The notes below the pieces were generated by a model that saw only the letters and a program-made list of their open reading frames with translations, made no database searches and was not told the origin of the DNA. A DNA stretch of 64,000 nucleotides. Source: Streptosporangium saharense (GTDB lineage Bacteria; Actinomycetota; Actinomycetes; Streptosporangiales; Streptosporangiaceae). Location: contig NZ_JACHJP010000004.1 of assembly GCF_014203715.1 (NCBI RefSeq), forward strand, positions 1-64,000, given 5' to 3'. A program made the position numbers and the translations under genes. This document shows, piece after piece, positions 1 through 64,000 of this stretch (position 1 is the first letter of the stretch; each line of letters starts with the position of its first letter).

Positions 1-270
1 GGATCACCCGAGGATGCCCTGCTCAACGGTCTGGACCCCGGCCGCTCGAATGGACGCGCTGAGGCTAGCGATCAACTCTCAAACACCTTCTGAGACGCTC
101 CTCGCTGCGGATGTAGTCGTACCCCTGGACAGAGTCGAAACCACTTACGGCCCTGTGATGCGATGTTGATCATCTCGGAGTTGAAGCGTAATGCCCAAAG
201 TGCAAGGTTCCGCCCTCTTGCGCTCCTTATTTCCATGATCAATCCAGGTCTCGGCTTGTATCATCTATGA

Positions 271-687
271 ATGGCTTGGGAGTGGGCTCTCCAACTAGCA
301 CCATCGATCGCCACGGTGGCTGCCGCATCCTTCGGATTAATTCGCAGTGACGGCAGGCTCCGTCGGAACCTTCGTCATGATGTCGAAACTCTCAAGGAAC
401 TACCCGAAGGATCTTCAGCTCGAAGGGCTATGGAAGAGCATGTTGAGTGGGAAATAGCTCAACTGCGCGGGTCGGCGAAGGACGGGCAACGAGACATATC
501 AGGCGCAGTGCTAGGCGTGATCATGTTATTAGGCTTCGGATATCTATCAGTTTGGCTCGTACAGCGCGATGCATGGTGGAGCTGGTTTTGGATTCCGTCG
601 GCCATGCTAGCATCCATTGGGATTTACGGCCTTGCCGAAGGACTTACCATTAAAAAGCGCAATACTCAAGACCGAGCTGTCGAATAA
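271..687 (+). CDS. Small membrane protein of unknown function (accessory region)
   Basis: I do not recognise the family. The 138-residue product has a hydrophobic N-terminal stretch (about residues 6-24), a charged central region rich in Arg and Glu (25-75), and two further membrane segments (about 79-98 and 103-124), followed by a basic tail. This suggests an integral membrane protein with a cytoplasmic helical middle. The gene uses noticeably more A/T-ending codons than the core genes to the right, and it lies beside integrase remnants, so it was probably acquired by transfer. The ATG start has only a weak upstream purine stretch. No neighbouring gene in the same direction gives a functional clue. 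Confidence 0.6.
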   Translation: MAWEWALQLAPSIATVAAASFGLIRSDGRLRRNLRHDVETLKELPEGSSARRAMEEHVEWEIAQLRGSAKDGQRDISGAVLGVIMLLGFGYLSVWLVQRDAWWSWFWIPSAMLASIGIYGLAEGLTIKKRNTQDRAVE

Positions 688-1381
688 GCGTTTAGTTTTA
701 TTTTTAGTGCTCGCAGTTGTTGCGATTTGAGCTGTCATTGGGCTGGGCCAACCTCCAGGCTCCGTGCCTGGCTGGCGAGTAGGCGCGCCCGCGAGGCGGC
801 GTGGAGCGTCCTTGGAAGATCGAAGAGGCTCAAAAAATGATCAAAGCCCTGGGTAGAAAACCCTTCGTGGCCCGATCTTCCTATATTGGTGGCACACCTG
901 CGACCGACCTACATCTATTAATGCAGCATATCAAGAAGGCATAAAAAATCCGTTTTGAGGTATTAGGCCATTCACATGAAGCCACATGCAAGTTTTCAGA
1001 TAGCACTGAAATTTTGAACTACCGCCGCACTTGCTGAGCTAAAGATAATAGGCAAGGTTTATGGCCAGGTACGGCGCGCGGCTGGTGCGGTGGGTGGCCC
1101 GTGATCCCGCCGTCGGCCTAGACCAGCGCCCACGCCGCACGCTCGGGCGGCGGGCCGTGCGGCGACGCGCTTGATCCTTATGAGAGCAATTCGGCAGTGT
1201 CCGCGCTACGTGATCGTGATCGCTCCACGCCCGGTGCTCAGAGCTTGGCGAGCAGAGCTACCACGTCGGCGAAGCTGCCGGTCAGGGAATCGGGGACGCC
1301 CCTGCCCCTTTCGGCAGTGGCCAGGGATGGACGCCCGATGACCCCAGTTTCGGTGTAGGCGCGCATGCCCTCAGCCAGCAG
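688..1381. other. Non-coding or decayed accessory DNA
   Basis: About 700 bases without a convincing gene. The left part is AT-richer (around 930-1060, with several A- and T-runs) and the right part returns to high GC. No open frame here has actinomycete-like codon usage and I recognise no RNA. It lies between a lower-GC membrane gene and a truncated integrase, which fits decayed mobile-element sequence. Confidence 0.5.
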
Positions 1382-1837
1382 ATGGCGGCGGTCGTGGGCG
1401 TTACCGACAGCGGGCAGGCTCATGACGACCGGGGCCTCAAGCACCGGGTCGAGGACGAAGGGCGGCCGGTGCCCATCCCGCCGGAGCTGGTGGCGATCCT
1501 GCGGGAGCACCTCGACGAGTTCGGCGCGCACGAGGACGGCCGACTGTTCCGGACCTCGCGCAGCGGGGTGATCTCCATCGGGACCTACTGCGAGACGTGG
1601 AAGGCGGCTCGACTTCTGGCGCTGACTCCCGAACAGCAGGTGTCCCCATTGGGCGCCCAGCCGTACGACCTGCGACACGCGGCCGTGTCGCTCTGGCTCA
1701 ACGCCGGAGTGGCGGCTTCCGACGTGGCCGAGCGAGCGGGGCACGGGGTGGACGTGCTGCTCAAGGGCTACGCCAAGTCCATTGACGGGGGTGTGGAGAT
1801 CGCCAACCGGCGGATAGACGACGCGCTCGCCGCATGA
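1382..1837 (+). pseudogene. Tyrosine recombinase (integrase), C-terminal fragment, copy 1
   Basis: The 151-residue frame matches only the C-terminal catalytic half of actinobacterial phage/ICE integrases. It has a GLKHR segment followed by the typical VPIPPELVAIL helix start, the second catalytic Arg in DLRHAAVS (Arg98), the box with His121 in AGHG, and the nucleophile Tyr130 in LLKGYAK. The N-terminal arm-binding and core-binding domains and the first catalytic Arg are missing, because homology stops near 1395-1400. The protein therefore cannot be an active recombinase. The gene points toward tRNA-Ser at 3845-3933, the usual placement of an integrase beside its tRNA attachment site. A second, more decayed copy lies at 3358-3630. 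Confidence 0.85.
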
Positions 1838-1841
1838 TCAC
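1551..1841 (+). repeat. Imperfect direct repeat, left copy (integrase 3' end)
   Basis: This segment and 3358-3637 are alignable along their length with substitutions and small indels. Both end in the same CATGATCAC string just after the integrase frame. The two copies flank the nuclease gene at 2049-3293. Confidence 0.8.
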
Positions 1842-2048
1842 GGACACGCACGGGGGACTCGTTCCAGTCGAAGGAATCATGGAAGCGATCGACGCTGATG
1901 GCACGGCGAACCAGATGATCGTTATCACCTGTCGCAGATCTCTGCCTCCGAAGCCAATGGCCAGCCCTTGGCTAGGCGTCGGATGATCCGCATGAACGTT
2001 TGCAGCTGCTAGGCCCTCGTTCTCGCTGATCATTACCCTGGCCTGAAC

Positions 2049-3293
2049 CTAATCAGTGGTTTCGGCTTTGGCGAAACGACTGACGGCGTCACTCGGTAGC
2101 GCGAAGGGTAGGAACGCTAGCTTGATCTCGCGATCGGGATCTCCGTTAGCGTGCATCACGAAGTCGATGCGCCCGTCTGTGTCGTGTGTACCGCGCCGTT
2201 TGTAATTTGGGTGTGCCTCGATCTGCTCGATCGCTGTCTTCACAGTTACTGAAACGTTCTTGGTGCGGATGAACACCAGCAGCGCGGCCTTTGTGTCCCG
2301 CCACACCAGGTAGCCGAAGAGTTGAGTGAGGGCATCCCGGACGGTCTTTGGGCCTTTCCAGACCTTGCACTCACCAATGAAGACGTTACGATCCCGTTCG
2401 CGTACAAGGATGTCAGTCTTACCTGCTCCGTTGAAGACCTCACCAGCCGCTGTGCCTTTGAACTGGGCGTTGAGGTTGATGAGCAGCAGATCGCGGATAC
2501 TTTCCTCGTCCATACCCGCAGCCACTGAGGGAGTGCGCTCTAGCGCGTTGCGTTGGGCGTCCAGGATTTCAAGTGCCGCCTCGTAGTCAGTTTCAGCTAG
2601 TACCGGCTCAGGTGCGAAAGGCTCGTTCCCGCTTGCTGGAGGCCTTCTGGGCGCGATCGTCTTTCGGGTGACCGGAACGCTGTAGGTATCGGCATCTGGC
2701 CGCCGCCGGATCGGGAAACCGATCTCGGCCTGAAGGTTGCGCATTGCCAGCAGTTGCTGCCTGCGGGCGGAGACCCATCCCGATACCGCCGATCGCAGCC
2801 CCTCATTGTGCTGATCGATGTCCTGCCTGCACCATTCTAGGTATGTATCGATTAGATCCAGCTCTCTCTCAAACTGGATCTGCGCTTGAGCAGCGTCAGT
2901 GAAGTTGCCAGCCACGGTGACTCGTAGCTCCGTGGTCCCGAGGGAAGCAACTCGTGGCAGGACACTCGTCCATACCGACGGCTGGCACCAAAAGACCTCA
3001 GCCTCCCCTGTGAAGGGAACGACCAGGGTGAGCATAGGGACTCCACGGACGACCGTCTCACCGAAGGAACGATGTTCCTCGTCTGTCTCGGCTATGTCCA
3101 GCATCCAGGCCTGGTCTCGGAGAAGACGCGGGCAGTCCACAGTCCCTTCACTCACCAGTGTCTCGATCAGATCATGTTCCGAGGCTTTGAGGAAGGCGTC
3201 GATCTCCCAATTGGCTATGCGGTTGCGGACCTTCTCAGAGGTGGTCCTGAGGGTGTCGGGGAGCCGGTAGCTGTGGAACAGCGCTTCTGTCAC
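2049..3293 (-). CDS. PD-(D/E)XK-superfamily nuclease-like protein (candidate defence gene)
   Basis: The 414-residue protein has an unrecognised N-terminal region (1-230) and a C-terminal nuclease-like domain (about 255-365). Visible motifs are Asp294 in GKTDILV, Glu308-x-Lys310 in FIGECKVWKG, and Gln324-x3-Tyr328 in QLFGY. This is the D, ExK and QxxxY arrangement of PD-(D/E)XK nucleases of the RecB/restriction type. I chose the GTG at 3293 because the frame upstream of it is antisense to the integrase remnant at 3358-3630. It is a single gene with no methyltransferase or helicase partner in view. Its position between two integrase ends at a tRNA marks it as cargo of a mobile element. The biochemical activity is inferred from motifs. 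A phage-defence role is a guess from context. Confidence 0.7.
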   Translation of the reverse strand: MTEALFHSYRLPDTLRTTSEKVRNRIANWEIDAFLKASEHDLIETLVSEGTVDCPRLLRDQAWMLDIAETDEEHRSFGETVVRGVPMLTLVVPFTGEAEVFWCQPSVWTSVLPRVASLGTTELRVTVAGNFTDAAQAQIQFERELDLIDTYLEWCRQDIDQHNEGLRSAVSGWVSARRQQLLAMRNLQAEIGFPIRRRPDADTYSVPVTRKTIAPRRPPASGNEPFAPEPVLAETDYEAALEILDAQRNALERTPSVAAGMDEESIRDLLLINLNAQFKGTAAGEVFNGAGKTDILVRERDRNVFIGECKVWKGPKTVRDALTQLFGYLVWRDTKAALLVFIRTKNVSVTVKTAIEQIEAHPNYKRRGTHDTDGRIDFVMHANGDPDREIKLAFLPFALPSDAVSRFAKAETTD

Positions 3294-3357
3294 GTCACCA
3301 TCATGACGGCTACCAACGACAGAAAGCCGATGCCCTCGGATGACCTCTGCAGTGCTC

Positions 3358-3630
3358 GGACCTCGCGTGGGGTGTGACCCACGTTGGGACGTACTGAGAG
3401 GCATGGAAGACGGCCCGGCTCCTGACGTTGACTCCCCAACAGTGGGTATCCCACTCTGTACGATCTGCGCCACGCGACCGTGTCATTCTGGCTCAACGCG
3501 GGTGTGGCCGCTCCCGAGATGGCCGAGTGGGTGGGACACGGGGTGGACGTGCTGCTCAAGGTCTACGCCAAGTGCATCGACGGGGGTATGGAGGTTGTCA
3601 AACCGGCGGATAGACGACGCGCTCACCACA
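3358..3630 (+). pseudogene. Tyrosine recombinase C-terminal fragment, copy 2 (frameshifted)
   Basis: This is a second, shorter and more decayed copy of the integrase 3' end. The segment reading YDLRHATVSFWLNAGVAA, then GHGVDVLLKVYAKCIDGG, is split over frames by small deletions. One removes the equivalent of about ten bases before the YDLRH box, and another lies near the RRIDDAL end. The catalytic Arg, His and Tyr codons are still legible but no single frame encodes a domain. It lies about 210 bases from the 3' end of tRNA-Ser. Confidence 0.8.
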
Positions 3631-3637
3631 TGATCAC
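3358..3637 (+). repeat. Imperfect direct repeat, right copy (integrase 3' end)
   Basis: Partner of 1551-1841. The best-conserved block covers the active-site region and the final nine bases, CATGATCAC. Confidence 0.8.
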
Positions 3638-3790
3638 ACTTATGCTCAAGAGGTCCCGTTTGGCGCGGGGCCCCTTCGTTTTGCGGGCTCGACCTGGGGA
3701 AACGTGACCAACATCATTCCGCGTATATTCCGCGACCACCGACCTAGAGGTGCCCAGGGTGGCGTACGGCTGCGCAGCCCCTAAACGACC

Positions 3791-3832
3791 AACGGCGCCC
3801 CACCAAGCCGTCAGACCTGGTCAGGCGCCGTT
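3791..3832 (-). terminator. Hairpin terminator downstream of tRNA-Ser
   Basis: Two nine-base arms, AACGGCGCC and GGCGCCGTT, are perfect inverted complements separated by 24 bases. On the minus strand they lie just past the tRNA 3' end. There is no long U-tract. Confidence 0.6.
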
Positions 3833-3844
3833 TCTCAAGCGAAG

Positions 3845-3933
3845 CGGAGAGCGTGGGATTCGAACCCACGAGGACTGTCACCAGCCCTAGCGGTTTTCAA
3901 GACCGCCGCCATCGTCCACTAGGCGAGCTCTCC
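3845..3933 (-). tRNA. tRNA-Ser(UGA)
   Basis: The minus strand folds as a class II tRNA. The acceptor stem is GGAGAGC pairing with GCTCTCC, with discriminator G. The anticodon loop reads CTTGAAA (anticodon UGA), there is a long variable arm, and the T-loop is GTTCGAATCCC. CCA is not encoded. The 3' end faces the integrase remnants, so this tRNA is the likely attachment site used by the element(s) at 1-3.7 kb. Confidence 0.95.
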
Positions 3934-3937
3934 TGGG

Positions 3938-3958
3938 TGACGCGTCGAGAACGCGTCA
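3938..3958. promoter_or_regulatory. Perfect inverted repeat just upstream of tRNA-Ser
   Basis: TGACGCGT and ACGCGTCA are separated by five bases, and the element sits four bases before the tRNA 5' end on the minus strand. It could be a 5'-leader hairpin or a protein-binding site; the sequence does not decide. Confidence 0.4.
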
Positions 3959-4043
3959 GATTGCACTTTAGTCTCTCACTGGTCCGGGCGTGCCCTGGAC
4001 GGGCGAGCACCCAGCAGTCTGGGTGCTCGCCGTACGGGCCGGG

Positions 4044-6917
4044 TCAGGGTTGTTGGGGGATGGCGAAGCCGTCTCCCACGGAGGCGGCCAGGCGGAGGTA
4101 GGCGTCGCGGGTGGAGGGCTGGAGTCTGTCCAGCTCGATCTCGGCGCCCTCCTCCAGGTGGGGGTCGTAGGGGACGCGGATCACGGCTCGGCAGCGGGCC
4201 GCGAAGTGGGCCTCAAGGCGGTCGAGGTCCACGGTCGACTTCGACCTGGGGCGGACGCTGCACAGCACGACCGTGGCCGAGCGGACCAGTTCCTCGTAGT
4301 GGTGGGCCTCAAGCCAGTCGAGGGTCGCCGAGGCGGCGCGGGCGCCGTCGACGGACGGGGAACTCACCAGGACGAGCTGGTCGGCCAGGCCGAGGACACC
4401 GGACATGGCCGAGTGGAGCAGGCCCGTACCGCAGTCGGTGATGCAGATCGAGTAGAAGTTCTCCAGGACCTGCGCTACCGACTGGTAGTCGGAGGAACTG
4501 AACGCCTCGGACACCGACGGGTCACGGTCGGAGGCGAGGATCTCCAGCCGGGACGGCGCCTGCGAGGTGAAGGCCCTGACGTCCACATAGCGCTTGATCT
4601 GCTTACGCTCGTTCAGCAGGTCACGGACCGTGGCGGAGGTCTCAAGCTCCACCTTGTCCGACAGGGTGCCGCGGTCGGGGTTGGCGTCGACCGCGATGAC
4701 CCTGTCACCGCGCGACTGGGCGAGGGTGGCGCCGAGGCCGACCGTGGTCGTGGTCTTGCCGACACCACCCTTCAGGCTCAGTACGGCGACGCGGTGATGG
4801 CCGGTGGCCACAGGAGTGCGGGCACGGGTGACGAGCTCGCGGCGACGCCGTACCTCGGGCGACTCACCTGGCTTGATCAGCCCGGCCGACGCCCGGTAGA
4901 CCAGCCTGCGCCAGCCACCGGAGGGCGCGTTGCGGCGTCCCCTGAGCAGCGAGTCGGGATCCAGGCTGTCAGCCGAGGGTCTGGAACCCGCCGGCTGCCT
5001 GGACGGCGCGCTGAAAGCCGGCGGCGGTGCCGAGTGACGACGTCTCGCCTGGTACGGCTCCCGCACCGGTTCGGCCGTTTCCTGGCGGGGTGCGCCGGGG
5101 TCGCGTTCGGGGACGGACGGAACTCCCCGAGAGGGCGTCTCCTGGAAGGCCGGGGACTCCTGGGGGGCGGTGGGCTGGGGGAAGGACAGGTCCCTCAAAG
5201 TGGGCTCCCCCTGGGCGAACAGCGCCTCCCGGGAGAACGACACGTCCCGGAACGACGCCGCCTCCTGGGCGGGCGGTTCCTCAGGGAAGGACTCCTCAGG
5301 CGTGCCCTGGGGAGGTGTCTCGACGGAGTCGAACGCGGAGGTCGCGGGGGTGAACGCCCTGCCCCAGTCTCGACCGAAGGCACCGGTCTGGGGGGACTGC
5401 CCCAGCGCGCCTCCCCCGGCCGCCTGCCGCAACGCGTCACTCACCGTCGCCTGAGGCGATCTGTCACCCTCGGGCGCCTCACCGGTGGAGGCCGGACGTT
5501 CCTCGGGTACGGCCCGCTCCTCATCCGCGCGCGAGAAATCCTCACGTGAGGAATCCGCGCGCGAAGGATCCACGTGTGAGGAACCGGCACGCGAAGCATC
5601 AGGGCGTGAGGCGTCAGAGCGTGAGGGATCAGCGCTGCGGGACGGCTCTCCGCCGAAGGTGAACCGGTCCTGGTCGTCTCCGGTGGGCCGGGAGCCTTCC
5701 GAAGCGGCTGAGGCACCGAGGGGGAAGGCGTCCTGCCTGCGGGCCGACGGCGTGAAGGGTTCGAGTCCCCGGGAGCCGGGAGCGGGCTCGCCCAGGACGT
5801 CGTGACCGACCAGGGGAAAGGTCTGCGAAGCGTCGAGCGGCCGGTGGGCCTGCTCGAACGCGTCCTCCGACGGCTCAGGGGGCTCGGACCCGCTCGACGC
5901 GTTCCTGGAAGCGGGGCTCCCCTGGTCGGCCGAGGGGTCAGCGAGAGCGGGAAAACCGGGGTCGGTCGACGATCCCTGGTCGGCCAGGGTTTCGGAGACG
6001 GCCACCGGAGCGCTGAGGGGGCCGGAGCCCTGACCCGCCGCCGGGCCGCCGGAAGGCTCCGGTGAACCCCCCGAACCCGAAGAAGGAGCGTCCGGAGGGG
6101 AATCGGGGGCCACTGAACCGCCCGGATCCGCGGGGGCGGAAAGAACGTGGAAGCCGGGGTCGGTGGCCGTACCCTGACTGGCCGAGATTCCGGGCGCGGA
6201 ACCGCCCACCGGGCCGTCGGAGAAACCGCCGGACGTCCCTTGAACGGACGGGGAACCGCCCACCGGACCTTCGGTGAAGGCGGTAGGAGCCTCCTGACCG
6301 GCCGAAGAGCCACGGCCGGGGAAAGTCCCCTGCTCGGCAGGAGAACCGGCGGGGAAAGGCGCTTCCTGCTCGGGTGGAGAACCGGGGAAAGGCGCTTCCT
6401 GGCCGCCAGGAGAATCGGCCACCGGAGCACCCGATGCCGAAGCCCCTAAAGAGCCACCGGAACGAGCCCCAGAAGATCCGCTGCCCGCCTCATGATCATC
6501 CATAGGGCGGGTGCCCTTATGATGGGCGGGCGTGTCCTCCTGGCGGGGCAGCGGTTTCAGGGGGGCGAGGAAGGCCTCGTCGTCACGGCTCGGGACCGGC
6601 GGGGGCGGGGGCACACTGAAGGCGCCCGCCTCCCTCCACTCGGCCGCGTCCGCGTCCTCGACAGGAGCGGCGAAGGTGCCGGCAAGACTGCTCACCAGGT
6701 GGTTCGAGGGGTCGGCGACCGTACGGAACAGCGACGAGGACGCCGTGTCCGGCTCGGCGGGAACCGAGCCCCAGGGGTCCTTGGGGTAGGGCGAGATGAC
6801 GGCGTCGTCCAGCGCGCCGCTCTTCGCCGCGATGGGGGGCGCCTCCTCCTGTTCCTTGATAGCGTCGAGCCAGGCAAGCTGTTCCTCGAGAGATTCCTCA
6901 CGATCGTGCCTTGCCAC
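4044..6917 (-). CDS. EspI-like MinD/ParA-family ATPase with long disordered N-terminus
   Basis: The C-terminal roughly 250 of 957 residues form a SIMIBI P-loop ATPase. It has the deviant Walker A KGGVGKTT (about 716-723), then VDANPDRGTLS, and a TDCGTG segment in the Walker B region. The first 700 residues are low-complexity Pro/Ser/Gly/Glu/Ala with no visible fold, and include a five-residue SR-x-D-x type repeat. This architecture matches EspI-type ATPases linked to type VII (ESX) secretion, although no eccC or esx genes are in this window. I prefer the GTG at 6917, with a purine-rich GAGGGGG seven bases upstream, over the GTG 14 codons earlier. The chromosome-partitioning ParA role is less likely because no parB is adjacent. 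Confidence 0.8.
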   Translation of the reverse strand: MARHDREESLEEQLAWLDAIKEQEEAPPIAAKSGALDDAVISPYPKDPWGSVPAEPDTASSSLFRTVADPSNHLVSSLAGTFAAPVEDADAAEWREAGAFSVPPPPPVPSRDDEAFLAPLKPLPRQEDTPAHHKGTRPMDDHEAGSGSSGARSGGSLGASASGAPVADSPGGQEAPFPGSPPEQEAPFPAGSPAEQGTFPGRGSSAGQEAPTAFTEGPVGGSPSVQGTSGGFSDGPVGGSAPGISASQGTATDPGFHVLSAPADPGGSVAPDSPPDAPSSGSGGSPEPSGGPAAGQGSGPLSAPVAVSETLADQGSSTDPGFPALADPSADQGSPASRNASSGSEPPEPSEDAFEQAHRPLDASQTFPLVGHDVLGEPAPGSRGLEPFTPSARRQDAFPLGASAASEGSRPTGDDQDRFTFGGEPSRSADPSRSDASRPDASRAGSSHVDPSRADSSREDFSRADEERAVPEERPASTGEAPEGDRSPQATVSDALRQAAGGGALGQSPQTGAFGRDWGRAFTPATSAFDSVETPPQGTPEESFPEEPPAQEAASFRDVSFSREALFAQGEPTLRDLSFPQPTAPQESPAFQETPSRGVPSVPERDPGAPRQETAEPVREPYQARRRHSAPPPAFSAPSRQPAGSRPSADSLDPDSLLRGRRNAPSGGWRRLVYRASAGLIKPGESPEVRRRRELVTRARTPVATGHHRVAVLSLKGGVGKTTTTVGLGATLAQSRGDRVIAVDANPDRGTLSDKVELETSATVRDLLNERKQIKRYVDVRAFTSQAPSRLEILASDRDPSVSEAFSSSDYQSVAQVLENFYSICITDCGTGLLHSAMSGVLGLADQLVLVSSPSVDGARAASATLDWLEAHHYEELVRSATVVLCSVRPRSKSTVDLDRLEAHFAARCRAVIRVPYDPHLEEGAEIELDRLQPSTRDAYLRLAASVGDGFAIPQQP

Positions 6918-7035
6918 CGTGTTCCCCCTCGGGATGGGCGTAAAGAGGGCAGCAAACACATAGCAGGTTAACGCCCTGTGTTCTTGTCAATGCGGGCAAC
7001 CACCAAGTTGATCCCCAGCGGATAGCGTTGGAGAC

Positions 7036-7992
7036 ATGCACGCCATCGTGATCGATAAACCCGGTGGACCGGAAGAGCTGAGGTGGCGGGAGGTCCCCGA
7101 TCCCCAGCTCGGTCCGGGCGACGTCCTGGTCGACGTGGCCGCCTCCGCGGTCAACCGGGCCGACATCCTGCAACGACGTGGGCACTACGCCCCGCCTCCG
7201 GGGGCCTCGCCGTACCCCGGGCTTGAGTGTTCCGGGGTGGTCGCCGAGGTCGGCGCGGACGTCGAGGGGTTCAGGGCCGGTGACCGGGTGTGCGCCCTGC
7301 TGAGCGGGGGCGGTTACGCCGAGCGGGTTGCCGTGCCGTGGCAGCAGGTGATGCGGGTGCCCGAGGGGGTCGACCTGGTCGAGGCGGCGGCGCTGCCCGA
7401 GGTCGCGTGCACGGTGTGGTCCAACGTGTTCATGACCGCGCGGCTGCGCAGGGGCGAGACGCTTCTCGTCCACGGCGGCGCCAGCGGGATCGGCACGCTG
7501 GCCGTACAGCTCGCCAAGGCGTTCGGGTCGCGGGTCGTGGTCACCGCGGGGTCGGCGGAGAAGATCGCCCGCTGCCTCGAACTCGGTGCCGACGAGGGGA
7601 TCAACTATCACGAGGGTGACTTCTCGGAGAGGGTCCAGGCGGATGTCATCCTCGACATCGTCGGCGGGCCGTACCTCATGAGGAACGTCAGGGCCCTGAA
7701 GACCGGCGGCAGGCTGGTTGTGATAGGGATGCAGGGAGGCTCCAGGGGGGAGCTTGACCTGGGGGCGCTCCTCACCAGGCGAGCCTCGGTGCACGGCACC
7801 ACGCTACGCGCGCGACCCGTCGACGAGAAGGGGGTCATCGTGCGTGGCGTCGTGGAGAACGTCTGGCCGCTGGTGGACGCGGGGGTCGTCCGTCCGGTCA
7901 TCCACTCCCGGGTGCCGATGAGTGAGGCCGCCGAGGCTCACCGGCTCCTCGAATCCGGAGAGCACGTCGGGAAAATCCTGCTAGTAGGTTGA
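7036..7992 (+). CDS. NAD(P)H:quinone oxidoreductase, zinc-independent MDR family (PIG3/QOR-like)
   Basis: A 318-residue medium-chain dehydrogenase/reductase of normal length. The GroES-like N-terminal domain includes AVNRADILQRRGHY and PGLECSGVVAEVG. The Rossmann domain includes the nucleotide-binding loop LVHGGASGIGTLAVQLAK (about 152-169). The cysteine clusters that bind zinc in alcohol dehydrogenases are absent, as in quinone oxidoreductases of the PIG3 type. It probably reduces quinones or other electrophiles with NADPH in the cytoplasm. It is followed by bpa with a gap of only five bases, so the two are probably co-transcribed. The same neighbourhood (oxidoreductase near bpa) is known from mycobacteria. 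Confidence 0.9.
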   Translation: MHAIVIDKPGGPEELRWREVPDPQLGPGDVLVDVAASAVNRADILQRRGHYAPPPGASPYPGLECSGVVAEVGADVEGFRAGDRVCALLSGGGYAERVAVPWQQVMRVPEGVDLVEAAALPEVACTVWSNVFMTARLRRGETLLVHGGASGIGTLAVQLAKAFGSRVVVTAGSAEKIARCLELGADEGINYHEGDFSERVQADVILDIVGGPYLMRNVRALKTGGRLVVIGMQGGSRGELDLGALLTRRASVHGTTLRARPVDEKGVIVRGVVENVWPLVDAGVVRPVIHSRVPMSEAAEAHRLLESGEHVGKILLVG

Positions 7993-7997
7993 GGACT

Positions 7998-8519
7998 ATG
8001 AACGCTGAGGAGAGCACTCCCCATGTTGTGGTCGTGGGCCCGCAGGGGCTCCAGACCGAGGAGGAAGGCGAAGGTCGCTCTGTCGCCGACCTGGTCGAGC
8101 AGCCCGCGAAGGTAATGCGCATCGGCAGCATGATCCGGCAGCTCCTCGAAGAGGTCAGGGCGGCTCCGCTGGACGAGGCCAGTCGTAAGCGACTCAAGGA
8201 GATCCACCAGAGCTCCATCAAGGAGCTTGAGGACGGTCTCGCGCCCGAGCTGGTCGACGAGCTGGAACGGCTGTCGCTTCCCTTCACCGACGACGGCAAC
8301 GGCACACCGCCGAGCGACGCCGAGCTGCGGGTCGCGCACGCGCAGTTGGTCGGCTGGCTCGAAGGTCTGTTCCACGGCATCCAGACGACGCTCTTCGCCC
8401 AGCAGATGGCGGCCCGCGCCCAGTTGGAGAACATGCGCAGGGCGCTGCCCGGTGGGGTCTCCCTGACGCAGCAGCAGGACGGCCCCCACCAGCAGAGCAG
8501 CTCGGGCCCCTACCTGTAA
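7998..8519 (+). CDS. bpa: Bacterial proteasome activator Bpa/PafE
   Basis: Bpa forms a ring that opens the 20S proteasome gate without ATP and feeds it unfolded or damaged proteins. The 173-residue product carries the highly conserved core found in the mycobacterial protein: DLVEQPAKVMRIG, then LLEEVRAAPLDEASRKRL, then ELEDGLAPEL, then QLVGWLEGLFHGIQT. The C-terminus ends GPYL, corresponding to the GQYL tail that docks into pockets on the proteasome alpha ring, with Pro in place of the usual Gln. The acidic N-terminus is variable in the family. I place the start at ATG 7998. An in-frame TTG at 7989 overlaps the upstream stop and lacks a spaced ribosome-binding site. The 3' end overlaps the convergent HAD gene by ten bases. 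Confidence 0.95.
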   Translation: MNAEESTPHVVVVGPQGLQTEEEGEGRSVADLVEQPAKVMRIGSMIRQLLEEVRAAPLDEASRKRLKEIHQSSIKELEDGLAPELVDELERLSLPFTDDGNGTPPSDAELRVAHAQLVGWLEGLFHGIQTTLFAQQMAARAQLENMRRALPGGVSLTQQQDGPHQQSSSGPYL

Positions 8520-9313
8520 CCCCCGTAGAGGGTTTCGAGGATCTCGGCGACCCCGTCGTCATCGTTGGCCGCGGTCACGTGATCGACCGCGGCCAGCACC
8601 TCCCCGTGGGCGTTGGCGACGGCGTACGACGTCCCGGCCCAGCGCAGCATCGGCAGGTCGTTGGGCATGTCCCCGAAGGCGACGACCTCGGCCGGGGTGA
8701 CGGCGCGTCCCTCGGCGAGGGCGGCCAGGGCGGAGGCCTTCGTCACACCGTGGGCGCTCATCTCGATCATGGCGCGGCCGCTTGAGTGGGTGGGCGTGAC
8801 CAGGTGGCCGACCAGTTCGCACACGTTGTCCTGGAGGGCGTCCGGGTCCATTCCCGGATGCAGTGCCAGGAGTTTCGCGCAGGGCAGAGCGGTGAGCGCG
8901 TTCGTCCTGGCGCCGGTCAGTCCCGCCACGCGGTCCAGGCTGTCGAGAAGGAAGCCGGATTCGCGGGCGAACCCGCCCTCGTATTCCACCGAGAACGCGA
9001 GCCCCGGGATCTTCTCCCTGAGCCGACTCACCACCTCTTCAAGGACATCCGGGTCGATAAGGTGAGATTTCACGATCTGTTCAGTGTGCAGGTCGTAGAC
9101 AAGCGCGCCGTTGGCACATATGGCCAGCCCCCGATGCCGTACGGCTGCCGCGATCGGACGCATCCACCTGGGCGGACGCCCCGTCACGAAGACCAGGGTG
9201 GCCCCGGCGCTCTCGACGAGCGCGAAGGCCGCTGCGGTGCGGGGTGAGACGGTGCCGTCGGAGCGCAGGGCGGTGCCGTCGAGGTCGGTTGCGACGAGCC
9301 TGGGACTTCCCAT
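8510..9313 (-). CDS. HAD-superfamily hydrolase, Cof/YbiV-type phosphatase
   Basis: A 267-residue protein of standard Cof-family length. HAD motif I is ATDLDGTAL (nucleophile Asp near residue 9). Motif II lies in LVFVTGRPPRW. Motif IV is in VVAFGDMPNDLPML, with the typical GDxxND. A large C2B-type cap lies between motifs II and III. Such enzymes dephosphorylate sugar phosphates, nucleotides or cofactors, and the substrate cannot be predicted. The gene is monocistronic, facing bpa and overlapping its last ten bases. The ATG at 9313 is the only sensible start because the DLDG motif follows directly. Confidence 0.9.
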   Translation of the reverse strand: MGSPRLVATDLDGTALRSDGTVSPRTAAAFALVESAGATLVFVTGRPPRWMRPIAAAVRHRGLAICANGALVYDLHTEQIVKSHLIDPDVLEEVVSRLREKIPGLAFSVEYEGGFARESGFLLDSLDRVAGLTGARTNALTALPCAKLLALHPGMDPDALQDNVCELVGHLVTPTHSSGRAMIEMSAHGVTKASALAALAEGRAVTPAEVVAFGDMPNDLPMLRWAGTSYAVANAHGEVLAAVDHVTAANDDDGVAEILETLYGGYR

Positions 9314-9549
9314 AACAGGCTCCAGTCTGCACCGTCCCAGGATGGGCGCCGCCTCTGGGATCGCCTCCGAGGAATCTTCCTCGTGGCGGGAACACGACCG
9401 CGCCGGATAGTGTTAGATGTGATGGCGTTGTATTAGCTGAATCCCGTTGTGAAAGCCAGTTTGACTGAACCACCCCGGGGCCCGCTGTACGACACAGGGG
9501 GTTCATGAGGTGTGAATCCCAAAGTTTCAAATCCTGAGGGAGAGCTTTA

Positions 9550-9753
9550 ATGGCTCAGGGAACCGTCAAGTGGTTCAACGCTGAAAAGGGCTTCGGCTTC
9601 ATCGCACCGGACGGCGGTGCACCGGACGTGTTCGTGCACTTCTCCGAGATCCAGGGCAGCGGCTACCGCAGCCTGGAGGACGGCCAGCGAGTCGAGTTCG
9701 AGATCACGCAGGGCCAGAAGGGTCCGCAGGCCTCGCAGGTCCGCGCCGTCTGA
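9550..9753 (+). CDS. Cold shock protein, CspA family
   Basis: A single cold-shock domain of 67 residues that binds single-stranded RNA/DNA and melts RNA structure. RNP1 is KGFGFI (residues 14-19) and RNP2 is VFVHF (28-32), both intact. A GGGAGAG ribosome-binding site lies eight bases before the ATG. The gene is preceded by about 235 bases without a gene, long enough for the extended structured leader typical of csp mRNAs. A strong terminator follows it, so it is monocistronic. Confidence 0.97.
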
Positions 9754-9775
9754 CCATAGACCTCTGTAAGGAGGT

Positions 9776-9810
9776 AAGGCGGGGTTCGCTTAACGCGAAC
9801 TCCGCCTTTC
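9776..9810 (+). terminator. Rho-independent terminator of the cold-shock gene
   Basis: A 14-base stem (AAGGCGGGGTTCGC with GCGAACTCCGCCTT, one G-U pair) closes a short TTAAC loop. A T-rich tail follows on the plus strand. Confidence 0.85.
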
Positions 9811-9915
9811 TCCTTTTCCGGACCTTCCGCCTTTCCCGTCACGGCCCGTCAAGGCGCCGTCGGAAGCCCTGAAGGCCCTCCAGAGCCTCCGGAAGACCCC
9901 GGGTGGGGATCAAAG

Positions 9916-9950
9916 AAGGCCCCCCGCCGCAGAAGCGGCGAGAGGCCTTT
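9916..9950 (-). terminator. Rho-independent terminator of serS
   Basis: A strong GC stem with a four-base TTCT loop lies directly after the serS stop codon on the minus strand and ends in a TTCTTT run. Confidence 0.8.
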
Positions 9951-9962
9951 CAAGCGAGGCGG

Positions 9963-11231
9963 CTACCTGACCTTGACCGGTTCGAGGACGTCGAGCCCCA
10001 CGAAGGGACGCAGCGCCCGGGGAACCTCGACCGAGCCGTCGGCCCGCTGGTGGTTCTCCAGGATGGCGACGATCCACCGGGTGGTGGCCAGGGTCCCGTT
10101 CAGCGTGGCCACGTGCCGGGGCTTGCCGTCCTTGTCACGGAACCGTACGGCCAGGCGGCGGGCCTGGAACTCGGTGCAGTTGGAGGTCGAGGTGAGCTCG
10201 CGGTAGCGGCCCTGGCTCGGCACCCACGCCTCGCAGTCGAACTTGCGCGCCGCGCTCGTCCCGAGGTCGCCCGCCGCGGTGTCGATGATGCGGTAGGGCA
10301 CCTCGATCTTGGCGAGCATCTCCTTCTCCCAGGCCAGCAGGCGCTGGTGCTCCTCCGCGGCGTCCTCGGGACGGCAGTAGGAGAACATCTCGACCTTGTC
10401 GAACTGGTGGACGCGGATGATGCCCCTGGTGTCCTTGCCGTAGGAGCCGGCCTCCCTGCGGAAGCAGGACGACCATCCGGCGTAGCGGTAGGGCAGCTCG
10501 GCGCCGTCGAGGATCTCGTCGGCGTGGTAGGCCGCCATCGGCACCTCGCTGGTGCCGACCAGGAACAGGTCCTCCTCGGGCAGGCGGTAGACCTCGCTGG
10601 CGTGGGCGCCGAGGAAGCCGGTGCCCTGCATCGACTCGGGCTTGACCAGGACCGGCGGGATCATCGGGATGAACCCCGCCTCGACCGCCTGCTGCATGGC
10701 CATGTTGAGCAGGCCGAGCTGCAGGCGGGCGCCCGCGCCCTTCAGGAAGAAGAACCTCGATCCCGAGACCTTGGCGCCGCGCTCCATGTCGATCGCGCCG
10801 AGCAGTTCGCCCAGTTCGAGGTGGTCGCGCGGCTCGAAGTCGAAGACCGGCTTCTCGCCGACCTCCTCGATCACGACGTAGTCGTCCTCACCACCGTGGG
10901 GGGCGCCCTCCTCGACGATGTTCGGCACCGTCTGGATCAGCTCTTCCAGCTCGCCCGCGAGCTTCTCCGCCTCGGACTCGGCCGACTTGACCTGCGTGGC
11001 GAGCTCCTTGGCCCGGTCGAGCAGCGCGGCCTTCTCCTCGCCGGAGGCGCGGGAGACCGACTTGCCGATGCTCTTCTGCTCGGCGCGCAGCGACTCGAAG
11101 CGACTCAGCGCGCCGCGCCTGCGCTCGTCCAGGTCGAGCAGCGTCTCGACGACGGCGTCGTCCTCACCGCGGGCACGCTGCGACGCCCGTAGCCGGTCGG
11201 GATCCTCACGAAGGGTACGCAGGTCAATCAC
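9963..11231 (-). CDS. serS: Seryl-tRNA synthetase
   Basis: Charges tRNA-Ser with serine in the cytoplasm. The 422-residue product has the usual N-terminal coiled-coil arm (about 30-105, rich in E/K/R/L) that recognises the long variable arm of tRNA-Ser. The class II catalytic domain follows. Motif 2 lies in [20 protein letters not shown], and motif 3 in [14 protein letters not shown]. Length and motifs are normal, so this is the housekeeping enzyme. The start is GTG at 11231. It lies 63 bases downstream of pheA in the same direction and may be co-transcribed with it. Confidence 0.98.
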
Positions 11232-11294
11232 AGCACAAGGCTACCGACGTCACACCGCGGCCTGCGCGCCTATTAAGCCCGCCTTAGGTCTGTC

Positions 11295-12215
11295 TTAGAC
11301 CTGTCCCGCCCTGATCCGGGCCAGCCAGCTCGCGGCCTCGGCGAAGTCGGAGTCGGAGGTGCCCCTCTTGACCTGGGGCGTCAGGCCGTCCGCGCGGGGG
11401 TAGCTGCCCAGGAAGCGCACCTCGGAGCTGACGCGGTGCAGCCCGGAGACCGCCTCCCCGACCCTGGCATCGGACACGTGGCCCTCAAGGTCGAAGTGGA
11501 AGAAGTAGCGGCCGATGCCGTCTCCGGTGGGCCGTGACTCGATGCGGGTCAGGTTGACCCCGCGCACCGAGAACTCGGTGAGCATCTCCAGCAGCGCACC
11601 CGGGTGGTCGTCGGAGAGGAAGGCCACCAGGGAGGTGCGGTCGGCGCCGGTCGGCGCGGGCAGCGGCCCCGGGCGCGCGACCCTGACGAACCTGGTCACC
11701 GTGTCGGAGCGGTCGCCCACGTTGGCCACCAGCTCGACCAGCCCGTAGTTGTCGCCCGCGATGCGTGCCGCGATCGCCGCGTCGTACGGCGAGCCGGGCA
11801 GGGCGACCTCCTGGGCGGCGGCCGCGGTCGAGGGGGCGGCGACGACCACGGCCTCGGGCAGCTCGCGGGCGGTGAAGCCACGGCACTGGGTGATGGCCGC
11901 CGGGTGGGTGAAGACCCGCTTGATGTCGCGCATGCGGGTGCCGGGCCGTACCAGAAGGGAGAACTCGACGGGCAGCAGCAGTTCGGCGACGATGAGCAGT
12001 TGCCTGCCCCAGGCCAGCTCGTCCAGGGTGGTGGTTATGCCGCCTTCGAGGGAGTTCTCCAGGGGGACGACGGCACCGTCGGCCTCGCCCTGGCGGGCCG
12101 CGTCGAGCGCGGCGCTGACGTTGGCGCAGGGCAGGCGCTCGGCGTCCGGGGCCAGGGTCCGCAGGGCCTCCTCGGTGAAGGTGCCCTCCGGTCCCAGGTA
12201 GGCGAGTCTGGGCAT
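11295..12215 (-). CDS. pheA: Prephenate dehydratase
   Basis: Converts prephenate to phenylpyruvate in phenylalanine biosynthesis. The 306-residue protein is the monofunctional actinobacterial type, with no chorismate mutase domain. The periplasmic-binding-protein-like catalytic domain starts at RLAYLGPEGTFTEEAL and includes VVPLENSLEGG and the catalytic TRF motif in DTVTRFVRVA. A C-terminal ACT domain (GALLEMLTEFSVRGVNLTRIESRP) binds phenylalanine for feedback control. It is followed by serS and preceded, 59 bases upstream, by a membrane glycosyltransferase in the same direction. Confidence 0.97.
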   Translation of the reverse strand: MPRLAYLGPEGTFTEEALRTLAPDAERLPCANVSAALDAARQGEADGAVVPLENSLEGGITTTLDELAWGRQLLIVAELLLPVEFSLLVRPGTRMRDIKRVFTHPAAITQCRGFTARELPEAVVVAAPSTAAAAQEVALPGSPYDAAIAARIAGDNYGLVELVANVGDRSDTVTRFVRVARPGPLPAPTGADRTSLVAFLSDDHPGALLEMLTEFSVRGVNLTRIESRPTGDGIGRYFFHFDLEGHVSDARVGEAVSGLHRVSSEVRFLGSYPRADGLTPQVKRGTSDSDFAEAASWLARIRAGQV

Positions 12216-12274
12216 GACCCCAGGCTATCCGCCGCCCGCCGGAAACCGCGCCCGGAAGCGCGCATCCGGACGGG

Positions 12275-13540
12275 TCACACCACCGGAAAACCCGAAAAAG
12301 CCGGAAAAGTCGCTCGGCGGCGGGGCAGCCACACCGCGAGCAGCCAGACCAGGACGAGCGCGCCGAGGCCGAAGCCGTTCTGCACGATCTTGCCGACCAC
12401 GGGGCTGAGGACGGGAATCTCCGCCGCCTTGATCGTCACCCCCCACCACGGGATGGGCAGCACGTAGTACAGCCAGACCCCCGCGGCGACGCGGACGCGC
12501 ACCGGATCACGGCCGTCACCGACCAGCGCGCCGAGGACCACGACCACCCAGGCCAGGTGGTGGATCCAGGCGACCGGCGACAACAGCACGGCCATCAGCC
12601 CGACCAGGGCGACCGCCGTCGTCGGGTGCCCGTCGAGCATGGCCCTGCGGGCGTGGCGGAAGCCGTACCAGGCGATCACCGCGACCAGCGCGAGCCACAG
12701 CAGGGAGGTGAGCTGGTCGGGCAGGTAGAGCCGGATGAGCATGCCGCGCACGGACTGGTTGGTGGTCGCGGCGTTGGCACCGAGGCGTTCGGGGTCGAGC
12801 AGCGCGCCGAACCAGAAGTCCGTGGCGTCGGACGGGATGACCAGGAACGGCAGCACGGTCAGCAGCGCGGCGGTGAAGGCGGCCATGAGGAAGGCGTCGC
12901 GCTGCTCCTTCCTGGCGCCGGGGCCGAAGCCGGTCAGCAGGAGATAGATCAGGAAGACGCCGGGAGTGAGCTTGACCGCGGTCGCCAGGCCGATCAGCAC
13001 GCCACGCGGCCACGGCGGTCTTCGGGCCACGCAGTCGGCCAGGCAGAGCGCGACGAGCAGGATGTCCACCTGGCCGAAGCGGAACTGGTCCCTGATCGGC
13101 ATCAGGTAGGCGCAGGCGACCGTCAGCAGCGCCAGGAGCAGCGGCACCTTCCACCCGCCGAGCCGCTCCAGGGCGGGCCGGAAGGCGTAGCGGACGGTGA
13201 CGGCCAGCGTCAGGAGGATCAGCGCGGTCCACACCCACTGCGCGAGCGGCCACGACATCATCGCCAGCGGCGTGGCCAGCATCGCCGCGATCGGCGGGTA
13301 GGTGAACGGCAGTAACTGCGGCGCGGGCGTCACGAAGTCGTAGACCGGCCGTCCTTCGAGCAGCTCCCGGCCGCCGGTACGGTAGACGTCCAGATCGACA
13401 AGGCGCTGGTCGTCGACGTTGCCCAGCCACGGGAGCACCAGCGGGGCGAGCGCGACCAGCACGACCAGCAGGGCGGGCAGCCACGTCCACGGTGCCGGTC
13501 GTGGTGGCCGCCCGGCCACGGTCGCCTCGCCATTCCTCAC
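12275..13540 (-). CDS. GT87/DUF2029-type membrane mannosyltransferase-like protein
   Basis: About 421 residues with roughly ten membrane segments, a GT-C fold layout. Near the N-terminus, after the first helix, is an acidic segment (LVDLDVYRTGGRELLEGRPVYDF), typical of polyprenol-phosphate-mannose-dependent alpha-mannosyltransferases. These extend lipoglycans or glycosylate proteins on the outer face of the membrane. A longer open frame runs upstream to 14014, but its first roughly 158 residues are antisense to the divergent membrane-protein gene and have non-genic composition. I therefore start at the GTG at 13540, before the first membrane helix. The substrate is not predictable. Confidence 0.75.
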   Translation of the reverse strand: MRNGEATVAGRPPRPAPWTWLPALLVVLVALAPLVLPWLGNVDDQRLVDLDVYRTGGRELLEGRPVYDFVTPAPQLLPFTYPPIAAMLATPLAMMSWPLAQWVWTALILLTLAVTVRYAFRPALERLGGWKVPLLLALLTVACAYLMPIRDQFRFGQVDILLVALCLADCVARRPPWPRGVLIGLATAVKLTPGVFLIYLLLTGFGPGARKEQRDAFLMAAFTAALLTVLPFLVIPSDATDFWFGALLDPERLGANAATTNQSVRGMLIRLYLPDQLTSLLWLALVAVIAWYGFRHARRAMLDGHPTTAVALVGLMAVLLSPVAWIHHLAWVVVVLGALVGDGRDPVRVRVAAGVWLYYVLPIPWWGVTIKAAEIPVLSPVVGKIVQNGFGLGALVLVWLLAVWLPRRRATFPAFSGFPVV

Positions 13541-13601
13541 GACCAGGCAGGCTACCGTGGGCGTGGGGAAGCGTGGACAAGCCGCCGACGGGGAGAGACA
13601 C

Positions 13602-15809
13602 ATGGGTTCCGGTGCTGGGCACGTCCGCGCCGCGCTGGCCGTCCTGCTGACGTTCCCGGCGCTCGCCGGATTCCTGCTCACCGGTACGGCCCCGGCCCGC
13701 GCTGAGACGGCGCCCGCCAGGGTCGTGGTGGTCGGGGTGCCCGGTCTCCAGTGGGGTGATCTCGACCGGGCGCGGACGCCGAACCTGTGGCAACTCGTCG
13801 AGCGGGGCGCCTCGGCCTCGATGTCGACCAGGGCGGTTCCCCCGCCCTCGCGGAGTCTCACCTGCCCGGTCGCGGGCTGGCTGACGGTCTCGGCTGGGCA
13901 GCGGGCGGGCGCCCCCGGCGACTCCTGCGCACCGGCGGCCCAGCCGGTGACCGGCCAGGACGGCGGGGCGAGCGTGCCCGGCTGGCAGGAACTGGTGACG
14001 TTCAACGCGGTCAAGACGTCGTATCGGCCCGTGCTGGGCTTGCTGGGTCAGCGGGTCGTCGACTCCGGGGGGAAGGTCGCGGCTGTTGGCCCGGGAGCCG
14101 CCCTCGCCGCCGCCGACAAATCCGGAAATATCGGCAAATATGCACCGGACGTCGCGGGGCTCGGCGATCTGACGCCGTACCAACTGGTCGTCGTGGAGAT
14201 CCCCGACCTCACCGCGGCGTGGCTCGCCCGTCCCAGGGACGCCGACGGGGTCCCGGCCGCGCTGCCGGACCAGGCCAGACGGGACGCCGTCGCCGCCGCC
14301 GACCGGGGAGTCGGCACGCTGCTCGCCAAGCTCCCCCAGGGCGGCACGGTCCTGCTCGGCGGTCTGTCGGACGCCGCGATCTCGGCGCACCTGCACGTCG
14401 CGATCGCCGACGGCCCTTCGCCGGGCGGTGAGCCGTACGGTCCCGGCTATCTTGGCGCCACCTCGACCAGGCAGGAGGGGCTGGTCACCAACACCGACCT
14501 GACCGCTACCGCCCTCACCCTGCTCGGCCTCGGCCTGCCGGACGGCGCCGTCGGCCGCCCCTGGAGCGGCGCGGCACCAACCGGAGAGAGCCCGGAAGGG
14601 ATCGTGCGGAGCCTGACCGAGGCCGATCTGGCCAGCCAGGTGCTACGGCGGGTGCAGGGGCCGTTCTTCGCGGTCTTCGTCAGCGCGCAGTTGCTGTTCT
14701 ACCTGCTGGCCGCCTTCGCCGTACGGCGTGGCTGGGGTGGTTCGCGGGCACTGGCGGCCACCGGGGTCGTCGCGACCGTCGGCGGGTCCATCCCGGTCGC
14801 GACCTTCCTGGCCCAGCTCGTGCCGTGGTGGTCGTTCCCCGCCCCGATGGCCTCGGTCATCGTGACCATCCTCGCCATCGCGGGCGCCGTGGCCGGGATC
14901 GCCCTGGCCGGGCCGTGGCGCCGGAACGTCCTCGGCCCGCTGACCGTGGTCGCCTCGATCACCTCGCTCGCCCTGCTCGGCGATGTGATGACCGGTTCGT
15001 CCCTCCAGGTGAACGCGGTCACCGGCTACGAACCCGTCACGGGAGGGCGGTTCTACGGCTTCGGCAACATCGCCTTCGCGGTCTACTCGGCCGGGACGAT
15101 CCTGGCCATGGCGGGCATCGCCCACTGGCTGATCTCCCGGGGACGGCGCCCGCTGGCGTTCACGTTCTGCCTGCTGTACGGCGGGCTCGCGGTGTTCGCC
15201 GACGGCTGGCCCGCGTGGGGGGCCGACTTCGGCGGGGTGCCCGCCTTCCTCATCGGGGTCGCCGTCTTCCTGATCCTGCTGGCCGGGGGCCGGGTCTCAC
15301 CGCTCAGGCTCGTCCTCGTCGGCCTGGCCGGTGCCGTGCTCATCGGGGCCATCGCGGTCGTCGACTGGCTCAAGCCCGCCGAGCGCCGTACCCACCTGGG
15401 CACCTTCGTGCAGCAGGTGATCGACGGCGAAGCGTGGACGGTCGTCGGCCGCAAGTTCGGGGCCATGGTCGGAGTGACGGTCGGCAACTGGTCGCTGACC
15501 CTGCTGTCGCTGGTCGCGCTGGCCTTCCTGTTCCTGGTGCTCGACCGCCCCTCCCGGTGGGGCGCCTCCGCGCTCGCCCGCGCCTACGCGGCGGCGCCGC
15601 CGCTGCGCGCCGGGCTGATCGGCGCGCTGGCGTGCGCGCTGGTCGGGTTCCTGATGAACGACTCGGGCATCGCGATCCCGGCGATGGCGCTCACGGTCGC
15701 GGTGCCGCTGACGCTGACCGCCTGCGTGCGCGCGCTGCGGACCTCGCCGACCACCACGCCAGCGCGAGCGTCAACGCCAGCAGGGACCACGGCACCACCT
15801 GCTGCCTGA
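13602..15809 (+). CDS. Large secreted-domain/polytopic membrane protein (alkaline-phosphatase-like N-domain)
   Basis: The 735-residue protein starts with a signal peptide (RAALAVLLTFPALAGFLL, ending near ARAETA). A roughly 300-residue extracellular domain follows, opening with VVVVGVPGLQWGDL and RTPNLWQLVERGA, which resembles the first strand-helix of alkaline-phosphatase-superfamily enzymes. The C-terminal half holds about ten membrane helices (from about 350). The expected metal-binding His/Asp residues are not clear, so it may be non-catalytic. The ATG at 13602 has a GGGAGAG site five bases upstream. Its position between two mannosyltransferase-like genes suggests a role in envelope glycan assembly, which is inference. 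Its 3' end overlaps the next gene by 119 bases. Confidence 0.75.
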   Translation: MGSGAGHVRAALAVLLTFPALAGFLLTGTAPARAETAPARVVVVGVPGLQWGDLDRARTPNLWQLVERGASASMSTRAVPPPSRSLTCPVAGWLTVSAGQRAGAPGDSCAPAAQPVTGQDGGASVPGWQELVTFNAVKTSYRPVLGLLGQRVVDSGGKVAAVGPGAALAAADKSGNIGKYAPDVAGLGDLTPYQLVVVEIPDLTAAWLARPRDADGVPAALPDQARRDAVAAADRGVGTLLAKLPQGGTVLLGGLSDAAISAHLHVAIADGPSPGGEPYGPGYLGATSTRQEGLVTNTDLTATALTLLGLGLPDGAVGRPWSGAAPTGESPEGIVRSLTEADLASQVLRRVQGPFFAVFVSAQLLFYLLAAFAVRRGWGGSRALAATGVVATVGGSIPVATFLAQLVPWWSFPAPMASVIVTILAIAGAVAGIALAGPWRRNVLGPLTVVASITSLALLGDVMTGSSLQVNAVTGYEPVTGGRFYGFGNIAFAVYSAGTILAMAGIAHWLISRGRRPLAFTFCLLYGGLAVFADGWPAWGADFGGVPAFLIGVAVFLILLAGGRVSPLRLVLVGLAGAVLIGAIAVVDWLKPAERRTHLGTFVQQVIDGEAWTVVGRKFGAMVGVTVGNWSLTLLSLVALAFLFLVLDRPSRWGASALARAYAAAPPLRAGLIGALACALVGFLMNDSGIAIPAMALTVAVPLTLTACVRALRTSPTTTPARASTPAGTTAPPAA

Positions 15810-17151
15810 CGACGGTCTGCAGCCAGAGCATGTCGTCGGGGCGCAGCGCCTCCCTCGCGGGCAGGTAGCCCAGCGACAGGATGACGACCCTGGCGATCAG
15901 GAACCCTTCGAGGGCGGGCCAGGCGACCATGGCCAGCAGGGCGAAGGCAAGCCCGTCGTACCACGGCAGCGCGTAGGTCGCGGCGAACAGCCAGGCGACC
16001 ACGATGGCCACGGCGACCCCGGGCGCCGAGTGCTCCGGCGCGGCCCGCAGGAGCAGCCAGGCCAGCAGGACGAGCAGCGCCAGCGAGCCCACCTGGGTCC
16101 AGGCCGAGTAGGCGCCGGGCCCGAACGCCTCCTGGAGCCCCGTCTTGACGAGCTGCCACGGCGTGCCGAGGGAGACCTTCCTGCTGGCCGCGCCGACCTG
16201 GTCGAGCACGTGCGGCCCCGCGACCGCGTAGATCGCCAGCACCGTCGCCGTGGCGGTGCCCGCGACGACGGCGAGCCTGCCGGGACGGCGACGCAGTTCC
16301 CAGGCGGGGCCGAGCGCGACGAGCCCGGCGTTGAGCTTCACCCCGATCCCCACCCCGAGCAGCACCCCCGAGGCCGCCCCCCTGGCCATGAGCGCGGCCA
16401 CCATGCAGGCCACGGCCAGGGTGTCCACGTGCGTCCCCGCGCCCAGGTGGTAGATCATCAGCGGGTTCGCCGCCCACAGCAGCGCCGCCCTGGCCCGCAG
16501 GTCGGCGTCCCCCCTGGTGAAACGGTCGAGCAGCAGCGCCGTACCCGCGAAGGCGAGGGCGTTGACCAGCGCCATCACGAAGACGGTCAGCCTGACCGAC
16601 TCTCCCCCGGCCAGACTCGCCAGCGCCTGTACGGCCGTCGCCACCGGCCCGTAGACGCTGGTCACGCCCGTCCACTCCTCGACGGCGCCGAGCACAGGGT
16701 CAGTGGGCAGCGCCGAGGGAGCCGTCTCGTAGGGGTTGTGGCCGAGCGTCACCAACCGGCCGTAGGCGGCGTAGTTGAGATGGTCGGCCGACCCCGAGGG
16801 CGGCAGGAAGGCCAGCAGCGCCACGACCGCACAGCCGAGCCCGGCCAGCAGCCGTGGATCAGGCCGCCACCTGGCCCGCAGGGCACCGAGGAGACCCACG
16901 CCCCCCAGCAGGATCGCCGCCGCGGCCATGCCGATCACCAGGTGGGCGTCCGGCCGTACCCCCAGTGAGTACGGCGGCTGCCAGGCGGGCCCGGCCAGGT
17001 CGGGGACCATGACGGAGGGACCGAGCAGCCCGATCAGGACCGTCAGTCCGGCGGAGAGCCCGAGCACGGCGAAAGCGGCGACGTCGAGCGCCCGCGGCGT
17101 GCCCCGCGCGGGAACCCGTGTGTCGTCGGCAACCGTCGCGTCCTGGGTCAC
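15691..17151 (-). CDS. Polyprenol-phosphate-mannose-dependent alpha-mannosyltransferase, MptB-like
   Basis: About 486 residues with some thirteen hydrophobic segments, a GT-C glycosyltransferase. The extracytoplasmic first loop contains the acidic motif and signature SADHLNYAAYGRLVTLGHNP, as in MptA/MptB enzymes. These transfer mannose from polyprenyl-phosphomannose onto lipomannan-type glycolipids at the outer membrane face. The start is uncertain: GTG at 17151, with another in-frame GTG at 17169. The 3' end overlaps the convergent membrane-protein gene by 119 bases, an unusually long overlap of two apparently real genes. Confidence 0.8.
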   Translation of the reverse strand: MTQDATVADDTRVPARGTPRALDVAAFAVLGLSAGLTVLIGLLGPSVMVPDLAGPAWQPPYSLGVRPDAHLVIGMAAAAILLGGVGLLGALRARWRPDPRLLAGLGCAVVALLAFLPPSGSADHLNYAAYGRLVTLGHNPYETAPSALPTDPVLGAVEEWTGVTSVYGPVATAVQALASLAGGESVRLTVFVMALVNALAFAGTALLLDRFTRGDADLRARAALLWAANPLMIYHLGAGTHVDTLAVACMVAALMARGAASGVLLGVGIGVKLNAGLVALGPAWELRRRPGRLAVVAGTATATVLAIYAVAGPHVLDQVGAASRKVSLGTPWQLVKTGLQEAFGPGAYSAWTQVGSLALLVLLAWLLLRAAPEHSAPGVAVAIVVAWLFAATYALPWYDGLAFALLAMVAWPALEGFLIARVVILSLGYLPAREALRPDDMLWLQTVVRQQVVPWSLLALTLALAWWSARSAARARRRSASAAPRP

Positions 17152-17198
17152 CCGCAAATTCCAGCACACCCGGACCGGTGCCCCGGCCGGTGCGCCGG

Positions 17199-17891
17199 TT
17201 ATCCCCGGACCTGTCCCCGGACCAGGAGGGCCCAGGCGACGTCACGGAACTGCTTCGCCCGGTGGAGCTGTGCCTTCCAGTCGGTGCCGGTGGCCCGGTG
17301 CGCCATCTCGACCTCGACCTCGCGCACCCGGAACCCCTTGCGGACCAGGTCGATCGTCAGCGCCGTCTCGACGCCGAACCCCCTGGCCAGCGGGCGGGCG
17401 GCCTCGAAGGCGGCCCTGGTCAGGCAGCGCTGGCCGTTGAGCGGCTGGGCGGGCGTCCAGCCCGTGGCGCGTTCGATGCCCCGCCTGGCGAGGTTCACCA
17501 CGAGCCCGTGGCCGCCGAGCTTCACCCGGGTGACGAAGACCGCGATGGTCATGTCCGCCTCGCCCGCCGTGACCGGCTTGATCAGCGGATCGGCCGCGCG
17601 TGCCGTCTCCCCCAGATCAGCGTCGAGGAAGAGCAGGTGGCGGGGGGACTCACCGTCGAGCAGTCGTACGGCCTCGGCGCCGCTCTCCATGGCGGCGGCC
17701 TTGCCGCGATTCCTGCTGTGCCGGATGACCCGGGCTCCCGCGGCCTTGGCCACCCGGCCTGTCTGGTCGGTCGAACCGTCGTCGACGACCATGACGAGGT
17801 CCACCCCGGCCAGTTCCAGGGCCGCGGCCACGGTCGCGCCGATGCGGTCGGCCTCGTCCTTGGCCGGGATGATCACCGCTGTCCCGGTCAT
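17199..17891 (-). CDS. Family 2 glycosyltransferase
   Basis: A cytoplasmic GT-A fold enzyme of 230 residues. It begins with the nucleotide-sugar-binding strand VIIPAKDEADRIG, has VMVVDDGSTDQT, and carries the metal-binding DAD in LLFLDADLGET (about residue 91). It lacks membrane segments, unlike undecaprenyl-phosphate glycosyltransferases with C-terminal helices, so it resembles dolichol/polyprenol-phosphate mannose synthase (Ppm1/Dpm1) or glucosyl-phosphoglycerate synthase types. With mannosyltransferase-like genes next door, making polyprenyl-phosphomannose is an attractive but unproven role. Its ATG overlaps the stop of the STAS gene upstream in an ATGA, so translation is probably coupled. 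Confidence 0.85.
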   Translation of the reverse strand: MTGTAVIIPAKDEADRIGATVAAALELAGVDLVMVVDDGSTDQTGRVAKAAGARVIRHSRNRGKAAAMESGAEAVRLLDGESPRHLLFLDADLGETARAADPLIKPVTAGEADMTIAVFVTRVKLGGHGLVVNLARRGIERATGWTPAQPLNGQRCLTRAAFEAARPLARGFGVETALTIDLVRKGFRVREVEVEMAHRATGTDWKAQLHRAKQFRDVAWALLVRGQVRG

Positions 17892-18241
17892 GCTTGTCGC
17901 TTCGCCGACAGCAGCTTGTCGGGCATCGCCTCGTACACGGTGAAGACCGAGTCGAGGCCGGTGACCTGGAGAATCTTGCGGACGGCCGGTCGCGGCGCGG
18001 CCAGCTCCAGAGTGCCGCCGCGTTCACGTAGTCGCTTGAGCGCGGAAAGCAGCACGTTCATCCCGGTGGAGTCGCAGAACTCCACGCCGGACATGTCGAT
18101 GACCACGTGGGTGGCCGGGCTCTCCTGGAGCAGCCGAGTGAACTCGGCCTGCAGGCCAGGCGCGGTATACAGGTCGATTTCGCCAATTATGGCCATGACG
18201 GTGTGCCCGGCATGTGATCGAGTTGAGACTTTTAGCTCCAC
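17888..18241 (-). CDS. STAS-domain anti-sigma factor antagonist
   Basis: A 117-residue SpoIIAA/RsbV-like protein. The STAS fold is visible as GEIDLYTAPGLQAEF, then THVVIDMSGVEFCDSTGMNVL. The Ser in the DSTG loop is the residue phosphorylated by RsbW-type kinases, which switches the antagonist off. Such proteins free a stress or differentiation sigma factor when unphosphorylated. An RsbW-like ATPase is encoded 4 kb to the right and could be a partner, but no sigma gene is adjacent. The start is GTG at 18241 (or 18250). A much longer upstream frame lacks homology and has antisense composition. Confidence 0.88.
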   Translation of the reverse strand: MELKVSTRSHAGHTVMAIIGEIDLYTAPGLQAEFTRLLQESPATHVVIDMSGVEFCDSTGMNVLLSALKRLRERGGTLELAAPRPAVRKILQVTGLDSVFTVYEAMPDKLLSAKRQA

Positions 18242-18466
18242 AGCGGGCACACTAGCGGCGCAAAGGCAACCGGTCACGTTTCCGCCACGCGACCCGAGTC
18301 GTCGGCCCTTTGTCCCCCGTTTAGGCCCCATGAAAACTCTGAGTGCGCAAAACTTGACCCAGAGCGACACCGGCTTAGCCGGAAAGGGGGGAGACCCGGG
18401 AACCTCCCGACCGTCCTGCGCTACGTCAGTGGCGGCCGTTGAGTAGAAACGGGCTCGAACGCATCT

Positions 18467-18952
18467 ATGAACACCGACCTTCCTGAGGATCCTCAGCGAC
18501 AACGCCTCCGCGAGCACCTGGAGGCCATGGTCACCCGCACCGAGAAGGCGACCTCGTGGCACGACGCCGCCAACTCGCTGCGTGGCCTGGTGAACCGTGA
18601 GGGATACGTCCCGATCAGAACCCGCCTGGCGAGCGCGGACCTCGACTTCCTCGAAGGCGCACGTGAGGAGCTGCTCGGCTTCGCGGCCCTGGGCGTCCGG
18701 CTGCTCGACCTGCACCAGCCACGTGACGCGGGCGGCATCACCAGCGACACCGCCAACCCGATCCTGCGCTGCCGAAGCTGCATGTGGCGCTGGCCGTGCC
18801 CGACGTTCCGCGCCATCTCCGAGTCCTTCGACAGCCCGAGGACACCTCTCTCCTACCAGCGTGTCGAGCCGGACCCCCGTGGCCTGCTGCCGATCGAGCT
18901 CGACCCCGACGACGCGCCGCCGGGAGGCACCCACCCCTACGCCACGGGGTGA
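18467..18952 (+). CDS. Conserved actinobacterial protein of unknown function
   Basis: A 161-residue soluble protein. The N-terminal half is helical (LREHLEAMVTRTEKATSW, then DLDFLEGAREELLGF). A short Cys-rich segment, CRSCMWRWPC (about residues 103-112), could bind a metal. The C-terminus is Pro/Asp-rich. I do not assign a function. The 3' end overlaps the convergent histidine kinase gene by 16 bases. The 215-base leader contains two GC hairpins (around 18379-18400). Confidence 0.7.
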   Translation: MNTDLPEDPQRQRLREHLEAMVTRTEKATSWHDAANSLRGLVNREGYVPIRTRLASADLDFLEGAREELLGFAALGVRLLDLHQPRDAGGITSDTANPILRCRSCMWRWPCPTFRAISESFDSPRTPLSYQRVEPDPRGLLPIELDPDDAPPGGTHPYATG

Positions 18953-20073
18953 CGCAGCGGCAGGCGGATCTCGAAACGGCAGCCCGGTCCGGCGTTGACG
19001 ACGTCGATGGTTCCCTCGTGAGCCTCGACGATGCCCCGGGCGATGGCCAGCCCGAGCCCCGCCCCCGCGCCGTCCGTGACGGGCGTCCTGGCCGCCTCCC
19101 CGCGGAAGGCCACGTCGAACACGCGGGGAAGGTCCTCGGCCGGGATGCCGCCGCAGCAGTCGGCCACCGACAGGCAGGCCGTACCCTCCTCGGCGCTCGC
19201 CCGCACCCAGACGGTGCCGTCGTGCGGGGTGTGCCTGATGGCGTTGTCCACCAGGTTGCGTAGCGCCCTGGACAGCTCCCCCGCGTCCGCCTCGACCGGG
19301 ACGACCCGCTCGGCCTGCGCGGCGAGCCGTACCCCCTTGGCCCTGGCGAGCGGCTCGGCCCCGGCCAGGGCGTCGGCGACCAGGTCACCGAGGCCGATCC
19401 TGCTCCTGGACAGGCGCAGGGCGCCCGCGTGGATCCTGGACAGTTCGAACAGGTCGCCGACCATGCCCGCGAGCCGGTCCACCTCCAGACGGATCTGGGT
19501 GTGGTAGCGGCCAACCGTCTCGGGGTCGGAGACGACGCCGTCCTCAAGGGCCTCGGCCATGGCGCGCATGCCGGCCAGCGGGGTGCGCAGGTCGTGGCTG
19601 ACCCAGGCGACCAGCTCGCGGCGGGCGCTCTCCAGCGCGCGTTCCCGCTCGTGGCCGAGGCGCAGCCGCTCGTAGGCCTCTTCGAGGGTCATGGCGATGG
19701 TGTCCAGCTCGGCGGGCAGGCCACGCGGCGGGGTGAACTCCCCGGTCGGCGGTACGGCGTGCACGGCGTCGACGAGCTTCCTGCTGGCCGCGACGACCCG
19801 GCGGGCGAGCACAGTCGCGACGCCGAGGCCGACCAGCCCGCCGACCGCGACCACGCTGAGCACGATGTCCCGGGAACCGCCCGCGATGATCATCTTCAGC
19901 GTGATGGCCACCACGCCGCCGACCGTCGCGACGACGCTCACCACGGCGACCACCGCGAGCATCACGCCGATCGACCGCTCGCGCAGCAGCCGCATCACGC
20001 CGAGGCCGGTCAGCGCGACCAGCAGGCCGAGGCCCGCGGTGACGGCGACGATCTCCAGCATCTCGGGGATCAC
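18937..20073 (-). CDS. Two-component sensor histidine kinase
   Basis: About 378 residues. It has three or four N-terminal membrane helices (about 1-95) with almost no extracytoplasmic loop, a HAMP-like linker, and a HisKA dimerisation domain with the phospho-acceptor His in VAWVSHDLRTPLAGM. The HATPase domain has the N box (ALRNLVDNAIRHTP) and a G box (GAGLGLAIARGIV). The absence of a sensor loop suggests it senses a membrane signal. The GTG at 20073 overlaps the regulator's stop in a GTGA, so the pair is a coupled operon with the response-regulator gene first. Confidence 0.92.
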   Translation of the reverse strand: MIPEMLEIVAVTAGLGLLVALTGLGVMRLLRERSIGVMLAVVAVVSVVATVGGVVAITLKMIIAGGSRDIVLSVVAVGGLVGLGVATVLARRVVAASRKLVDAVHAVPPTGEFTPPRGLPAELDTIAMTLEEAYERLRLGHERERALESARRELVAWVSHDLRTPLAGMRAMAEALEDGVVSDPETVGRYHTQIRLEVDRLAGMVGDLFELSRIHAGALRLSRSRIGLGDLVADALAGAEPLARAKGVRLAAQAERVVPVEADAGELSRALRNLVDNAIRHTPHDGTVWVRASAEEGTACLSVADCCGGIPAEDLPRVFDVAFRGEAARTPVTDGAGAGLGLAIARGIVEAHEGTIDVVNAGPGCRFEIRLPLRHPVA

Positions 20074-20765
20074 GGCACGTCCGAGGGCTCGTAGCGGTAG
20101 CCGACCCCCCACACCGTGACGATGCGCCTCGGCGCGGTCGGGTCGGGCTCGACCTTCTCCCTGAGCCTGCGCACGTGCACGGTCACCGTCGAGGAGTCGC
20201 CGAAGGACCAGCCCCAGACCTGGTCGAGCAGGGCCGTACGGCTGAACGCCTGGCGGGGGTTGCGCATCAGGTGGGCCAGGAGGTCGAACTCACGGGCGGT
20301 CAACGTGATCTCCCGGTCGCCGAGCCGTACCTCGTGGGCGCCGACGTCGACCGTCAGGTCGCCGTCCCTGAGCACGCCGGTGCCGGAGGGGGCGGTGGCG
20401 CCGCGGGCCCTGCGCAGCACGGACTGCACCCGCAGGGCCAGCTCCCTCGGGCTGAAGGGCTTGGTGACGTAGTCGTCGGCACCGGTCTCAAGGCCGACGA
20501 CCCGGTCGATCTCCTCACCGAGCGCGGTCAGCATGATGACCGGGACCGGCCAGCGTTCCCTGAGCTTCCTGCAGACCTGCAGGCCGTCCATCCTGGGCAG
20601 CATCAGGTCGAGGACGAGCAGGTCAGGTGGGCTGGCCAGCGCGCGTCTGAGCGCCTCGGCGCCGTCGTCGACGCACTCGACCTGGTGGCCGTCACGTTCC
20701 AGGTAGCGGGCCACGACCTCGGCGACCGTCGGATCGTCCTCGACCACCAGAATCCGCGCGCTCAT
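20070..20765 (-). CDS. OmpR/PhoB-family response regulator
   Basis: A 231-residue transcription regulator. The receiver domain has the acidic pocket VEDDP, the phospho-acceptor Asp in LLVLDLMLPRMDG, and the conserved Lys in YVTKPFSPREL. The C-terminal winged helix has LTAREFDLLAHLMRNP and STVTVHVRRLREKVEPD. The start is the ATG at 20765, followed directly by SARILVVEDD. It is co-translated with its kinase and divergent from the small membrane gene at 20834, with a 68-base shared promoter region. Confidence 0.95.
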   Translation of the reverse strand: MSARILVVEDDPTVAEVVARYLERDGHQVECVDDGAEALRRALASPPDLLVLDLMLPRMDGLQVCRKLRERWPVPVIMLTALGEEIDRVVGLETGADDYVTKPFSPRELALRVQSVLRRARGATAPSGTGVLRDGDLTVDVGAHEVRLGDREITLTAREFDLLAHLMRNPRQAFSRTALLDQVWGWSFGDSSTVTVHVRRLREKVEPDPTAPRRIVTVWGVGYRYEPSDVP

Positions 20766-20833
20766 GGTTACACCGTAGGCCCGTTCCCCATGATCGCCAC
20801 ACTCCGTCACCACTCCGTAAGGATGAGATCGTT

Positions 20834-21049
20834 ATGGTTCGCCACGCACGTCCGACCTTCGTGGAACATACGGTTGCTGGCATGGTTCGTACCGTCCTGG
20901 GCGTCGTGGGCGCCCTTCTCGCGCTCTACCTGGTCTTCGCGATCGTCATCCCGGCCCTGTTCGGGCTGCTGAAGTTCGTCCTCGTGCTGGGCGTTGTGGC
21001 CCTCATCGTGGTCGCCGCGGTCACGATCGTGAGCAAGTCGTCCAAGTGA
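20834..21049 (+). CDS. Small membrane protein
   Basis: The 71-residue product is almost entirely two adjacent hydrophobic helices (about 22-41 and 43-65) with a short basic end. I do not recognise a family. The ATG at 20834 has AAGGA eleven bases upstream. An internal ATG at 20882 would give a 55-residue protein that keeps both helices. Its stop overlaps the GTG of the next gene, so it is the first gene of a short operon leading to a YidC-type insertase. Confidence 0.65.
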   Translation: MVRHARPTFVEHTVAGMVRTVLGVVGALLALYLVFAIVIPALFGLLKFVLVLGVVALIVVAAVTIVSKSSK

Positions 21050-21297
21050 CCCTGCTGCTCGCCTGGCTCCTCGACGGTGGCGGCGGCGCCGTGACGGCGG
21101 CCGCCGTCATCGGTCTTGGCGTGTTCCTGCTCGCCTGGGCCCTGCGCGGGGTCCCCGTCGCCGCCGAGCCGGGCGGGCACTTCACCCTCTCCATGCGGGA
21201 GAGGGCGGGACGACTCGTGTTCGTCCGCCAGCGCGACCCCGACCGAGCCGGGATGTCCCGGCCGAGAGCACCCTCAGCGGGCCCGGCGCCCGCGTAA
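21046..21297 (+). CDS. Small membrane protein, DUF6412-like
   Basis: The 83-residue product has one N-terminal hydrophobic hairpin (about 1-35) and a cytoplasmic-type tail with MRERAGRLVFVRQRDPDRAG. The Arg-rich tail and its place before a short YidC paralogue match an uncharacterised actinobacterial family that I recall as DUF6412. A domain search would settle it. The GTG start at 21046 overlaps the upstream stop (GTGA), indicating translational coupling. Confidence 0.65.
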   Translation: MTLLLAWLLDGGGGAVTAAAVIGLGVFLLAWALRGVPVAAEPGGHFTLSMRERAGRLVFVRQRDPDRAGMSRPRAPSAGPAPA

Positions 21298-21378
21298 CAG
21301 ACGTCCGGAGCGCGGGCGCCTTCTGTGCTGTTTCCCTCCCTGCCTGTCGCGGGGATCCCAGTCAGAAGGGCTCTGTTC

Positions 21379-22074
21379 ATGTTCGACTCCGTCATCGGGT
21401 TCACCGCCCACCTCATCGACCTCCTCGCCCAGCCCCTGGGCTCGGCCGCCCTGGCCATCGTCGTCTTCACCGTCTGCGTCAGGTTGGTGCTCCTGCCGTT
21501 CGGCGTCATGCAGGCCAGGGGCGCCAGGGCCCAGGCGGCGCTGGCACCGAAGCTCGCCGAACTGCGTAGGCGGCACGGGAAGGACCCCGCGCGGCTCTAC
21601 AAGGAGACGAGCGCCCTGTACACCGCGGAGGGGGTCTCACCCTTCGGCGGCTTCCTGCCCGCCCTGGCGCAGTTGCCGGTCCTCATGGTCGTCTACCGGG
21701 TCTTCGTCTCCCCGACGATCGCGGGCCACGCGAACGCGCTGCTCACCCACGGTCTGTTCGGCGTACAGCTCGGCCAGCACCTCGCCGGGACTGTCGCCGG
21801 GTTCGGGCTGATCAGCGGGCCGACGCTGGTCTTCGCCTGCCTCTTCCTGCTGCTGGCGGCCGTCGCGGCCGTCACCTCGCGGCGGATGCGGCTGACGCCG
21901 GTCGAGGGTCCCGGCTCCGGGATGCTGCGCCGGGTGATGCCGCTGCTGCCGTTCATGACGGTCCTGGCCGCGGCCGTGCTTCCGCTCGCGGCGGGGATCT
22001 ATCTGCTGGTCACGACGGCGTGGACCGCGGCCGAGCGGGCGGTGCTGTACCGCGCCGCGTCCGCGGCGGTGTGA
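21379..22074 (+). CDS. YidC/Oxa1-family membrane protein insertase (short paralogue)
   Basis: YidC/Oxa1 proteins insert and fold membrane proteins. The 231-residue form has the conserved five-helix core only. TM1 is followed by the hydrophilic-groove helix (VRLVLLPFGVMQARG, including the conserved Arg), a cytoplasmic helical hairpin (LAPKLAELRRRHGKDPARLYKET), and then GGFLPALAQLPVLMVVYRVF and three further helices. It lacks the longer N- and C-terminal extensions of the main actinobacterial YidC, so it is likely a second, specialised copy. The ATG at 21379 follows an AGAAGGGC site. Two tiny membrane-protein genes directly upstream may be its clients or partners (inference). Confidence 0.9.
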   Translation: MFDSVIGFTAHLIDLLAQPLGSAALAIVVFTVCVRLVLLPFGVMQARGARAQAALAPKLAELRRRHGKDPARLYKETSALYTAEGVSPFGGFLPALAQLPVLMVVYRVFVSPTIAGHANALLTHGLFGVQLGQHLAGTVAGFGLISGPTLVFACLFLLLAAVAAVTSRRMRLTPVEGPGSGMLRRVMPLLPFMTVLAAAVLPLAAGIYLLVTTAWTAAERAVLYRAASAAV

Positions 22075-22153
22075 TCCGTGGGTCGTCACCGAGGGTGATG
22101 ACGAAGGCCGGGCACCGGTGAAGTCGGCGCCGTCGGCAAAGAAATGGCCGGTC

Positions 22154-22187
22154 GTGCCCCGCCTCATTTTCCCCGTGAGGCGGGACG
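22154..22187. terminator. Bidirectional hairpin between yidC-like and RsbW-like genes
   Basis: CCCGCCTCA and TGAGGCGGG are perfect complements around a nine-base loop containing TTTT. They sit between two convergent genes, where a shared terminator is expected. Confidence 0.5.
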
Positions 22188-22191
22188 CGCC

Positions 22192-22674
22192 CTACCCGCA
22201 CTCGCGCAAGGCGGGTTCGGGGACGGAGACCTTTCCGTTACCCACGGTGTCGGCCGCCGTGACGACCGCCCAGACCGTGGTGATCTCCCCTTCGTGCCTG
22301 ACCCCCCAGCTGGTGGCCAGATATTCGACGATGCCGAGCCCCCGGCCCCCCAGAGAGGAGAGTGTCGGGCGCCCCGCCCTCGGTTCCGTGGCGGCACCGC
22401 CGTCACTCACCGCTACTTCCACGTGCTCGTCGGCCCAGCGCCATGCCACTCTGATCTGACCGGACGGCAACGGATGCGCGTGCCTGAGCGCGTTGCTCAG
22501 CAGCTCGCTCACCACGAGGACCGCGTCGTCGATAGCGGTCTCGTAGACCCCCCATTCCTGCAGGTCAGAGCAGAGGCGTTGGCGTGCGACAGCGACGCTG
22601 GACGGTGCATACGGCAACAGAACGACGCTCGACGCACTCACCTCCCCGTATCCCTGTTCCCCCTGAGGAACCAC
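22192..22674 (-). CDS. RsbW-like ATP-binding protein (anti-sigma/serine kinase fold)
   Basis: A 160-residue GHKL ATPase of the HATPase_c_2 type, common in actinomycetes. The N box is DAVLVVSELLSNALRHA, the second motif is VAVSDGG, and the G box is LGGRGLGIVEYLATSWGV. Family members phosphorylate STAS antagonists or bind sigma factors, and many regulate development. No partner is adjacent. The STAS protein at 17888-18241 is a possible target. The GTG start at 22674 is weakly supported and the N-terminus may be shorter. Confidence 0.85.
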   Translation of the reverse strand: MVPQGEQGYGEVSASSVVLLPYAPSSVAVARQRLCSDLQEWGVYETAIDDAVLVVSELLSNALRHAHPLPSGQIRVAWRWADEHVEVAVSDGGAATEPRAGRPTLSSLGGRGLGIVEYLATSWGVRHEGEITTVWAVVTAADTVGNGKVSVPEPALRECG

Positions 22675-22798
22675 ACCCCAGTACGACCGAAATGCCCCGT
22701 TAGTTGGTCTTAGAAACCGAGCGGCAATTACAGCTTGTGCACATTCGACAATAGATCAGCTCATCCGTTACCGGCCTGTTACCGGGAGTGCGTGTCGG

Positions 22799-24670
22799 TC
22801 AGGTAAGGGCGCCCGGCGTGTCGGCAATGCGCAGCGCCAGCCGCATCCGGGTGCCGCCTCCGGGACGGGGATGGGCCGAGACCTCTCCGCCCTGGGCGCG
22901 GGCGAGGCTGCGGACGATGTAGAGCCCGAGGCCGACACCGCCGAACCGGCGGCGGTCGCCACTGTCTCCCTGGACGAAGCGATCGAAGATCCGCTCCCGG
23001 CTCGTGGGCGTTATGCCCACACCCTCGTCGTCCACTACCACCACCACCCAGTCACCGTCGGTCCAAGCCTCGACCCTGATCAGGCCACCGTCCGGTGAAT
23101 ATTTGAACGCGTTCTCCAACAACTGGCCCAGCACGATATCGGTGGCGATGGCGTCTCCGGACACCGGGGGCAGGTTTTCCGGGACATTCACCTCAACTCG
23201 ATGCACATCAGACAGATCAGGCAGACCAAGCGTCGCCGCCCTGACCAGCCTTCCGAGGTCGATTCCCTCGATCTTCAGGGGCAGCTCACCCGCCCCCGCC
23301 CGGGAACCGAGCAGCAGGTTGTCCATCAGCTTGCCGAGGGAACGCGCCCGCTCGGCGATGATGTGCACCGCGGAACGACGCTCCTGGTCGGTCATGCCGT
23401 CCCAGCGGGCGGCGAGCGTCCCGGCGAAGCCCTGCACCACGGTGATCGGGGTGCGCAGCTCGTGACTGGTCGTGGCCAGGAAGAGGTCCTTGGCCTCCTC
23501 AAGCTCCTTGGCCCCCGTGACGTCGCGGAAGTCGACGACCACCTCGCCCGTCTCGACGATCTCCGCGCTGAGCACGTCGAGCCAGGTCCCTGAGGGAAGC
23601 TGCAGCGTGAGCTTGTCCCCCGGCCCCGGCAGCTCGAACGGCGGCGGCCCCCCGACCACGTCGATCGCGGCGAACCCGGTCAGCTCGGCCGCCGCGGGGT
23701 TCCACTGGACGACCCTGCCCTGCCCGTCAAGCACGGCGATGCCGTCGGCGCTGGCGTCGAAGACCGCCCGCTGGTGGGCGCGCTGCCGTACGGCCTCCTG
23801 GTAGGCCATCGCGTTGCCGACCGCGATGCCCGCGTGCCCGGCCAGCAGTTCGAGCAGCTCAAGCTCGACGTAACCCGCCTTGTGCTTGGCGAACAGGGCA
23901 TACAGCGCGCCGTACGGCCTGCCGCCCGCCATGGCCAGGCCGAGCGCGATCGTGTGCAGACCGGGCAGCTGCGACCAGATCAGCTCGTCGAGACGCCCCT
24001 GGTCGCCCGTCTCCAACATCACGGTCCTGCCGGTGCGCAGCAGCTTGCCGACCAGGCTCGTGCGCATGTGCGCGGTCGAGTCACGCAGCGACTCGGGCAG
24101 CCGGTGACTGGCCACGAGGCGGAGCCTGTCGCCCTCGATGAGCACGAACCCGCCCGCGTCGGCCCCGGTCAGCTCGGTGAGGCTGGCCGCGATCCTGTCG
24201 AGCACGGCGGGCAGCTCCCGCTCGGCGTTGATGTCGGCGACCACGTCGGTGAGCCTGCGCACGAGCCTGGCCCTGCGGACCGCCCGCTCCTGGGCGCTCT
24301 CGTCGTCCTGGACCAGGTGGTAGACGCTGGTGTAGCCCAGCAACGCGCCCGTCTCAGAGCGCAGCGCGCTGGTGTCGAGCCGTACGTCCAGCAGACTGCC
24401 GTCCCTGCGGAAGCGCTTGGTTCGCAGCGAGACCTGGCCGCCGGTGCGCACCCGTTCGAGCACCGCGTTGTGCTCGGCCGTCAGCTCCCCCGGCACCAGC
24501 GGGGGCCTGCGTCCGAGCATCTCCTCGGCAGGCCAGCCGAAGAGACGTTCCGCGGCGGGATTCCACGCCAGGACCGCCTGGTCGCGGTCCAGAACGACTA
24601 TCGCATTCGGGGCACTGGCGACGATCGCGCGGCCGATCCCCTCGTCGCTTTCGGCCCTGTCGTCACCCAC
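22799..24670 (-). CDS. Soluble PAS-GAF-PAS sensor histidine kinase
   Basis: About 623 residues without membrane helices. Domains in order are an N-terminal PAS (IVASAPNAIVVLDRDQAVLAWNPAAERLFG), a GAF domain (about 150-290), and a second PAS (AVFDASADGIAVLDGQGRVV). HisKA follows, with the phospho-acceptor His in TTSHELRTPITVVQGF, then an HATPase domain with FGGVGLGLYIVRSLARAQGG. It senses a small ligand or redox state in the cytoplasm, and no response regulator is adjacent, so it is an orphan. I start at the GTG at 24670, because the longer frame to 24850 runs into the promoter of the divergent ogt gene. Confidence 0.88.
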   Translation of the reverse strand: MGDDRAESDEGIGRAIVASAPNAIVVLDRDQAVLAWNPAAERLFGWPAEEMLGRRPPLVPGELTAEHNAVLERVRTGGQVSLRTKRFRRDGSLLDVRLDTSALRSETGALLGYTSVYHLVQDDESAQERAVRRARLVRRLTDVVADINAERELPAVLDRIAASLTELTGADAGGFVLIEGDRLRLVASHRLPESLRDSTAHMRTSLVGKLLRTGRTVMLETGDQGRLDELIWSQLPGLHTIALGLAMAGGRPYGALYALFAKHKAGYVELELLELLAGHAGIAVGNAMAYQEAVRQRAHQRAVFDASADGIAVLDGQGRVVQWNPAAAELTGFAAIDVVGGPPPFELPGPGDKLTLQLPSGTWLDVLSAEIVETGEVVVDFRDVTGAKELEEAKDLFLATTSHELRTPITVVQGFAGTLAARWDGMTDQERRSAVHIIAERARSLGKLMDNLLLGSRAGAGELPLKIEGIDLGRLVRAATLGLPDLSDVHRVEVNVPENLPPVSGDAIATDIVLGQLLENAFKYSPDGGLIRVEAWTDGDWVVVVVDDEGVGITPTSRERIFDRFVQGDSGDRRRFGGVGLGLYIVRSLARAQGGEVSAHPRPGGGTRMRLALRIADTPGALT

Positions 24671-24794
24671 AGGACCATAGTGCCGTGTCAACTGGCCTGA
24701 TCTTGGCACTTCGTCCGCATGTGCTGACACTCGTTGGGACGATCCGTCCGATACGCTGCGGTGACCACACGCCTGGACACGGAAGGGTGGGGCC

Positions 24795-25370
24795 ATGGCA
24801 TCCGGGTCAGCCAGCGATCTCGACGCCCTGCTGCGGGTGACCTCACCCACCTACGTGGGCGCCACCCACCCGGACATCGCGTTCGGCACCCTCGACGGGC
24901 CCGTAGGACGGCTGACGCTCGCGGCGACACACCGGGGCGTCGTCGCGTGCAGCTACGAGGACGAGAACGTCGTCTTCGAACGCGTCAGCAGGGAGATCGG
25001 CTCCTTCATCGGTCCCGATCCCCGAAGGCTCGACCCGGTCCGCAGGGAGCTCGACGCCTACTTCTCCGGCAGGCTCCGCGCCTTCACGATCACCGTGGAC
25101 CTGCAGCTCGCGACCTCCTTCGCCAGGACCGTGCTGCAGATGATGTTGGCCGTGCCGTACGGAACGGTGACCACCTACCGCGAGATCGCCGAGCGGATCG
25201 GCAGGCCCCGCGCGCTGCGCGCGGTCGGCAACGCGCTGGGCAGCAACCCGGTCTGCGTGATCGTGCCCTGCCACCGCGTGGTCGAGAGCGAGGCCGTCCT
25301 CGGCGGCTACGCCGGAGGCGCGACCGCCAAGGAACGTCTCCTACGCGTGGAGAGCACCGCCCGCCTCTAG
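24795..25370 (+). CDS. ogt: Methylated-DNA--protein-cysteine methyltransferase
   Basis: Repairs O6-alkylguanine by moving the alkyl group to its own Cys. The 191-residue protein has an N-terminal ribonuclease-like domain (GTLDGPVGRLTLAAT). The C-terminal DNA-binding domain has the arginine-finger region VPYGTVTTYREIAERIG, NALGSNPVCVIVPCHRVV with the acceptor Cys in PCHR, and GGYAGGATAKERLL. All catalytic residues are present. The last four bases overlap the convergent permease gene. Confidence 0.95.
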   Translation: MASGSASDLDALLRVTSPTYVGATHPDIAFGTLDGPVGRLTLAATHRGVVACSYEDENVVFERVSREIGSFIGPDPRRLDPVRRELDAYFSGRLRAFTITVDLQLATSFARTVLQMMLAVPYGTVTTYREIAERIGRPRALRAVGNALGSNPVCVIVPCHRVVESEAVLGGYAGGATAKERLLRVESTARL

Positions 25371-26719
25371 CTTTTCGTACGGCGCCGCAGCGCGCCGATG
25401 GCCAGGGTGACCAGGCCGGAGACCAGGAAGGCACCGACGGCGGCGCTCATCCAGGGCTGCGGGACGAACCCGACAGCCTGCCTGGCGCCGTCCCAGACCG
25501 CCGCCCACCAGGAGACCTGCGAGGGCGCCGCGAGCATCCACCAGGTGACGAAGCCGAGCGCCCACGGCAGGACCATGACCAGACGGGAGGGCGCGTTCTC
25601 TGAGATGTCCCAGTTCCTGCCCCTGCCCAGCAGGAAGTAGTCGACGGCCAGCACGCCGAACATCGGCACGAACACCGCGCCGATGATGCTGAGGAAGGCG
25701 CCGTAGGAGTTGACGTCCACGACCAGGGCGATGCCCGTGGTCAGCACGCCGACGGCCACCGAGAAGACACGGCGGTCGATCCTCGGCATCAGGTTCTGCA
25801 AAGACATCGCGGTCGAGTAGACGTTCGCGAACGACTGGTCGGTCTCGCGCAGCACGAGGATTCCGAAGAACAGCGCGCCCAGCGGGGCCGCGACGAACGG
25901 TCCGAACACCGCGGTCGGGTCGCCCGCGACCACGCCGTGCCCGGCGAGCGCGACCGCGTAGACGCCGACGGCCAGACAGGCGACCTGGGCGATGGTGTAG
26001 CCGCCGACGATGCCGGTGAAGGCGGCCCGGCTCGACCGCGAGTGCCTGGCGTAGTCCGCCGCGACCGGCACCCAGGAGACCGAGAGGGCGACCACGAAGT
26101 CGACAGCGGCGGCGAAGGAGTCCCAGGAACCGCCGCTCTGCGCGGGGGTCTCACGCAGGAAGACCACCGCGAACCAGACGACGGAGACGACCACGCCGAT
26201 CGTGACGAAGCGCCTGAGCAGCCGGATGGCTCCCAGCGGGTAGATGGTCAGCGCCGTCGTCAGCACCCCCGCCGCGATTGCCCAGACCGCGTAGGGGACC
26301 GAGGGCCCGAAGATCGCCTGGGCGCCCATCGCGACGACCCACAGCTCGAACGCTCCCCAGCCGATCATCTGGATGACGTTGAGCACGGTCGGGACGTAGG
26401 ACAGCCGCACCCCGAACAGGCCGCGCAGCAGCACCATCGCGGGCTGCCCCGTCTGCACTCCCGGCACCGCGGCCAGACCGACCATCGCGGTGCCGATGAG
26501 GCTGCCGACCAGGGCCGCGAGCAGCGCGGCGCCGAGCGTGAGCGGGTTGTCGTCACCCAACGGGTTGATCAGGAAGAGCGCGAAGGAGAAGCCGAGCAGG
26601 CTGACGCCCAGGTTGGCCCAGAACGCTCCCTGGTCGAGCGTGCCGAGGGTCTTCGGAGGTGCCTGGTCGAGGGTGAGGGGGGCCTCGGCATGCTTGGAAT
26701 TGATGACGTCAGACGTCAT
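25367..26719 (-). CDS. cytX: NCS1-family HMP/thiamine-precursor permease (CytX-like), TPP-riboswitch controlled
   Basis: A 450-residue NCS1 (purine-cytosine permease) transporter with about twelve membrane helices. The N-terminus LDQGAFWANLGVSLLGFSFALF is the NCS1 signature region, and VQTGQPAMVLLRGLFG and MIGWGAFELWV are conserved helices. On its own it could carry cytosine or another base. A TPP riboswitch lies directly before its ATG, and that combination marks CytX, a proposed importer of the thiamine pyrimidine HMP. The riboswitch ends a few bases before the start, so control is probably by hiding the ribosome-binding site. The 3' end meets ogt convergently. Confidence 0.9.
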   Translation of the reverse strand: MTSDVINSKHAEAPLTLDQAPPKTLGTLDQGAFWANLGVSLLGFSFALFLINPLGDDNPLTLGAALLAALVGSLIGTAMVGLAAVPGVQTGQPAMVLLRGLFGVRLSYVPTVLNVIQMIGWGAFELWVVAMGAQAIFGPSVPYAVWAIAAGVLTTALTIYPLGAIRLLRRFVTIGVVVSVVWFAVVFLRETPAQSGGSWDSFAAAVDFVVALSVSWVPVAADYARHSRSSRAAFTGIVGGYTIAQVACLAVGVYAVALAGHGVVAGDPTAVFGPFVAAPLGALFFGILVLRETDQSFANVYSTAMSLQNLMPRIDRRVFSVAVGVLTTGIALVVDVNSYGAFLSIIGAVFVPMFGVLAVDYFLLGRGRNWDISENAPSRLVMVLPWALGFVTWWMLAAPSQVSWWAAVWDGARQAVGFVPQPWMSAAVGAFLVSGLVTLAIGALRRRTKS

Positions 26720-26723
26720 GACG

Positions 26724-26812
26724 CTCCCTACGCCGGCATTACCCGGACAGGTTCATGCGGTCGGCGACAGCCGTAGTCGCCCTCTCAGCCTGGTTGCCCC
26801 AAGCTCCCGCGT
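26724..26812 (-). promoter_or_regulatory. TPP riboswitch (THI element)
   Basis: The minus strand contains all conserved blocks in order: a 5' P1 arm GGGAGC, the pyrimidine-sensing GGCTGAGAGGGCG, a variable P3 arm, and the pyrophosphate-binding region. The last of these reads ATGAACCTGTCCGGGTAATG, followed by CCGGCGTAGGGA, which closes P1. It lies directly upstream of the NCS1 permease ATG at 26719. Confidence 0.97.
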
Positions 26813-26880
26813 CTGTTTACGTGCCGAACCGGGATCACCCCAGTTCGCGCCCCAATGATGCACTATTTGTCCGCTCCCGG

Positions 26881-27717
26881 CTACTTCCCTGGTTCGGCTG
26901 GCAGCCGCACGACGGCGACACCGGCCTGGGACTCGCCGAACCCCCAGCCCGCGACGAGGGAGCAGCCGACCGCTTCCAGGAGATCGCTCCACGGCCAGTG
27001 GCCGGTGCCGTAGTAGAAGCCGCCCTCGCTGCGCGCGTCACGCTCGGAGAGGCAGAGCATGCGGAGATGGTCGCGAAGCGCGGGGTGCGTGACCGCGCCC
27101 AGCCTCTCCTCCCAGGGCTCGTCGGCGGACCTGTCGTGGATCGGCACCAGGTGTTCGGGGCCACGCTCGGTGAACGTGGCGGCCCGCATCGCGTCGGTGA
27201 GGGTGCCGTCGGTGGCGACGCGCAGCAGCACGGTCAGCCAGGTGTTCAGTTTCTTGGACGCCTTGTCGGTCAGGTCGACGCCGTGTCGGCCCAGGAGCGG
27301 CCCCAGCTCCGCGCCGCGTACCAGCCCGGCTTCTCCGGCTGGGGAGAAGGTCCGCAGGTCGGCGACGAAGGCGTCGTCGAACGGCCGGGGACCCTTGTGC
27401 CCGTCAGCGCCCCACGGCCCCGTTCCCGCCAGGAGATCGGCGTCGAAGTGGAACAGCGACCCACTCAGGTCGAACCGCCACGTCCAGGGGGAGAAGGGGT
27501 ACTCACCATCCGAATCCGGAAGGAACCTCGGCTTCCGATCCGACAGCGTTTCAGGAGTGGCCCAGGGGTTCGGGAACAGGAACTCGTCGAGGGAGTCCGA
27601 GGCGTAGTAGACCCCGTATCCGGCGGTGGGGTCGGTGACCGGCTTCCCGCCGAGCAGGATGTCGAAGGCACCGGCCAGCGCGGCATCCCACCCGTCGAGG
27701 CCGGTCTCGGGTGTCAC
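26881..27717 (-). CDS. Protein of unknown function downstream of a decayed TPP-riboswitch leader
   Basis: I do not recognise this 278-residue soluble protein. The first 100 residues are aromatic- and Pro-rich (GYGVYYASDSLDEFLFPNP, then WTWRFDLSGSLFHFDADLL). A middle segment, KKLNTWLTVLLRVATDG, looks helical. The tail contains GGFYYGTGHWPWSDLLEAVG and VAGWGFGESQAGVAVVRLP. There is no signal peptide or membrane helix. Codon usage fits the host. Its 5' region carries a shortened copy of the cytX riboswitch leader, so it was probably under thiamine control or arose beside a leader duplication. A link to thiamine metabolism is therefore possible but unproven. Confidence 0.75.
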   Translation of the reverse strand: MTPETGLDGWDAALAGAFDILLGGKPVTDPTAGYGVYYASDSLDEFLFPNPWATPETLSDRKPRFLPDSDGEYPFSPWTWRFDLSGSLFHFDADLLAGTGPWGADGHKGPRPFDDAFVADLRTFSPAGEAGLVRGAELGPLLGRHGVDLTDKASKKLNTWLTVLLRVATDGTLTDAMRAATFTERGPEHLVPIHDRSADEPWEERLGAVTHPALRDHLRMLCLSERDARSEGGFYYGTGHWPWSDLLEAVGCSLVAGWGFGESQAGVAVVRLPAEPGK

Positions 27718-27761
27718 GATGGCGCTCCTTCAGTCGTTTCGGTTCGGCCGTTGGCACGCGT

Positions 27762-27843
27762 CCGGACAGGCGACCCTCTCAGCCCGGTTGGCCTCAGGTT
27801 TCTTACGCGTCGAGCCGGGATCAGCCAGATTCGCGCCCAATGA
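27762..27843 (-). repeat. Degenerate, internally deleted copy of the TPP-riboswitch leader
   Basis: This segment aligns with 26743-26858. The shared blocks are CCGGACAGG, CCCTCTCAGCC (CUGAGAG on the RNA strand), GGTTG, CCGGGATCA and TTCGCGCCCAATGA. Compared with the intact element, about 26 bases covering P3 and the GAA of the GAACCTG block are deleted. The 3' GGTAATGCCGGCG half is absent. It cannot fold as a canonical TPP aptamer. Confidence 0.8.
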
Positions 27844-28062
27844 GGATTAAACCGGTTGCTTCCCGCACGAGAGGGTTGTTTGACTGGCCCCGAGCAGACG
27901 CAGATGAGGGGGGATGTTTCATGCCCGCGGGCACCGAGGACGCCGTCGTGCGCCCTCGATCGGGTCATCATCCCCACCGGAGGCTTCGGCGGGGGTGATC
28001 CCGCGTGGGTCGCGACGGCACGGTCAGCCGATTCGCCACCCATCCCGTCTGGAGTTCCTCCG

Positions 28063-28416
28063 TTGCCACGCCATCGCGCTCGTGTCAGTTCTTTCCGCTG
28101 CGTCAACTGCCGCCTCGACGTGTCCACCGACGCGCCGGGCACCGCGCACCGCAACCACTGCCCCACCTGCCTGTGGTCCAGGCACCTCGACCGCACCCCG
28201 GGTGACAGGGCCGCCGACTGCGCCTCGGGCATGGCGCCGATCGCCATCCACGCGCGCCAGGACGGCGAATGGGCGATCATTCACCGCTGTACGGCATGCG
28301 GCACCCTCGACGCCAACCGCGTCGCCGGTGACGACAACCCCCTGACCCTGATGCGTCTGGCCGTCGCCCCGCTGGCCCGTCCACCCTTCCCCCTGGACTA
28401 CTTCGCCCGGCTCTGA
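28063..28416 (+). CDS. RNHCP-domain protein (zinc-ribbon-like, unknown function)
   Basis: About 117 residues with four CxxC-type pairs: FRCVNCRLDV, then HRNHCPTCLWSRHLD (containing the name-giving RNHCP), and HRCTACGTLDANRVAGDDNP. This is the RNHCP family of small actinobacterial/Firmicute proteins with two probable zinc sites and no known function. No ATG or GTG lies close to the domain. A TTG at 28063, with GGAG eight bases upstream, is my preferred start. The longer open frame to 27856 has atypical composition. Confidence 0.8.
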   Translation: MPRHRARVSSFRCVNCRLDVSTDAPGTAHRNHCPTCLWSRHLDRTPGDRAADCASGMAPIAIHARQDGEWAIIHRCTACGTLDANRVAGDDNPLTLMRLAVAPLARPPFPLDYFARL

Positions 28417-28433
28417 GACGCCCCGCCGTACGG

Positions 28434-29522
28434 TCAGACGTAGTGGAACTCGGGGTGGGGGTGCATCAGGAAGTCATGGTGGGAGATGTTCCAGGCGTAG
28501 GCACCGGCCATGGCGAACTCCACCACCTTCCCGGGTTCCAGGGCGATCGGTACGTTCTCGGCCAGTTGGTCCTTGGGGGTGCATAGCTGGCCGCCGATCG
28601 TGATCGGCTCTCCGGGGACGCCCGGAATAACGGGCTGGCTGTGGCCCTTGGTCGCGGGGGTGCGGATGTGGTGGGTGCCTCCCGCGACGACGGCGAACAG
28701 GCGGCCGTGGACCCGTTTGACGTCGATGACCTGGGTGGCGTACCGCCCGCAGTAGACCGAGACCGACCGGCCAGGCTCGATCCTGAGCGTCTCACCGGAG
28801 CGGCGCAGCCCGGCCAGGCCCTTGCCGTAGGCGGCCCAGTCGAAACGGTCGTCGGGATCGGCGTAGGAGACGGCCATGCCGCCCCCGAGGTTGATCTCGG
28901 TCACGCCCAGGGAGCGGGCGTAGTCGAGGACTTGCTCGTTGAGCTGGAGCATGCGTTCGGCGTCCAGGCCGCTGGCCAGGTGCGCGTGGACGCCGCGAAG
29001 CCGTACCGCACCCTGCTGGTCCAGCAGGTCCAGGCAGACGGCGACGTCGTCGGGGTCCATGCCGAAGGGGGTCGCGCCGCCGCCCATGGCCAGGGCCACG
29101 TCACCGAGTGAGACGGCGAGATTGACCCGGAGCAGGATGTCGGCCTCCCGGCCCGTGGCGATCAGACGGCGCAGTTCACCGGGGCTCTCCACGTGCAGCC
29201 GGGCCACCTTGGCGTCCAGGGCCGCGGCCAGTTCGGCGTCGGTCTTGCCGGGTCCGCCGAAGGCGATCGGGACCTCGGGAAGCACCCCGAGCACGTGCGC
29301 GAGCTCACCGCCCGAGGCGACCTCGACGCCGTCCACGTGCCGGGCCAGCACCCGCAACAGTTCGGGGTCGGGATTGGCCTTGGCCGCGTAGTACAGCTCG
29401 ACGTCGCCCAACGCGTCGCGGACGGCCGCCGCGTGCTCGTCCAGCGCGGCCAGGTCGTAGACGAAGGCGGGCAGCCTCCCGGCCTCCGCGAGTTCGTGAG
29501 CCCGTATGGTCGCTGCGTCCAT
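28434..29522 (-). CDS. PLP-dependent fold-type III decarboxylase (diaminopimelate/ornithine decarboxylase-like)
   Basis: A 362-residue alanine-racemase-fold decarboxylase. The PLP-binding Lys48 is in YYAAKANPDPELL. The phosphate-binding Gly-rich loop is in EINLGGGMAVSY, with EPGRSVSVY next. The C-terminal active-site Cys is in GQLCTPKDQLAENV. It is shorter than LysA (about 420 residues) and ends in an unusual His-rich tail, SHHDFLMHPHPEFHYV. It is closer to the decarboxylases used in siderophore or other specialised pathways, and the substrate is unknown. The ATG at 29522 has GGAG five bases upstream. The frame also runs on through the CRISPR repeats, but that part is not coding. Confidence 0.88.
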   Translation of the reverse strand: MDAATIRAHELAEAGRLPAFVYDLAALDEHAAAVRDALGDVELYYAAKANPDPELLRVLARHVDGVEVASGGELAHVLGVLPEVPIAFGGPGKTDAELAAALDAKVARLHVESPGELRRLIATGREADILLRVNLAVSLGDVALAMGGGATPFGMDPDDVAVCLDLLDQQGAVRLRGVHAHLASGLDAERMLQLNEQVLDYARSLGVTEINLGGGMAVSYADPDDRFDWAAYGKGLAGLRRSGETLRIEPGRSVSVYCGRYATQVIDVKRVHGRLFAVVAGGTHHIRTPATKGHSQPVIPGVPGEPITIGGQLCTPKDQLAENVPIALEPGKVVEFAMAGAYAWNISHHDFLMHPHPEFHYV

Positions 29523-29629
29523 GGGATCTCCGATCGGCCCGGCGGCGGTGACGTTGTTGATCAAATCGTAGAAGATCTTCCACCGCCCGGCCGGACACTC
29601 GGCGCGACAGCCGTACGACCAATCGGCAC

Positions 29630-29719
29630 GGAACCATCCCCGCACGCGCGGGGAGCACCCCTCGTGGCCACGACGCAGCGTCCGGCGTGGGGGACCATCC
29701 CCGCACGCGCGGGGAGCAC
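29630..29719 (-). CRISPR. Minimal type I-E CRISPR array: two repeats, one spacer
   Basis: Two 29-base repeats (29630-29658 and 29691-29719) differ at one position and are separated by a 32-base spacer (29659-29690), giving the 61-base period of type I-E. The repeat contains the hairpin CCCCGCACGCGCGGGG, and on the minus strand begins GTGCTCCCC and ends ATGGTCCC, the actinobacterial type I-E consensus. The substituted copy (ATGGTTCC) is the left one, which would be leader-distal if transcription is on the minus strand. No cas gene is in the window. Confidence 0.85.
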
Positions 29720-29990
29720 CCTCGGTGACCTGCGGATCCATCAGCGAATGTGGCCCAAAATCATCACTTTCATTGACTTGGGCATTTCAGACATACCCCT
29801 GACAGGGCGATGAGAGAGCCGGAAGGCCGCAAGCGCAGGGAGTTGGGGGGCGCGGGGGGTGCGGGCCCGCGCCGGGGAGGTCGCGCTGGTGGTCACCTGA
29901 GAGGTCCTGAGGATGCTCGGTGACGGCGCGTTCGGAGGGGATGAAAGGGCCGGTTCAGCGCGGCCGTCGCTGTGTGTACGACGTGAGGGG
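29720..29990. other. Non-coding stretch to the right of the CRISPR repeats
   Basis: No gene. The first 90 bases are AT-richer (for example CCCAAAATCATCACTTTCATT) than the rest and would be on the leader side of the array if it reads on the minus strand. The remainder is G-rich with no feature I recognise. Confidence 0.4.
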
Positions 29991-30314
29991 TCAGGCCACG
30001 AACGGGGTGGCGCCGCTCTCGCTGACCATGGGGCGGCCCGCGAAGTTCCAGGACTGCATGCCGCCGCCGACGTTGATCGCCTCCCGGCCGATGCGGTTGA
30101 GCCAGGCGGCGGCGTGCGCCGAGCGGCCGCCGACCCTGCACACCACGTAGACGGGCGCGTCCTGCGGAACCTCCTCGACCCGGGCCTGCAGCTCGCCAAG
30201 CGGGATGTGGACGGCCGTCGGGGCGTGCCCCGCCTGCCACTCGTCGAGCTCACGCACGTCAAGCAGGAACGCGTCGTCCGGCACGGCCTGCGCTTCGATC
30301 TCAGGAACACTCAT
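29991..30314 (-). CDS. Single-domain rhodanese-like protein
   Basis: A 107-residue rhodanese fold. It has FLLDVRELDEWQAGHAPTAV, HIPLGEL and the active-site loop VVCRVGGRSAHAA with the persulfide-carrying Cys (about residue 63). NVGGGMQSW follows. The loop is six residues long, typical of sulfurtransferases rather than Cdc25-like phosphatases. It probably moves sulfane sulfur in the cytoplasm, with the acceptor unknown. The start is the ATG at 30314. An upstream extension of the frame lacks rhodanese homology. Confidence 0.92.
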   Translation of the reverse strand: MSVPEIEAQAVPDDAFLLDVRELDEWQAGHAPTAVHIPLGELQARVEEVPQDAPVYVVCRVGGRSAHAAAWLNRIGREAINVGGGMQSWNFAGRPMVSESGATPFVA

Positions 30315-30426
30315 GCACCCATTGTTCCAAGTCCGCCGACCGATGTGGCGCAAAGTGCCCCAGCAGCCCCCGACTCGTCCACAAGCGGCCACCATTCGAC
30401 TCCGCAGAGCAACCTTTGACGAAATG

Positions 30427-30473
30427 GACAACCTGGTTTACCTTCTACCCAAGAAAAGACAACCTGGTTTACC
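30427..30473 (+). promoter_or_regulatory. Tandem 16-base operator-like repeats upstream of the cupin gene
   Basis: GACAACCTGGTTTACC occurs twice, exactly, at 30427-30442 and 30458-30473. The 31-base spacing equals three helical turns. Each copy contains the palindrome AACCTGGTT. The second copy ends 12 bases before the ATG at 30486, so a bound repressor would block initiation. Confidence 0.7.
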
Positions 30474-30485
30474 AATGGAGGAACC

Positions 30486-30860
30486 ATGACCGTCGCGAAC
30501 CTGGCGGACGCCCCCGTCTTCGCCAACGGCGACACCACCACGCGCTCGCTGGCCGTACCCTCACGAGGCTCGTCCGAGCTCGCCGTCTGGGCCTTCGACA
30601 TGAGCCCCGGCGCCTCGGGGCCCGAGCACACCGTCGATCGCGAGGAGGTGTTCGTCGTCACCTCGGGGCGGGTTGTGGCCGTCCTCGGCGGCGTCGAGCA
30701 CGTGGCCGGGGAGGGGGACGCGCTGATCGTCTCCCCGAACACCCCGTTCGCGCTGCGCAACCCCTCCCAGACCGAGCGGGCCACCGGCACCGTCTGCACC
30801 TCGGCCGGGATCACCGCCTCCCTCGGCGGGAAGACCATCCTGCCCCCGTGGGCCCAGTGA
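30486..30860 (+). CDS. Cupin-domain protein
   Basis: A 124-residue single cupin barrel. The first cupin motif is degenerate, SGPEHTVDREEVFVVTSGRV (GxxHxHxxxxE in the family, here with only one His). The second is GEGDALIVSPNTPFALRNP, which lacks the usual His. Metal binding is therefore doubtful and it may be a ligand-binding rather than enzymatic cupin. GGAGG lies six bases before the ATG. Two identical operator-like repeats precede it, indicating tight specific control by an unlinked regulator. The stop abuts the convergent glycosylase gene with no spacer. Confidence 0.85.
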   Translation: MTVANLADAPVFANGDTTTRSLAVPSRGSSELAVWAFDMSPGASGPEHTVDREEVFVVTSGRVVAVLGGVEHVAGEGDALIVSPNTPFALRNPSQTERATGTVCTSAGITASLGGKTILPPWAQ

Positions 30861-31742
30861 TCACTTGAGCAGGCGTGACATGCGGCGGTCGGCCAGCGGC
30901 TTGCCGCCCGTCTGACAGGTCGGGCAGTACTGCAGGGAGGAGTCGGCGAAGGAGACCTCCCTGATCGTGTCTCCGCACTCCGCACAGGGCTCGCCGGTCC
31001 TGCCGTGCACCCGGAGGCCGGACTTCTTCTCGGCCTTGAGGTCCTTGGCCGCCAGCCCACGGGCCCGGTCGAGCGCGGTGCGCAGGGTCGTGACGATGGC
31101 CTCGTGGAGGGCGGTGACCTGCTCGTCCGTCAGGCTTCCCGCGACCTTGAAGGGAGAGGTCCGCGCCGCGTGCAGGACCTCGTCCGAATAGGCGTTGCCG
31201 ATGCCCGCGATCACCTTCTGGTCGCGGAGCAGCCCCTTGATCTGGGCGCGGCTGCCGTTCAGGATGCCGCCGAGGACCTCGGCGGTGAAGCCGTCGGACA
31301 GCGGGTCGGGGCCGAGCGCGGCGATCCCCGGCACCTCACCGGGGTCGCGCACGACGTAGACGGCCAGCCGCTTCTGCGTGCCCGCCTCGGTCAGCTCGAA
31401 GCCCGGCTCCTGCTCCCCCGTCTCGTACGGCGCCAGCCGTACCCGCAGCGCCAGGGGGCCCTTGCCCGGCCTGACCGCCCTGGCACGGGAGAGGTCGTCA
31501 TGCCAGCGCAACCAGCCCGCGCGGGCCAGATGCGTGACGAGGTGGAGCCCGTCGCAGTCGAGGTCGATGAACTTGCCGTGCCTGGTCACCCCGGTCACCG
31601 TGCGCCCGGCCAGGGCGGTGACCGGAGGATCGACGGTCTTCAGCGCCTGGAAGCCGTAGACCTCGACGGCCCCGACCTTCCTGCCGACCGCGTGCCCGCG
31701 CAGGAACTCAGCGAGCGACTCCACCTCGGGAAGCTCTGGCAT
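30861..31742 (-). CDS. Fpg/Nei-family DNA glycosylase/AP lyase
   Basis: Base-excision repair enzyme of 293 residues. The N-terminus PELPEVE supplies the catalytic Pro2 and Glu3. A Lys in VTRHGKFIDLD corresponds to the conserved beta-hairpin Lys. The helix-two-turn-helix contains IAGIGNAYSDEVLHAA. The C-terminal zinc finger has CAECGDTIREV and YCPTCQTGG. All key residues are present. Whether it prefers oxidised purines (Fpg) or pyrimidines (Nei) cannot be told from motifs alone, and actinomycetes usually carry several paralogues. Confidence 0.93.
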   Translation of the reverse strand: MPELPEVESLAEFLRGHAVGRKVGAVEVYGFQALKTVDPPVTALAGRTVTGVTRHGKFIDLDCDGLHLVTHLARAGWLRWHDDLSRARAVRPGKGPLALRVRLAPYETGEQEPGFELTEAGTQKRLAVYVVRDPGEVPGIAALGPDPLSDGFTAEVLGGILNGSRAQIKGLLRDQKVIAGIGNAYSDEVLHAARTSPFKVAGSLTDEQVTALHEAIVTTLRTALDRARGLAAKDLKAEKKSGLRVHGRTGEPCAECGDTIREVSFADSSLQYCPTCQTGGKPLADRRMSRLLK

Positions 31743-31756
31743 GCCCCCAGGCTAAT

Positions 31757-32362
31757 TCACAACACATCCCAGAAGGCGATCTCGTGGCGCATGCCCTCGG
31801 TGAAGAAGCGCGCTGCCCTTGCGGGGTCGGTGACGGTCTCGTCGATCATCGTGGCGACGCGTCCGGCGAGTTCGGCAAAGCCGGGGTCGGCGTAGGTGTC
31901 GATCCAGGGCCGGTAGCGGGACTCGGCGGGGGCGTCGGCCGCCAAGGCCTTGCCGAGCGTCGAGTAGCCCCACATGCAGGGGTAGAGCGCGGCCAGCCCG
32001 TCGGCGTAGTCGGCGGCCGACTCCAGCAGGAACGTGGTGTAGGCCGCGCAGGCCGGTCCCTTCTTCACCCCGCCCAGGTCGGCGCCGAAGCCCGCCGACA
32101 GCGAGCGGTGCAGGTCCAGCTCCTCGTGGAGGGTGGCGTGGGCCAGATCGACCAGGACGCCCAGGTGGTCGTCGGGGGCCTGCCAGGCCAGCCGGGAGAA
32201 GACCCGCACGTAGTCGAGCAGGAACAGGTAGTCCTGTTCGAGCCACGACCGGAACACCGGTTCCGGCAGGTCTCCCCTGGCGATCCCCACCACCGTCGGA
32301 TGGGCGAGCTGGACGTCCACGAGAGGACGGCCAATGGCGTGCAGTTCCTCGGAAACGCTCAT
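31757..32362 (-). CDS. tenA: TenA-family aminopyrimidine aminohydrolase (thiaminase II)
   Basis: TenA hydrolyses aminopyrimidine products of thiamine breakdown to HMP for thiamine salvage. The 201-residue all-helical protein keeps the catalytic residues at near-canonical positions: Asp44 in LEQDYLFLLDY, Cys129 in AALYPCMWGYS, and Glu193 in GMRHEIAFWD. Length is normal. It starts at the ATG at 32362, since the upstream frame extension lacks homology. It lies 5 kb from the TPP-controlled permease, so the region holds two thiamine-salvage genes, but there is no riboswitch directly before tenA. Confidence 0.92.
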   Translation of the reverse strand: MSVSEELHAIGRPLVDVQLAHPTVVGIARGDLPEPVFRSWLEQDYLFLLDYVRVFSRLAWQAPDDHLGVLVDLAHATLHEELDLHRSLSAGFGADLGGVKKGPACAAYTTFLLESAADYADGLAALYPCMWGYSTLGKALAADAPAESRYRPWIDTYADPGFAELAGRVATMIDETVTDPARAARFFTEGMRHEIAFWDVL

Positions 32363-32445
32363 AAGTCGAGCATTATCGCAGTTCACCCCATCTCGCCTGG
32401 TACGGCCCCGCAGCATGAAAACCTGCGCGGCATAGGATTTTGGGC

Positions 32446-33096
32446 ATGACGACCATCGCTGAGGAGATCCTGCTGCTCGCCTACGACGAGGCCGAGGGCA
32501 GGCAACTGATCGGCTCGACCGAACTCGACGCCGCCCTCGGCGGCTCCCTCCTGGCGGAGCTGGCCGTCAGCGGTCGCATCGACCTCACGAACAAGAAGGT
32601 CGCCGTCCTCGACCCCACGCCGCTCGGCGAGCGGGAGCTCGACGCGACGCTGGCCCTGATCGCCGCCGAGACCAGGCAGCGCAAGCCCGACTGGTGGGTG
32701 CGCAAGCTGTACTCCTCCGGGCTGCGCAGGCGGCTGCTGTCCGGCCTGGCCGAGCGGGGCGTGCTCGACGAGCGGCGGCGCAAGATCCTGGGCATCTTCC
32801 CCAGCACGCGCTACCCGGAGCGCGATCCCCAGATCGAGCAGGAGATCAGGGAGCGGATCGGCGGCGTGCTGACCGGGGCCGAGCCCGACGAGCGCTCCGC
32901 GGTGCTGATCGCCGTACTGCACGCCGCGAAGATCGACCGCAAGGCCTTCCCCGGGGCGGACAAGGCGCGGATCAAGGAGATCACCGAGGGCAGCTGGGCG
33001 GCCGACGCGGTGGCCAAGAGCATCGCGGCCGTCAACGCCGCCGTGGTCGGCGCGGTCGTGGCGGCGAGTGTCGCCGCCACGGCCGGCACCGGCTGA
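32446..33096 (+). CDS. GPP34 (GOLPH3/VPS74-like) family protein
   Basis: A 216-residue GPP34-domain protein, with TIAEEILLLAYDEAEGRQL at the N-terminus and LDATLALIAAETRQRKPDWWVRKL in the middle. It ends in an Ala/Val-rich hydrophobic tail (VVGAVVAASVAATAG) that may associate with the membrane. Eukaryotic GOLPH3 binds phosphatidylinositol 4-phosphate and glycosyltransferases, but bacterial members, abundant in actinomycetes, are uncharacterised. The ATG at 32446 follows a TTG two codons earlier. Confidence 0.9.
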   Translation: MTTIAEEILLLAYDEAEGRQLIGSTELDAALGGSLLAELAVSGRIDLTNKKVAVLDPTPLGERELDATLALIAAETRQRKPDWWVRKLYSSGLRRRLLSGLAERGVLDERRRKILGIFPSTRYPERDPQIEQEIRERIGGVLTGAEPDERSAVLIAVLHAAKIDRKAFPGADKARIKEITEGSWAADAVAKSIAAVNAAVVGAVVAASVAATAGTG

Positions 33097-33099
33097 GGG

Positions 33100-34335
33100 C
33101 TATTTGCCCAGAACGTCCTGAGGGACCGGCTTGTCCTCGGCGAGGGCCTTGAACATGCGCAGCGCCTTGGCCCGGTCCCACTGGACCACGGCCTGGCCGT
33201 CGATGGTCGGCAGGGAGCCGACGGGGACGACTGTCGTGATCGGGTTGTCGCCCATCGCCAGGCCCAGGGAGAGCAGGTCGAAGGTGCCGGTCTCCTCGCC
33301 GACCTCGACCGAGTCCGCAGCGCTGAGGGCGAGCGGGATGGAGGTGAAGGGGTTGAGCAGCACACCGGGGCTCGCCGCCTTCTTCACCACGGCGGAGAAG
33401 AACTGCCGCTGGCGCTGGGTCCGCTCGAAGTCGGGGATGGCGCCGGTCGCGCGGGTACGCACGTAGCCGAGGGCCGTCCCGCCGTCCAGCACCTGGCGGC
33501 CCTTCTTCAGGTTGATCCCGGCCTTGCGGTCCTTGATGTCCTGCTTGACGTCGATCTCGACTCCGCCGATGGCGTCCACGATGCCCACGAAGCCGCCGAA
33601 GCCGATCTCCATGTAGTGGTCGATCCTGATGCCCGTCACCTGCTCGACGGTCTTGGGCAGCAGCTTCTGGCCGCCCTCGAAGGCGTAGGCCGCGTTCAGC
33701 TTGCCCCGGCCATGGCCGTCGATCGGCACGTAGGAGTCACGCGGGAGGCTGACCAGGGTGGGACGGTCGCCGGTCGCCGGGATGTGCAGGAGCATCATCG
33801 TGTCGGTCCTGCGCCCGACTGCCGAGCCTGTGGCGAACTTCTTGCGCTGGGCCTTGGTCAGGCCGGCGCGGCTGTCGGAGCCGACCAGCAGCCAGTTGGT
33901 GCCGGGGGTGTCGGCGGGACGGCCCTCGTAGTCACCGAGCGCGTCCACCCGCTTCAACCGCGAGTTGATCATGAAGTAGCCGCCGATCGCGACCACCAGC
34001 ACCACCACGAGCAACCCGACCAGGATCCGTACGGCCAGCCTGCCCGGCCGCTTCGGCCGCCAGGAGCGCCTCGGGACGTTGTTCCCCGAACCGGGGGGTG
34101 GCGGTGGTGGCCCACCCGGGCCGCCCGGGGCGGGCTGCAGGGGCCTCACCGCGCCGGAACCCTGTCGCGGCTTGCCGTACACCCTGGAGGTCGCCCGTGG
34201 CTCCCCGCCGGGAGCATTCCTGGAGGAACCCTGCGCCGGATAGGCGGGCTGGCCCGCTGCTCGCGGCGACGCGGGACCCGGCGTCGGCGGCCGCAGGGCA
34301 CGGGTGCGGTCGTCGTCTTCGGTCCAGTCACCCAC
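33100..34335 (-). CDS. LytR-CpsA-Psr (LCP) family phosphotransferase
   Basis: LCP enzymes attach wall polymers from lipid carriers to peptidoglycan outside the cell. Of 411 residues, the first roughly 103 are a Pro/Gly/Arg-rich cytoplasmic tail. A membrane anchor follows (VRILVGLLVVVLVVAIGGYF), then the LCP domain. Its conserved elements are NWLLVGSDSR, GRRTDTMMLLHI, LVSLPRDSYVPI, KLNAAYAFEGG, GIVDAIGGVEIDV and GYVRTRATGAIPDFERTQRQ, with the Arg/Asp catalytic and lipid-phosphate-binding residues intact. The long disordered N-tail could be a kinase substrate given the Pkn cluster nearby (inference). Confidence 0.93.
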   Translation of the reverse strand: MGDWTEDDDRTRALRPPTPGPASPRAAGQPAYPAQGSSRNAPGGEPRATSRVYGKPRQGSGAVRPLQPAPGGPGGPPPPPPGSGNNVPRRSWRPKRPGRLAVRILVGLLVVVLVVAIGGYFMINSRLKRVDALGDYEGRPADTPGTNWLLVGSDSRAGLTKAQRKKFATGSAVGRRTDTMMLLHIPATGDRPTLVSLPRDSYVPIDGHGRGKLNAAYAFEGGQKLLPKTVEQVTGIRIDHYMEIGFGGFVGIVDAIGGVEIDVKQDIKDRKAGINLKKGRQVLDGGTALGYVRTRATGAIPDFERTQRQRQFFSAVVKKAASPGVLLNPFTSIPLALSAADSVEVGEETGTFDLLSLGLAMGDNPITTVVPVGSLPTIDGQAVVQWDRAKALRMFKALAEDKPVPQDVLGK

Positions 34336-34454
34336 GTGGTATTCCCGCCGCCTCTCGAACTCACGATGAGACCGTCATTATCGACGCTACGTCGTGGTTC
34401 CGGCGCACGTAGGCGTGTGCTCAAGCTTTCGCTATGGAAAAGTACATAAAGGGG

Positions 34455-34467
34455 TGGTTGTCAACCA
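34455..34467. promoter_or_regulatory. Palindromic operator-like site
   Basis: TGGTTG-T-CAACCA is a perfect 13-base palindrome in the 295-base divergent region between the LCP gene and the CNNM/CBS operon, in an AT-richer context typical of a promoter. The bound regulator is unknown. Confidence 0.45.
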
Positions 34468-34630
34468 ACTATGTGATCGTCGGCCCATCCGGAAACATCG
34501 ACCCCCAGGTGGATCGTTACCGTAGAGGACGACCGCTGCTCGAAAGGAAGATCGTGTCCACTTCGGACCCGTGGAGTACCTGCCCGTGCGAACGCACGGG
34601 AACCACTGACCCAGCCGGGGGAAGCACCCG

Positions 34631-36076
34631 GTGAACACGGTTCTCGGCCTGCTGGCCGTACTGCTCCTCACTCTCGCGACCGGTTACTTCGTCGCCCAGG
34701 AGTTCGCCTTCGTCGCCGCCGACCGGGGCGTTCTGCGTGAGCAGGCCGACGCCGGCGACGCCGCGGCGGAACGCGCGCTCACGGTGACGGGGCGCCTGTC
34801 GTTCATGCTCTCCGGCGCCCAGCTCGGCATCACCGTCACCGCGCTGCTCGTCGGTTTCATATCCGAGCCCGCCATCGCCACCGTGCTGCGCCCCCCGCTC
34901 GAAGGGGCCGGGGTGCCCTCCGCGGCGGTGCCCGGCCTGTCGATCGCGCTGGCCGTGGCCGTGGCGACCATCATCCAGATGGTGTTCGGCGAACTCGCCC
35001 CGAAGAACCTCGGCATCGCGCGGCCCGAGCCCGTCGCCAAGTTCCTCGCCCGCTCGACGCTCGTCTACCTCAGGATCGCCGGGCCGGTGATCCGGCTGTT
35101 CGACTCCGCCGCCACCGGCCTGCTGCGCCGGGTCGGTGTCGAACCGGTCGAGGAGATAGAGCACGGCGCGAGCCCCGAGGAGCTCTCGCGGATCATCTCC
35201 GAGTCGGCGACCTCGGGCGACCTGCCCCCTGGCCTTTCCGAGCTGCTCGAACGGGCGCTGGAGTTCGGCGACCGCACCGCGGAGGACGTCATGGTGCCGC
35301 GCCCCAGGGTGGTGCTGCTGCGCGCCGAGCGTCCCGTCTCGGACCTGCTTGACGCCGTCGCCGAGTACGGCCACTCCCGCTACCCGGTGCTGCGGCACGA
35401 CAACGGCGAGGAGGTCGCCGGGGTCACCGGGGTCCGCGAGCTGCTGAGGTCCGGCGTGACCGAGGGCCCGATCGAGCGGATCACCCGCCCGGCCCTGCTG
35501 GTCCCCGACTCGCTGCCGCTGCCGATCGTGCTCGAACGCATGCGCGCCGCCATGGACGACCTGGCGTGCGTCATCGACGAGTACGGCGGGCTCGCCGGCG
35601 TCGTCACCGTCGAGGACCTCGCCGAGGAACTGGTCGGCGAGCTGGTCGACGAGAACGACCCGGAGCCCGCGGGGGTCGTCGCCAACGACGACAGCACCTG
35701 GGACCTGCCCGGCACGCTCAGACTCGACGAGATCGAGCGCGCCACCAGGCTCTCGCTGCCCGAGAGCGACGACTACGACACCGTCGCGGGCCTGGTCCTG
35801 GCCACCCTGGGCAGGATGGCCGAGCCCGGCGACCAGGTCACCGTCACCCTGACCCTGGAGAGCGACCCGCTCGACGACGACGGCGAGCAGGAGGCCGAGG
35901 CCACCCTCACCGTCCTGTCCGTCCACCGCAGGGTCCCCGAGTGGGTACGGCTGGCCTTCCCGGTGGCCGAGCGCACCGGCCCTCCCGAGGATCATGACGA
36001 GTCCACGGACGAGCTCCAGCTCCCCGTGCCCGCCTCCCGGCAGAACGGACACAGGCAGGCGGTGAACGGCCGATGA
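34631..36076 (+). CDS. CNNM/CBS-domain membrane protein (hemolysin-family, CorC-type)
   Basis: The 481-residue protein has a DUF21/CNNM membrane domain (about 1-190) including FVAQEFAFVAADRGVL and MVFGELAPKNLGIARPEPV. A CBS pair follows (about 205-330), with TAEDVMVPRPRVVLL and IDEYGGLAGVVTVEDLAEEL. The C-terminal CorC_HlyC domain is at about 345-430. Such proteins are linked to Mg2+/Co2+ efflux and resistance; the name hemolysin is historical. It starts with GTG at 34631. It is translationally coupled to a second, shorter CNNM gene by an ATGA overlap. Confidence 0.92.
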   Translation: MNTVLGLLAVLLLTLATGYFVAQEFAFVAADRGVLREQADAGDAAAERALTVTGRLSFMLSGAQLGITVTALLVGFISEPAIATVLRPPLEGAGVPSAAVPGLSIALAVAVATIIQMVFGELAPKNLGIARPEPVAKFLARSTLVYLRIAGPVIRLFDSAATGLLRRVGVEPVEEIEHGASPEELSRIISESATSGDLPPGLSELLERALEFGDRTAEDVMVPRPRVVLLRAERPVSDLLDAVAEYGHSRYPVLRHDNGEEVAGVTGVRELLRSGVTEGPIERITRPALLVPDSLPLPIVLERMRAAMDDLACVIDEYGGLAGVVTVEDLAEELVGELVDENDPEPAGVVANDDSTWDLPGTLRLDEIERATRLSLPESDDYDTVAGLVLATLGRMAEPGDQVTVTLTLESDPLDDDGEQEAEATLTVLSVHRRVPEWVRLAFPVAERTGPPEDHDESTDELQLPVPASRQNGHRQAVNGR

Positions 36077-37104
36077 GCACGACCGGAGCCCTGCTGCTGG
36101 GCGTCGCACTGTTGATCGGCAACGCCTTCTTCGTGGCCGCCGAGTTCGCGGTCATCTCGGCCCGCAGACACCGCCTGGAGGAGCTCGCGGGCAGGGGTGG
36201 CAGGCTGACCCGCCTGGCCGCCCGCGCCGCCGTACGAGGAGGCAGGGAGCTCTCCCTGATGCTCGCCGGGGCGCAGCTCGGCATCACGCTGTGCTCCCTG
36301 GGTCTGGGCATGGTGACCGAGCCCGCCGTCGAGCACCTGCTCGAACCGGTCTTCGGGGCGGTCGGCGTGCCCGAGTCGCTGCGGGTGCCCATCGCGCTGG
36401 TGATCGCGCTCGCGGTGATCACCTTCCTGCACATGGTGGTCGGCGAGATGGCCCCCAAGTCGTGGGCGCTGACCCACCCCGAGGTCGCGGCGATGGGCCT
36501 CGCCCTGCCGTTCCGGGCCTTCACCCGGGTGGTCCGCCCGGTGCTGGCCGGGCTCAACGGACTGACCAACGGGGTGCTCGGCCTGTTCGGCGTGCGCCCG
36601 AGGGACGAGCTGGCGACTACCAGGACCCCGGTCCAGCTCGCGATGCTGGTCGGTGAGTCGGGCCGGATGGGCCTGCTCGACCGCGCCGAGCACGACCTGC
36701 TCACCCGGGCCCTGCGGGTGCACCAGCAGCCCATCGAACGGCTGGCGCTGCCCCTGGCGCGGGTGGCGAGCGTCGCCGGGGACGCGACTGGCGAGCAGGC
36801 CCGCGCGGTCGCCGCGCAGAGCGGTCACCTGCGCCTGCTGGTCACCTCGGAACGGCCCGGCGAGGTCCTCGGCGTGCTGCACGTCAGGGACGCCCTGGTC
36901 CGCCCCGACGCCTCCCCCGCCGAGCTGGCCCGCCCGGTGCCTCTCCTGGGCCGGGACACCACGATCCCCGAGGCGGTCTCAGCCCTGCAGGAGGCCCACG
37001 CCCACGTGGGGCTGGTGGTCGAGGAAGACAGGGTGGTCGGCATGGTCAGCCTCACCGACCTGCTCGGCGAACTGCTGGACATGCGGGTCCTGGCCACCCG
37101 GTAG
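36073..37104 (+). CDS. CNNM/CBS-domain membrane protein, short form without CorC domain
   Basis: The 343-residue paralogue of the preceding gene keeps the DUF21 membrane domain (AEFAVISARRHRLEELAGRG, then HMVVGEMAPKSWALTHPEV) and a CBS pair ending in VVEEDRVVGMVSLTDLLGEL. It stops there, lacking the CorC_HlyC domain. Two unequal CNNM proteins in a coupled operon are common in actinomycetes and may form a heterodimeric ion transporter, since CNNM domains dimerise (inference). A strong terminator follows 15 bases after the stop. Confidence 0.92.
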   Translation: MSTTGALLLGVALLIGNAFFVAAEFAVISARRHRLEELAGRGGRLTRLAARAAVRGGRELSLMLAGAQLGITLCSLGLGMVTEPAVEHLLEPVFGAVGVPESLRVPIALVIALAVITFLHMVVGEMAPKSWALTHPEVAAMGLALPFRAFTRVVRPVLAGLNGLTNGVLGLFGVRPRDELATTRTPVQLAMLVGESGRMGLLDRAEHDLLTRALRVHQQPIERLALPLARVASVAGDATGEQARAVAAQSGHLRLLVTSERPGEVLGVLHVRDALVRPDASPAELARPVPLLGRDTTIPEAVSALQEAHAHVGLVVEEDRVVGMVSLTDLLGELLDMRVLATR

Positions 37105-37118
37105 ATCTTCGGAAGACG

Positions 37119-37155
37119 CGGGCCGGTGGGAGATGTCCTCTCACCGGCCCGTTTC
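37119..37155 (+). terminator. Rho-independent terminator of the CNNM operon
   Basis: CGGGCCGGTG pairs perfectly with CACCGGCCCG and is followed by TTTCTCT on the plus strand. Confidence 0.85.
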
Positions 37156-37362
37156 TCTGTCAGCGTAATCAGGCCTGCCGTACCGGCTCGTGTAAGTGAG
37201 ACGAAAGCGGCCAGTAAGGGTGGACTGCTACACCTTGCCGTCGAACCGACATCCGGGTCTTCTCCACGAGGGAGCGAACGACTAGTTTGATCACCGATCA
37301 GCCCGTAACCGCCACCCTCCACGGACGGACCCCGATGCGCGAGCGCGCCCCAGAGACAACGC
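37156..37362. other. Intergenic region, no feature recognised
   Basis: About 200 bases between two terminators, with no plausible gene or RNA on either strand. The stretch around 37280-37310 is AT-richer and could hold a promoter. Confidence 0.4.
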
Positions 37363-37394
37363 AAAAACCCCGGTGCTTTCGCGACCGGGGTCTT
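37363..37394 (-). terminator. Rho-independent terminator of tRNA-Leu
   Basis: ACCCCGGT and ACCGGGGT form an eight-base stem. On the minus strand it is followed by TTTTTG. It lies directly after the tRNA 3' end. Confidence 0.85.
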
Positions 37395-37401
37395 GATCGA
37401 G

Positions 37402-37484
37402 TGGGCGAGGAGGGATTTGAACCCTCACGTCCTTTCGGACACACGGACCTGAACCGTGCGCGTCTGCCGTTCCGCCACCCGCCC
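37402..37484 (-). tRNA. tRNA-Leu(CAG)
   Basis: The minus strand folds into a class II tRNA. The acceptor arm is GGGCGGG with CTCGCCC (one G-U pair), the D-arm contains TGGCGGAACGGCAGACGCG, the anticodon is CAG in the loop TTCAGGT, and there is a long variable arm. The T-loop is GTTCAAATCCC and the discriminator is A. CCA is not encoded. Confidence 0.95.
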
Positions 37485-37639
37485 TTGTTGGGTGCGCTGA
37501 AACACTAGCACGGATCAGCCGATACCCACGAACCCGGATACGATCCTCCTAGACGCGAGCGGAGCAGCTGGGGCGCGAGAGAGCGAGGAACAGCCCCGGG
37601 CGGCCGTGACCTACATAGACGGAAGAAGGGAGGGACCCG

Positions 37640-38380
37640 GTGGGAGTCCTTCAGCGCTTCGAGCGGAGGCTCGAAGGTCTGGTTGAGGGGGCCTTTGCGC
37701 GGGCATTCAAATCCGACCTTCAGCCGGTCGAGGTGGCCAGCGCGGTCCAGCGGGAGATGGACGAACGGGCGGCGATCGTCGCGCAGGGCAGGACCCTCGT
37801 GCCGAACGACTTCGTGGTCGAGCTGTCGATGACCGACAGCGAACGCCTGGAGGTCTACGCCGACAGCATCAGCCACGAGCTCGCCAACCTCGCAAGGGAG
37901 TACGCCAAGGAACAGGGTTACTCCTTCGTCGGCCCCGTACGGGTCCGGTTCGAGACGGCCGAGGACCTGGCCGTCGGCCTGTTCCGCATCCGCTCCGGAG
38001 TGATCCGCGGGGCGACCGTCGAGCAGGACGAGATCCGCCAGCCGGTGAGCGACGTGCCTCCCGCGCGCTCCCACGCCTTCGACGGGCGTCCCCGTCTGCT
38101 GGTCTCGACCCAGGACGACCCGCAGGGGCAGCGCTCCTTCGATCTGACGACCCCGGTGACCCTGCTGGGCAGGGGAACCGACTGCGATCTTCGACTGGTC
38201 GATCCCGGGGTCTCCCGCCACCACGCCGAGCTCCGGGTGGAGGGGCCGCAGGTCGTGCTCGTCGATCTGGGCTCGACGAACGGCACCTTCGTCAACGGCC
38301 AGCCGGTCCGCCGGGTCGAGCTCCAGAACGGCACTCGCGTGACGTTGGGGCGAACGACTCTGGTTTTCCGGCGCGATTAA
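37640..38380 (+). CDS. fhaA: FhaA-like protein: DUF3662 plus FHA domain
   Basis: First gene of the conserved cell-wall signalling operon. The 246-residue protein has an N-terminal DUF3662 domain (GVLQRFERRLEGLVEGAFARAF, then SAVQREMDERA), a short linker, and a C-terminal FHA domain (about 155-245) with LLGRGTDCDLRLVDPGVSRHHAEL and LGSTNGTFVNGQ. The FHA domain binds phosphothreonine on PknB targets, and in mycobacteria FhaA couples kinase activity to peptidoglycan precursor export. The linker is far shorter than in the mycobacterial protein. The start is GTG at 37640, with GGGAGGGA just upstream. Confidence 0.95.
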   Translation: MGVLQRFERRLEGLVEGAFARAFKSDLQPVEVASAVQREMDERAAIVAQGRTLVPNDFVVELSMTDSERLEVYADSISHELANLAREYAKEQGYSFVGPVRVRFETAEDLAVGLFRIRSGVIRGATVEQDEIRQPVSDVPPARSHAFDGRPRLLVSTQDDPQGQRSFDLTTPVTLLGRGTDCDLRLVDPGVSRHHAELRVEGPQVVLVDLGSTNGTFVNGQPVRRVELQNGTRVTLGRTTLVFRRD

Positions 38381-38397
38381 AGGTAAACAGACGGTTC

Positions 38398-38865
38398 ATG
38401 TCCGAGCTCACGCTGCTACTGATCCGCCTCGCGTTCCTGGCGGTGCTGTGGTTCTTCGTGATCGCCGCGGTAGGTGTGATCCGGACAGACTTGTTCGGAT
38501 CACGCGCCGGTGCGCCGATCCCCCCGCGCAAGGCCCCAAAGGCCGTCAAGCCCGTCGCCAAACCCAGGAAGGGGGAGCCCCGGCAGATGGTCGTCACCGG
38601 CGGCCCCCTGCAGGGCACGACCATCACCCTGTCGGAGACGCCGATCACCATCGGCAGGGCGACCGACGCCACACTGGTGGTCAGCGACGACTACGCCTCC
38701 AGCCGGCACGCCCGGCTCTTCCCCCAGGACGGTCAGTGGATCGTGGAAGATCTCGGCTCTACCAACGGAACATACCTCGACCGTTCCAAAGTCACCCGTC
38801 CGACTCCGGTGCCGCTCGGTGTTCCGATCCGCATCGGTAAGACCGTCATCGAATTGCGCAAATGA
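38398..38865 (+). CDS. fhaB: FhaB/FipA-like FHA-domain membrane protein
   Basis: A 155-residue protein with an N-terminal membrane helix (LLLIRLAFLAVLWFFVIAAV), a basic linker, and a C-terminal FHA domain. Conserved FHA loops are ITIGRATDATLVVSDDYASS with RHARLFP, and DLGSTNGTYLD. In mycobacteria this protein (FipA) links PknA signalling to FtsZ/FtsQ at the septum. The stop overlaps the ATG of pstP (ATGA). Confidence 0.95.
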   Translation: MSELTLLLIRLAFLAVLWFFVIAAVGVIRTDLFGSRAGAPIPPRKAPKAVKPVAKPRKGEPRQMVVTGGPLQGTTITLSETPITIGRATDATLVVSDDYASSRHARLFPQDGQWIVEDLGSTNGTYLDRSKVTRPTPVPLGVPIRIGKTVIELRK

Positions 38866-40151
38866 CCATCGCACTCCGTTACGCCGCCCGCTCGGACGTC
38901 GGCCTCCTGCGTGAAGGCAACGAGGACTCGGCGTACGCAAGCGGCCGACTGCTCGCCGTCGCCGACGGCATGGGCGGCCACGCGCACGGCGAGGTGGCCA
39001 GCTCGGTCGCCATCGCCGCGATGTCCTCCCTCGACGAGGACACCCAGGGTGTCGACCTGCTCGGCGCCATCGAGGCGGCGGTCAGGGACGCCAACCGCAG
39101 GCTCCACCAGATGGTCGGCAGCGATCCCAGCCTCAAGGGCATGGGCACAACACTGACCGCCATGCTGTGGTCGGGCACGAGGGTGGCCCTGGTCCACGTG
39201 GGTGACTCGCGCGCCTACCTGCTGCGCTCCGGCGAGCTGTACCAGATCACCCACGACCACACCCTCGTGCAGTCGCTGGTCGACGACGGCCGGATCACGC
39301 AGGAGGAGGCGGCCACCCACCCACAGCGGTCGATCCTGCTGCGGGCACTCGACGGCAGCGGCGAGGTCGAGCCCGACCTGTCCCTGCGCGAGGCCCAGAT
39401 CGGCGACCGCTACCTGTTGTGCTCCGACGGCCTGTCCGGGGTGGTGACCGCGGAGACGATGCACCAGACGCTCTCCACGATCGACGACCCCGAGGCGGCG
39501 GTCCGCGCGCTCATCGACCTGGCCAACCGGGGAGGTGGCCCCGACAACATCACCTGCGTGCTCGCCGACGTGCTCGACGTGGACGAGGGGACCGCCCTGC
39601 CCGTCGAGGCGGCCGTCGTCGGCGCCGCAGGATCGACTAGGCAGTCCTCCTCCCCGACGCCGGACACCCCCGCGGGCCGCGCCAGCGCCGTCACCATGCC
39701 GCAGCCGGTCATCACCGACGACGCGTTCGACGAACCGGTCGCCAGGGCCGCGGCGCGACCGGCGAAACGCCGCCGCCTGTGGCCACTTCTGGTCTCGGTC
39801 GGCGGCGTCGTCCTCGTCGGCGGCAGCCTAGGGTGGTATTTCGGGACACAATGGCTGGAAGATCAATATTTCGTGGGAGCGAAAGGTGACGAGATCGTGG
39901 TTTTCCAGGGCGTGAAGACCAATCTCGGTCCGTTCGAACTCTTCGACGTCGCCCGGAGCACCACGGAGTCGGTCTCAGCCCTTGGCGCGTTCCAGCGGGG
40001 CCAGGTGCTCGACGGCATCCCCGTAGCCAACGTCGACGCCGGTCTGAAGAAGATCGCGGAACTGAAGTCCTCCGCGACCCCGCAGAAGGCCGAGCCGACC
40101 CCGAAGGCGACCGGCAAGAGCAGCACCCCCACCCCGGACGCGACAAAGTAG
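38862..40151 (+). CDS. pstP: PP2C-family Ser/Thr protein phosphatase PstP
   Basis: The 429-residue membrane phosphatase reverses PknA/PknB phosphorylation. The catalytic PP2C domain (1-240) has the metal-binding motifs GNEDSAYA, VADGMGGHAHGE, HVGDSRAYLL, LCSDGLSG and GGPDNITCVLADV, all intact. A Ser/Thr/Pro linker follows, then a membrane helix (WPLLVSVGGVVLVGGSLGWYF) and an extracytoplasmic tail of about 100 residues ending in a Thr/Pro/Lys-rich stretch. It is translationally coupled to fhaB and four bases from rodA. Confidence 0.96.
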   Translation: MTIALRYAARSDVGLLREGNEDSAYASGRLLAVADGMGGHAHGEVASSVAIAAMSSLDEDTQGVDLLGAIEAAVRDANRRLHQMVGSDPSLKGMGTTLTAMLWSGTRVALVHVGDSRAYLLRSGELYQITHDHTLVQSLVDDGRITQEEAATHPQRSILLRALDGSGEVEPDLSLREAQIGDRYLLCSDGLSGVVTAETMHQTLSTIDDPEAAVRALIDLANRGGGPDNITCVLADVLDVDEGTALPVEAAVVGAAGSTRQSSSPTPDTPAGRASAVTMPQPVITDDAFDEPVARAAARPAKRRRLWPLLVSVGGVVLVGGSLGWYFGTQWLEDQYFVGAKGDEIVVFQGVKTNLGPFELFDVARSTTESVSALGAFQRGQVLDGIPVANVDAGLKKIAELKSSATPQKAEPTPKATGKSSTPTPDATK

Positions 40152-40155
40152 ATAT

Positions 40156-41532
40156 ATGAGCACCCCAAGCGCCGAGCTCGTCCCCCTGCCCGCCAAACGG
40201 CGGGTGGCCCAGTTGGTGATGCTCGCCTTCGCGATCGTGATCGTGATGGGCGCGTACGCCAACGTGGGCCTGGCCATCGACGGCCGGGTCCCCGCGGGCA
40301 TGCTCACCTACGGCCTCGGCCTCGGCGGGTTCATGCTGGCCGCCTACCTCGTGCTGGCGAAGTTCGCCCCCTGGGCCGACCCGCTGATCCTGCCGCTGGT
40401 GACCCTGGTCAACGGGCTCGGCCTGGTGATGATCTACCGCCTGGAGCAGGCGAAGATGGGCGGTGCCTCGGCGACCAACCAGCTCGTCTGGACCGGCGCC
40501 GGGGTCGTGCTGTTCTCCGTGACGCTGATCGTGCTGCGCGACCACCGCGCGCTGCAGCGCCTGACCTACACCGCGGGAGCGGTGGGCCTGATCCTGCTGG
40601 TCTCCCCGCTCACGCCGTTCCTCGGTAAGGAGATCAACGGCGCCCGCATCTGGATCGGCATCGGCGGCGCCAGCCTGCAGCCCGCCGAGTTCGCCAAGCT
40701 CGCGCTGGTCGTCTTCTTCGCCGGCTACCTCGTCGCCAAGCGCGACGTGCTGGCACTGGCCGGGCGGCGGCTGCTGTTCATCGACCTGCCCCGAGCCCGC
40801 GACCTCGGCCCGGTCCTCATCACCTGGGGCTTCAGCCTGGCCGTGCTGGTGGTGCAGAAGGACCTCGGCTCCTCGCTGCTGATCTTCGGCACGTTCATCG
40901 CGATGCTCTACATCGCCACCCAGCGCACCTCGTGGGTGCTGATCGGCATCCTGCTCTTCGTCGGCGGCGCGATCCTGGCGGGGATGATCTTCAGCCACGT
41001 GCAGGACCGCTTCACCGTCTACCTCCACCCCCAGGACCCCGCCCTCTACGACAAGGTCGGCGGCAGCTTCCAGCTCCTGCAGGGCCTGTTCGCGATGGGG
41101 CAGGGCGGCGTCATCGGCACCGGCCTCGGTCAGGGGCATCCCAAGCTGATTCCGCTGGCCTTCTCCGACTTCATCTTCCCCGCCACCGGCGAGGAGCTCG
41201 GGCTGACCGGCCTGATGGCGCTGCTGATGGTCTACGCGCTGATCGTCGAGCGCGGCCTGCGCACCTCGATCGCGGCCCGCGACCCGTTCTCCAAGCTGCT
41301 GGCGGGCGGTCTGTCGTTCATCCTGGCCTGGCAGGTCTTCATCATCGTCGGCGGCGTGACCAACCTGATCCCGTTGACCGGCCTGGTCACGCCCTTCATG
41401 TCCCAGGGCGGTTCGGCGCTGCTGGCTAACTGGATCCTTATCGCGTTGCTGGTACGCATGTCGGACAGTGCCAGGAAGCCCCCGCCCCAGGCCATCCAGG
41501 ACGAAGGAATGACGCAGGTGTTCCAGCGATGA
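40156..41532 (+). CDS. rodA: SEDS-family peptidoglycan glycosyltransferase RodA/FtsW
   Basis: A 458-residue SEDS glycosyltransferase with about twelve helices that polymerises lipid II. Conserved segments are GAGVVLFSVTLIVLRDHRAL, NGARIWIGIGGASLQPAEFAK, VVQKDLGSS and TGLGQGHPKLIPLAFSDF with IFPATGEELG. The catalytic Asp region follows the VQKDLG motif. It works with the class B PBP encoded next, whose ATG overlaps its stop. By position in the operon it is the RodA-type elongation/septal partner of PbpA, and a separate ftsW is expected in the dcw cluster elsewhere. Confidence 0.96.
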   Translation: MSTPSAELVPLPAKRRVAQLVMLAFAIVIVMGAYANVGLAIDGRVPAGMLTYGLGLGGFMLAAYLVLAKFAPWADPLILPLVTLVNGLGLVMIYRLEQAKMGGASATNQLVWTGAGVVLFSVTLIVLRDHRALQRLTYTAGAVGLILLVSPLTPFLGKEINGARIWIGIGGASLQPAEFAKLALVVFFAGYLVAKRDVLALAGRRLLFIDLPRARDLGPVLITWGFSLAVLVVQKDLGSSLLIFGTFIAMLYIATQRTSWVLIGILLFVGGAILAGMIFSHVQDRFTVYLHPQDPALYDKVGGSFQLLQGLFAMGQGGVIGTGLGQGHPKLIPLAFSDFIFPATGEELGLTGLMALLMVYALIVERGLRTSIAARDPFSKLLAGGLSFILAWQVFIIVGGVTNLIPLTGLVTPFMSQGGSALLANWILIALLVRMSDSARKPPPQAIQDEGMTQVFQR

Positions 41533-42986
41533 ACGCTCCCCTCAAGCGCGTTGCCGTGGCCTGCCTGGTGATGTTCGCCCTGCTCATGATCAACGTGAAC
41601 TACCTGCAGGCCGTACGGGCCGACGGGCTGCGCTCCGACTCGCGCAACGTCCGCAACTTCTACGCCCGCTACGAGGTCGAGCGGGGCCGGATCACCGCGG
41701 GCGACAAGGTGCTCGCCGAGTCCGTGGACACCGGCGACAACCAGTTCCGCTTCCAGCGGCGCTACCCGGGCGGCAAGGTCTACGCGCCCATCACCGGGTT
41801 CTTCGCCCCGGAGAGCGAGCGCGACATGGAGGCCGCGGAGAACAAGCTGCTCAACGGCTCCAGCCCCGACCTGCTGGTCCGGCGCGGCCTCGACCTGATC
41901 TCGGGAGAGCGGACCAAGGGCGCCAGCGTCGATCTGACGATCAACCCCAAGGCGCAGGAGGCGGCCTACCGGGCGCTGAGCGCCAGCGGCAAGAAGGGCG
42001 CCCTGGTCGCGATCGAGCCGAAGACGGGCGCGATCCTCGCCATGGTCTCGGTCCCCACCTACGACCCCAACACGCTGGTCGGCCCGGACAAGGACACGGT
42101 CAACAAGGCCTACGGCAAGCTCGACAAGAACGAGGACAAGCCGGTGATCGACCGGGCGGTCGAGCGCAGCTACCCGCCGGGCTCGACCTTCAAGGTGGTC
42201 ACCCTGGCGGCCTACCTCGAAAGTGACGACAGCGTCACCCCGCAGACCGAGGTGGACGCCCCGCAGGTGCTCGACCTGCCCAACACCAGCGCCGACCTGC
42301 CCAACTACGGTGGCGCCGCGTGCGGCTCCGGCCGGGTCACGCTGACCTTCGCGCTCGAACGCTCCTGCAACACCCCGTTCGCCAAGATCGCGATGAACCT
42401 GGGCTACGACGCCCTGAAGGAGCAGGCGGAGAAGTTCGGCATCGGCGGCGATCCGCTGAAGATCCCGATGGACGTCGCGGGCAGCGGCATCGGCCCCGAG
42501 GAGGACAAGGCCGCCCTCGCCCAGACCTCGATCGGCCAGCGCAGCAACCAGATGACGCCGCTGCAGATGGCCATGGTCGCGGCGGGCATCGCCAACAACG
42601 GCGTGGTCATGAAGCCGTACCTCGTCAACAAGATCGCCGACGCCGAGGGCGGCGAGATCGACGCGGCCAACCCCACCGAGCTGTCCACCGCGATGAGCGA
42701 GGAGAACGCGGCCAAGCTCAAGGAGATGATGGTCAGCGTCGTCAACAACGGCACCGCGAACGCGGCGCAGATCCCCGGGGTGACCGTGGGCGGCAAGACC
42801 GGCACCGCGGAGACCGCGAGGGGCAAGGCCCCGCACGCGTGGTTCATCTCCTTCGCCCCCGCCGAGGACCCCAAGATCGCCTTGGCGCTCATCGTCGAGT
42901 CGGGCAGCGCGGGTGACGACGCCTCCGGTGGCCACACCGCCGCGCCGATCGCCAAGAGCGTGATGGAAGCGGTGCTGGGCGGATGA
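41529..42986 (+). CDS. pbpA: Class B penicillin-binding protein PbpA
   Basis: A 485-residue transpeptidase that cross-links peptidoglycan. An N-terminal membrane anchor (VAVACLVMFALLMINVNYL) precedes a short dimerisation domain and the transpeptidase domain. The catalytic Ser is in YPPGSTFKVV (SxxK, about residue 219). The SxN motif is in LERSCNTPFAK, and KTG in VGGKTGTAETA. All three are intact. It lacks PASTA domains, unlike the septal FtsI. It overlaps rodA upstream and pknA downstream by four bases each. Confidence 0.96.
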   Translation: MNAPLKRVAVACLVMFALLMINVNYLQAVRADGLRSDSRNVRNFYARYEVERGRITAGDKVLAESVDTGDNQFRFQRRYPGGKVYAPITGFFAPESERDMEAAENKLLNGSSPDLLVRRGLDLISGERTKGASVDLTINPKAQEAAYRALSASGKKGALVAIEPKTGAILAMVSVPTYDPNTLVGPDKDTVNKAYGKLDKNEDKPVIDRAVERSYPPGSTFKVVTLAAYLESDDSVTPQTEVDAPQVLDLPNTSADLPNYGGAACGSGRVTLTFALERSCNTPFAKIAMNLGYDALKEQAEKFGIGGDPLKIPMDVAGSGIGPEEDKAALAQTSIGQRSNQMTPLQMAMVAAGIANNGVVMKPYLVNKIADAEGGEIDAANPTELSTAMSEENAAKLKEMMVSVVNNGTANAAQIPGVTVGGKTGTAETARGKAPHAWFISFAPAEDPKIALALIVESGSAGDDASGGHTAAPIAKSVMEAVLGG

Positions 42987-44395
42987 CCGACCTGCTCGGA
43001 GGTCGATACCGCCCGCTCGGGCGGATCGCTACGGGCGGCATGGGTGAGGTCTGGCGGGCGAAGGACGAACTTCTCGGCCGGGAGGTCGCGGTCAAGCTGC
43101 TGCGCAGCCATGTGGCCTCCGATCCGGCCTTCCGTGACCGGTTCAGGATGGAGGCCAGGTTCGCGGCGCGGCTCGCCGACCCGGCCATCGCGCAGGTCTT
43201 CGACTACGGCGAGGCGGAGGACGTCGCCTACCTCGTCATGGAGCTGGTGCCCGGCGAGTCGCTGGCGACCATCCTTGCCCGCGACGGCGCCCTGGGGACC
43301 GGGGTCACCCTCGACGTGGTCCACCAGACCGCCAAGGGGCTGCGGGCCGCGCACAACGCGGGGATCATTCACCGCGACATCAAACCGGGCAACCTGCTGG
43401 TCACCGGGGCCGGTGTGATCAAGATCACCGACTTCGGCATCGCCAGGGCGCTTGAGGCGGCGCCGGTGACCCTGACCGGCACGGTGATGGGCACCGCCCA
43501 GTACCTCAGCCCCGAGCAGGCCTCCGGCGCGCCGCTGACCTTCGCGACCGACATCTACTCCCTGGGCGTGGTGGCCTACGAGTGCCTGGCGGGCAGGCCG
43601 CCGTTCGTCGCGGACACCCAGGTCGCGGTCGCGCTCATGCACATCAACGCCACCCCGCCGCCGCTGCCGCTGAGCGTGCCGCTCGTGGTGCGCGACCTGG
43701 TGATGGCGTGCCTGGAGAAGGACCCCGAGCTGCGCCCGGTGAGCGCGGGCGAGCTGGCCCAGCGAGCGGCGACGCTGCGCGACGTCGTGGCGTCGGGCAC
43801 CGCGTCGAGTGCCCCTGACCTGGCCATGCTCACCGATCCCGCCGGGTGGCGCTCCGAGCCGGTGGGTGAGTGGCCGAGGGAGGTCGCCTCCGCTCCGGCC
43901 ACCCCGCCCCTGCCCGACGCCGCTCCCCCCGCCTCTCCGCCCGAGGTCACCCGGGTCTCCCGACGGCGTACGGCGTTGCGGCGCACGACGATGGTCGTCG
44001 CCGCGGTCGCGGGATGCGCCGCCGCCTTCGGGCTCGGCACCCTGGTGGTCAGGGACGCGACGGTCCCCGCGGGCAACACCGGCCCGACGGAACCGGTCAT
44101 TCCGACGAGCGCCTCGGTGACCAGAACCCCGACGGCCAAGCCGGGCAGGACGAAGCCCGTGTGGACGAGACCGCCTGTGGCGCCTACGAAGTCGGTCAGG
44201 ACTACGCCCACGCCTTCGGCTACGGTAAGCACATCGGCCTCTCCGAGCGTCCGGCCGACGAAGTCACCATCGCCCAGCCCCAGTCCGTCCACCCCGACCC
44301 CGACGCCCACCAGCAGCCCGCCGGCAACGTCAAGCCCCACCCCGAGCACCAGCCCCACAACCGGCGACACGAACGAGCCGACCGGGGAGACGTGA
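42983..44395 (+). CDS. pknA: Ser/Thr protein kinase PknA
   Basis: A 470-residue receptor-type kinase controlling cell shape and division. The kinase domain (1-270) has the Gly loop IATGGMGEV, catalytic Lys38 in VAVKLL, HRDIKPGN with Asp132, the DFG at 150-152, and activation-loop threonines in VTLTGTVMGTAQYLS. A Pro-rich juxtamembrane region leads to a single membrane helix (TMVVAAVAGCAAAFGLGTLVV, about 333-353). The outer region is a Thr/Pro/Ser-rich low-complexity stalk with no folded sensor, as is usual for PknA. Confidence 0.96.
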   Translation: MTDLLGGRYRPLGRIATGGMGEVWRAKDELLGREVAVKLLRSHVASDPAFRDRFRMEARFAARLADPAIAQVFDYGEAEDVAYLVMELVPGESLATILARDGALGTGVTLDVVHQTAKGLRAAHNAGIIHRDIKPGNLLVTGAGVIKITDFGIARALEAAPVTLTGTVMGTAQYLSPEQASGAPLTFATDIYSLGVVAYECLAGRPPFVADTQVAVALMHINATPPPLPLSVPLVVRDLVMACLEKDPELRPVSAGELAQRAATLRDVVASGTASSAPDLAMLTDPAGWRSEPVGEWPREVASAPATPPLPDAAPPASPPEVTRVSRRRTALRRTTMVVAAVAGCAAAFGLGTLVVRDATVPAGNTGPTEPVIPTSASVTRTPTAKPGRTKPVWTRPPVAPTKSVRTTPTPSATVSTSASPSVRPTKSPSPSPSPSTPTPTPTSSPPATSSPTPSTSPTTGDTNEPTGET

Positions 44396-44477
44396 TGTGG
44401 CAACGGGTCGATGATGGACACCGGTGGCCCGAGAGGCTACCGGCACCCAAGATGAACGGTAAGGGACAGTGCAGGAA

Positions 44478-46340
44478 ATGACTCAGCCCCGACGCCTCGG
44501 CGATCGCTACGAGCTTGACGGCGTCGTCGGGCGTGGCGGCATGGCCGAGGTCTATCGCGCACGAGACATCCGGCTGGATCGGATCGTCGCCATCAAGACT
44601 CTCCGCGCGGACCTGGCCAGGGACCACATCTTCCAGGCTCGTTTCCGCCGTGAGGCGCAGTCCGCCGCGTCACTGAACCACCCGTCCATCGTCGCGGTCT
44701 ACGACACGGGCGAGGACGTGACGGACGGCGCGCCGGTGCCGTACATCGTGATGGAGTATGTCGACGGCCGCACGCTGCGCGACCTGCTGCGCGCCGACCG
44801 GAGGCTGATGCCCGAGCGCGCGGCCGAGCTGGTCGACGGCATCCTGCGGGCGCTCGACTACAGCCACCGCGGCGGGATCGTCCACCGGGACATCAAGCCG
44901 GCGAACATCATGATCACCCGCAACGGCGACGTCAAGGTCATGGACTTCGGCATCGCCCGCGCGATGGCCGACTCGGCCGCGACCATGACGCAGACCGCGC
45001 AGGTCATCGGAACCGCGCAGTATCTCTCGCCCGAGCAGGCCCGTGGTGAGCGGGTGGACGCCCGCAGCGACCTGTACTCGACCGGCTGCGTGCTGTACGA
45101 ACTGCTGACCGGACAGCCCCCGTTCACCGGCGACTCCCCCGTCGCGATCGCCTACCAGCACGTGCGCGAGGACCCGATCCCGCCCTCGCAGATCGACCCC
45201 GACATCCCCAAGTGGGCCGACGCCATCGTGCTGAAGTCGATGGCCAAGGACCCCGCGCAGCGCTACCAGAGCGCGGCGGAGATGCGGGCCGACATCCAGC
45301 GGGCCATGTCGGGCATGCCGACCGACGCCCAGACGACGGCCATGAACGCCAACTACGGCGCCACCCGCACCATGCAGCAGCAGCCCCCGGCGCCCGAGGG
45401 CCCCTCGACGCAGCGCACCACCACTGTCCCGCCCTACGAGTACGGCCAGCAGGAGGGCGGCAGGCCGGAGCGCGGCCGTCGCCGCCAGCAGCAGAGCGGC
45501 AACACCGCGATCAAGACGGCGGCGTGGATCCTGGTCCCGCTGCTGATCATCGGTGCCTTCATCGGCGTCGGCTACATGTTCCTGAGCGCGCCCGGTGGCA
45601 GCTCGGCGGCGGCGAAGGTGAAGATCCCCGAGCTGGCCACGCAGACCCTCGCCGCGGCGAAGAAGACGCTGACCGACCTCGGGCTGCAGGTGAAGATCGA
45701 GGAGACCTTCGACGACAAGCTGCCGAAGGACACCGTCATCGACACCGACCCGCCCGCGGAGACCGAGGTCGACAAGAACAGCGTGGTCACGCTGAAGGTC
45801 TCCAAGGGTGTCGAGAAGGTCGAAGTCCCCGACGTGCTCAACATGACCGTCGAGGAGGCGACCTCGGCGCTTGAGGCCAAGGGCTTCAAGGCGAGCGTGC
45901 AGACCAAGGTGTCCACCCGCCCGCAGGGCAAGGTGTTCCAGTCCGACCCCGCGGCCGGTGAGAAGGCGGCCAAGGACAGCACGGTCCGGATCTACGTGCC
46001 CAAGGAGGCCGTCGAGGTGCCGGGCGTGGTCAACCTCACGGTCGAGGACGCCACCCGGATGCTCAAGGACGCGGGCTTCAAGCCCAAGATCGTCAAGCAG
46101 CCGAGCGACCTGCCGGAGGGCACCGTCCTCAGCCAGGGGCCCCAGGCGGGCACCAAGCTCAACCCCGGCACCACGATCACGCTGGTCGTCTCCAGCGGGC
46201 AGCCCCCGCAGCCGACCGAGCAGCCCACCTACCCCGACGACCAGACGAACAACCCGCAGCAGCCGGAGCCCGAGCCGACGGAGACCGACGACGGTTCGAT
46301 CTTCGAGCCGCCGCCGGACGAGGGCGGCGAGCTGGGCTGA
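44478..46340 (+). CDS. pknB: Ser/Thr protein kinase PknB with three PASTA repeats
   Basis: The 620-residue kinase senses peptidoglycan fragments and controls growth and division. The kinase domain has Lys40 in VAIKTLR, HRDIKPAN with Asp138, DFG at 156-158, and activation-loop Thr171 and Thr173 in MTQTAQVIGTAQYLS, the same positions autophosphorylated in mycobacterial PknB. The membrane helix is AAWILVPLLIIGAFIGVGYMF. The outer part has three PASTA domains, starting at KVKIPELATQTLAAAKK, VEVPDVLNMTVEEATSAL and VEVPGVVNLTVEDATRML, one fewer than the four in mycobacteria. The tail is Pro/Glu-rich. I chose the ATG at 44478; a GTG three codons earlier is possible. Confidence 0.96.
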   Translation: MTQPRRLGDRYELDGVVGRGGMAEVYRARDIRLDRIVAIKTLRADLARDHIFQARFRREAQSAASLNHPSIVAVYDTGEDVTDGAPVPYIVMEYVDGRTLRDLLRADRRLMPERAAELVDGILRALDYSHRGGIVHRDIKPANIMITRNGDVKVMDFGIARAMADSAATMTQTAQVIGTAQYLSPEQARGERVDARSDLYSTGCVLYELLTGQPPFTGDSPVAIAYQHVREDPIPPSQIDPDIPKWADAIVLKSMAKDPAQRYQSAAEMRADIQRAMSGMPTDAQTTAMNANYGATRTMQQQPPAPEGPSTQRTTTVPPYEYGQQEGGRPERGRRRQQQSGNTAIKTAAWILVPLLIIGAFIGVGYMFLSAPGGSSAAAKVKIPELATQTLAAAKKTLTDLGLQVKIEETFDDKLPKDTVIDTDPPAETEVDKNSVVTLKVSKGVEKVEVPDVLNMTVEEATSALEAKGFKASVQTKVSTRPQGKVFQSDPAAGEKAAKDSTVRIYVPKEAVEVPGVVNLTVEDATRMLKDAGFKPKIVKQPSDLPEGTVLSQGPQAGTKLNPGTTITLVVSSGQPPQPTEQPTYPDDQTNNPQQPEPEPTETDDGSIFEPPPDEGGELG

Positions 46341-46359
46341 GCCCCTGACCTGGGCACTC

Positions 46360-46393
46360 GTGAGGACCTCCGCCTTCGGGCGGGGGTCCTCAC
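46360..46393 (+). terminator. Rho-independent terminator of the fhaA-pknB operon
   Basis: A 15-base stem (GTGAGGACCTCCGCC with GGCGGGGGTCCTCAC) is closed by a TTCG tetraloop, 20 bases after the pknB stop. Confidence 0.85.
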
Positions 46394-46420
46394 CCGTTGT
46401 CGCCCCCGGAAGACGAAAAG

Positions 46421-46457
46421 AGCCCTTCCGCCACTCGGGGGCGATGGCGGAAGGGCT
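46421..46457 (-). terminator. Terminator of the sortase operon
   Basis: AGCCCTTCCGCC pairs perfectly with GGCGGAAGGGCT. On the minus strand it is followed by CTTTTCG. It lies downstream of the 52-residue gene and sortase, which read toward it. Confidence 0.75.
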
Positions 46458-46517
46458 CACTGGTTAGTCGTTCAGGGCACCGAGAGCGTTACACGCCCCC
46501 GGTCTTTTTCTGTACGG

Positions 46518-46676
46518 CTAGCGCTCGGGGAAGGCGGGGTCGAGGGGCAGGCGGGGTTCGATCCAGGGGAAGACGACGAACCACAGGAAGGCCGCCGTCG
46601 CCCCCGCGAGCATCACGGCGGTGAGCGCCCTGACCACGAGGGGGCCGGGAAGCGAACGCCAGAGCCAGCCGTACAT
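46518..46676 (-). CDS. 52-residue single-pass membrane protein downstream of sortase E
   Basis: A short gene with a clear ATG at 46676 and a GGAG site six bases upstream. The product starts MYGWLWRSLPGPLVVRA, has one membrane helix (LTAVMLAGATAAFLWFVVFP), and ends with a short Pro-rich outer tail, WIEPRLPLDPAFPER. It is nine bases from the sortase stop and shares the terminator at 46421-46457, so it is the last gene of the sortase operon. I do not recognise a family. A sortase accessory or division-related micropeptide is a guess. The codon pattern (GC-rich third positions) supports coding. Confidence 0.7.
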   Translation of the reverse strand: MYGWLWRSLPGPLVVRALTAVMLAGATAAFLWFVVFPWIEPRLPLDPAFPER

Positions 46677-46685
46677 GACGGTCTC

Positions 46686-47336
46686 CTATCCTCGGCGGTC
46701 CTCGCGCCGTTCGAGTTCGCCGAAGACGATGAGCCGCTGGGCGGCGGAGTACTCCGGGTGGCAGGTGGACAGCGTGATCACGGCCTTGGTCGGTCTGCGG
46801 CCGGGCATGCCGGGGACCGGGGCGATGACGTCCGTCTGGCCGGGATCGACGACGCGCTCACCGGTGACCCGGTAGACGTAGCCCGCCTGCCGGGTCTCGA
46901 CCACGATCTCGTCGCCCCTGCGCAGTTCCCCGAGCCTGTTGAACGGCGCCGCGTAGGTCGTCCGATGGCCCGAAAGCACGAAATTTCCTACTTCGCCGGG
47001 TAGGGCGGTGCCCGGGTAGTGTCCCGGCCCCGTCCGCAACTCGTCCCAGCCGACGCCCTCGACCACCGCGTACTCGTAGTCGTCGCCGAACCGGGGAATC
47101 CTGAGCAGCGCCAGCGCGTCCCCCCTCCTGAACCAGGCGGGCAACCGTGCGGGGTGGATCTCGGGCGCGAGCGGAGCCGTGAAGGCCGGGAGGGCGGCGC
47201 GGAAGCCCTCGCGCAGCTCCGCCTGCCGCCGTGCCGTGTAGGAGCCGGTCCCCCACAGCAGGTAGGCGCAGAAGAACAGCACGACCACCCCGGCGGTCAT
47301 GCTCGTCTCCCCGAAAGCGCGCAGTATGGCTCTCAC
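46686..47336 (-). CDS. srtE: Class E sortase
   Basis: A 216-residue transpeptidase that anchors LAXTG-type surface proteins to the wall in high-GC actinomycetes. An N-terminal membrane anchor (TAGVVVLFFCAYLLWGTGSY) is followed by the sortase barrel. The catalytic residues are His124 in LSGHRTTY, Cys192 in TLSTCHPEYSAAQRL, and Arg201. The Tyr in the TTY segment is a class E marker. I chose the GTG at 47336; the longer frame adds a hydrophilic stretch without support. No LAXTG substrate is encoded beside it. Confidence 0.93.
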   Translation of the reverse strand: MRAILRAFGETSMTAGVVVLFFCAYLLWGTGSYTARRQAELREGFRAALPAFTAPLAPEIHPARLPAWFRRGDALALLRIPRFGDDYEYAVVEGVGWDELRTGPGHYPGTALPGEVGNFVLSGHRTTYAAPFNRLGELRRGDEIVVETRQAGYVYRVTGERVVDPGQTDVIAPVPGMPGRRPTKAVITLSTCHPEYSAAQRLIVFGELERREDRRG

Positions 47337-47542
47337 GGACTCACCGTATTGACGGCGAAACGCCGTCCCCGGGGGGAAATCGCGGTATTGAACCAAGGTT
47401 TGCGTGGTTATGGCACGCTATGGGATCGCCATGTCACGGGTGTCCCGACTATTCTTACTCGGGTCTTCGCCACCAGCGACTACGCTAGTTGACACGGCCT
47501 GCGCATGATCCGACCGCGCAGGGTTGACGCAGGAGAGCCCCA

Positions 47543-47788
47543 GTGCCCAAGTCCAAGTCTCGTAAGAAGGCGGTTTACACGCCGCCGCAGACCTCCCAGC
47601 AGGTCAAGATGAGCCCGCGCTGGCTGGCGCCGGTCATGGTGGCCTCCTGGATCATCGGGGTCCTGTGGATCGCCGTGTACTACGTCGCCCCCCGGGCTCC
47701 AGGGATCATCACCCTGCAGAACTGGAACCTGCTGATCGGGTTCGTTTTCATCATCTTCGGTGTGGTCCTGTCCACCCGCTGGCGTTAG
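47543..47788 (+). CDS. crgA: Cell division protein CrgA
   Basis: An 81-residue protein with a basic N-terminus (PKSKSRKKAVYTPP) and two membrane helices (WLAPVMVASWIIGVLWIAVYYV and LLIGFVFIIFGVVLSTRW). The sequence between them, NWNLLIGF, is typical of CrgA. It is an actinobacterial divisome member that recruits or inhibits FtsZ-ring proteins and interacts with PBPs. It starts with GTG at 47543, after GGAGAG. It is monocistronic. Confidence 0.95.
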   Translation: MPKSKSRKKAVYTPPQTSQQVKMSPRWLAPVMVASWIIGVLWIAVYYVAPRAPGIITLQNWNLLIGFVFIIFGVVLSTRWR

Positions 47789-47845
47789 CTTTTTCCACAG
47801 CGTTTATCCACACCCTGGGGAAGCATCAGGGTGTGGATAGGCGAA

Positions 47846-48721
47846 TCAACCGGGGAAGCCGAGCTGCAACTGGTAGATGTAGGGCGGCATCGTCAGGACC
47901 ACGGCGACCAGTGCGGCGAACACCAGGGCACATCCACCCCACTGGAACGCGTTCCGGCTGCGCTGCGGAGCATAGGCGAGGATCCCGCCGACCACGGCAC
48001 CGGTGATCAGACCGCCCAGGTGCCCCTGCCAGCTGATGGTCGGGACCATGAAGGTGATCACCGCGTTGATGCCGATCAGCCAGAGCACACCCCGGGCGTC
48101 GTAGCCGAGGCGCCTGGAGACCACGAACAGCGCGCCGAACATGCCGTAGATCGCGCCCGAGGCGCCGACCGCGGCGATGCCGAACAGGTAGACGGCCACG
48201 GCCCCGCCGAGCGCGGACAGCAGGTAGAGCGCCAGGAAGCGCAGTGAGCCGAGGCGCCGTTCCAGCTCGGGACCGATGACGTACAGCGCCCACATGTTGA
48301 ACAGGATGTGGGTGATCATGAACGTGTTACCGGCGAGCGGCGCGTGCAGGAACGCCCCGGTGACCAGACGCCACCACTCGCCGTGGTAGACGGCCCCGGC
48401 GTCCATCTGGAAGTTGGCGATCACCGGACCCGGGCTGAGGGTCTCCGCGACGTAGGCGAGGACGTTGAGGACGAGCAGCGTCCAGGTGGCCCTTGGGGCC
48501 GTGACGGCCCTGCCGCCGAAGACCGTCTGCGTCCGCCGTACGGTCTTGTTGCCCTCGGAGACACACTCGGGGCACTGGAAGCCGACCGAGGCCTCGCGCA
48601 TGCAGTCGGGGCAGATGGGCCGGTCACAGCGCTGGCAGCGGACGTAGGTCTCACGGCCGGGGTGCCGGTAGCACGTGGGAACGGCTGCCGTCTCCGGCTC
48701 GCTGGGTGGCGGTGTGGTCAT
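47846..48721 (-). CDS. Rhomboid-family intramembrane serine protease with N-terminal zinc finger
   Basis: The 291-residue protein begins with a Cys/His-rich B-box-like zinc module (CYRHPGRETYVRCQRCDRPI, then CPDCMREASVGFQCPECV). Six membrane helices follow. The catalytic dyad is Ser188 in VGASGAIYGMFG and His234 in SWQGHLGGLITG. HILFNMWAL supplies the oxyanion-site Asn142. It should cleave membrane proteins within the bilayer; substrates are unknown. The zinc module is common in actinobacterial rhomboids. Confidence 0.94.
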   Translation of the reverse strand: MTTPPPSEPETAAVPTCYRHPGRETYVRCQRCDRPICPDCMREASVGFQCPECVSEGNKTVRRTQTVFGGRAVTAPRATWTLLVLNVLAYVAETLSPGPVIANFQMDAGAVYHGEWWRLVTGAFLHAPLAGNTFMITHILFNMWALYVIGPELERRLGSLRFLALYLLSALGGAVAVYLFGIAAVGASGAIYGMFGALFVVSRRLGYDARGVLWLIGINAVITFMVPTISWQGHLGGLITGAVVGGILAYAPQRSRNAFQWGGCALVFAALVAVVLTMPPYIYQLQLGFPG

Positions 48722-48825
48722 GGCGTCTCGGTGGCCCCTTCGACCGTGCTGTCATCCACAGACTGCCAGCCTATTCATGATCCCGAGCACACGCACCAGG
48801 GAAAAGTCGTCCGCATGGCCACGGC

Positions 48826-48874
48826 GGCCTCCCCGGCCCCGGGCGTCCCAGGAAGGGCCCTGCCCGGGGAGGCC
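48826..48874 (-). terminator. Hairpin downstream of ppiA
   Basis: GGCCTCCCCGG and CCGGGGAGGCC are perfect complements around a 27-base GC-rich loop, just after the ppiA stop on the minus strand. There is no U-tract, so it is a probable rather than certain terminator. Confidence 0.45.
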
Positions 48875-48884
48875 ACGGGGAACC

Positions 48885-49424
48885 TCAGCCCTGGACGCGG
48901 TCGATGGTGACCGACTCCAGCACCACCGGCTCGACGGGCCGGTCGTTGGCGCCGGTCCTGGTCTTGGCGATGGCGTCGACGACGTCCTGGCCCTCGACGA
49001 CCTCACCGAAGATGGTGTGCCTGCCGTTCAGGTGCGGCGTGGGGACCACGGTGATGAAGAACTGCGAGCCGTTGGTGCCCCGGCCGCCGACGATGCCCGC
49101 GTTCGCCATGGCGAACAGGTAGGGACGGTTGAAGTACAGATCCGGGTGGATCTCGTCGTCGAACTTGTAACCCGGGCCGCCGACGCCCTGGCCCAGCGGG
49201 TCACCGCCCTGGATCATGAAATTGTCGATGACCCGGTGGAAGATCGTGCCGTCGTAGAGCTTGGTGTTCTGCTGCTTCTCCCCGGTCTCCGGGTGCACCC
49301 ACTCGCGGGTGCCCTCCGCCAGTTCGACGAAGTTGCGCACCGTCTTGGGCGCGTGGTCCGGGAAGAGCTGGATCTTCACCGTGCCACGATTGGTGTTCAG
49401 GGTCGCGATCAACTTCTCAGCCAC
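48885..49424 (-). CDS. ppiA: Cyclophilin-type peptidyl-prolyl cis-trans isomerase
   Basis: A 179-residue cytoplasmic cyclophilin that speeds proline isomerisation in folding proteins. Active-site blocks are FHRVIDNFMIQGGDP (catalytic Arg), GIVGGRGTNGSQFFITVVPT, HLNGRHTIFGEVVEGQDVVD. No signal peptide is present. In actinomycetes a ppiA of this type sits near crgA, as here. Confidence 0.96.
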   Translation of the reverse strand: MAEKLIATLNTNRGTVKIQLFPDHAPKTVRNFVELAEGTREWVHPETGEKQQNTKLYDGTIFHRVIDNFMIQGGDPLGQGVGGPGYKFDDEIHPDLYFNRPYLFAMANAGIVGGRGTNGSQFFITVVPTPHLNGRHTIFGEVVEGQDVVDAIAKTRTGANDRPVEPVVLESVTIDRVQG

Positions 49425-49600
49425 GATCGGGCTCCCCCTTCTTGTCGTTGGTCAAAACCTCTGCGATGTGCAGTTTTATGGCGCCTCAGTGGCCTCGGCG
49501 GTAGCCGGTCCATCCAGCATCCTCCCACGACCAGCGATGATTGATCCGCCTTCGAGCGGGAAGGGGACGCAACGGGGCCCAGACAACTGGGGAGGTTAAC

Positions 49601-50203
49601 GTGCCTCTTACACTATTTGGAAAGCGTCAGGCGATCGTGATTCCGGACACTCGACTGAACCAGGTGAAGGCTCAGGTCACCCGTGTCGGTGACCTCGCCT
49701 CAGAAAGGGTCGGTCCGATGGCCACCCAGGCCCGCGAGGCCGCCGGTCACGCTCGCGACGCCGCCGCCTACGCGCGTGGCAGCGCCGGTGACAAGCTCTA
49801 TGTGGCGAGAGAGTGGGCGGCGCCGAAGCTGGACGCCGCGGCGCACTCGTTCGAGGAGCAGATAGCGCCCAAGGTCAGCGCGCTGCTGTCCCAGGCGGCG
49901 AACAAGGTCGATCCTCGGCCACCCGCCAGATCCAGGAAGTGGCCGACACTTCTGCTGCTCACGGGTCTCGCGATCGGCGCGGTCGGTTTCGCGCTCTACC
50001 GCAAGAACTCGGAGCAGTGGAGCGACGCCATGAAGGAGAACGCGGCGGACGCCTCCCGGTGGGCGTCGGACAAGGCACGCTCCACCTCGGAGAAGGTCTC
50101 CGACGTGACGGACGAGACCGCCTCGAAGGTCGAGGACAAGGCCGGCAAGCTCGGAGACAAGGCCGAGCACAAGGCGGACCAGGCGTCCAGGAAACTGTCC
50201 TGA
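49601..50203 (+). CDS. Alanine/charged-repeat membrane protein, DUF5324-like
   Basis: The 200-residue protein starts at a GTG with GGAGG five bases upstream. The N-terminal half is long amphipathic helix with heptad-like Ala repeats (ATQAREAAGHARDAAAYARG, then EWAAPKLDAAAHSFEEQ). A single membrane helix follows (TLLLLTGLAIGAVGFALYR), then a second charged helical stretch rich in Lys/Asp/Ser (DKARSTSEKVSDVTDETAS). Layout and position next to ppiA match a family annotated DUF5324 in Streptomyces (recalled, not searched). Function is unknown. A strong terminator follows. Confidence 0.75.
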   Translation: MPLTLFGKRQAIVIPDTRLNQVKAQVTRVGDLASERVGPMATQAREAAGHARDAAAYARGSAGDKLYVAREWAAPKLDAAAHSFEEQIAPKVSALLSQAANKVDPRPPARSRKWPTLLLLTGLAIGAVGFALYRKNSEQWSDAMKENAADASRWASDKARSTSEKVSDVTDETASKVEDKAGKLGDKAEHKADQASRKLS

Positions 50204-50216
50204 CCTTGTCGTGTTG

Positions 50217-50254
50217 AGCGGTCCGCGCCGGTTCTCCGGCGCGGACCGCTTTTC
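50217..50254 (+). terminator. Rho-independent terminator
   Basis: AGCGGTCCGCGCCGG pairs with CCGGCGCGGACCGCT over 15 bases with a TTCT loop and a following TTTT. Confidence 0.9.
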
Positions 50255-50273
50255 GAGCCGCGGGCCGTACGGC

Positions 50274-50726
50274 TCAGCGGGAGGTTCTGAGCAGGCGCGT
50301 CCCGCAGCCGAGTTCGTGGCCGACGCGGCGCAGTCCCCGCGCGAAGCCGTCCCTCGTCCTGTCGCCGAACCCGGCGAAGAACCGGTTGGCCAGCGGTACG
50401 GCCCAGCGTCTCCGTTCGGCGACGTTGAAGACGCGGTGGACGAGGAGGGTGCCCTCGGGGTGCGGCTCGACGGTGTGCTCCCCTCGGTACCACCAGCCGC
50501 CCTGGGCGGCCAGGGTCGTGTCGGTCACCTCGACGGTCATCGCGTGGGCGGGCGTCCTCAGGACGAAGCGTCCCGGACCTCCCTCGACCGTGCCGCCGTG
50601 CTCGGCGAACAGCCAGGCGTTGTCCTGGCCGACGGGGCCCGGCCTGACGGTCAGGATCAGCCGTCCGACCCGGTCGGGCGGTGCCTCGACCACGCCCGAG
50701 ATCTCATACAGCAGGGTCTTGCCCAT
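50274..50726 (-). CDS. SRPBCC-fold (START-like) protein
   Basis: A 150-residue helix-grip protein, with YEISGVVEAPPDRVGRLI at the start, a WWYRGEHTVEP strand, and a C-terminal long helix (RDGFARGLRRVGHELG). Such folds bind hydrophobic ligands in cyclase/dehydrase or lipid-transfer roles. The ligand is unknown. The ATG at 50726 has a perfect AGGAGGT site and lies inside the 3' end of the PadR gene (23-base overlap), so the regulator and this protein are co-expressed. Confidence 0.8.
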   Translation of the reverse strand: MGKTLLYEISGVVEAPPDRVGRLILTVRPGPVGQDNAWLFAEHGGTVEGGPGRFVLRTPAHAMTVEVTDTTLAAQGGWWYRGEHTVEPHPEGTLLVHRVFNVAERRRWAVPLANRFFAGFGDRTRDGFARGLRRVGHELGCGTRLLRTSR

Positions 50727-51306
50727 CCGTACCTCCTGAAGCGGTGTGGTCCGGCCAGGCCAGTTCCCCCGACGCGAGCCGGTCAAGGACGCCGCGCACC
50801 CAGTCGAGCTCCGCGCCGCGCAGGGCGCGCTCGCATTCGAGCTCCAGCGTCAGCAGCGGGGGCAGCCCGTTGTCCCTCAGGTTCCTCAGGTGCGCGTCGC
50901 AGGCGAAGACGGCGCTCTCCAGGACGGCGGCGCGGGTCAGCAGCGCCCGCTCCGCCTCGCGCACCGGCAGGCCCCCGATGAGGGAGAGCGCGGCGGTCAG
51001 GGCGCGCGTGTCCGGCCCCGGCTCCTCAAGCAGGCGTCTGAGCCGGGTGGTCAGCTCTGCCCTGCCCTCGTCGGTGAGCCGGTAGACCGTCCGCTCCGGC
51101 CTGCGGCCCTGCCTGCTCGTCTCGACGGGGACGATCAGCTCCTCCCCGGCCAGCCGGTCGATCGCGTGGTAGAGGCTGCGCGGCAGGCCGGTCACGTAGT
51201 CCTTGTGCGTGTCCAGGATCATGCGGTGCAGCTCGTACGGATGACTCGGCCTGACCGAGAGCAGCGCGAGCACGGTCAGTCCGACCAGGTCGGGGCCGCG
51301 TGCCAT
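50704..51306 (-). CDS. PadR-family transcriptional regulator
   Basis: A 200-residue regulator with an N-terminal winged helix (LTVLALLSVRPSHPYELHRM, then SLYHAIDRLAGEELIVPVE and RTVYRLTDEGRAEL). A C-terminal helical dimerisation domain follows. This is the longer PadR-s2-like form. PadR proteins are usually repressors released by small lipophilic ligands. The downstream SRPBCC protein is the natural target or ligand-handling partner. The 5' region contains TGCA-GTA-TGCA at 51335-51345, a possible operator. Confidence 0.9.
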   Translation of the reverse strand: MARGPDLVGLTVLALLSVRPSHPYELHRMILDTHKDYVTGLPRSLYHAIDRLAGEELIVPVETSRQGRRPERTVYRLTDEGRAELTTRLRRLLEEPGPDTRALTAALSLIGGLPVREAERALLTRAAVLESAVFACDAHLRNLRDNGLPPLLTLELECERALRGAELDWVRGVLDRLASGELAWPDHTASGGTDGQDPAV

Positions 51307-51334
51307 CACACCTCCATGGTGCGTGCTTCTTTAT

Positions 51335-51345
51335 TGCAGTATGCA
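51335..51345. promoter_or_regulatory. Possible PadR operator
   Basis: TGCA-GTA-TGCA is an inverted repeat about 30 bases upstream of the padR start, in a locally AT-rich stretch. It is short, so support is weak. Confidence 0.3.
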
Positions 51346-51379
51346 CTATGGAGGCGCGCCGTACGATCCCTCGTGGGGG

Positions 51380-52516
51380 TCAGTTCCGGTCGTCGATGGT
51401 CACCATCACCGTGCCGATGGTGACCTTCATCCCTTCCTCCGGCTCCTCGGCCCGCGGGGTCTCCGGCTCCACGGCGTCAGGGACGATCTCCTGCCTGTAC
51501 GGCTCAGCCTTCTTGGCGGGCTTGGCCGGTTTGGCCGGTTTGGTGTGCTCGGTGGCGAACGTCAGCTCCGCCGTACCCTGTGGCCGCAGCTCCTCGATCG
51601 TGCACCGCACCGCCCTGCCGCTGAAGCGGCACCCGGGGCTCGCCCCGGTGATCCGCCGCCCGCCGAAGGTCCTGCCGACCACCGAGACCCTGGTCGCCGG
51701 GATCGACCCGGTGTTGAGGACCGTGACGCCGTAGCCGCCTCTGCCGATCGGCCTGCCCGCGGCGGCCAGTTCGGCCGGGGGCTGGGCGAGCATCCTCAGC
51801 TCCGTCAACGAGCCGTTGAAGACGTTCTGTCCTCCCGGGAGCGACCCGCTGTCCGCGGACTGCCAGAAGGTCTGCCGCAGCCAGCCCGAAGGGAGGGGGC
51901 CGGGTTCGGCTCCCCAGCGGGCGAGCCAGAGCGGGTTGCGGCCGAAGGCCGAGGAGTCGCCCGTGCAGTTCCGCCACCAGTCGGTGGTGGTGTAGATGAT
52001 CGCGTCCCGCCCGGTCCGCTCGCGGTACCGCGCGGTGAAGTCCTTCAGCCAGCCGACCGTCCGCTCCCGGTCGAGGCCGTAGCAGTTGTCGAGGCCGTTC
52101 CGGTTGGCGTAGGGATTGTCCTCGATGTCGAGCACACCCGGCAGGGTCCGGCCGTCGGCGCTCCAGCCTCCGCCGTTGTCGACGAAGAAGTCGGCCTGCT
52201 CGGCGCCGCCCGACTCGTGCGGCTGGGCGAAGTGGTAGGCCCCCCGGAACAGCCCGGCCCCGGCCGCGCCACCCTCCTGCGCGGCGAACAGGGGGTTGCG
52301 GAAGGTCGTGCCCTCGGAGGCGTAGACGAAGGCGAACGTGCCGCCGCCCCCGATGACGGACGGCCAGTCGATCTGGCCCGTCCAGTTGCTGACGTCGACC
52401 CCGCGGATCTCCTGGAGCGTGCCAGGCATCGGCTCGACCGGCCCGACGGCGTCAGCCGTACCGGGGACAAAGGTTCCGGCCACGACGAGGGCGATCATCA
52501 GAGGCAGACGTTTCAC
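51380..52516 (-). CDS. Secreted GH25 muramidase (lysozyme)
   Basis: The 378-residue protein has a signal peptide (KRLPLMIALVVAGTFVPGTADA). The GH25 catalytic barrel is at about 37-230: RGVDVSNWTGQIDW, then FVYASEGTTFRNPLF, GAYHFAQPH and the catalytic acidic cluster in LPGVLDIEDNPYANRN, with DAIIYTTTDWW. It cleaves the beta-1,4 bond between MurNAc and GlcNAc. A C-terminal Ig-like or beta domain (about 255-330) and a Pro/Glu-rich tail follow. The tail lacks a sortase signal, so the protein is probably secreted. It has a 245-base leader shared with the divergent GNAT gene. Confidence 0.93.
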   Translation of the reverse strand: MKRLPLMIALVVAGTFVPGTADAVGPVEPMPGTLQEIRGVDVSNWTGQIDWPSVIGGGGTFAFVYASEGTTFRNPLFAAQEGGAAGAGLFRGAYHFAQPHESGGAEQADFFVDNGGGWSADGRTLPGVLDIEDNPYANRNGLDNCYGLDRERTVGWLKDFTARYRERTGRDAIIYTTTDWWRNCTGDSSAFGRNPLWLARWGAEPGPLPSGWLRQTFWQSADSGSLPGGQNVFNGSLTELRMLAQPPAELAAAGRPIGRGGYGVTVLNTGSIPATRVSVVGRTFGGRRITGASPGCRFSGRAVRCTIEELRPQGTAELTFATEHTKPAKPAKPAKKAEPYRQEIVPDAVEPETPRAEEPEEGMKVTIGTVMVTIDDRN

Positions 52517-52761
52517 GTGAATCCCTCACCCTCGCGTGGTACCGGGCAAGATCCTGACCGATGCCCCCAAGGATCGCAAGGGCCGGGAACGAATGGCACG
52601 GGAGATGGCGTCTTTCTTGGAGGAATGTCACCGGGAGAATACCAACCTGGGGGTTCACGGTTCGGAGTTTCGGCATGTGAATGGCCTTTCCCGAAAAGGC
52701 CCTTCGAGTTTCCGGTGAATTCCCAATCTGTCCGGAAAGGGGGACCACCTAGGATGATCAT

Positions 52762-53397
52762 GTGCCTGAGCCTGTGACCCTGCGGGGTGAACGCGTGTGC
52801 CTTGAGCCGCTCGCCGCCGAGCACGTCGGCGGTCTCGTCGCCGCCGCCACCGAGTCCCGTGAGACCTACGACTTCACCCGGGTGCCCCGGGACGAGACGG
52901 CGATGAGCGCCTACGTCCGGTCGGCCCTCGACGACCAGCGGACCGGATGGGCGCTCCCCTTCGCGATCCGCGACCTCTCCTCGGGGAGGGTCGTCGGAAC
53001 CTCCCGCTTCCTCGACCTCGACTACTGGTCCTGGCCGCCTTCCTGGCCGCCTGGCCGTACGGTCCCGCGTGCCGAAGGGGTGCCCAGCGTGGCCGAGATC
53101 GGCAGCACGTGGCTGGCCGCCTCCGCGCAGCGGACGGGATGCAACGCCGAGGCCAAGCTCCTCATGCTCGGCCACGCCTTCGAGGTGTGGGAGGTCCTGC
53201 GGGTCACCCTCAAGACCGACGCCCGCAACGAGCGCTCCCGCAGGTCGATCGAGCGTCTCGGCGGTCAGTTCGAGGGGGTACGGCGCGCGCACGCCAGGGC
53301 CGTGGACGGCACGGTCAGGAACACCGCCTACTACTCGATCCTCACCGAGGAGTGGCCGAAGGTCCGGTCGTCGCTCAGGGACCGGCTGAATCGGTGA
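52762..53397 (+). CDS. GNAT-family N-acetyltransferase (RimJ/RimL type)
   Basis: A 211-residue acetyltransferase of the RimL/SpeG-like subgroup. It starts VTLRGERVCLEPLAAEHVGG, has IRDLSSGRVVGTSRFLDLD, the acetyl-CoA region AEIGSTWLAASAQRTGCNAE with KLLMLGHAFE, and TDARNERSRRSIERLG. The substrate may be a protein N-terminus or a small amine. It starts with GTG at 52762. The 3' end overlaps the convergent methyltransferase gene by 23 bases. Confidence 0.9.
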   Translation: MPEPVTLRGERVCLEPLAAEHVGGLVAAATESRETYDFTRVPRDETAMSAYVRSALDDQRTGWALPFAIRDLSSGRVVGTSRFLDLDYWSWPPSWPPGRTVPRAEGVPSVAEIGSTWLAASAQRTGCNAEAKLLMLGHAFEVWEVLRVTLKTDARNERSRRSIERLGGQFEGVRRAHARAVDGTVRNTAYYSILTEEWPKVRSSLRDRLNR

Positions 53398-54010
53398 TCG
53401 TCGTCGCCGGTGGGCGGTGGTTCAACGTCCTGACGGCGACGACCGCGGCCAGGTCGGCGGCCAGGCGCAGTTCGACGGCGTCGAGCAGCGGATGGTCGAG
53501 CCAGTGCAGCCGGGCCAGGTCGGGCTCGCCCTCGTGCAGGATCGGCCATCGCCTGGCGGGGGTGAAGTCGTCGACCACGAGTGTCCCACCGGGGGTGAGC
53601 AACCGCGCGGGGTCGGCCGCCGCCCCACCCTTGCCCGCCCCGCCCCCGTCAAGAACCACCAGGTCGTACGGCGCGCGGTCGTGGATCGCCTCCCAGTCGC
53701 CGTGGACGACCGTGACACCGGGCACGTCCGCGAACAGCTCCCGCACCGCCCGCACCCGGTCGAGGTCGCGCTCGACGCTGAGGATCGTGGCCCCCGGGGG
53801 CGCGCCGGTGGCGAGCCAGGCCAGCCCGACCCCGTATCCGGTGCCCGTCTCCGCGACGGAGGAGGCCCCGCCCGCGAGCACCCGCAGCAGGCGTCCCTGC
53901 TCGGGACGGCAGGAGAAGGGGAAGCCCTGCCGGTCGGCCAGCTCGACCGCCCTGGCGACCAGCGGGGGAAGATCGAGCCCCCGGTAGGACTCCGTCCCGT
54001 CCTGTGCCAT
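53375..54010 (-). CDS. Class I SAM-dependent methyltransferase (O-methyltransferase-like)
   Basis: A 211-residue Rossmann-fold methyltransferase. SAM motif I is VAETGTGYGVGLAWLA. The acidic residue after strand 2 is in ILSVERDLDRVRAV, and motif IV is in YDLVVLDGGGAG. The order and the FSCRPEQGRLLRVLA lead-in resemble caffeoyl-CoA-type O-methyltransferases, but the substrate is unknown. It lies two bases downstream of the small SRPBCC gene and is probably co-transcribed with it. Confidence 0.85.
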   Translation of the reverse strand: MAQDGTESYRGLDLPPLVARAVELADRQGFPFSCRPEQGRLLRVLAGGASSVAETGTGYGVGLAWLATGAPPGATILSVERDLDRVRAVRELFADVPGVTVVHGDWEAIHDRAPYDLVVLDGGGAGKGGAAADPARLLTPGGTLVVDDFTPARRWPILHEGEPDLARLHWLDHPLLDAVELRLAADLAAVVAVRTLNHRPPATTITDSAGP

Positions 54011-54012
54011 TC

Positions 54013-54369
54013 CTACTGCCCGTAGGAGTAACGGAGCTGGGCGTTGATCAGGAAGTTGAGGCGGTAGCGCATGTGGCTGACCACCTCGTGCGCGGGGGGC
54101 TCCTCGGGGGTCAGCAACGTCCAGCGCAGCGAAGTCTCCCCGCCGGCCGGTGCCAGGTCGAAGCGGATCTCGTCACCGAGCCTGGTCGGCCAGAGCGACG
54201 ACCAGACCACCAGCTCCGGCTCGACCGAGCGGAGCACCCGGGGCCCGATCTCGTCGGGCAGCAGTTCGAGCCACTTCCTGGCGCCGGGGAGCTGCGGGTT
54301 GGACAGGCTCTCCCACACGACCCTGGGAGGCGGGGGCTGCCTGCGCTCTCGTGAACCCAACTCGATCAC
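54013..54369 (-). CDS. Small SRPBCC-fold protein
   Basis: About 118 residues. It has VVWESLSNPQLPGARKWLEL at the start, the strand pattern LRSVEPELVVWSSLWP with DEIRFDLAP and TSLRWTLLTPEEPP, and a C-terminal helix (MRYRLNFLINAQLRYSYGQ). This resembles short polyketide-cyclase/START-like proteins of unknown ligand. The GTG at 54369 directly precedes the fold. It is immediately upstream of the methyltransferase gene. Confidence 0.7.
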   Translation of the reverse strand: MIELGSRERRQPPPPRVVWESLSNPQLPGARKWLELLPDEIGPRVLRSVEPELVVWSSLWPTRLGDEIRFDLAPAGGETSLRWTLLTPEEPPAHEVVSHMRYRLNFLINAQLRYSYGQ

Positions 54370-54519
54370 CCCGCCAGAATAGGCGAATGCCGCAAACCCC
54401 ACCACGGATTAACAAACCAGATATTTGGCCATTTTGCGCGATGAGCTATTCCGTCCAGCCTCATCGTGGGAGGTAGCGTGTGTTTGTGAGTGAGCGGTGA
54501 GAACGTTTCGGGGGGCCGT

Positions 54520-55224
54520 GTGACCAGGCCGTTTGTGCTGGCGTCGGTGGCCATGTCGCTTGACGGTTACATCGACGACGCGACGCCCGAACGGCTGCTG
54601 CTGTCCAACGACGAGGACTTCGACCGGGTGGACGCCGTACGCGCCACCTGTGACGCCATCCTCGTCGGCGCCGGCACCGTCCGCGCCGACGATCCGCGAC
54701 TCCTGGTCCGCGCCGACCGTCGCCGCGCGGCCCGGGTGGCCGAGGGCCGTCCCGAGTCTCCCCTCAGGGCCGTCATCGCCGGGCGTCGGCCCCTCGACCC
54801 GGCCGCGAGGCTCTTCACCACCGGCGAAACCGCCAAGGTCGTCTACGCCGCGACCCCGGACGTGTCCGTCCAGCGGGACGCCCTCGCCGAGGCCGCCCCG
54901 GTCGTCGACGCCGGGGACCCACTCGACCTGGACATCGTCCTCGCCGACCTCGCCGAACGGGGGGTGGAACGCCTCATGGTCGAGGGCGGCGGCACTGTCC
55001 ACACCCTGTTCCTCGCGGCGGACCTCGTGGACGAACTACACGTCGTCATCGCCCCGTTCCTCGTCGGCGACCCCGCCGCCCCCCGCTTCGTCAACCCCTC
55101 GCACTTCCCCCAGAACGCGAGGAACCGGATGCGCCTCCTCGAAGTGCGCCCGATCGGCGACGTCATCCTCGCCCGCTACCAACCCGTCAGGACGCCGGGC
55201 ATCGAGACCGGCACGGGTATCTGA
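54520..55224 (+). CDS. RibD C-terminal-domain reductase
   Basis: A 234-residue stand-alone RibD_C (dihydrofolate-reductase-fold) protein. It has PFVLASVAMSLDGYIDDATP and the NADPH-binding region ILVGAGTVRADDPRL. VERLMVEGGGTVHTLFLAADL and DELHVVIAPFLVGDP are also present. No deaminase domain precedes it, so it is a reductase of the RibD2/YwjB type. It may act in riboflavin synthesis or on another aminopyrimidine or pteridine. The GTG at 54520 has GGGGGG four bases upstream; GTG at 54490 is an alternative. Confidence 0.88.
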   Translation: MTRPFVLASVAMSLDGYIDDATPERLLLSNDEDFDRVDAVRATCDAILVGAGTVRADDPRLLVRADRRRAARVAEGRPESPLRAVIAGRRPLDPAARLFTTGETAKVVYAATPDVSVQRDALAEAAPVVDAGDPLDLDIVLADLAERGVERLMVEGGGTVHTLFLAADLVDELHVVIAPFLVGDPAAPRFVNPSHFPQNARNRMRLLEVRPIGDVILARYQPVRTPGIETGTGI

Positions 55225-55380
55225 CGGCTCCGCAAGAACGGCCTCAGAAGGCAAAACTGATCGCGTTCATCGCTGATCCTCTTGTGGTGCCACAGTTATC
55301 CAGCAAACAGTTCGAGAACTCATCCCAGAGCATATGAAACCCCTCACACCATCACGCGCCAACATCGGCCATGAGCGAGG
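55225..55380. other. Intergenic DNA, no feature recognised
   Basis: AT-richer than the core genes to the left and without a plausible gene. It marks the left edge of the 55.2-60.1 kb accessory patch. Confidence 0.4.
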
Positions 55381-55630
55381 TCATCGACGTGCGAAAAAAT
55401 CGTGTCGCAGAGCGCCCTCAGGAGAGGGTAATCCGACCGAAGAAATTGATCGTCCCAGATATCCTATCAAGGAAAGATCTGGCATCGAAACCTTATTCGA
55501 CTTCCCAAGGTTATCGATCGCAACGAACCCGACGCCATCCAGGGAGTTCGATCCGGCCTTCCAATAACCAGATCGCCGCCCGGGTTCGACAGTGAAATCC
55601 TTGGCGTCGAATTCGAGTCCGCCCCGAGAC
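55381..55630 (-). pseudogene. C-terminal remnant of a DUF1023-type alpha/beta hydrolase
   Basis: In the third minus frame, reading leftward from about 55620, the sequence contains FTVEPGRRSGYW, then SLDGVGFVAIDNL, then PDLSLIGYL. The hydrolase at 57854-59677 has FTVEPGGHSAYW, then SLRNIGSVVVGEY, then PDLALMKYL in the same order and spacing. The frame ends at a stop at 55381 and is closed upstream by an in-frame stop near 55660. Upstream similarity is lost. The catalytic His of the intact protein (His561) is Arg here. It is a dead fragment of a second hydrolase gene. Confidence 0.75.
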
Positions 55631-55856
55631 CACCGCCAGCGGAACCTCCGCGCCGCATGTCACCTCCGAGGGCATTCCAGGTAGGAGAAATTTCTCAAAA
55701 GATATTCTCTGCCCCCACTGCTCGGTTGGGTCACCCCAGGCGACCTGACCGATGATCATGGAAGCTGCCCTTCGACACCTCAAGGACGATCAGGGTAGGG
55801 GTTAAAGAACACTCTCCGTCCGGTTAGAGGATCTTTCGCTCTTCGATGACAAGCTC

Positions 55857-57272
55857 ATGTGTGTACTGGTTGCACGTACGGGAGGGGTGAGGTTGAAGCC
55901 GGCGAGAAAGTCCGCAGAGGACGTGTTACGGGAGTTGGTGCAGTCATCGGCCATAGCGATTCACTCAACTCCGGCGCTGGTCGGCAGTGTGGAGACGGCA
56001 GCAGCGAAGGATGACAAGAAACGAAAAGAGAAAGGTGATCGGCCACTTCGCCGGAAGAGCGGCCTGATCGCCCTCCCAGGTTCAGAGGTCAGGAAGTCAC
56101 TACAGTTGGCCCCGTGGCATCTACTGCACAACCTCGCCCACGCTCTCTCGTTGTCTCGTCAAGGCGCCGGCCGTGGCCTGGCGGAGCACTGGGGAAGCCT
56201 TAAGTACAGTCAGGCGCTGACCTCTGTCCCCGAAACGTACATACGATTGTCCAGCGAGGGGAAGGGCATAGCCCGGTACTACAAGCAGCTCCAGTCACGC
56301 GAGCTGGCACAGGGGTTCGCCCTGGCGCTGGCCAGGCACGTTCTCGGGCAACGTCACCCGGATCATTTCGTATCGATCGTCAGCGCAGACATCGTCATCC
56401 GGGCTGGATGGCCAAAAAGATCGTTGGGTTATCCGTACCAGCCCGACTTCTTCGCGGAGGTCTGGAAACCAGGTGAACCATCATTGGTCTACTCGATGGG
56501 GATCAAGGGAAATCATGGCCGCGGATCCGATTCCTACAAACAGCTCGCGGCATGCTCGGCCCACGTGGAGGCTATGCACATCGGAACGTGGGGTCAGGCC
56601 CCCTGCTTCATCTTCAGTACGGAGTTTTCGGCGGAAGGTCCCGTCACGACCCACTGCCTCCATACCTCTGGAGAAGGTGGTCGACCACCCGCTCTCCCCG
56701 AGTATCCACTGAAGAACCTGGACAACGCCGCCGAAGACGCGAACATCATGCCGGGAGTCCAGCCTCCATCTGAAGGGGATGAAGTCCCGGATTCCGAACC
56801 TGGATTCCATGTCCAGTTCCAGCGTTATCCCTGGTTCCATCATGTCCTGGCACGGACAGCCACGGCCGGGGTGGCAGCCTTCGCCGGTGACGGTGACGCC
56901 ATCGCCCAGTACTTGACCACACGCCAGGGAAGCAAGCGCTATACCGCCGGGCTCGCGCACCCCACGACAGGAAGCGTCAAGGACGCGGCCTACGAACTGC
57001 TCGGCATCCCTTTCGTCGGTACGGATCACGTCTTCCGACTGAATGACAAGCGTGTGGAGGCGTTCTCCGGAGTCGCGCAGGATCTGTTCGCCCTCCTCTC
57101 TCCGCAGGCAAAGGACAAGAGACCGCTGCCGGGAAGAGTCGAGCAGTACCGCAGGGAAATATACGACAGACGCGGAACCTGGCCTGTGCAGATATGGGAT
57201 GAGAAATGGGAAGGCCCCGTCTCGGTTCACGAGGACGGAACCGTCCTGGCGATTCGCCTCCTACGTCTCTGA
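55857..57272 (+). CDS. Orphan protein with weak PD-(D/E)XK-like motif
   Basis: I do not recognise this 471-residue soluble protein. Residues 50-68 are a highly basic linker (KDDKKRKEKGDRPLRRKS). The middle carries QPDFFAEVWKPGEPSL and VYSMGIKGNHG, then KQLAACSAHVEAM. This recalls the D...(E)xK...Q order of phage-type PD-(D/E)XK nucleases, with Asp197 and Lys217 present but Gly215 where the catalytic Glu should be. It may be an inactive or diverged nuclease, or unrelated. Codon usage is less GC-biased than the core, suggesting transfer. The ATG at 55857 has no ribosome-binding site. A TTG at 55893, preceded by GGGAGGGG, is a credible alternative start. Confidence 0.7.
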   Translation: MCVLVARTGGVRLKPARKSAEDVLRELVQSSAIAIHSTPALVGSVETAAAKDDKKRKEKGDRPLRRKSGLIALPGSEVRKSLQLAPWHLLHNLAHALSLSRQGAGRGLAEHWGSLKYSQALTSVPETYIRLSSEGKGIARYYKQLQSRELAQGFALALARHVLGQRHPDHFVSIVSADIVIRAGWPKRSLGYPYQPDFFAEVWKPGEPSLVYSMGIKGNHGRGSDSYKQLAACSAHVEAMHIGTWGQAPCFIFSTEFSAEGPVTTHCLHTSGEGGRPPALPEYPLKNLDNAAEDANIMPGVQPPSEGDEVPDSEPGFHVQFQRYPWFHHVLARTATAGVAAFAGDGDAIAQYLTTRQGSKRYTAGLAHPTTGSVKDAAYELLGIPFVGTDHVFRLNDKRVEAFSGVAQDLFALLSPQAKDKRPLPGRVEQYRREIYDRRGTWPVQIWDEKWEGPVSVHEDGTVLAIRLLRL

Positions 57273-57314
57273 CCACCGGCGTCTCGGCTGCCGGAGCATA
57301 CAACCGTTCACAGA

Positions 57315-57830
57315 TCACGGGGTGGCCGAAGGTGAGGTGGAGGGACGGAAACACGGCGACTGCACCAGCAACGCGAGTTCCTTCTCAACGGTGGAGTCAA
57401 GAGCGAGGCCGAAACCGTCACTCGTCTCTCCGGAAAGACGCGGTTCCCCCTCGTCGAATCTGTACGTCATCGTGATCTTATGACCCGCACTCTCCCAGTT
57501 GCCTCGGATCTTCTCCGCCACTGCAGAAAGACCGTCCTTGGGCAGGTCTTTCAAGTGATACGACCGCACGACATAGATCTCTCCTGTCAGAGCACTTCCC
57601 TCATTCGGAATGCAAGGATGCTCGGCCAAGCTCGTAGGGATAAGCTCCATCCGAGGCTTCGGGGTTATCCCGGAAACCACCTGCCGGATCAGCTCCTCAA
57701 CTCGGGCCGTGGCCTGAGCCTCCGTCAGCTTGGACCCACCATCTGTCATGGAATCACTCCTTGCGCAACCGCCGAGCCCACCGAGCACCACCAGCACGAC
57801 AAACACCGCTAACGTTCGACGCCATCTCAT
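57315..57830 (-). CDS. Putative lipoprotein paired with the DUF1023 hydrolase
   Basis: A 171-residue exported lipoprotein. It has a short basic N-terminus (MRWRRTLAV), a hydrophobic core, and a lipobox LGGLGGCA with the lipidated Cys near residue 22. The mature part is soluble alpha/beta (KLTEAQATARVEELIRQVVS, then KITMTYRFDEGEPRLSG) with a second Cys pair (HPCIPNEG and SPCFRPS). I chose the ATG at 57830 because AGGAGG lies five bases upstream. It starts 24 bases after the hydrolase stop, so the two form an operon. An immunity or partner role is possible but unproven. Confidence 0.8.
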   Translation of the reverse strand: MRWRRTLAVFVVLVVLGGLGGCARSDSMTDGGSKLTEAQATARVEELIRQVVSGITPKPRMELIPTSLAEHPCIPNEGSALTGEIYVVRSYHLKDLPKDGLSAVAEKIRGNWESAGHKITMTYRFDEGEPRLSGETSDGFGLALDSTVEKELALLVQSPCFRPSTSPSATP

Positions 57831-57853
57831 ATTTCCTCCTGGAAACCAGTCGA

Positions 57854-59677
57854 TCACTCTGAAGGAACCGGCTGTTGCAGGTACTTCATAAGAGCCAGAT
57901 CCGGCGCTGGAGGAATCTTCACTGATTCGTATTCACCTACCACGACAGAGCCGATATTTCGCAGCGACTCTGATCTGTCATCCCAATAGGCTGAATGCCC
58001 TCCGGGTTCGACGGTGAAATGTCTGGCGCCGAATTTGGGCGCGTAAGGGTCCTCACCGAACGCCCCGATCTGTGCTACGAAGTCGTCAGGTGCCCCGCCG
58101 ATCCACACGTGCGCCGGATCCACTCCCAGGTCGCGGGCATGATCGACTCCGAGGCCGGGGCTTCCGACGAACACCAGATCGTCGGCGAGCTTACCGAAGG
58201 GGCGCCGCACGGCGGCCTGGCCCGTGGTCAGCGAACCGTAACTGTGCCCCACCATGGTCAGGTTGGCCGGGACGTCGGGGGCGTGGGAGGCACGCAGCCC
58301 GTCCACGAAGGAGGCCAGCTCCTTCGCACCGCTCTCCGCGGCTCCCTTGAAAGCCACCGTATGGCCCGGAGTGAAAACCTGACCCATCTGGGGAGCGTCG
58401 TAACCGAGCCAGGCGATGGAGGCGGTCCGCTTCCCAGGACTCAACCTGTAAGCCTGGTCCCAGGTGGTCAGCGCGCGTTTGAAGTCGCCACCTCCCCCCT
58501 CGATCGTGGTAGTGAAACCGGGAACGTACGTCGTGACGTGATTGGCCGTGTCCGGATCACCGTAGGAGACCACCGCCCGGCCCTGTCCGGTCGCGTCGAA
58601 AGCCAGCAACAGCGCCGGGGGCCGACCGTTGCGGCCTCCGTCGGCGCGGGCGGCCTTCACCGCCTCAACCCGAGCCAGCATGGTGGAGTACTCCGCGATC
58701 TTGGTCCCCAGAGCGGTCTTTCCTCCGACTCCCATGAAGCGACCGGGCGGCGGACGAAGTGCGTCCTGCTTCTTGAGCAACTCGGCGCGTTCCTCCCGGA
58801 GCCGCTTCTCCTCAAGGGAGAGGAAGGCCCGATTGGCCGAGTCACGGGTGGCGGAGGGGAGACCGTTGAGGGAGCCGACCACACCCGGCGCCTTGTCAAT
58901 CAGCCGCTGGCGGGCGGCGGGATCCAGCATCCGCCACCAGGCACCGACCCGTCCGGCCAGACCTGCGTCCTTGTCCTGCCGCTGCAGTTCCAGCACCTTG
59001 CCGAGGGTCTTGGGGTCGCCCGTCCGCGCCTGGGCCAGCAGGGTCCCGGCTCCGTTGGCGTCTGGGGCGAAGGCGCCAAACAGCCCGTATCCCACCAGTC
59101 CGGTGGCCAGGTCCGCGCCCATGTCTCCGCCTCCACTCGCGAAGAGGTCCGGGCCCGTCTGCTTGATGACCTCCATGCGCTTGCGCAGTTCACCGGCCTG
59201 GGTAGCGGCCCATGTGCCTGCCTCCCCGACCGTACGGCCGGCCGTCGCCGCCACGCATGCCGCCGAGCACTCGGCGTTCAACCGCGATCCCGCTTCGGGC
59301 AGCGTGTGACCGGCGCGGTCCAGCTCCGCCGTTAAGCGCTCCATCGCCTCGACGTCCATCCCGGCGAACGCGGCTCGTGTGGCGGTGGCGACCTCGATCG
59401 TCGAGGAGAGGCGGGGCGGCCGGGGTGGTGTCTCCCCTCTCTTGGCGATCAGGTCGGCGATCTCTGTGAGCGTCTGCTCGAAGGCCGCCTGTAATCGCCT
59501 GCGCCGTTCTATCAGCTCCTCACCGAACCGAGGCGCCCCACCTCCCACCCAGGCACTCGCCGCCATACTCTGGGCGGCCTTGTCCAGTGCCGAGGCATGG
59601 GTTTCTGCGAGTTCGGCGACCGTGCGGTACGCGGCGAGCAACGGCGCCGCCACAGAGGCCTCACTCGGATTCGTCAC
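57854..59677 (-). CDS. DUF1023-type alpha/beta hydrolase with N-terminal WXG100-like helical region
   Basis: The 607-residue protein has an N-terminal helical region (1-180) containing SMAASAWVGGGAPRFGEE, reminiscent of WXG100/ESX-type hairpins. A linker with WWRMLDPAARQRLIDKAPG leads to a C-terminal DUF1023 alpha/beta hydrolase (about 350-590). Its nucleophile is Ser479 in VGHSYGSLT and the likely catalytic His is His561 in GGHSAYW. There is no signal peptide, so export would depend on a type VII route, consistent with the EspI-like gene at 4 kb but unproven. The promoter region (59680-59740) is AT-rich. A dead partial copy lies at 55381-55630. Confidence 0.85.
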   Translation of the reverse strand: MTNPSEASVAAPLLAAYRTVAELAETHASALDKAAQSMAASAWVGGGAPRFGEELIERRRRLQAAFEQTLTEIADLIAKRGETPPRPPRLSSTIEVATATRAAFAGMDVEAMERLTAELDRAGHTLPEAGSRLNAECSAACVAATAGRTVGEAGTWAATQAGELRKRMEVIKQTGPDLFASGGGDMGADLATGLVGYGLFGAFAPDANGAGTLLAQARTGDPKTLGKVLELQRQDKDAGLAGRVGAWWRMLDPAARQRLIDKAPGVVGSLNGLPSATRDSANRAFLSLEEKRLREERAELLKKQDALRPPPGRFMGVGGKTALGTKIAEYSTMLARVEAVKAARADGGRNGRPPALLLAFDATGQGRAVVSYGDPDTANHVTTYVPGFTTTIEGGGGDFKRALTTWDQAYRLSPGKRTASIAWLGYDAPQMGQVFTPGHTVAFKGAAESGAKELASFVDGLRASHAPDVPANLTMVGHSYGSLTTGQAAVRRPFGKLADDLVFVGSPGLGVDHARDLGVDPAHVWIGGAPDDFVAQIGAFGEDPYAPKFGARHFTVEPGGHSAYWDDRSESLRNIGSVVVGEYESVKIPPAPDLALMKYLQQPVPSE

Positions 59678-59893
59678 CGAGCAATTTCACCAAAAAAATA
59701 CTAGATGATCAATAATCCGATTACTAATCTCTATTTCGCGATGTTGCGATGGCTTGAAGACCGGTCCAGGTCAGGTAGCCGTCGATCAGTTGTGACCGAT
59801 ACCGGGTCACCCTCAAGTCACTTTTGATCGCATGCTGGAGGCCAGGAAGCCGACAAACGGCCTATTATCACCAGCGACGCGCTGAAGCTCAGA

Positions 59894-60090
59894 GTGAGCA
59901 TCCCGAGCCGGGTGGCCAAGTATTTCGCCGGAGAAGAACCGGTGAGCCGTTTCCAGTTCGTTGTCGATCACCGGGGCGCCTTCGGGCGAAGCGACTGTGC
60001 CCGGGTACTGGCGATCTCTCACTCTGGTTTTTTATCGGTGACTCAAGGGCCACCAACGCTGCGGGCCGACCCCGGGGCCCCGGTTAAGGG
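59894..60090 (+). mobile_element. Remnant of an IS3-family transposase (orfB N-terminus)
   Basis: The frame reads VAKYFAGEEPVSRFQFVVDH, then DCARVLAISHSGFLSV and GPPTLRA. This matches the start of IS3-family orfB proteins, where a (F/Y)ID.HR..F....LCR.L..SRSG(Y/F) pattern precedes the integrase core. The DDE core is absent: similarity ends near 60075. No complete inverted repeats are visible. It fits a truncated insertion at the right edge of the accessory patch. Confidence 0.55.
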
Positions 60091-60106
60091 CCCCGGGGTG
60101 GGGGTT

Positions 60107-60580
60107 TCAGCCGAACTGGCCGGGCTGGTAGTCGCCTGCGGGCTGTTGGATGATGACGTTCACCCGGTTGAAGGCGTTGATGAGGGCGATGCTGGAGACC
60201 AGGGCGGTGAGTTGTTCCTCGTCGTAGTACTTGGCGGCGTTCGCCCAGGCCTCGTCCGTGACGCCCCCGGCCGCGTCGGCGATGCGGGTGCCCTGCTCGG
60301 TCAGTTCCAGGGCGGCGCGCTCGGCATCGGTGAAGACCGTGGCCTCCCGCCAGGCCGCGACCAGGTTGAGGCGGACCGAGGTCTCGCCCGCGTGCGCGGC
60401 GTCCTTGGTGTGCATGTCGGTGCAGAAGCCGCAGCCGTTGATCTGGCTGGCGCGGATCTTCACCAGCTCCTGCGTCGTGGCGGGCAGCGTTGACTCCACG
60501 ATCGCCTTGTTCGCCGCGATGAAGTGCTTCACGACCTTCGTCGCGACCGAGCTGCCGAGCGGGTTCAAACGAGCGTCCAT
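60107..60580 (-). CDS. AhpD/carboxymuconolactone-decarboxylase-family protein
   Basis: A 157-residue all-helical protein of the AhpD-like alkylhydroperoxidase family. It contains VKIRASQINGCGFCTDMHTK with the redox CxxC (about residues 51-54) and the downstream His. It is likely a thiol peroxidase or disulfide reductase in oxidative-stress defence. It starts at the ATG at 60580, preceded by GGGAG. It diverges from the TetR gene at 60737, which may regulate it. Confidence 0.9.
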   Translation of the reverse strand: MDARLNPLGSSVATKVVKHFIAANKAIVESTLPATTQELVKIRASQINGCGFCTDMHTKDAAHAGETSVRLNLVAAWREATVFTDAERAALELTEQGTRIADAAGGVTDEAWANAAKYYDEEQLTALVSSIALINAFNRVNVIIQQPAGDYQPGQFG

Positions 60581-60736
60581 CGTGCGCTCCCTGTCGTTGC
60601 CGGTGGTTACACCCTCTAAGACCGAGCGGCCCGTCCGGATGTGACAGGGACGGGACGAATGTGACGCGTGTCTCCCCATCACCCCAGAATCTGGCCGGTT
60701 GGCTCATTTTCTAGCCGGGTGTGTTATTTTTTGGCC

Positions 60737-61339
60737 ATGCGGTCAGAAAATCGGCAGATGTCGTTCATCGAGGAGGCGCGACGGGCGCAGATCATCGCGT
60801 CCGCGATCGAGGTGCTCGCCTCGGTCGGCTTCGCCAAGGCGTCGCTGGCGGCCATCGCCAAGCACGCGGGCATCAGCAAAGGGGTGATCTCCTACCACTT
60901 CGCCGGCAAGGACGAGCTGATGGAGGAGATCGTCAACCAGATCTACACGAAGATCGCCGAGCACGTCGTGGCCAGGCTGGAGGGCCAGACCACCGCCGTG
61001 GGGATGCTGCGCACACACATCCTGTCCGTGGCCGAGCACATGCGCGACCACCGCAGCCAGATCCAGGCGCTGGGCGAGATCTTCCACAACCTGCGCGACG
61101 CCGAGGGCAGGCCACGGTACGGCGCGCACACCAACGAGGAGGTCTACCAGGCGGTCGAGCACATCTACCGGTTCGGCCAGAGCACGGGCGAGTTCCGTGC
61201 CTTCGACCTGCGGATCATGGCGGTCACGCACTCCTCGGCCGTCGACGCCATGTTCGCCTACTGGGCGGTCACCCCCGGCCACGACCTCGACGCGCACGCG
61301 CGGGAACTGGCCGACTTCTTCGAAAGGGCGGCGACGTGA
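60737..61339 (+). CDS. TetR-family transcriptional regulator
   Basis: A 200-residue regulator with the N-terminal TetR helix-turn-helix ASLAAIAKHAGISKGVISYH with FAGKDEL, and a helical ligand-binding domain. The ATG at 60737 follows a T-run; a second ATG at 60758 is possible. The 5' region contains GGCT-N8-AGCC around 60698-60713, a potential operator in a promoter shared with the divergent AhpD-like gene. Its stop overlaps the GTG of the acyltransferase gene, so that gene is a likely target. Confidence 0.92.
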   Translation: MRSENRQMSFIEEARRAQIIASAIEVLASVGFAKASLAAIAKHAGISKGVISYHFAGKDELMEEIVNQIYTKIAEHVVARLEGQTTAVGMLRTHILSVAEHMRDHRSQIQALGEIFHNLRDAEGRPRYGAHTNEEVYQAVEHIYRFGQSTGEFRAFDLRIMAVTHSSAVDAMFAYWAVTPGHDLDAHARELADFFERAAT

Positions 61340-62397
61340 AGGTCGAGACCAGGATAAGACTGTTCGCCGTCGACAACCTGCGCGTGGTGCTCACGATCCT
61401 GGTGGTCCTCCACCACCTCGCGGTCACCTACGGCGACATCAACGCGTGGTACTACTTCGAGCAGGCCAGGGACGCGAGCGGCATCCTCCTCGACATCCTG
61501 GTCATGTTCAACCAGGCGTTCTTCATGGGGTTCTTCTTCCTCATCTCCGGCTTCTTCACCCCCGCCTCCCACACCCGCAAGGGTGGCCGGGCCTTCATGC
61601 GTGACCGGCTCAAGCGGCTCGGCATCCCCCTGCTGGTGTTCATCCTGGTGCTGCGGCCCCTGTTGACCTTCGGGTCCTACAAGGGCGACATGCCTTACTG
61701 GATGTTCTACATCGGCTCGTGGGACCCGGGTCCGATGTGGTTCGTCGAGGTGCTGCTGGTCTTCTCCGCCGTCTACACGCTGTGGCCGAAGCGGGCCGAC
61801 GAGCCGAGGCGCACCGAGCTGACCGTGCGGGCGGTGGTGCTGTTCGTGCTGGGGCTGTCCCTGGCCACGTTCCTGTGGCGGTTCCTGGTGCCCGTCGGGG
61901 TCTACTGGAACGTGGTGGGGCTGCCGACGCCCGCCTACCTGCCGCAGTACGCCTCGATGTTCGTCGTCGGGGTGCTGGCCCACCGGCGTGGCTGGTTCGA
62001 GACGCTGCCCTCCCGAGCGGGACGGCTCGGCCTGCTCGCCGCGGGCGGGGTGACGCTGGTGCTGCTGCCGCTGAGCTGGATGACCCAGGGCGCGCTCACC
62101 CAGGCGCTGACGGCCACGTGGGAGTCGGCGTTCGCGGTCTCGATCATCGTCTGGCTGAGTGTGCTGTTCAGGGACCGGTACAACCGGCAGGACCGGCGTG
62201 GCCGGTTCCTCTCCGACCACGCCTACACGGTCTACTTCGTCCATCCGGTCGTGCTCGTCGCGGTCAGCTACGCGCTGGTCTGGCTGCACACGCTCGCGAT
62301 CGTCAAGTTCGTCATCGCCGCCGCCGTCGCGCTGCCGCTGTGCTGGGGGGTGGCCTGGCTGGTCCGCGCGCTTCCCGGTGCCAAGCGGGTGCTATGA
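61336..62397 (+). CDS. Membrane acyltransferase, acyltransferase-3 family
   Basis: A 353-residue protein with about ten membrane helices. It opens with RLFAVDNLRVVLTILVVLHH, containing the conserved His-rich first helix end of acyltransferase-3 enzymes. GFFFLISGFFTPAS and a C-terminal YTVYFVHPVVLVAVSYAL follow. These enzymes O-acylate surface glycans or exported small molecules; the acceptor is unknown. It starts at GTG 61336 in a GTGA overlap with the TetR stop, so it is translationally coupled to its probable regulator. Confidence 0.9.
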   Translation: MKVETRIRLFAVDNLRVVLTILVVLHHLAVTYGDINAWYYFEQARDASGILLDILVMFNQAFFMGFFFLISGFFTPASHTRKGGRAFMRDRLKRLGIPLLVFILVLRPLLTFGSYKGDMPYWMFYIGSWDPGPMWFVEVLLVFSAVYTLWPKRADEPRRTELTVRAVVLFVLGLSLATFLWRFLVPVGVYWNVVGLPTPAYLPQYASMFVVGVLAHRRGWFETLPSRAGRLGLLAAGGVTLVLLPLSWMTQGALTQALTATWESAFAVSIIVWLSVLFRDRYNRQDRRGRFLSDHAYTVYFVHPVVLVAVSYALVWLHTLAIVKFVIAAAVALPLCWGVAWLVRALPGAKRVL

Positions 62398-63903
62398 ACA
62401 GGTGGTGTCGGTCGCGGGCATGACGCCGTCCACCAGATAGCGGTTGACGACCCTGTCCACGCAGGCGTTCCCGGGGGCGAACAGCCCGGCGTAGACGGTG
62501 TGCCTGAAGGCGCCGCGCAGCGTGACCAGGCGTGATCCGGTCAGCGCCCGGTGGGTGGCGAGCTGGCCCGGGTACGGCGCTCCCGGGTCGCCGGTCGCGC
62601 CGACCATCAGGACCGGCACGTCGTTGCGGACCCGGGTCGGCGGCTCGGCGGGCGCCACGGGCCAGAACGAGCAGGGGGTGAGGTTGCGGATGAGCGGCCC
62701 GAACAGGGGCTCATCCGCCCGATGCGCCTGGATGTCGCGGTAGTAGGCCTCCGGGTCCCGCGAGGCCGCCCGGTCCGCACAGAAGATCGCGTTCTGTACG
62801 GCTGCCGCCCCCTCGGCGTCGGGTGCGGAGAAGCCGGTCAGCACCTGCTCCAGGACCGGAGTCGGGGTGACCTTGATCCCCTTGGCGGCGTCGCCGAGCA
62901 CCCTGACGTCGGCGGCGAAGCTCCCGTAGGCCTCGTCGCTGTCGCCCCCGGTGACGTTGAACATGATCATGGGCAGCACCCGGCTGTCCACCCGGAACCG
63001 GCCGACCTTCAGCGGACCGCGATTGGCCGCCCGGTCGATCCGGTCGATGACGGCCAGCACCTCGCCCGCCGTACGGCCAAGCCGGTAGCGGTCGTGGTGC
63101 CGGGCCGTCCAGGCGGCCCAGTCCCGCATGACCCCGGCGAGGGCGGGTCCCTGGTAGCGGGCCAGGTCGGGGCCGTAGCGATCGACGTCGAGAACGCTGT
63201 CGAGGACGACCCGGTCGGCACGGCCAGGGAACATCTGGAGGTAGACGGCGCCCAGGTAGGTGCCGTACGACGAGCCGAGATAGGACAGCTTCCGCTCGCC
63301 GAGGGCGGCGCGGATCACGTCCATGTCCCTGGCGGTGTTGCGGGTCGAGACGTGGGGCAGCACGTCCCGGTGGACCGCGCAGCGGGCGGCCAGGTCCCTG
63401 GCCAGCGCCGTGGTCCGGTCGAAGGAACGCCGGTCGGGTCCCGCGGAGCCGACGATGGCGCCGGGCCAGCCGCAGTTCAGCGGGGTGCTGCGCCCGACGA
63501 AGCGGGGGTCCATCCCGATCAGGTCATAGCGGGCGGCCACCTCGGGCTCGGCCTTCTTGACCATGAGCGCGAGATAGGTCACGGGGACGCCGGGTCCGCC
63601 GGGGTTGTAGAACAGCGTCCCGCGCCGGTGCGCGGGATCGGTCGCCCTCAGCCGGGACATCGCGACCTTGATGGTCCGCCCGCCGGGACGGCCGTAGTCG
63701 AGCGGCACCGTGACCTCGGCGCACTGCGCCTTCGCCGCGTCCAACTCCTTGCCCGCCTCGTCGTCGGGACCGTTCTGGCAGCCGTGCCAGTCGATCCCCT
63801 GCTTCTCGAACCTGGCCAGACCGTCATCGGCCCGTGCCGTGGCCGTACCGGTAAAAGCTGTAAGCACCGTGGCCAGCACCGCCACCGTCCCGCGTCCGCG
63901 CAT
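62392..63903 (-). CDS. Secreted S33-family alpha/beta hydrolase (tripeptidyl aminopeptidase-like)
   Basis: The 503-residue protein has a signal peptide (RGTVAVLATVLTAFTGTATARA). The hydrolase domain has the oxyanion region TLFYNPGGPGVP, GMDPRFVGRSTPLNC, the nucleophile Ser in SYLGSSYGTYLG, and a C-terminal TAP-like domain with VPVLMVGATGDPGAPYPG and the catalytic His in GAFRHTVYAG. Secreted enzymes of this type remove tripeptides or amino acids from peptide N-termini. The 3' end overlaps the convergent acyltransferase gene by six bases. The start is the ATG at 63903, followed directly by the basic signal region. Confidence 0.92.
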   Translation of the reverse strand: MRGRGTVAVLATVLTAFTGTATARADDGLARFEKQGIDWHGCQNGPDDEAGKELDAAKAQCAEVTVPLDYGRPGGRTIKVAMSRLRATDPAHRRGTLFYNPGGPGVPVTYLALMVKKAEPEVAARYDLIGMDPRFVGRSTPLNCGWPGAIVGSAGPDRRSFDRTTALARDLAARCAVHRDVLPHVSTRNTARDMDVIRAALGERKLSYLGSSYGTYLGAVYLQMFPGRADRVVLDSVLDVDRYGPDLARYQGPALAGVMRDWAAWTARHHDRYRLGRTAGEVLAVIDRIDRAANRGPLKVGRFRVDSRVLPMIMFNVTGGDSDEAYGSFAADVRVLGDAAKGIKVTPTPVLEQVLTGFSAPDAEGAAAVQNAIFCADRAASRDPEAYYRDIQAHRADEPLFGPLIRNLTPCSFWPVAPAEPPTRVRNDVPVLMVGATGDPGAPYPGQLATHRALTGSRLVTLRGAFRHTVYAGLFAPGNACVDRVVNRYLVDGVMPATDTTCS

Positions 63904-64000
63904 CGGACTCTCCTCTCACCTCGTTCGGGGCACGAAGCTAGGCCGGGCGGGTACGGCGGCGCGTCAGTCTGGGGTCTGGTTCTCCCACCCCGCGCCACCT

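Follow-up and report, generated by a model that had tools for sequence, protein, structure and literature searches.

Half of a TPP riboswitch leader in front of an unrelated gene of Streptosporangium saharense: probably a relic, possibly with promoter capture

In Streptosporangium saharense, sequences of the TPP riboswitch type are found upstream of a cytX-type permease gene and, a second time, upstream of a gene for a 278 aa protein. An earlier note on this DNA regarded the second, distal sequence as a decayed TPP riboswitch and considered that it might place the 278 aa protein in thiamine biology. This raises the question of what the distal copy is, whether it still senses TPP and what it reveals about its gene. 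In the following, the window denotes the whole stretch of DNA that was analysed (64,000 nt), and all positions refer to it. The proximal copy and its gene serve as reference:

25367-26719, minus strand: cytX-type permease gene (Pfam Transp_cyt_pur, 64.8 bits; TIGR02358 CytX, 203.4 bits, under the cut-off of 309.85 of this model)
26717-26884, minus strand: proximal intact cytX leader with upstream region, hairpin, aptamer and Shine-Dalgarno sequence
26724-26816, minus strand: intact cytX aptamer for TPP (60 bits with Rfam over 26708-26820; 108 bits with the genus model, to whose training set it belongs)
26825-26847, minus strand: 5' hairpin before the proximal aptamer (CGAACUGGG-GUGAU-CCCGGUUCG, nine of nine pairs including one G-U; fold of 26810-26853 z = -2.30)

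The segment 26708-26820 (minus strand) is the sole TPP match in the window at the Rfam cut-off (60 versus 54.3 bits). It is located directly upstream of a permease of the cytosine/HMP class, i.e. a complete aptamer precedes a thiamine-type gene, whose match to the CytX model is below the model's own cut-off. AGGGAG at the 3' end of the aptamer is taken as the Shine-Dalgarno sequence of cytX. The permease gene would remain under the control of this riboswitch. The distal region comprises the following features:

26881-27717, minus strand: gene for the 278 aa protein with a GTG start; its TAG stop codon (26881-26883) lies inside the left edge of the proximal leader
27718-27757, minus strand: 5' flank of the 278-aa gene with its ribosome-binding site (GAAGGAGCGC), common to orthologues in other genomes
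27758-27773, minus strand: junction between leader copy and gene flank, with the ambiguous block CCTGTCCGG (delimited by a random 65-mer test)
27774-27860, minus strand: distal truncated cytX-type TPP leader copy with upstream region, 5' hairpin, P2 3' arm and CUGAGAGGG (alignment against shuffles and repeat listing)
27811-27833, minus strand: degenerate 5' hairpin of the distal copy (CGAAUCUGG-CUGAU-CCCGGCUCG, seven of nine pairs by hand; fold of 27800-27841 z = -1.07, not exceptional)

The similarity between both leaders is real. Segment 27771-27860 (minus strand) scores 77.0 against the proximal cytX leader; 500 dinucleotide shuffles had a mean of 29.1 (sd 4.5, maximum 47.0), and none was as high. 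The same is true (0/500) for the cytX leader of the congener S. carneum (84.5), the thiC leader of the window genome (72.5) and a second leader of S. carneum (72.0). This segment has no match upstream of the 278-aa gene's two closest orthologues (26.5 and 31.0, equalled by 318/500 and 184/500 shuffles). Over its whole length, the distal leader scores 100 against the proximal one (1000 dinucleotide shuffles: mean 40.6, sd 5.8, maximum 69); at unrelated places in the window, a stepped scan gave no more than 67. Another tool also reports the direct repeats 26817-26852/27803-27838 (36 nt, 81%) and 26780-26799/27774-27793 (20 nt, 90%). Both CTGAGAGGG and the upstream motif CATTGGG-CGCGAA are present, which bears out the claimed retention of a CUGAGAG block and a common upstream region.

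The adjacent segment 27718-27775 behaves in the opposite way. Both orthologue flanks match it (52.5 and 45.0, with 0/500 shuffles as high in either case), and the proximal leader does not (23.0, equalled by 351/500 shuffles); values against the thiC leader (31.0, 29/500) and the second leader of S. carneum (33.5, 14/500) are intermediate. The distal element is therefore half a leader joined to the gene's own 5' flank. These alignments place the end of the secure aptamer similarity at about 27774, in the middle of the aptamer, and the join at about 27758-27773. For 27742-27758, none of 3915 random 65-mers is as good as the flank of the 278-aa gene in S. carneum; the short piece has no match in the corresponding flank of genome G013 (59% of random 65-mers as good). 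Segment 27758-27776 reaches 18 points against the 3' part of the proximal leader, equalled by 6.3% of 3908 random 65-mers. It was here that the earlier note saw a further retained aptamer block, CCTGTCCGG, and a deletion of about 26 bases over P3 and the GAA of GAACCUG. Both fall into the junction and are not significant: the block is an exact 9-base match to the aptamer from which it possibly descends, and it was rejected as proof of an internal deletion because random 65-mers reach its score that often. The end at about 27774 is compatible both with a 26-base deletion and with a plain stop of the leader. There is also a weak match of 27740-27775 to the second-leader stretch of S. carneum (29.5, 5/500 shuffles), which, by eye, may be due to TCCGGACGCGT in the upstream flank of the stretch and not to the aptamer. 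Retested against the 3' part of this leader alone, it yields 20.5, with 21% of random 65-mers as good.

The distal copy has also lost more than its 3' half, whose absence was rightly noted before. GCGGGAGC, comprising P1 and the start of P2, is invariant in 21/21 aligned intact leaders, and the distal copy has a gap and GAAACC instead. In addition, its upstream region is altered (GCATCAT to CCTCAT) and has no clear left edge. It carries CCGGGC like the thiC leader of the window genome; CCAGGC is found in the cytX leaders of both species and in the second leader of S. carneum. Overall, the similarity of the second leader exists, but it covers less than was claimed.

Can such a half-leader still act as a riboswitch? 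Rfam finds no TPP match in 27650-27950 even at E<=10, and the cut-off of RF00059 (54.3 bits) is not reached. A covariance model of the genus was built from an alignment of 21 intact TPP leaders out of 28 loci; of the remaining seven, four are without the AGGGAG end used for cutting and three (L063, L065, L066) were missed by the motif. With filters off, the distal copy obtains 6.4 bits from this model (E = 0.086 over 401 bases), and chance places in the 64-kb window reach 12.4 bits. The cytX leaders of the window (108.0 bits) and S. carneum (107.0 bits) and the thiC leader of the window genome (102.4 bits) score high by construction because they belong to the training set; the second leader of S. 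carneum obtains 59.3 bits. What is kept in the distal copy is the CUGAGA joining region beside P2 (GGCTGAGAGGG at 27774-27784). P3, GAACCUG and P4/P5 are not present; junction and gene flank occupy this stretch. The distal RNA does not fold better than its shuffles (z = +0.88, 158/200 as good), and the fold of the proximal leader has a z of -1.51. Without P1, P3, GAACCUG, P4/P5 and Shine-Dalgarno sequence, the distal RNA should therefore be unable to switch, and the copy has, to judge from its sequence, almost certainly lost TPP sensing. The pair is no tandem TPP riboswitch in the sense of two intact aptamers in one leader: a single aptamer is intact, and a gene lies between the copies. In our opinion, 27774-27860 is probably the 5' half of a duplicated cytX-type TPP leader that no longer senses TPP, and the site is read as a riboswitch relic, possibly with promoter capture.

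The 278 aa protein finds nothing in Pfam, NCBIfam, PHROGs, PADLOC or the PDB sequences, and its single-sequence fold has a mean pLDDT of 39.1. Of 338 family genomes, 30 contain homologues of its gene, among them the window genome itself. Close orthologues with 83-84% identity are encoded at other loci in S. carneum and G013. The stop codon of the window copy is located at GTAGCCGGGAG, and both orthologues end with different residues. When the upstream regions of eight homologues were aligned with that of the window, a CGACATGAAGGAG-like ribosome-binding region was common to six (L003, L004, L121-L124); in the more distant homologues L125 and L005 it is not clear. Between S. carneum and G013, dS is 0.071 for the 278-aa gene versus 0.258 for cytX. 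This difference points to horizontal transfer, by which the gene was probably acquired. The ORF is open, and a dN/dS of 0.44-0.47 between the window copy and the two orthologues indicates that it is probably no pseudogene. An Rfam TPP riboswitch within about 1.5 kb was found at none of 25 homologue loci (10 + 15) outside this place; L011 and L136-L144 were left out of the scan. Therefore, the relic is all that connects the gene with thiamine, and the suggested role of the protein in thiamine biology is not supported. The junction of gene and leader was not seen in the relatives examined, either.

More can be learned from the gene order around cytX in the genus, where a third gene is of importance:

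29991-30431, minus strand: rhodanese-domain ORF (Pfam), a homologue of which lies directly upstream of the cytX leader in nine congeners

In 9/12 loci in which both genes were found, rhodanese and cytX are 177-325 nt apart. Longer distances are found in the window (3273 nt), S. carneum (2833 nt) and G007 (2084 nt). In 4/16 loci, the rhodanese gene was not found by this search; blastn puts that of G001 about 2 kb away. In S. carneum, rhodanese is followed by a second cytX-type leader (L094 4096-4256), which about 1.8 kb of other DNA separate from the intact leader in front of cytX. Besides its 59.3 bits in the genus model, this second leader reaches 15.3 bits with RF00059 (cut-off 54.3); the P2 and P3 pairs are kept, and it is mismatched from the GAACCUG helix and P4/P5 onward. 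It resembles the distal copy in its rhodanese-cytX interval and its upstream module, but differs from it by paired P2 and P3 and by other DNA, instead of the 278-aa gene, after it. A second copy around cytX exists in 2/16 genus genomes including that of the window (window 98 and 100.5, S. carneum 232.5 and 247). For the remaining 14 genomes, no second copy was found with both leaders as probes, the second-best place scoring 63-74, which is background; the scan covered 2.4-10 kb around cytX, and the contig of G011 ends about 0.6 kb upstream of its aptamer. G001 and G007 were rejected as further cases, as their extra 2 kb between rhodanese and cytX are an MFS transporter and a glyoxalase-like ORF (assigned with Pfam in G001) with no second leader. 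The gain of these ORFs (L100 5158-6822 in G001, L104 3721-5385 in G007) is an observation in its own right on the same interval in a second lineage.

The simplest reading of these data would be that the leader was duplicated before the window species and S. carneum diverged. The two are sisters in the cytX tree (98/97) and group weakly in the rhodanese tree (86/86). A point against this reading is the TenA tree, where the window pairs with the one-leader genome G008 (95/91) and S. carneum adjoins both (97/96). Furthermore, no sequence was recognised as common to the window and S. carneum between the leaders or upstream of the distal copy. Local alignment of the S. carneum interval 5' of the second leader with the window flanks gave no information, with scores of 69 and 85 versus 92-96 for random stretches; the 213.5 obtained for the 278-aa gene came from a far longer stretch. 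The lack of recognisable common sequence, together with CCGGGC versus CCAGGC, means that one common duplication is not proved, and CCGGGC hints at an older or thiC-like source of the distal copy. The idea of a leader duplication followed by decay is nevertheless supported by the second leader of S. carneum in the same interval, even though this copy does not precede the same gene and may represent a separate event.

The same comparison bears on the view that the second leader never contained a TPP aptamer and that the similarity is due to a common promoter motif only. The end of the secure similarity half-way into the aptamer would fit this view. However, the matched P2 3' arm and CTGAGAGGG are inside the aptamer, and the copy of the same interval in S. 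carneum is nearly complete, which favours decay; we consider this view very improbable.

At the sequence level, the comparisons yield a half-leader joined to the gene's own flank, an intact proximal aptamer, a fuller copy in S. carneum and a dS pattern as of a mobile gene. The course of events could have been as follows. The ancestral order, as judged from the congeners, would be rhodanese, one TPP leader and cytX. As the comparison shows, the lineage to which the window species and S. carneum belong has acquired a further leader copy between rhodanese and cytX, with foreign DNA between the copies; this may go back to one common duplication. The duplication would have come first, and afterwards the gene would have landed in the duplicated leader. 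In the window species, the mobile 278-aa gene, which has a ribosome-binding site of its own and has kept about 40 nt of its flank, is joined to the broken distal copy at about 27758-27774, inside the former aptamer; its other end runs into the proximal copy, which contains its stop codon. At most, the distal copy might supply promoter and 5' hairpin to the 278-aa gene.

Whether the front half of the leader has a life of its own depends on the upstream module. CATTGGG-CGCGAA-CTG plus hairpin precedes three genes in the window genome, thiC (Pfam ThiC), cytX and the 278-aa gene, with 0 matches for the reversed-pattern control. In 341 family genomes, the exact pattern occurs at three places in this genome, two in S. 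carneum and one in G240; the reversed control gave one match each in three genomes, among the matches listed. The 7 kb around the G240 place have no blastn match to window 20001-40000. Exact pattern matching misses diverged forms, one of which precedes cytX in G011 and rules out that the cytX leaders of all congeners are without the module. G011 (L110 about 1760-1890, minus strand) is a third Streptosporangium species with the hairpin before the cytX aptamer, with the UGAU loop kept. When pairs are counted by hand with the alignment gap shifted to the loop, four copies have all nine pairs of the stem (window thiC, window cytX and both S. carneum leaders, some with one G-U), G011 has 8/9 and the distal window copy 7/9. 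Two-sided changes are found at two pairs: the fourth, counted from the stem base, is A-U except in G011 (G-C), and the second, counted from the loop, is G-C except in thiC (A-U). The hairpin is probably, though not certainly, a real RNA element, because six sequences are few. In the cytX leader, by eye, other congeners have TGACATAAT at the position of TGCATCAT in this clade, which is therefore taken as the putative -10 region. A sigma-70 scan of 26700-28000 found no site at either the distal or the intact leader, a point against any promoter role in the preferred reading.

The thiC leader of the window genome (L043 / L095 5590-5800; G000:C1:1097640-1097789) is a chimera of a cytX-type promoter region, hairpin and 5' aptamer side with a thiC-type 3' end, apparently formed by a crossover inside the aptamer. 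Its columns 0-99 are more similar to cytX leaders. For the module itself, in windows at columns 40-80, identity is 0.78-0.84 to the two cytX leaders versus 0.42-0.70 to three other thiC leaders; in the aptamer middle (columns 100-140) it is equally close to a thiC leader and cytX, and near the 3' end (column 160) values are 0.97 to S. carneum thiC and 0.70 to cytX. The thiC leader of S. carneum is without the module. A left edge at GTARCC is common to window thiC, both S. carneum leaders and, nearly, window cytX.

From these data, a first alternative can be formulated: The leader's front half, comprising promoter, 5' hairpin and 5' half of the aptamer, would be a recombining cassette. Exchanges within aptamers, or at the left leader edge, would put it before other genes, and the 278-aa gene would have captured it here as a working promoter. 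The module before thiC with its cytX-like front and thiC-like 3' end, the S. carneum thiC leader without it, the diverged form before G011 cytX, the restriction of the exact pattern to three of the 341 genomes and the GTARCC edge in three copies and nearly in a fourth are in favour of it. However, ordinary recombination between paralogous leaders accounts for thiC, the crossover point is vague over columns 100-140, and the altered distal upstream region has no clear left edge. To our knowledge, neither an enzyme nor a target site or terminal repeat has been described for such a cassette. We regard this alternative as possible, but rather unlikely.

On a par with it stands a second, similarly tentative alternative, according to which the distal copy is plain debris and the 278-aa gene is silent or transcribed from another promoter. 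The degenerate hairpin, a fold no better than shuffles and the missing sigma-70-like site, which is likewise missing at the intact leader, agree with it; the open reading frame with its dN/dS and the upstream region of the orthologues cut off at the junction argue against it. That the remnant was re-purposed as an RNA switch or regulator for another ligand, as had also been suggested, is even less credible than the promoter-motif view, since despite the retained P2 3' arm and CUGAGA the RNA does not fold better than shuffles, both the hairpin and the 5' side of P2 are altered, and a second example of the same form for testing conservation was not found.

Among open-licence papers, none on this locus was found. 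Compared to the RF00059 riboswitch of cytX, from which its upstream region, P2 3' arm and CUGAGAGGG derive, the distal copy has neither P1, P3, GAACCUG, P4/P5 and Shine-Dalgarno sequence nor an Rfam match. An excerpt of one paper gives tandem TPP riboswitches for many thiamine genes of Bacillota (PMC12452182). As in that excerpt, two TPP elements are near one thiamine gene, but here about 1 kb and a gene are between them, and only one aptamer is intact. Duplication and horizontal movement were described for lysine riboswitches, as excerpted from PMC5584792. Similarly, a riboswitch was copied with its surroundings and diverged; in the excerpt it was copied with its own gene, whereas here the broken copy precedes an unrelated gene.

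Several further observations were made in the vicinity and elsewhere in the genome. At 29630-29730 (plus strand), two CRISPR-like repeats (CCATCCCCGCACGCGCGGGGAGCAC), which we take to be of type I-E, are 61 nt apart and form a one-spacer mini-array. At up to 2 mismatches, the repeat has 24 copies in the genome, the others being clustered on contigs C8, C14 and C16. The longest decarboxylase ORF (28434-29741, minus strand) crosses these repeats at its N-terminus; its real start is therefore probably downstream of them. A third TPP-like element (L045, G000:C2:1297051-1297124) scores 34.4 bits, below the cut-off, and has by eye about 100 nt inserted before GAACCTG. It is located upstream of an FAD-dependent oxidoreductase gene (Pfam DAO), perhaps thiO.

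Riboswitch relics escape annotation because their scores fall below the family cut-offs. Within one genus, three states are found: an intact TPP leader, a partly decayed copy in S. carneum and a half-leader on a foreign gene in the window. Together with the chimeric thiC leader, they suggest that conserved aptamers can act as recombination points for promoters. For gene annotation, caution is advisable: a TPP-like sequence upstream is not sufficient to assign a gene to thiamine metabolism. A bolder and still more doubtful generalization than the capture at this one site is that the TPP leader's front half, marked by the hairpin with the conserved UGAU loop, is a recombination cassette in this Streptosporangium clade and that crossovers in the aptamer shift promoters between thiC, cytX and incoming foreign genes. 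If the cassette reading were true, riboswitches would be sites of promoter shuffling, and the distal copy would be a promoter capture caught after the aptamer broke.
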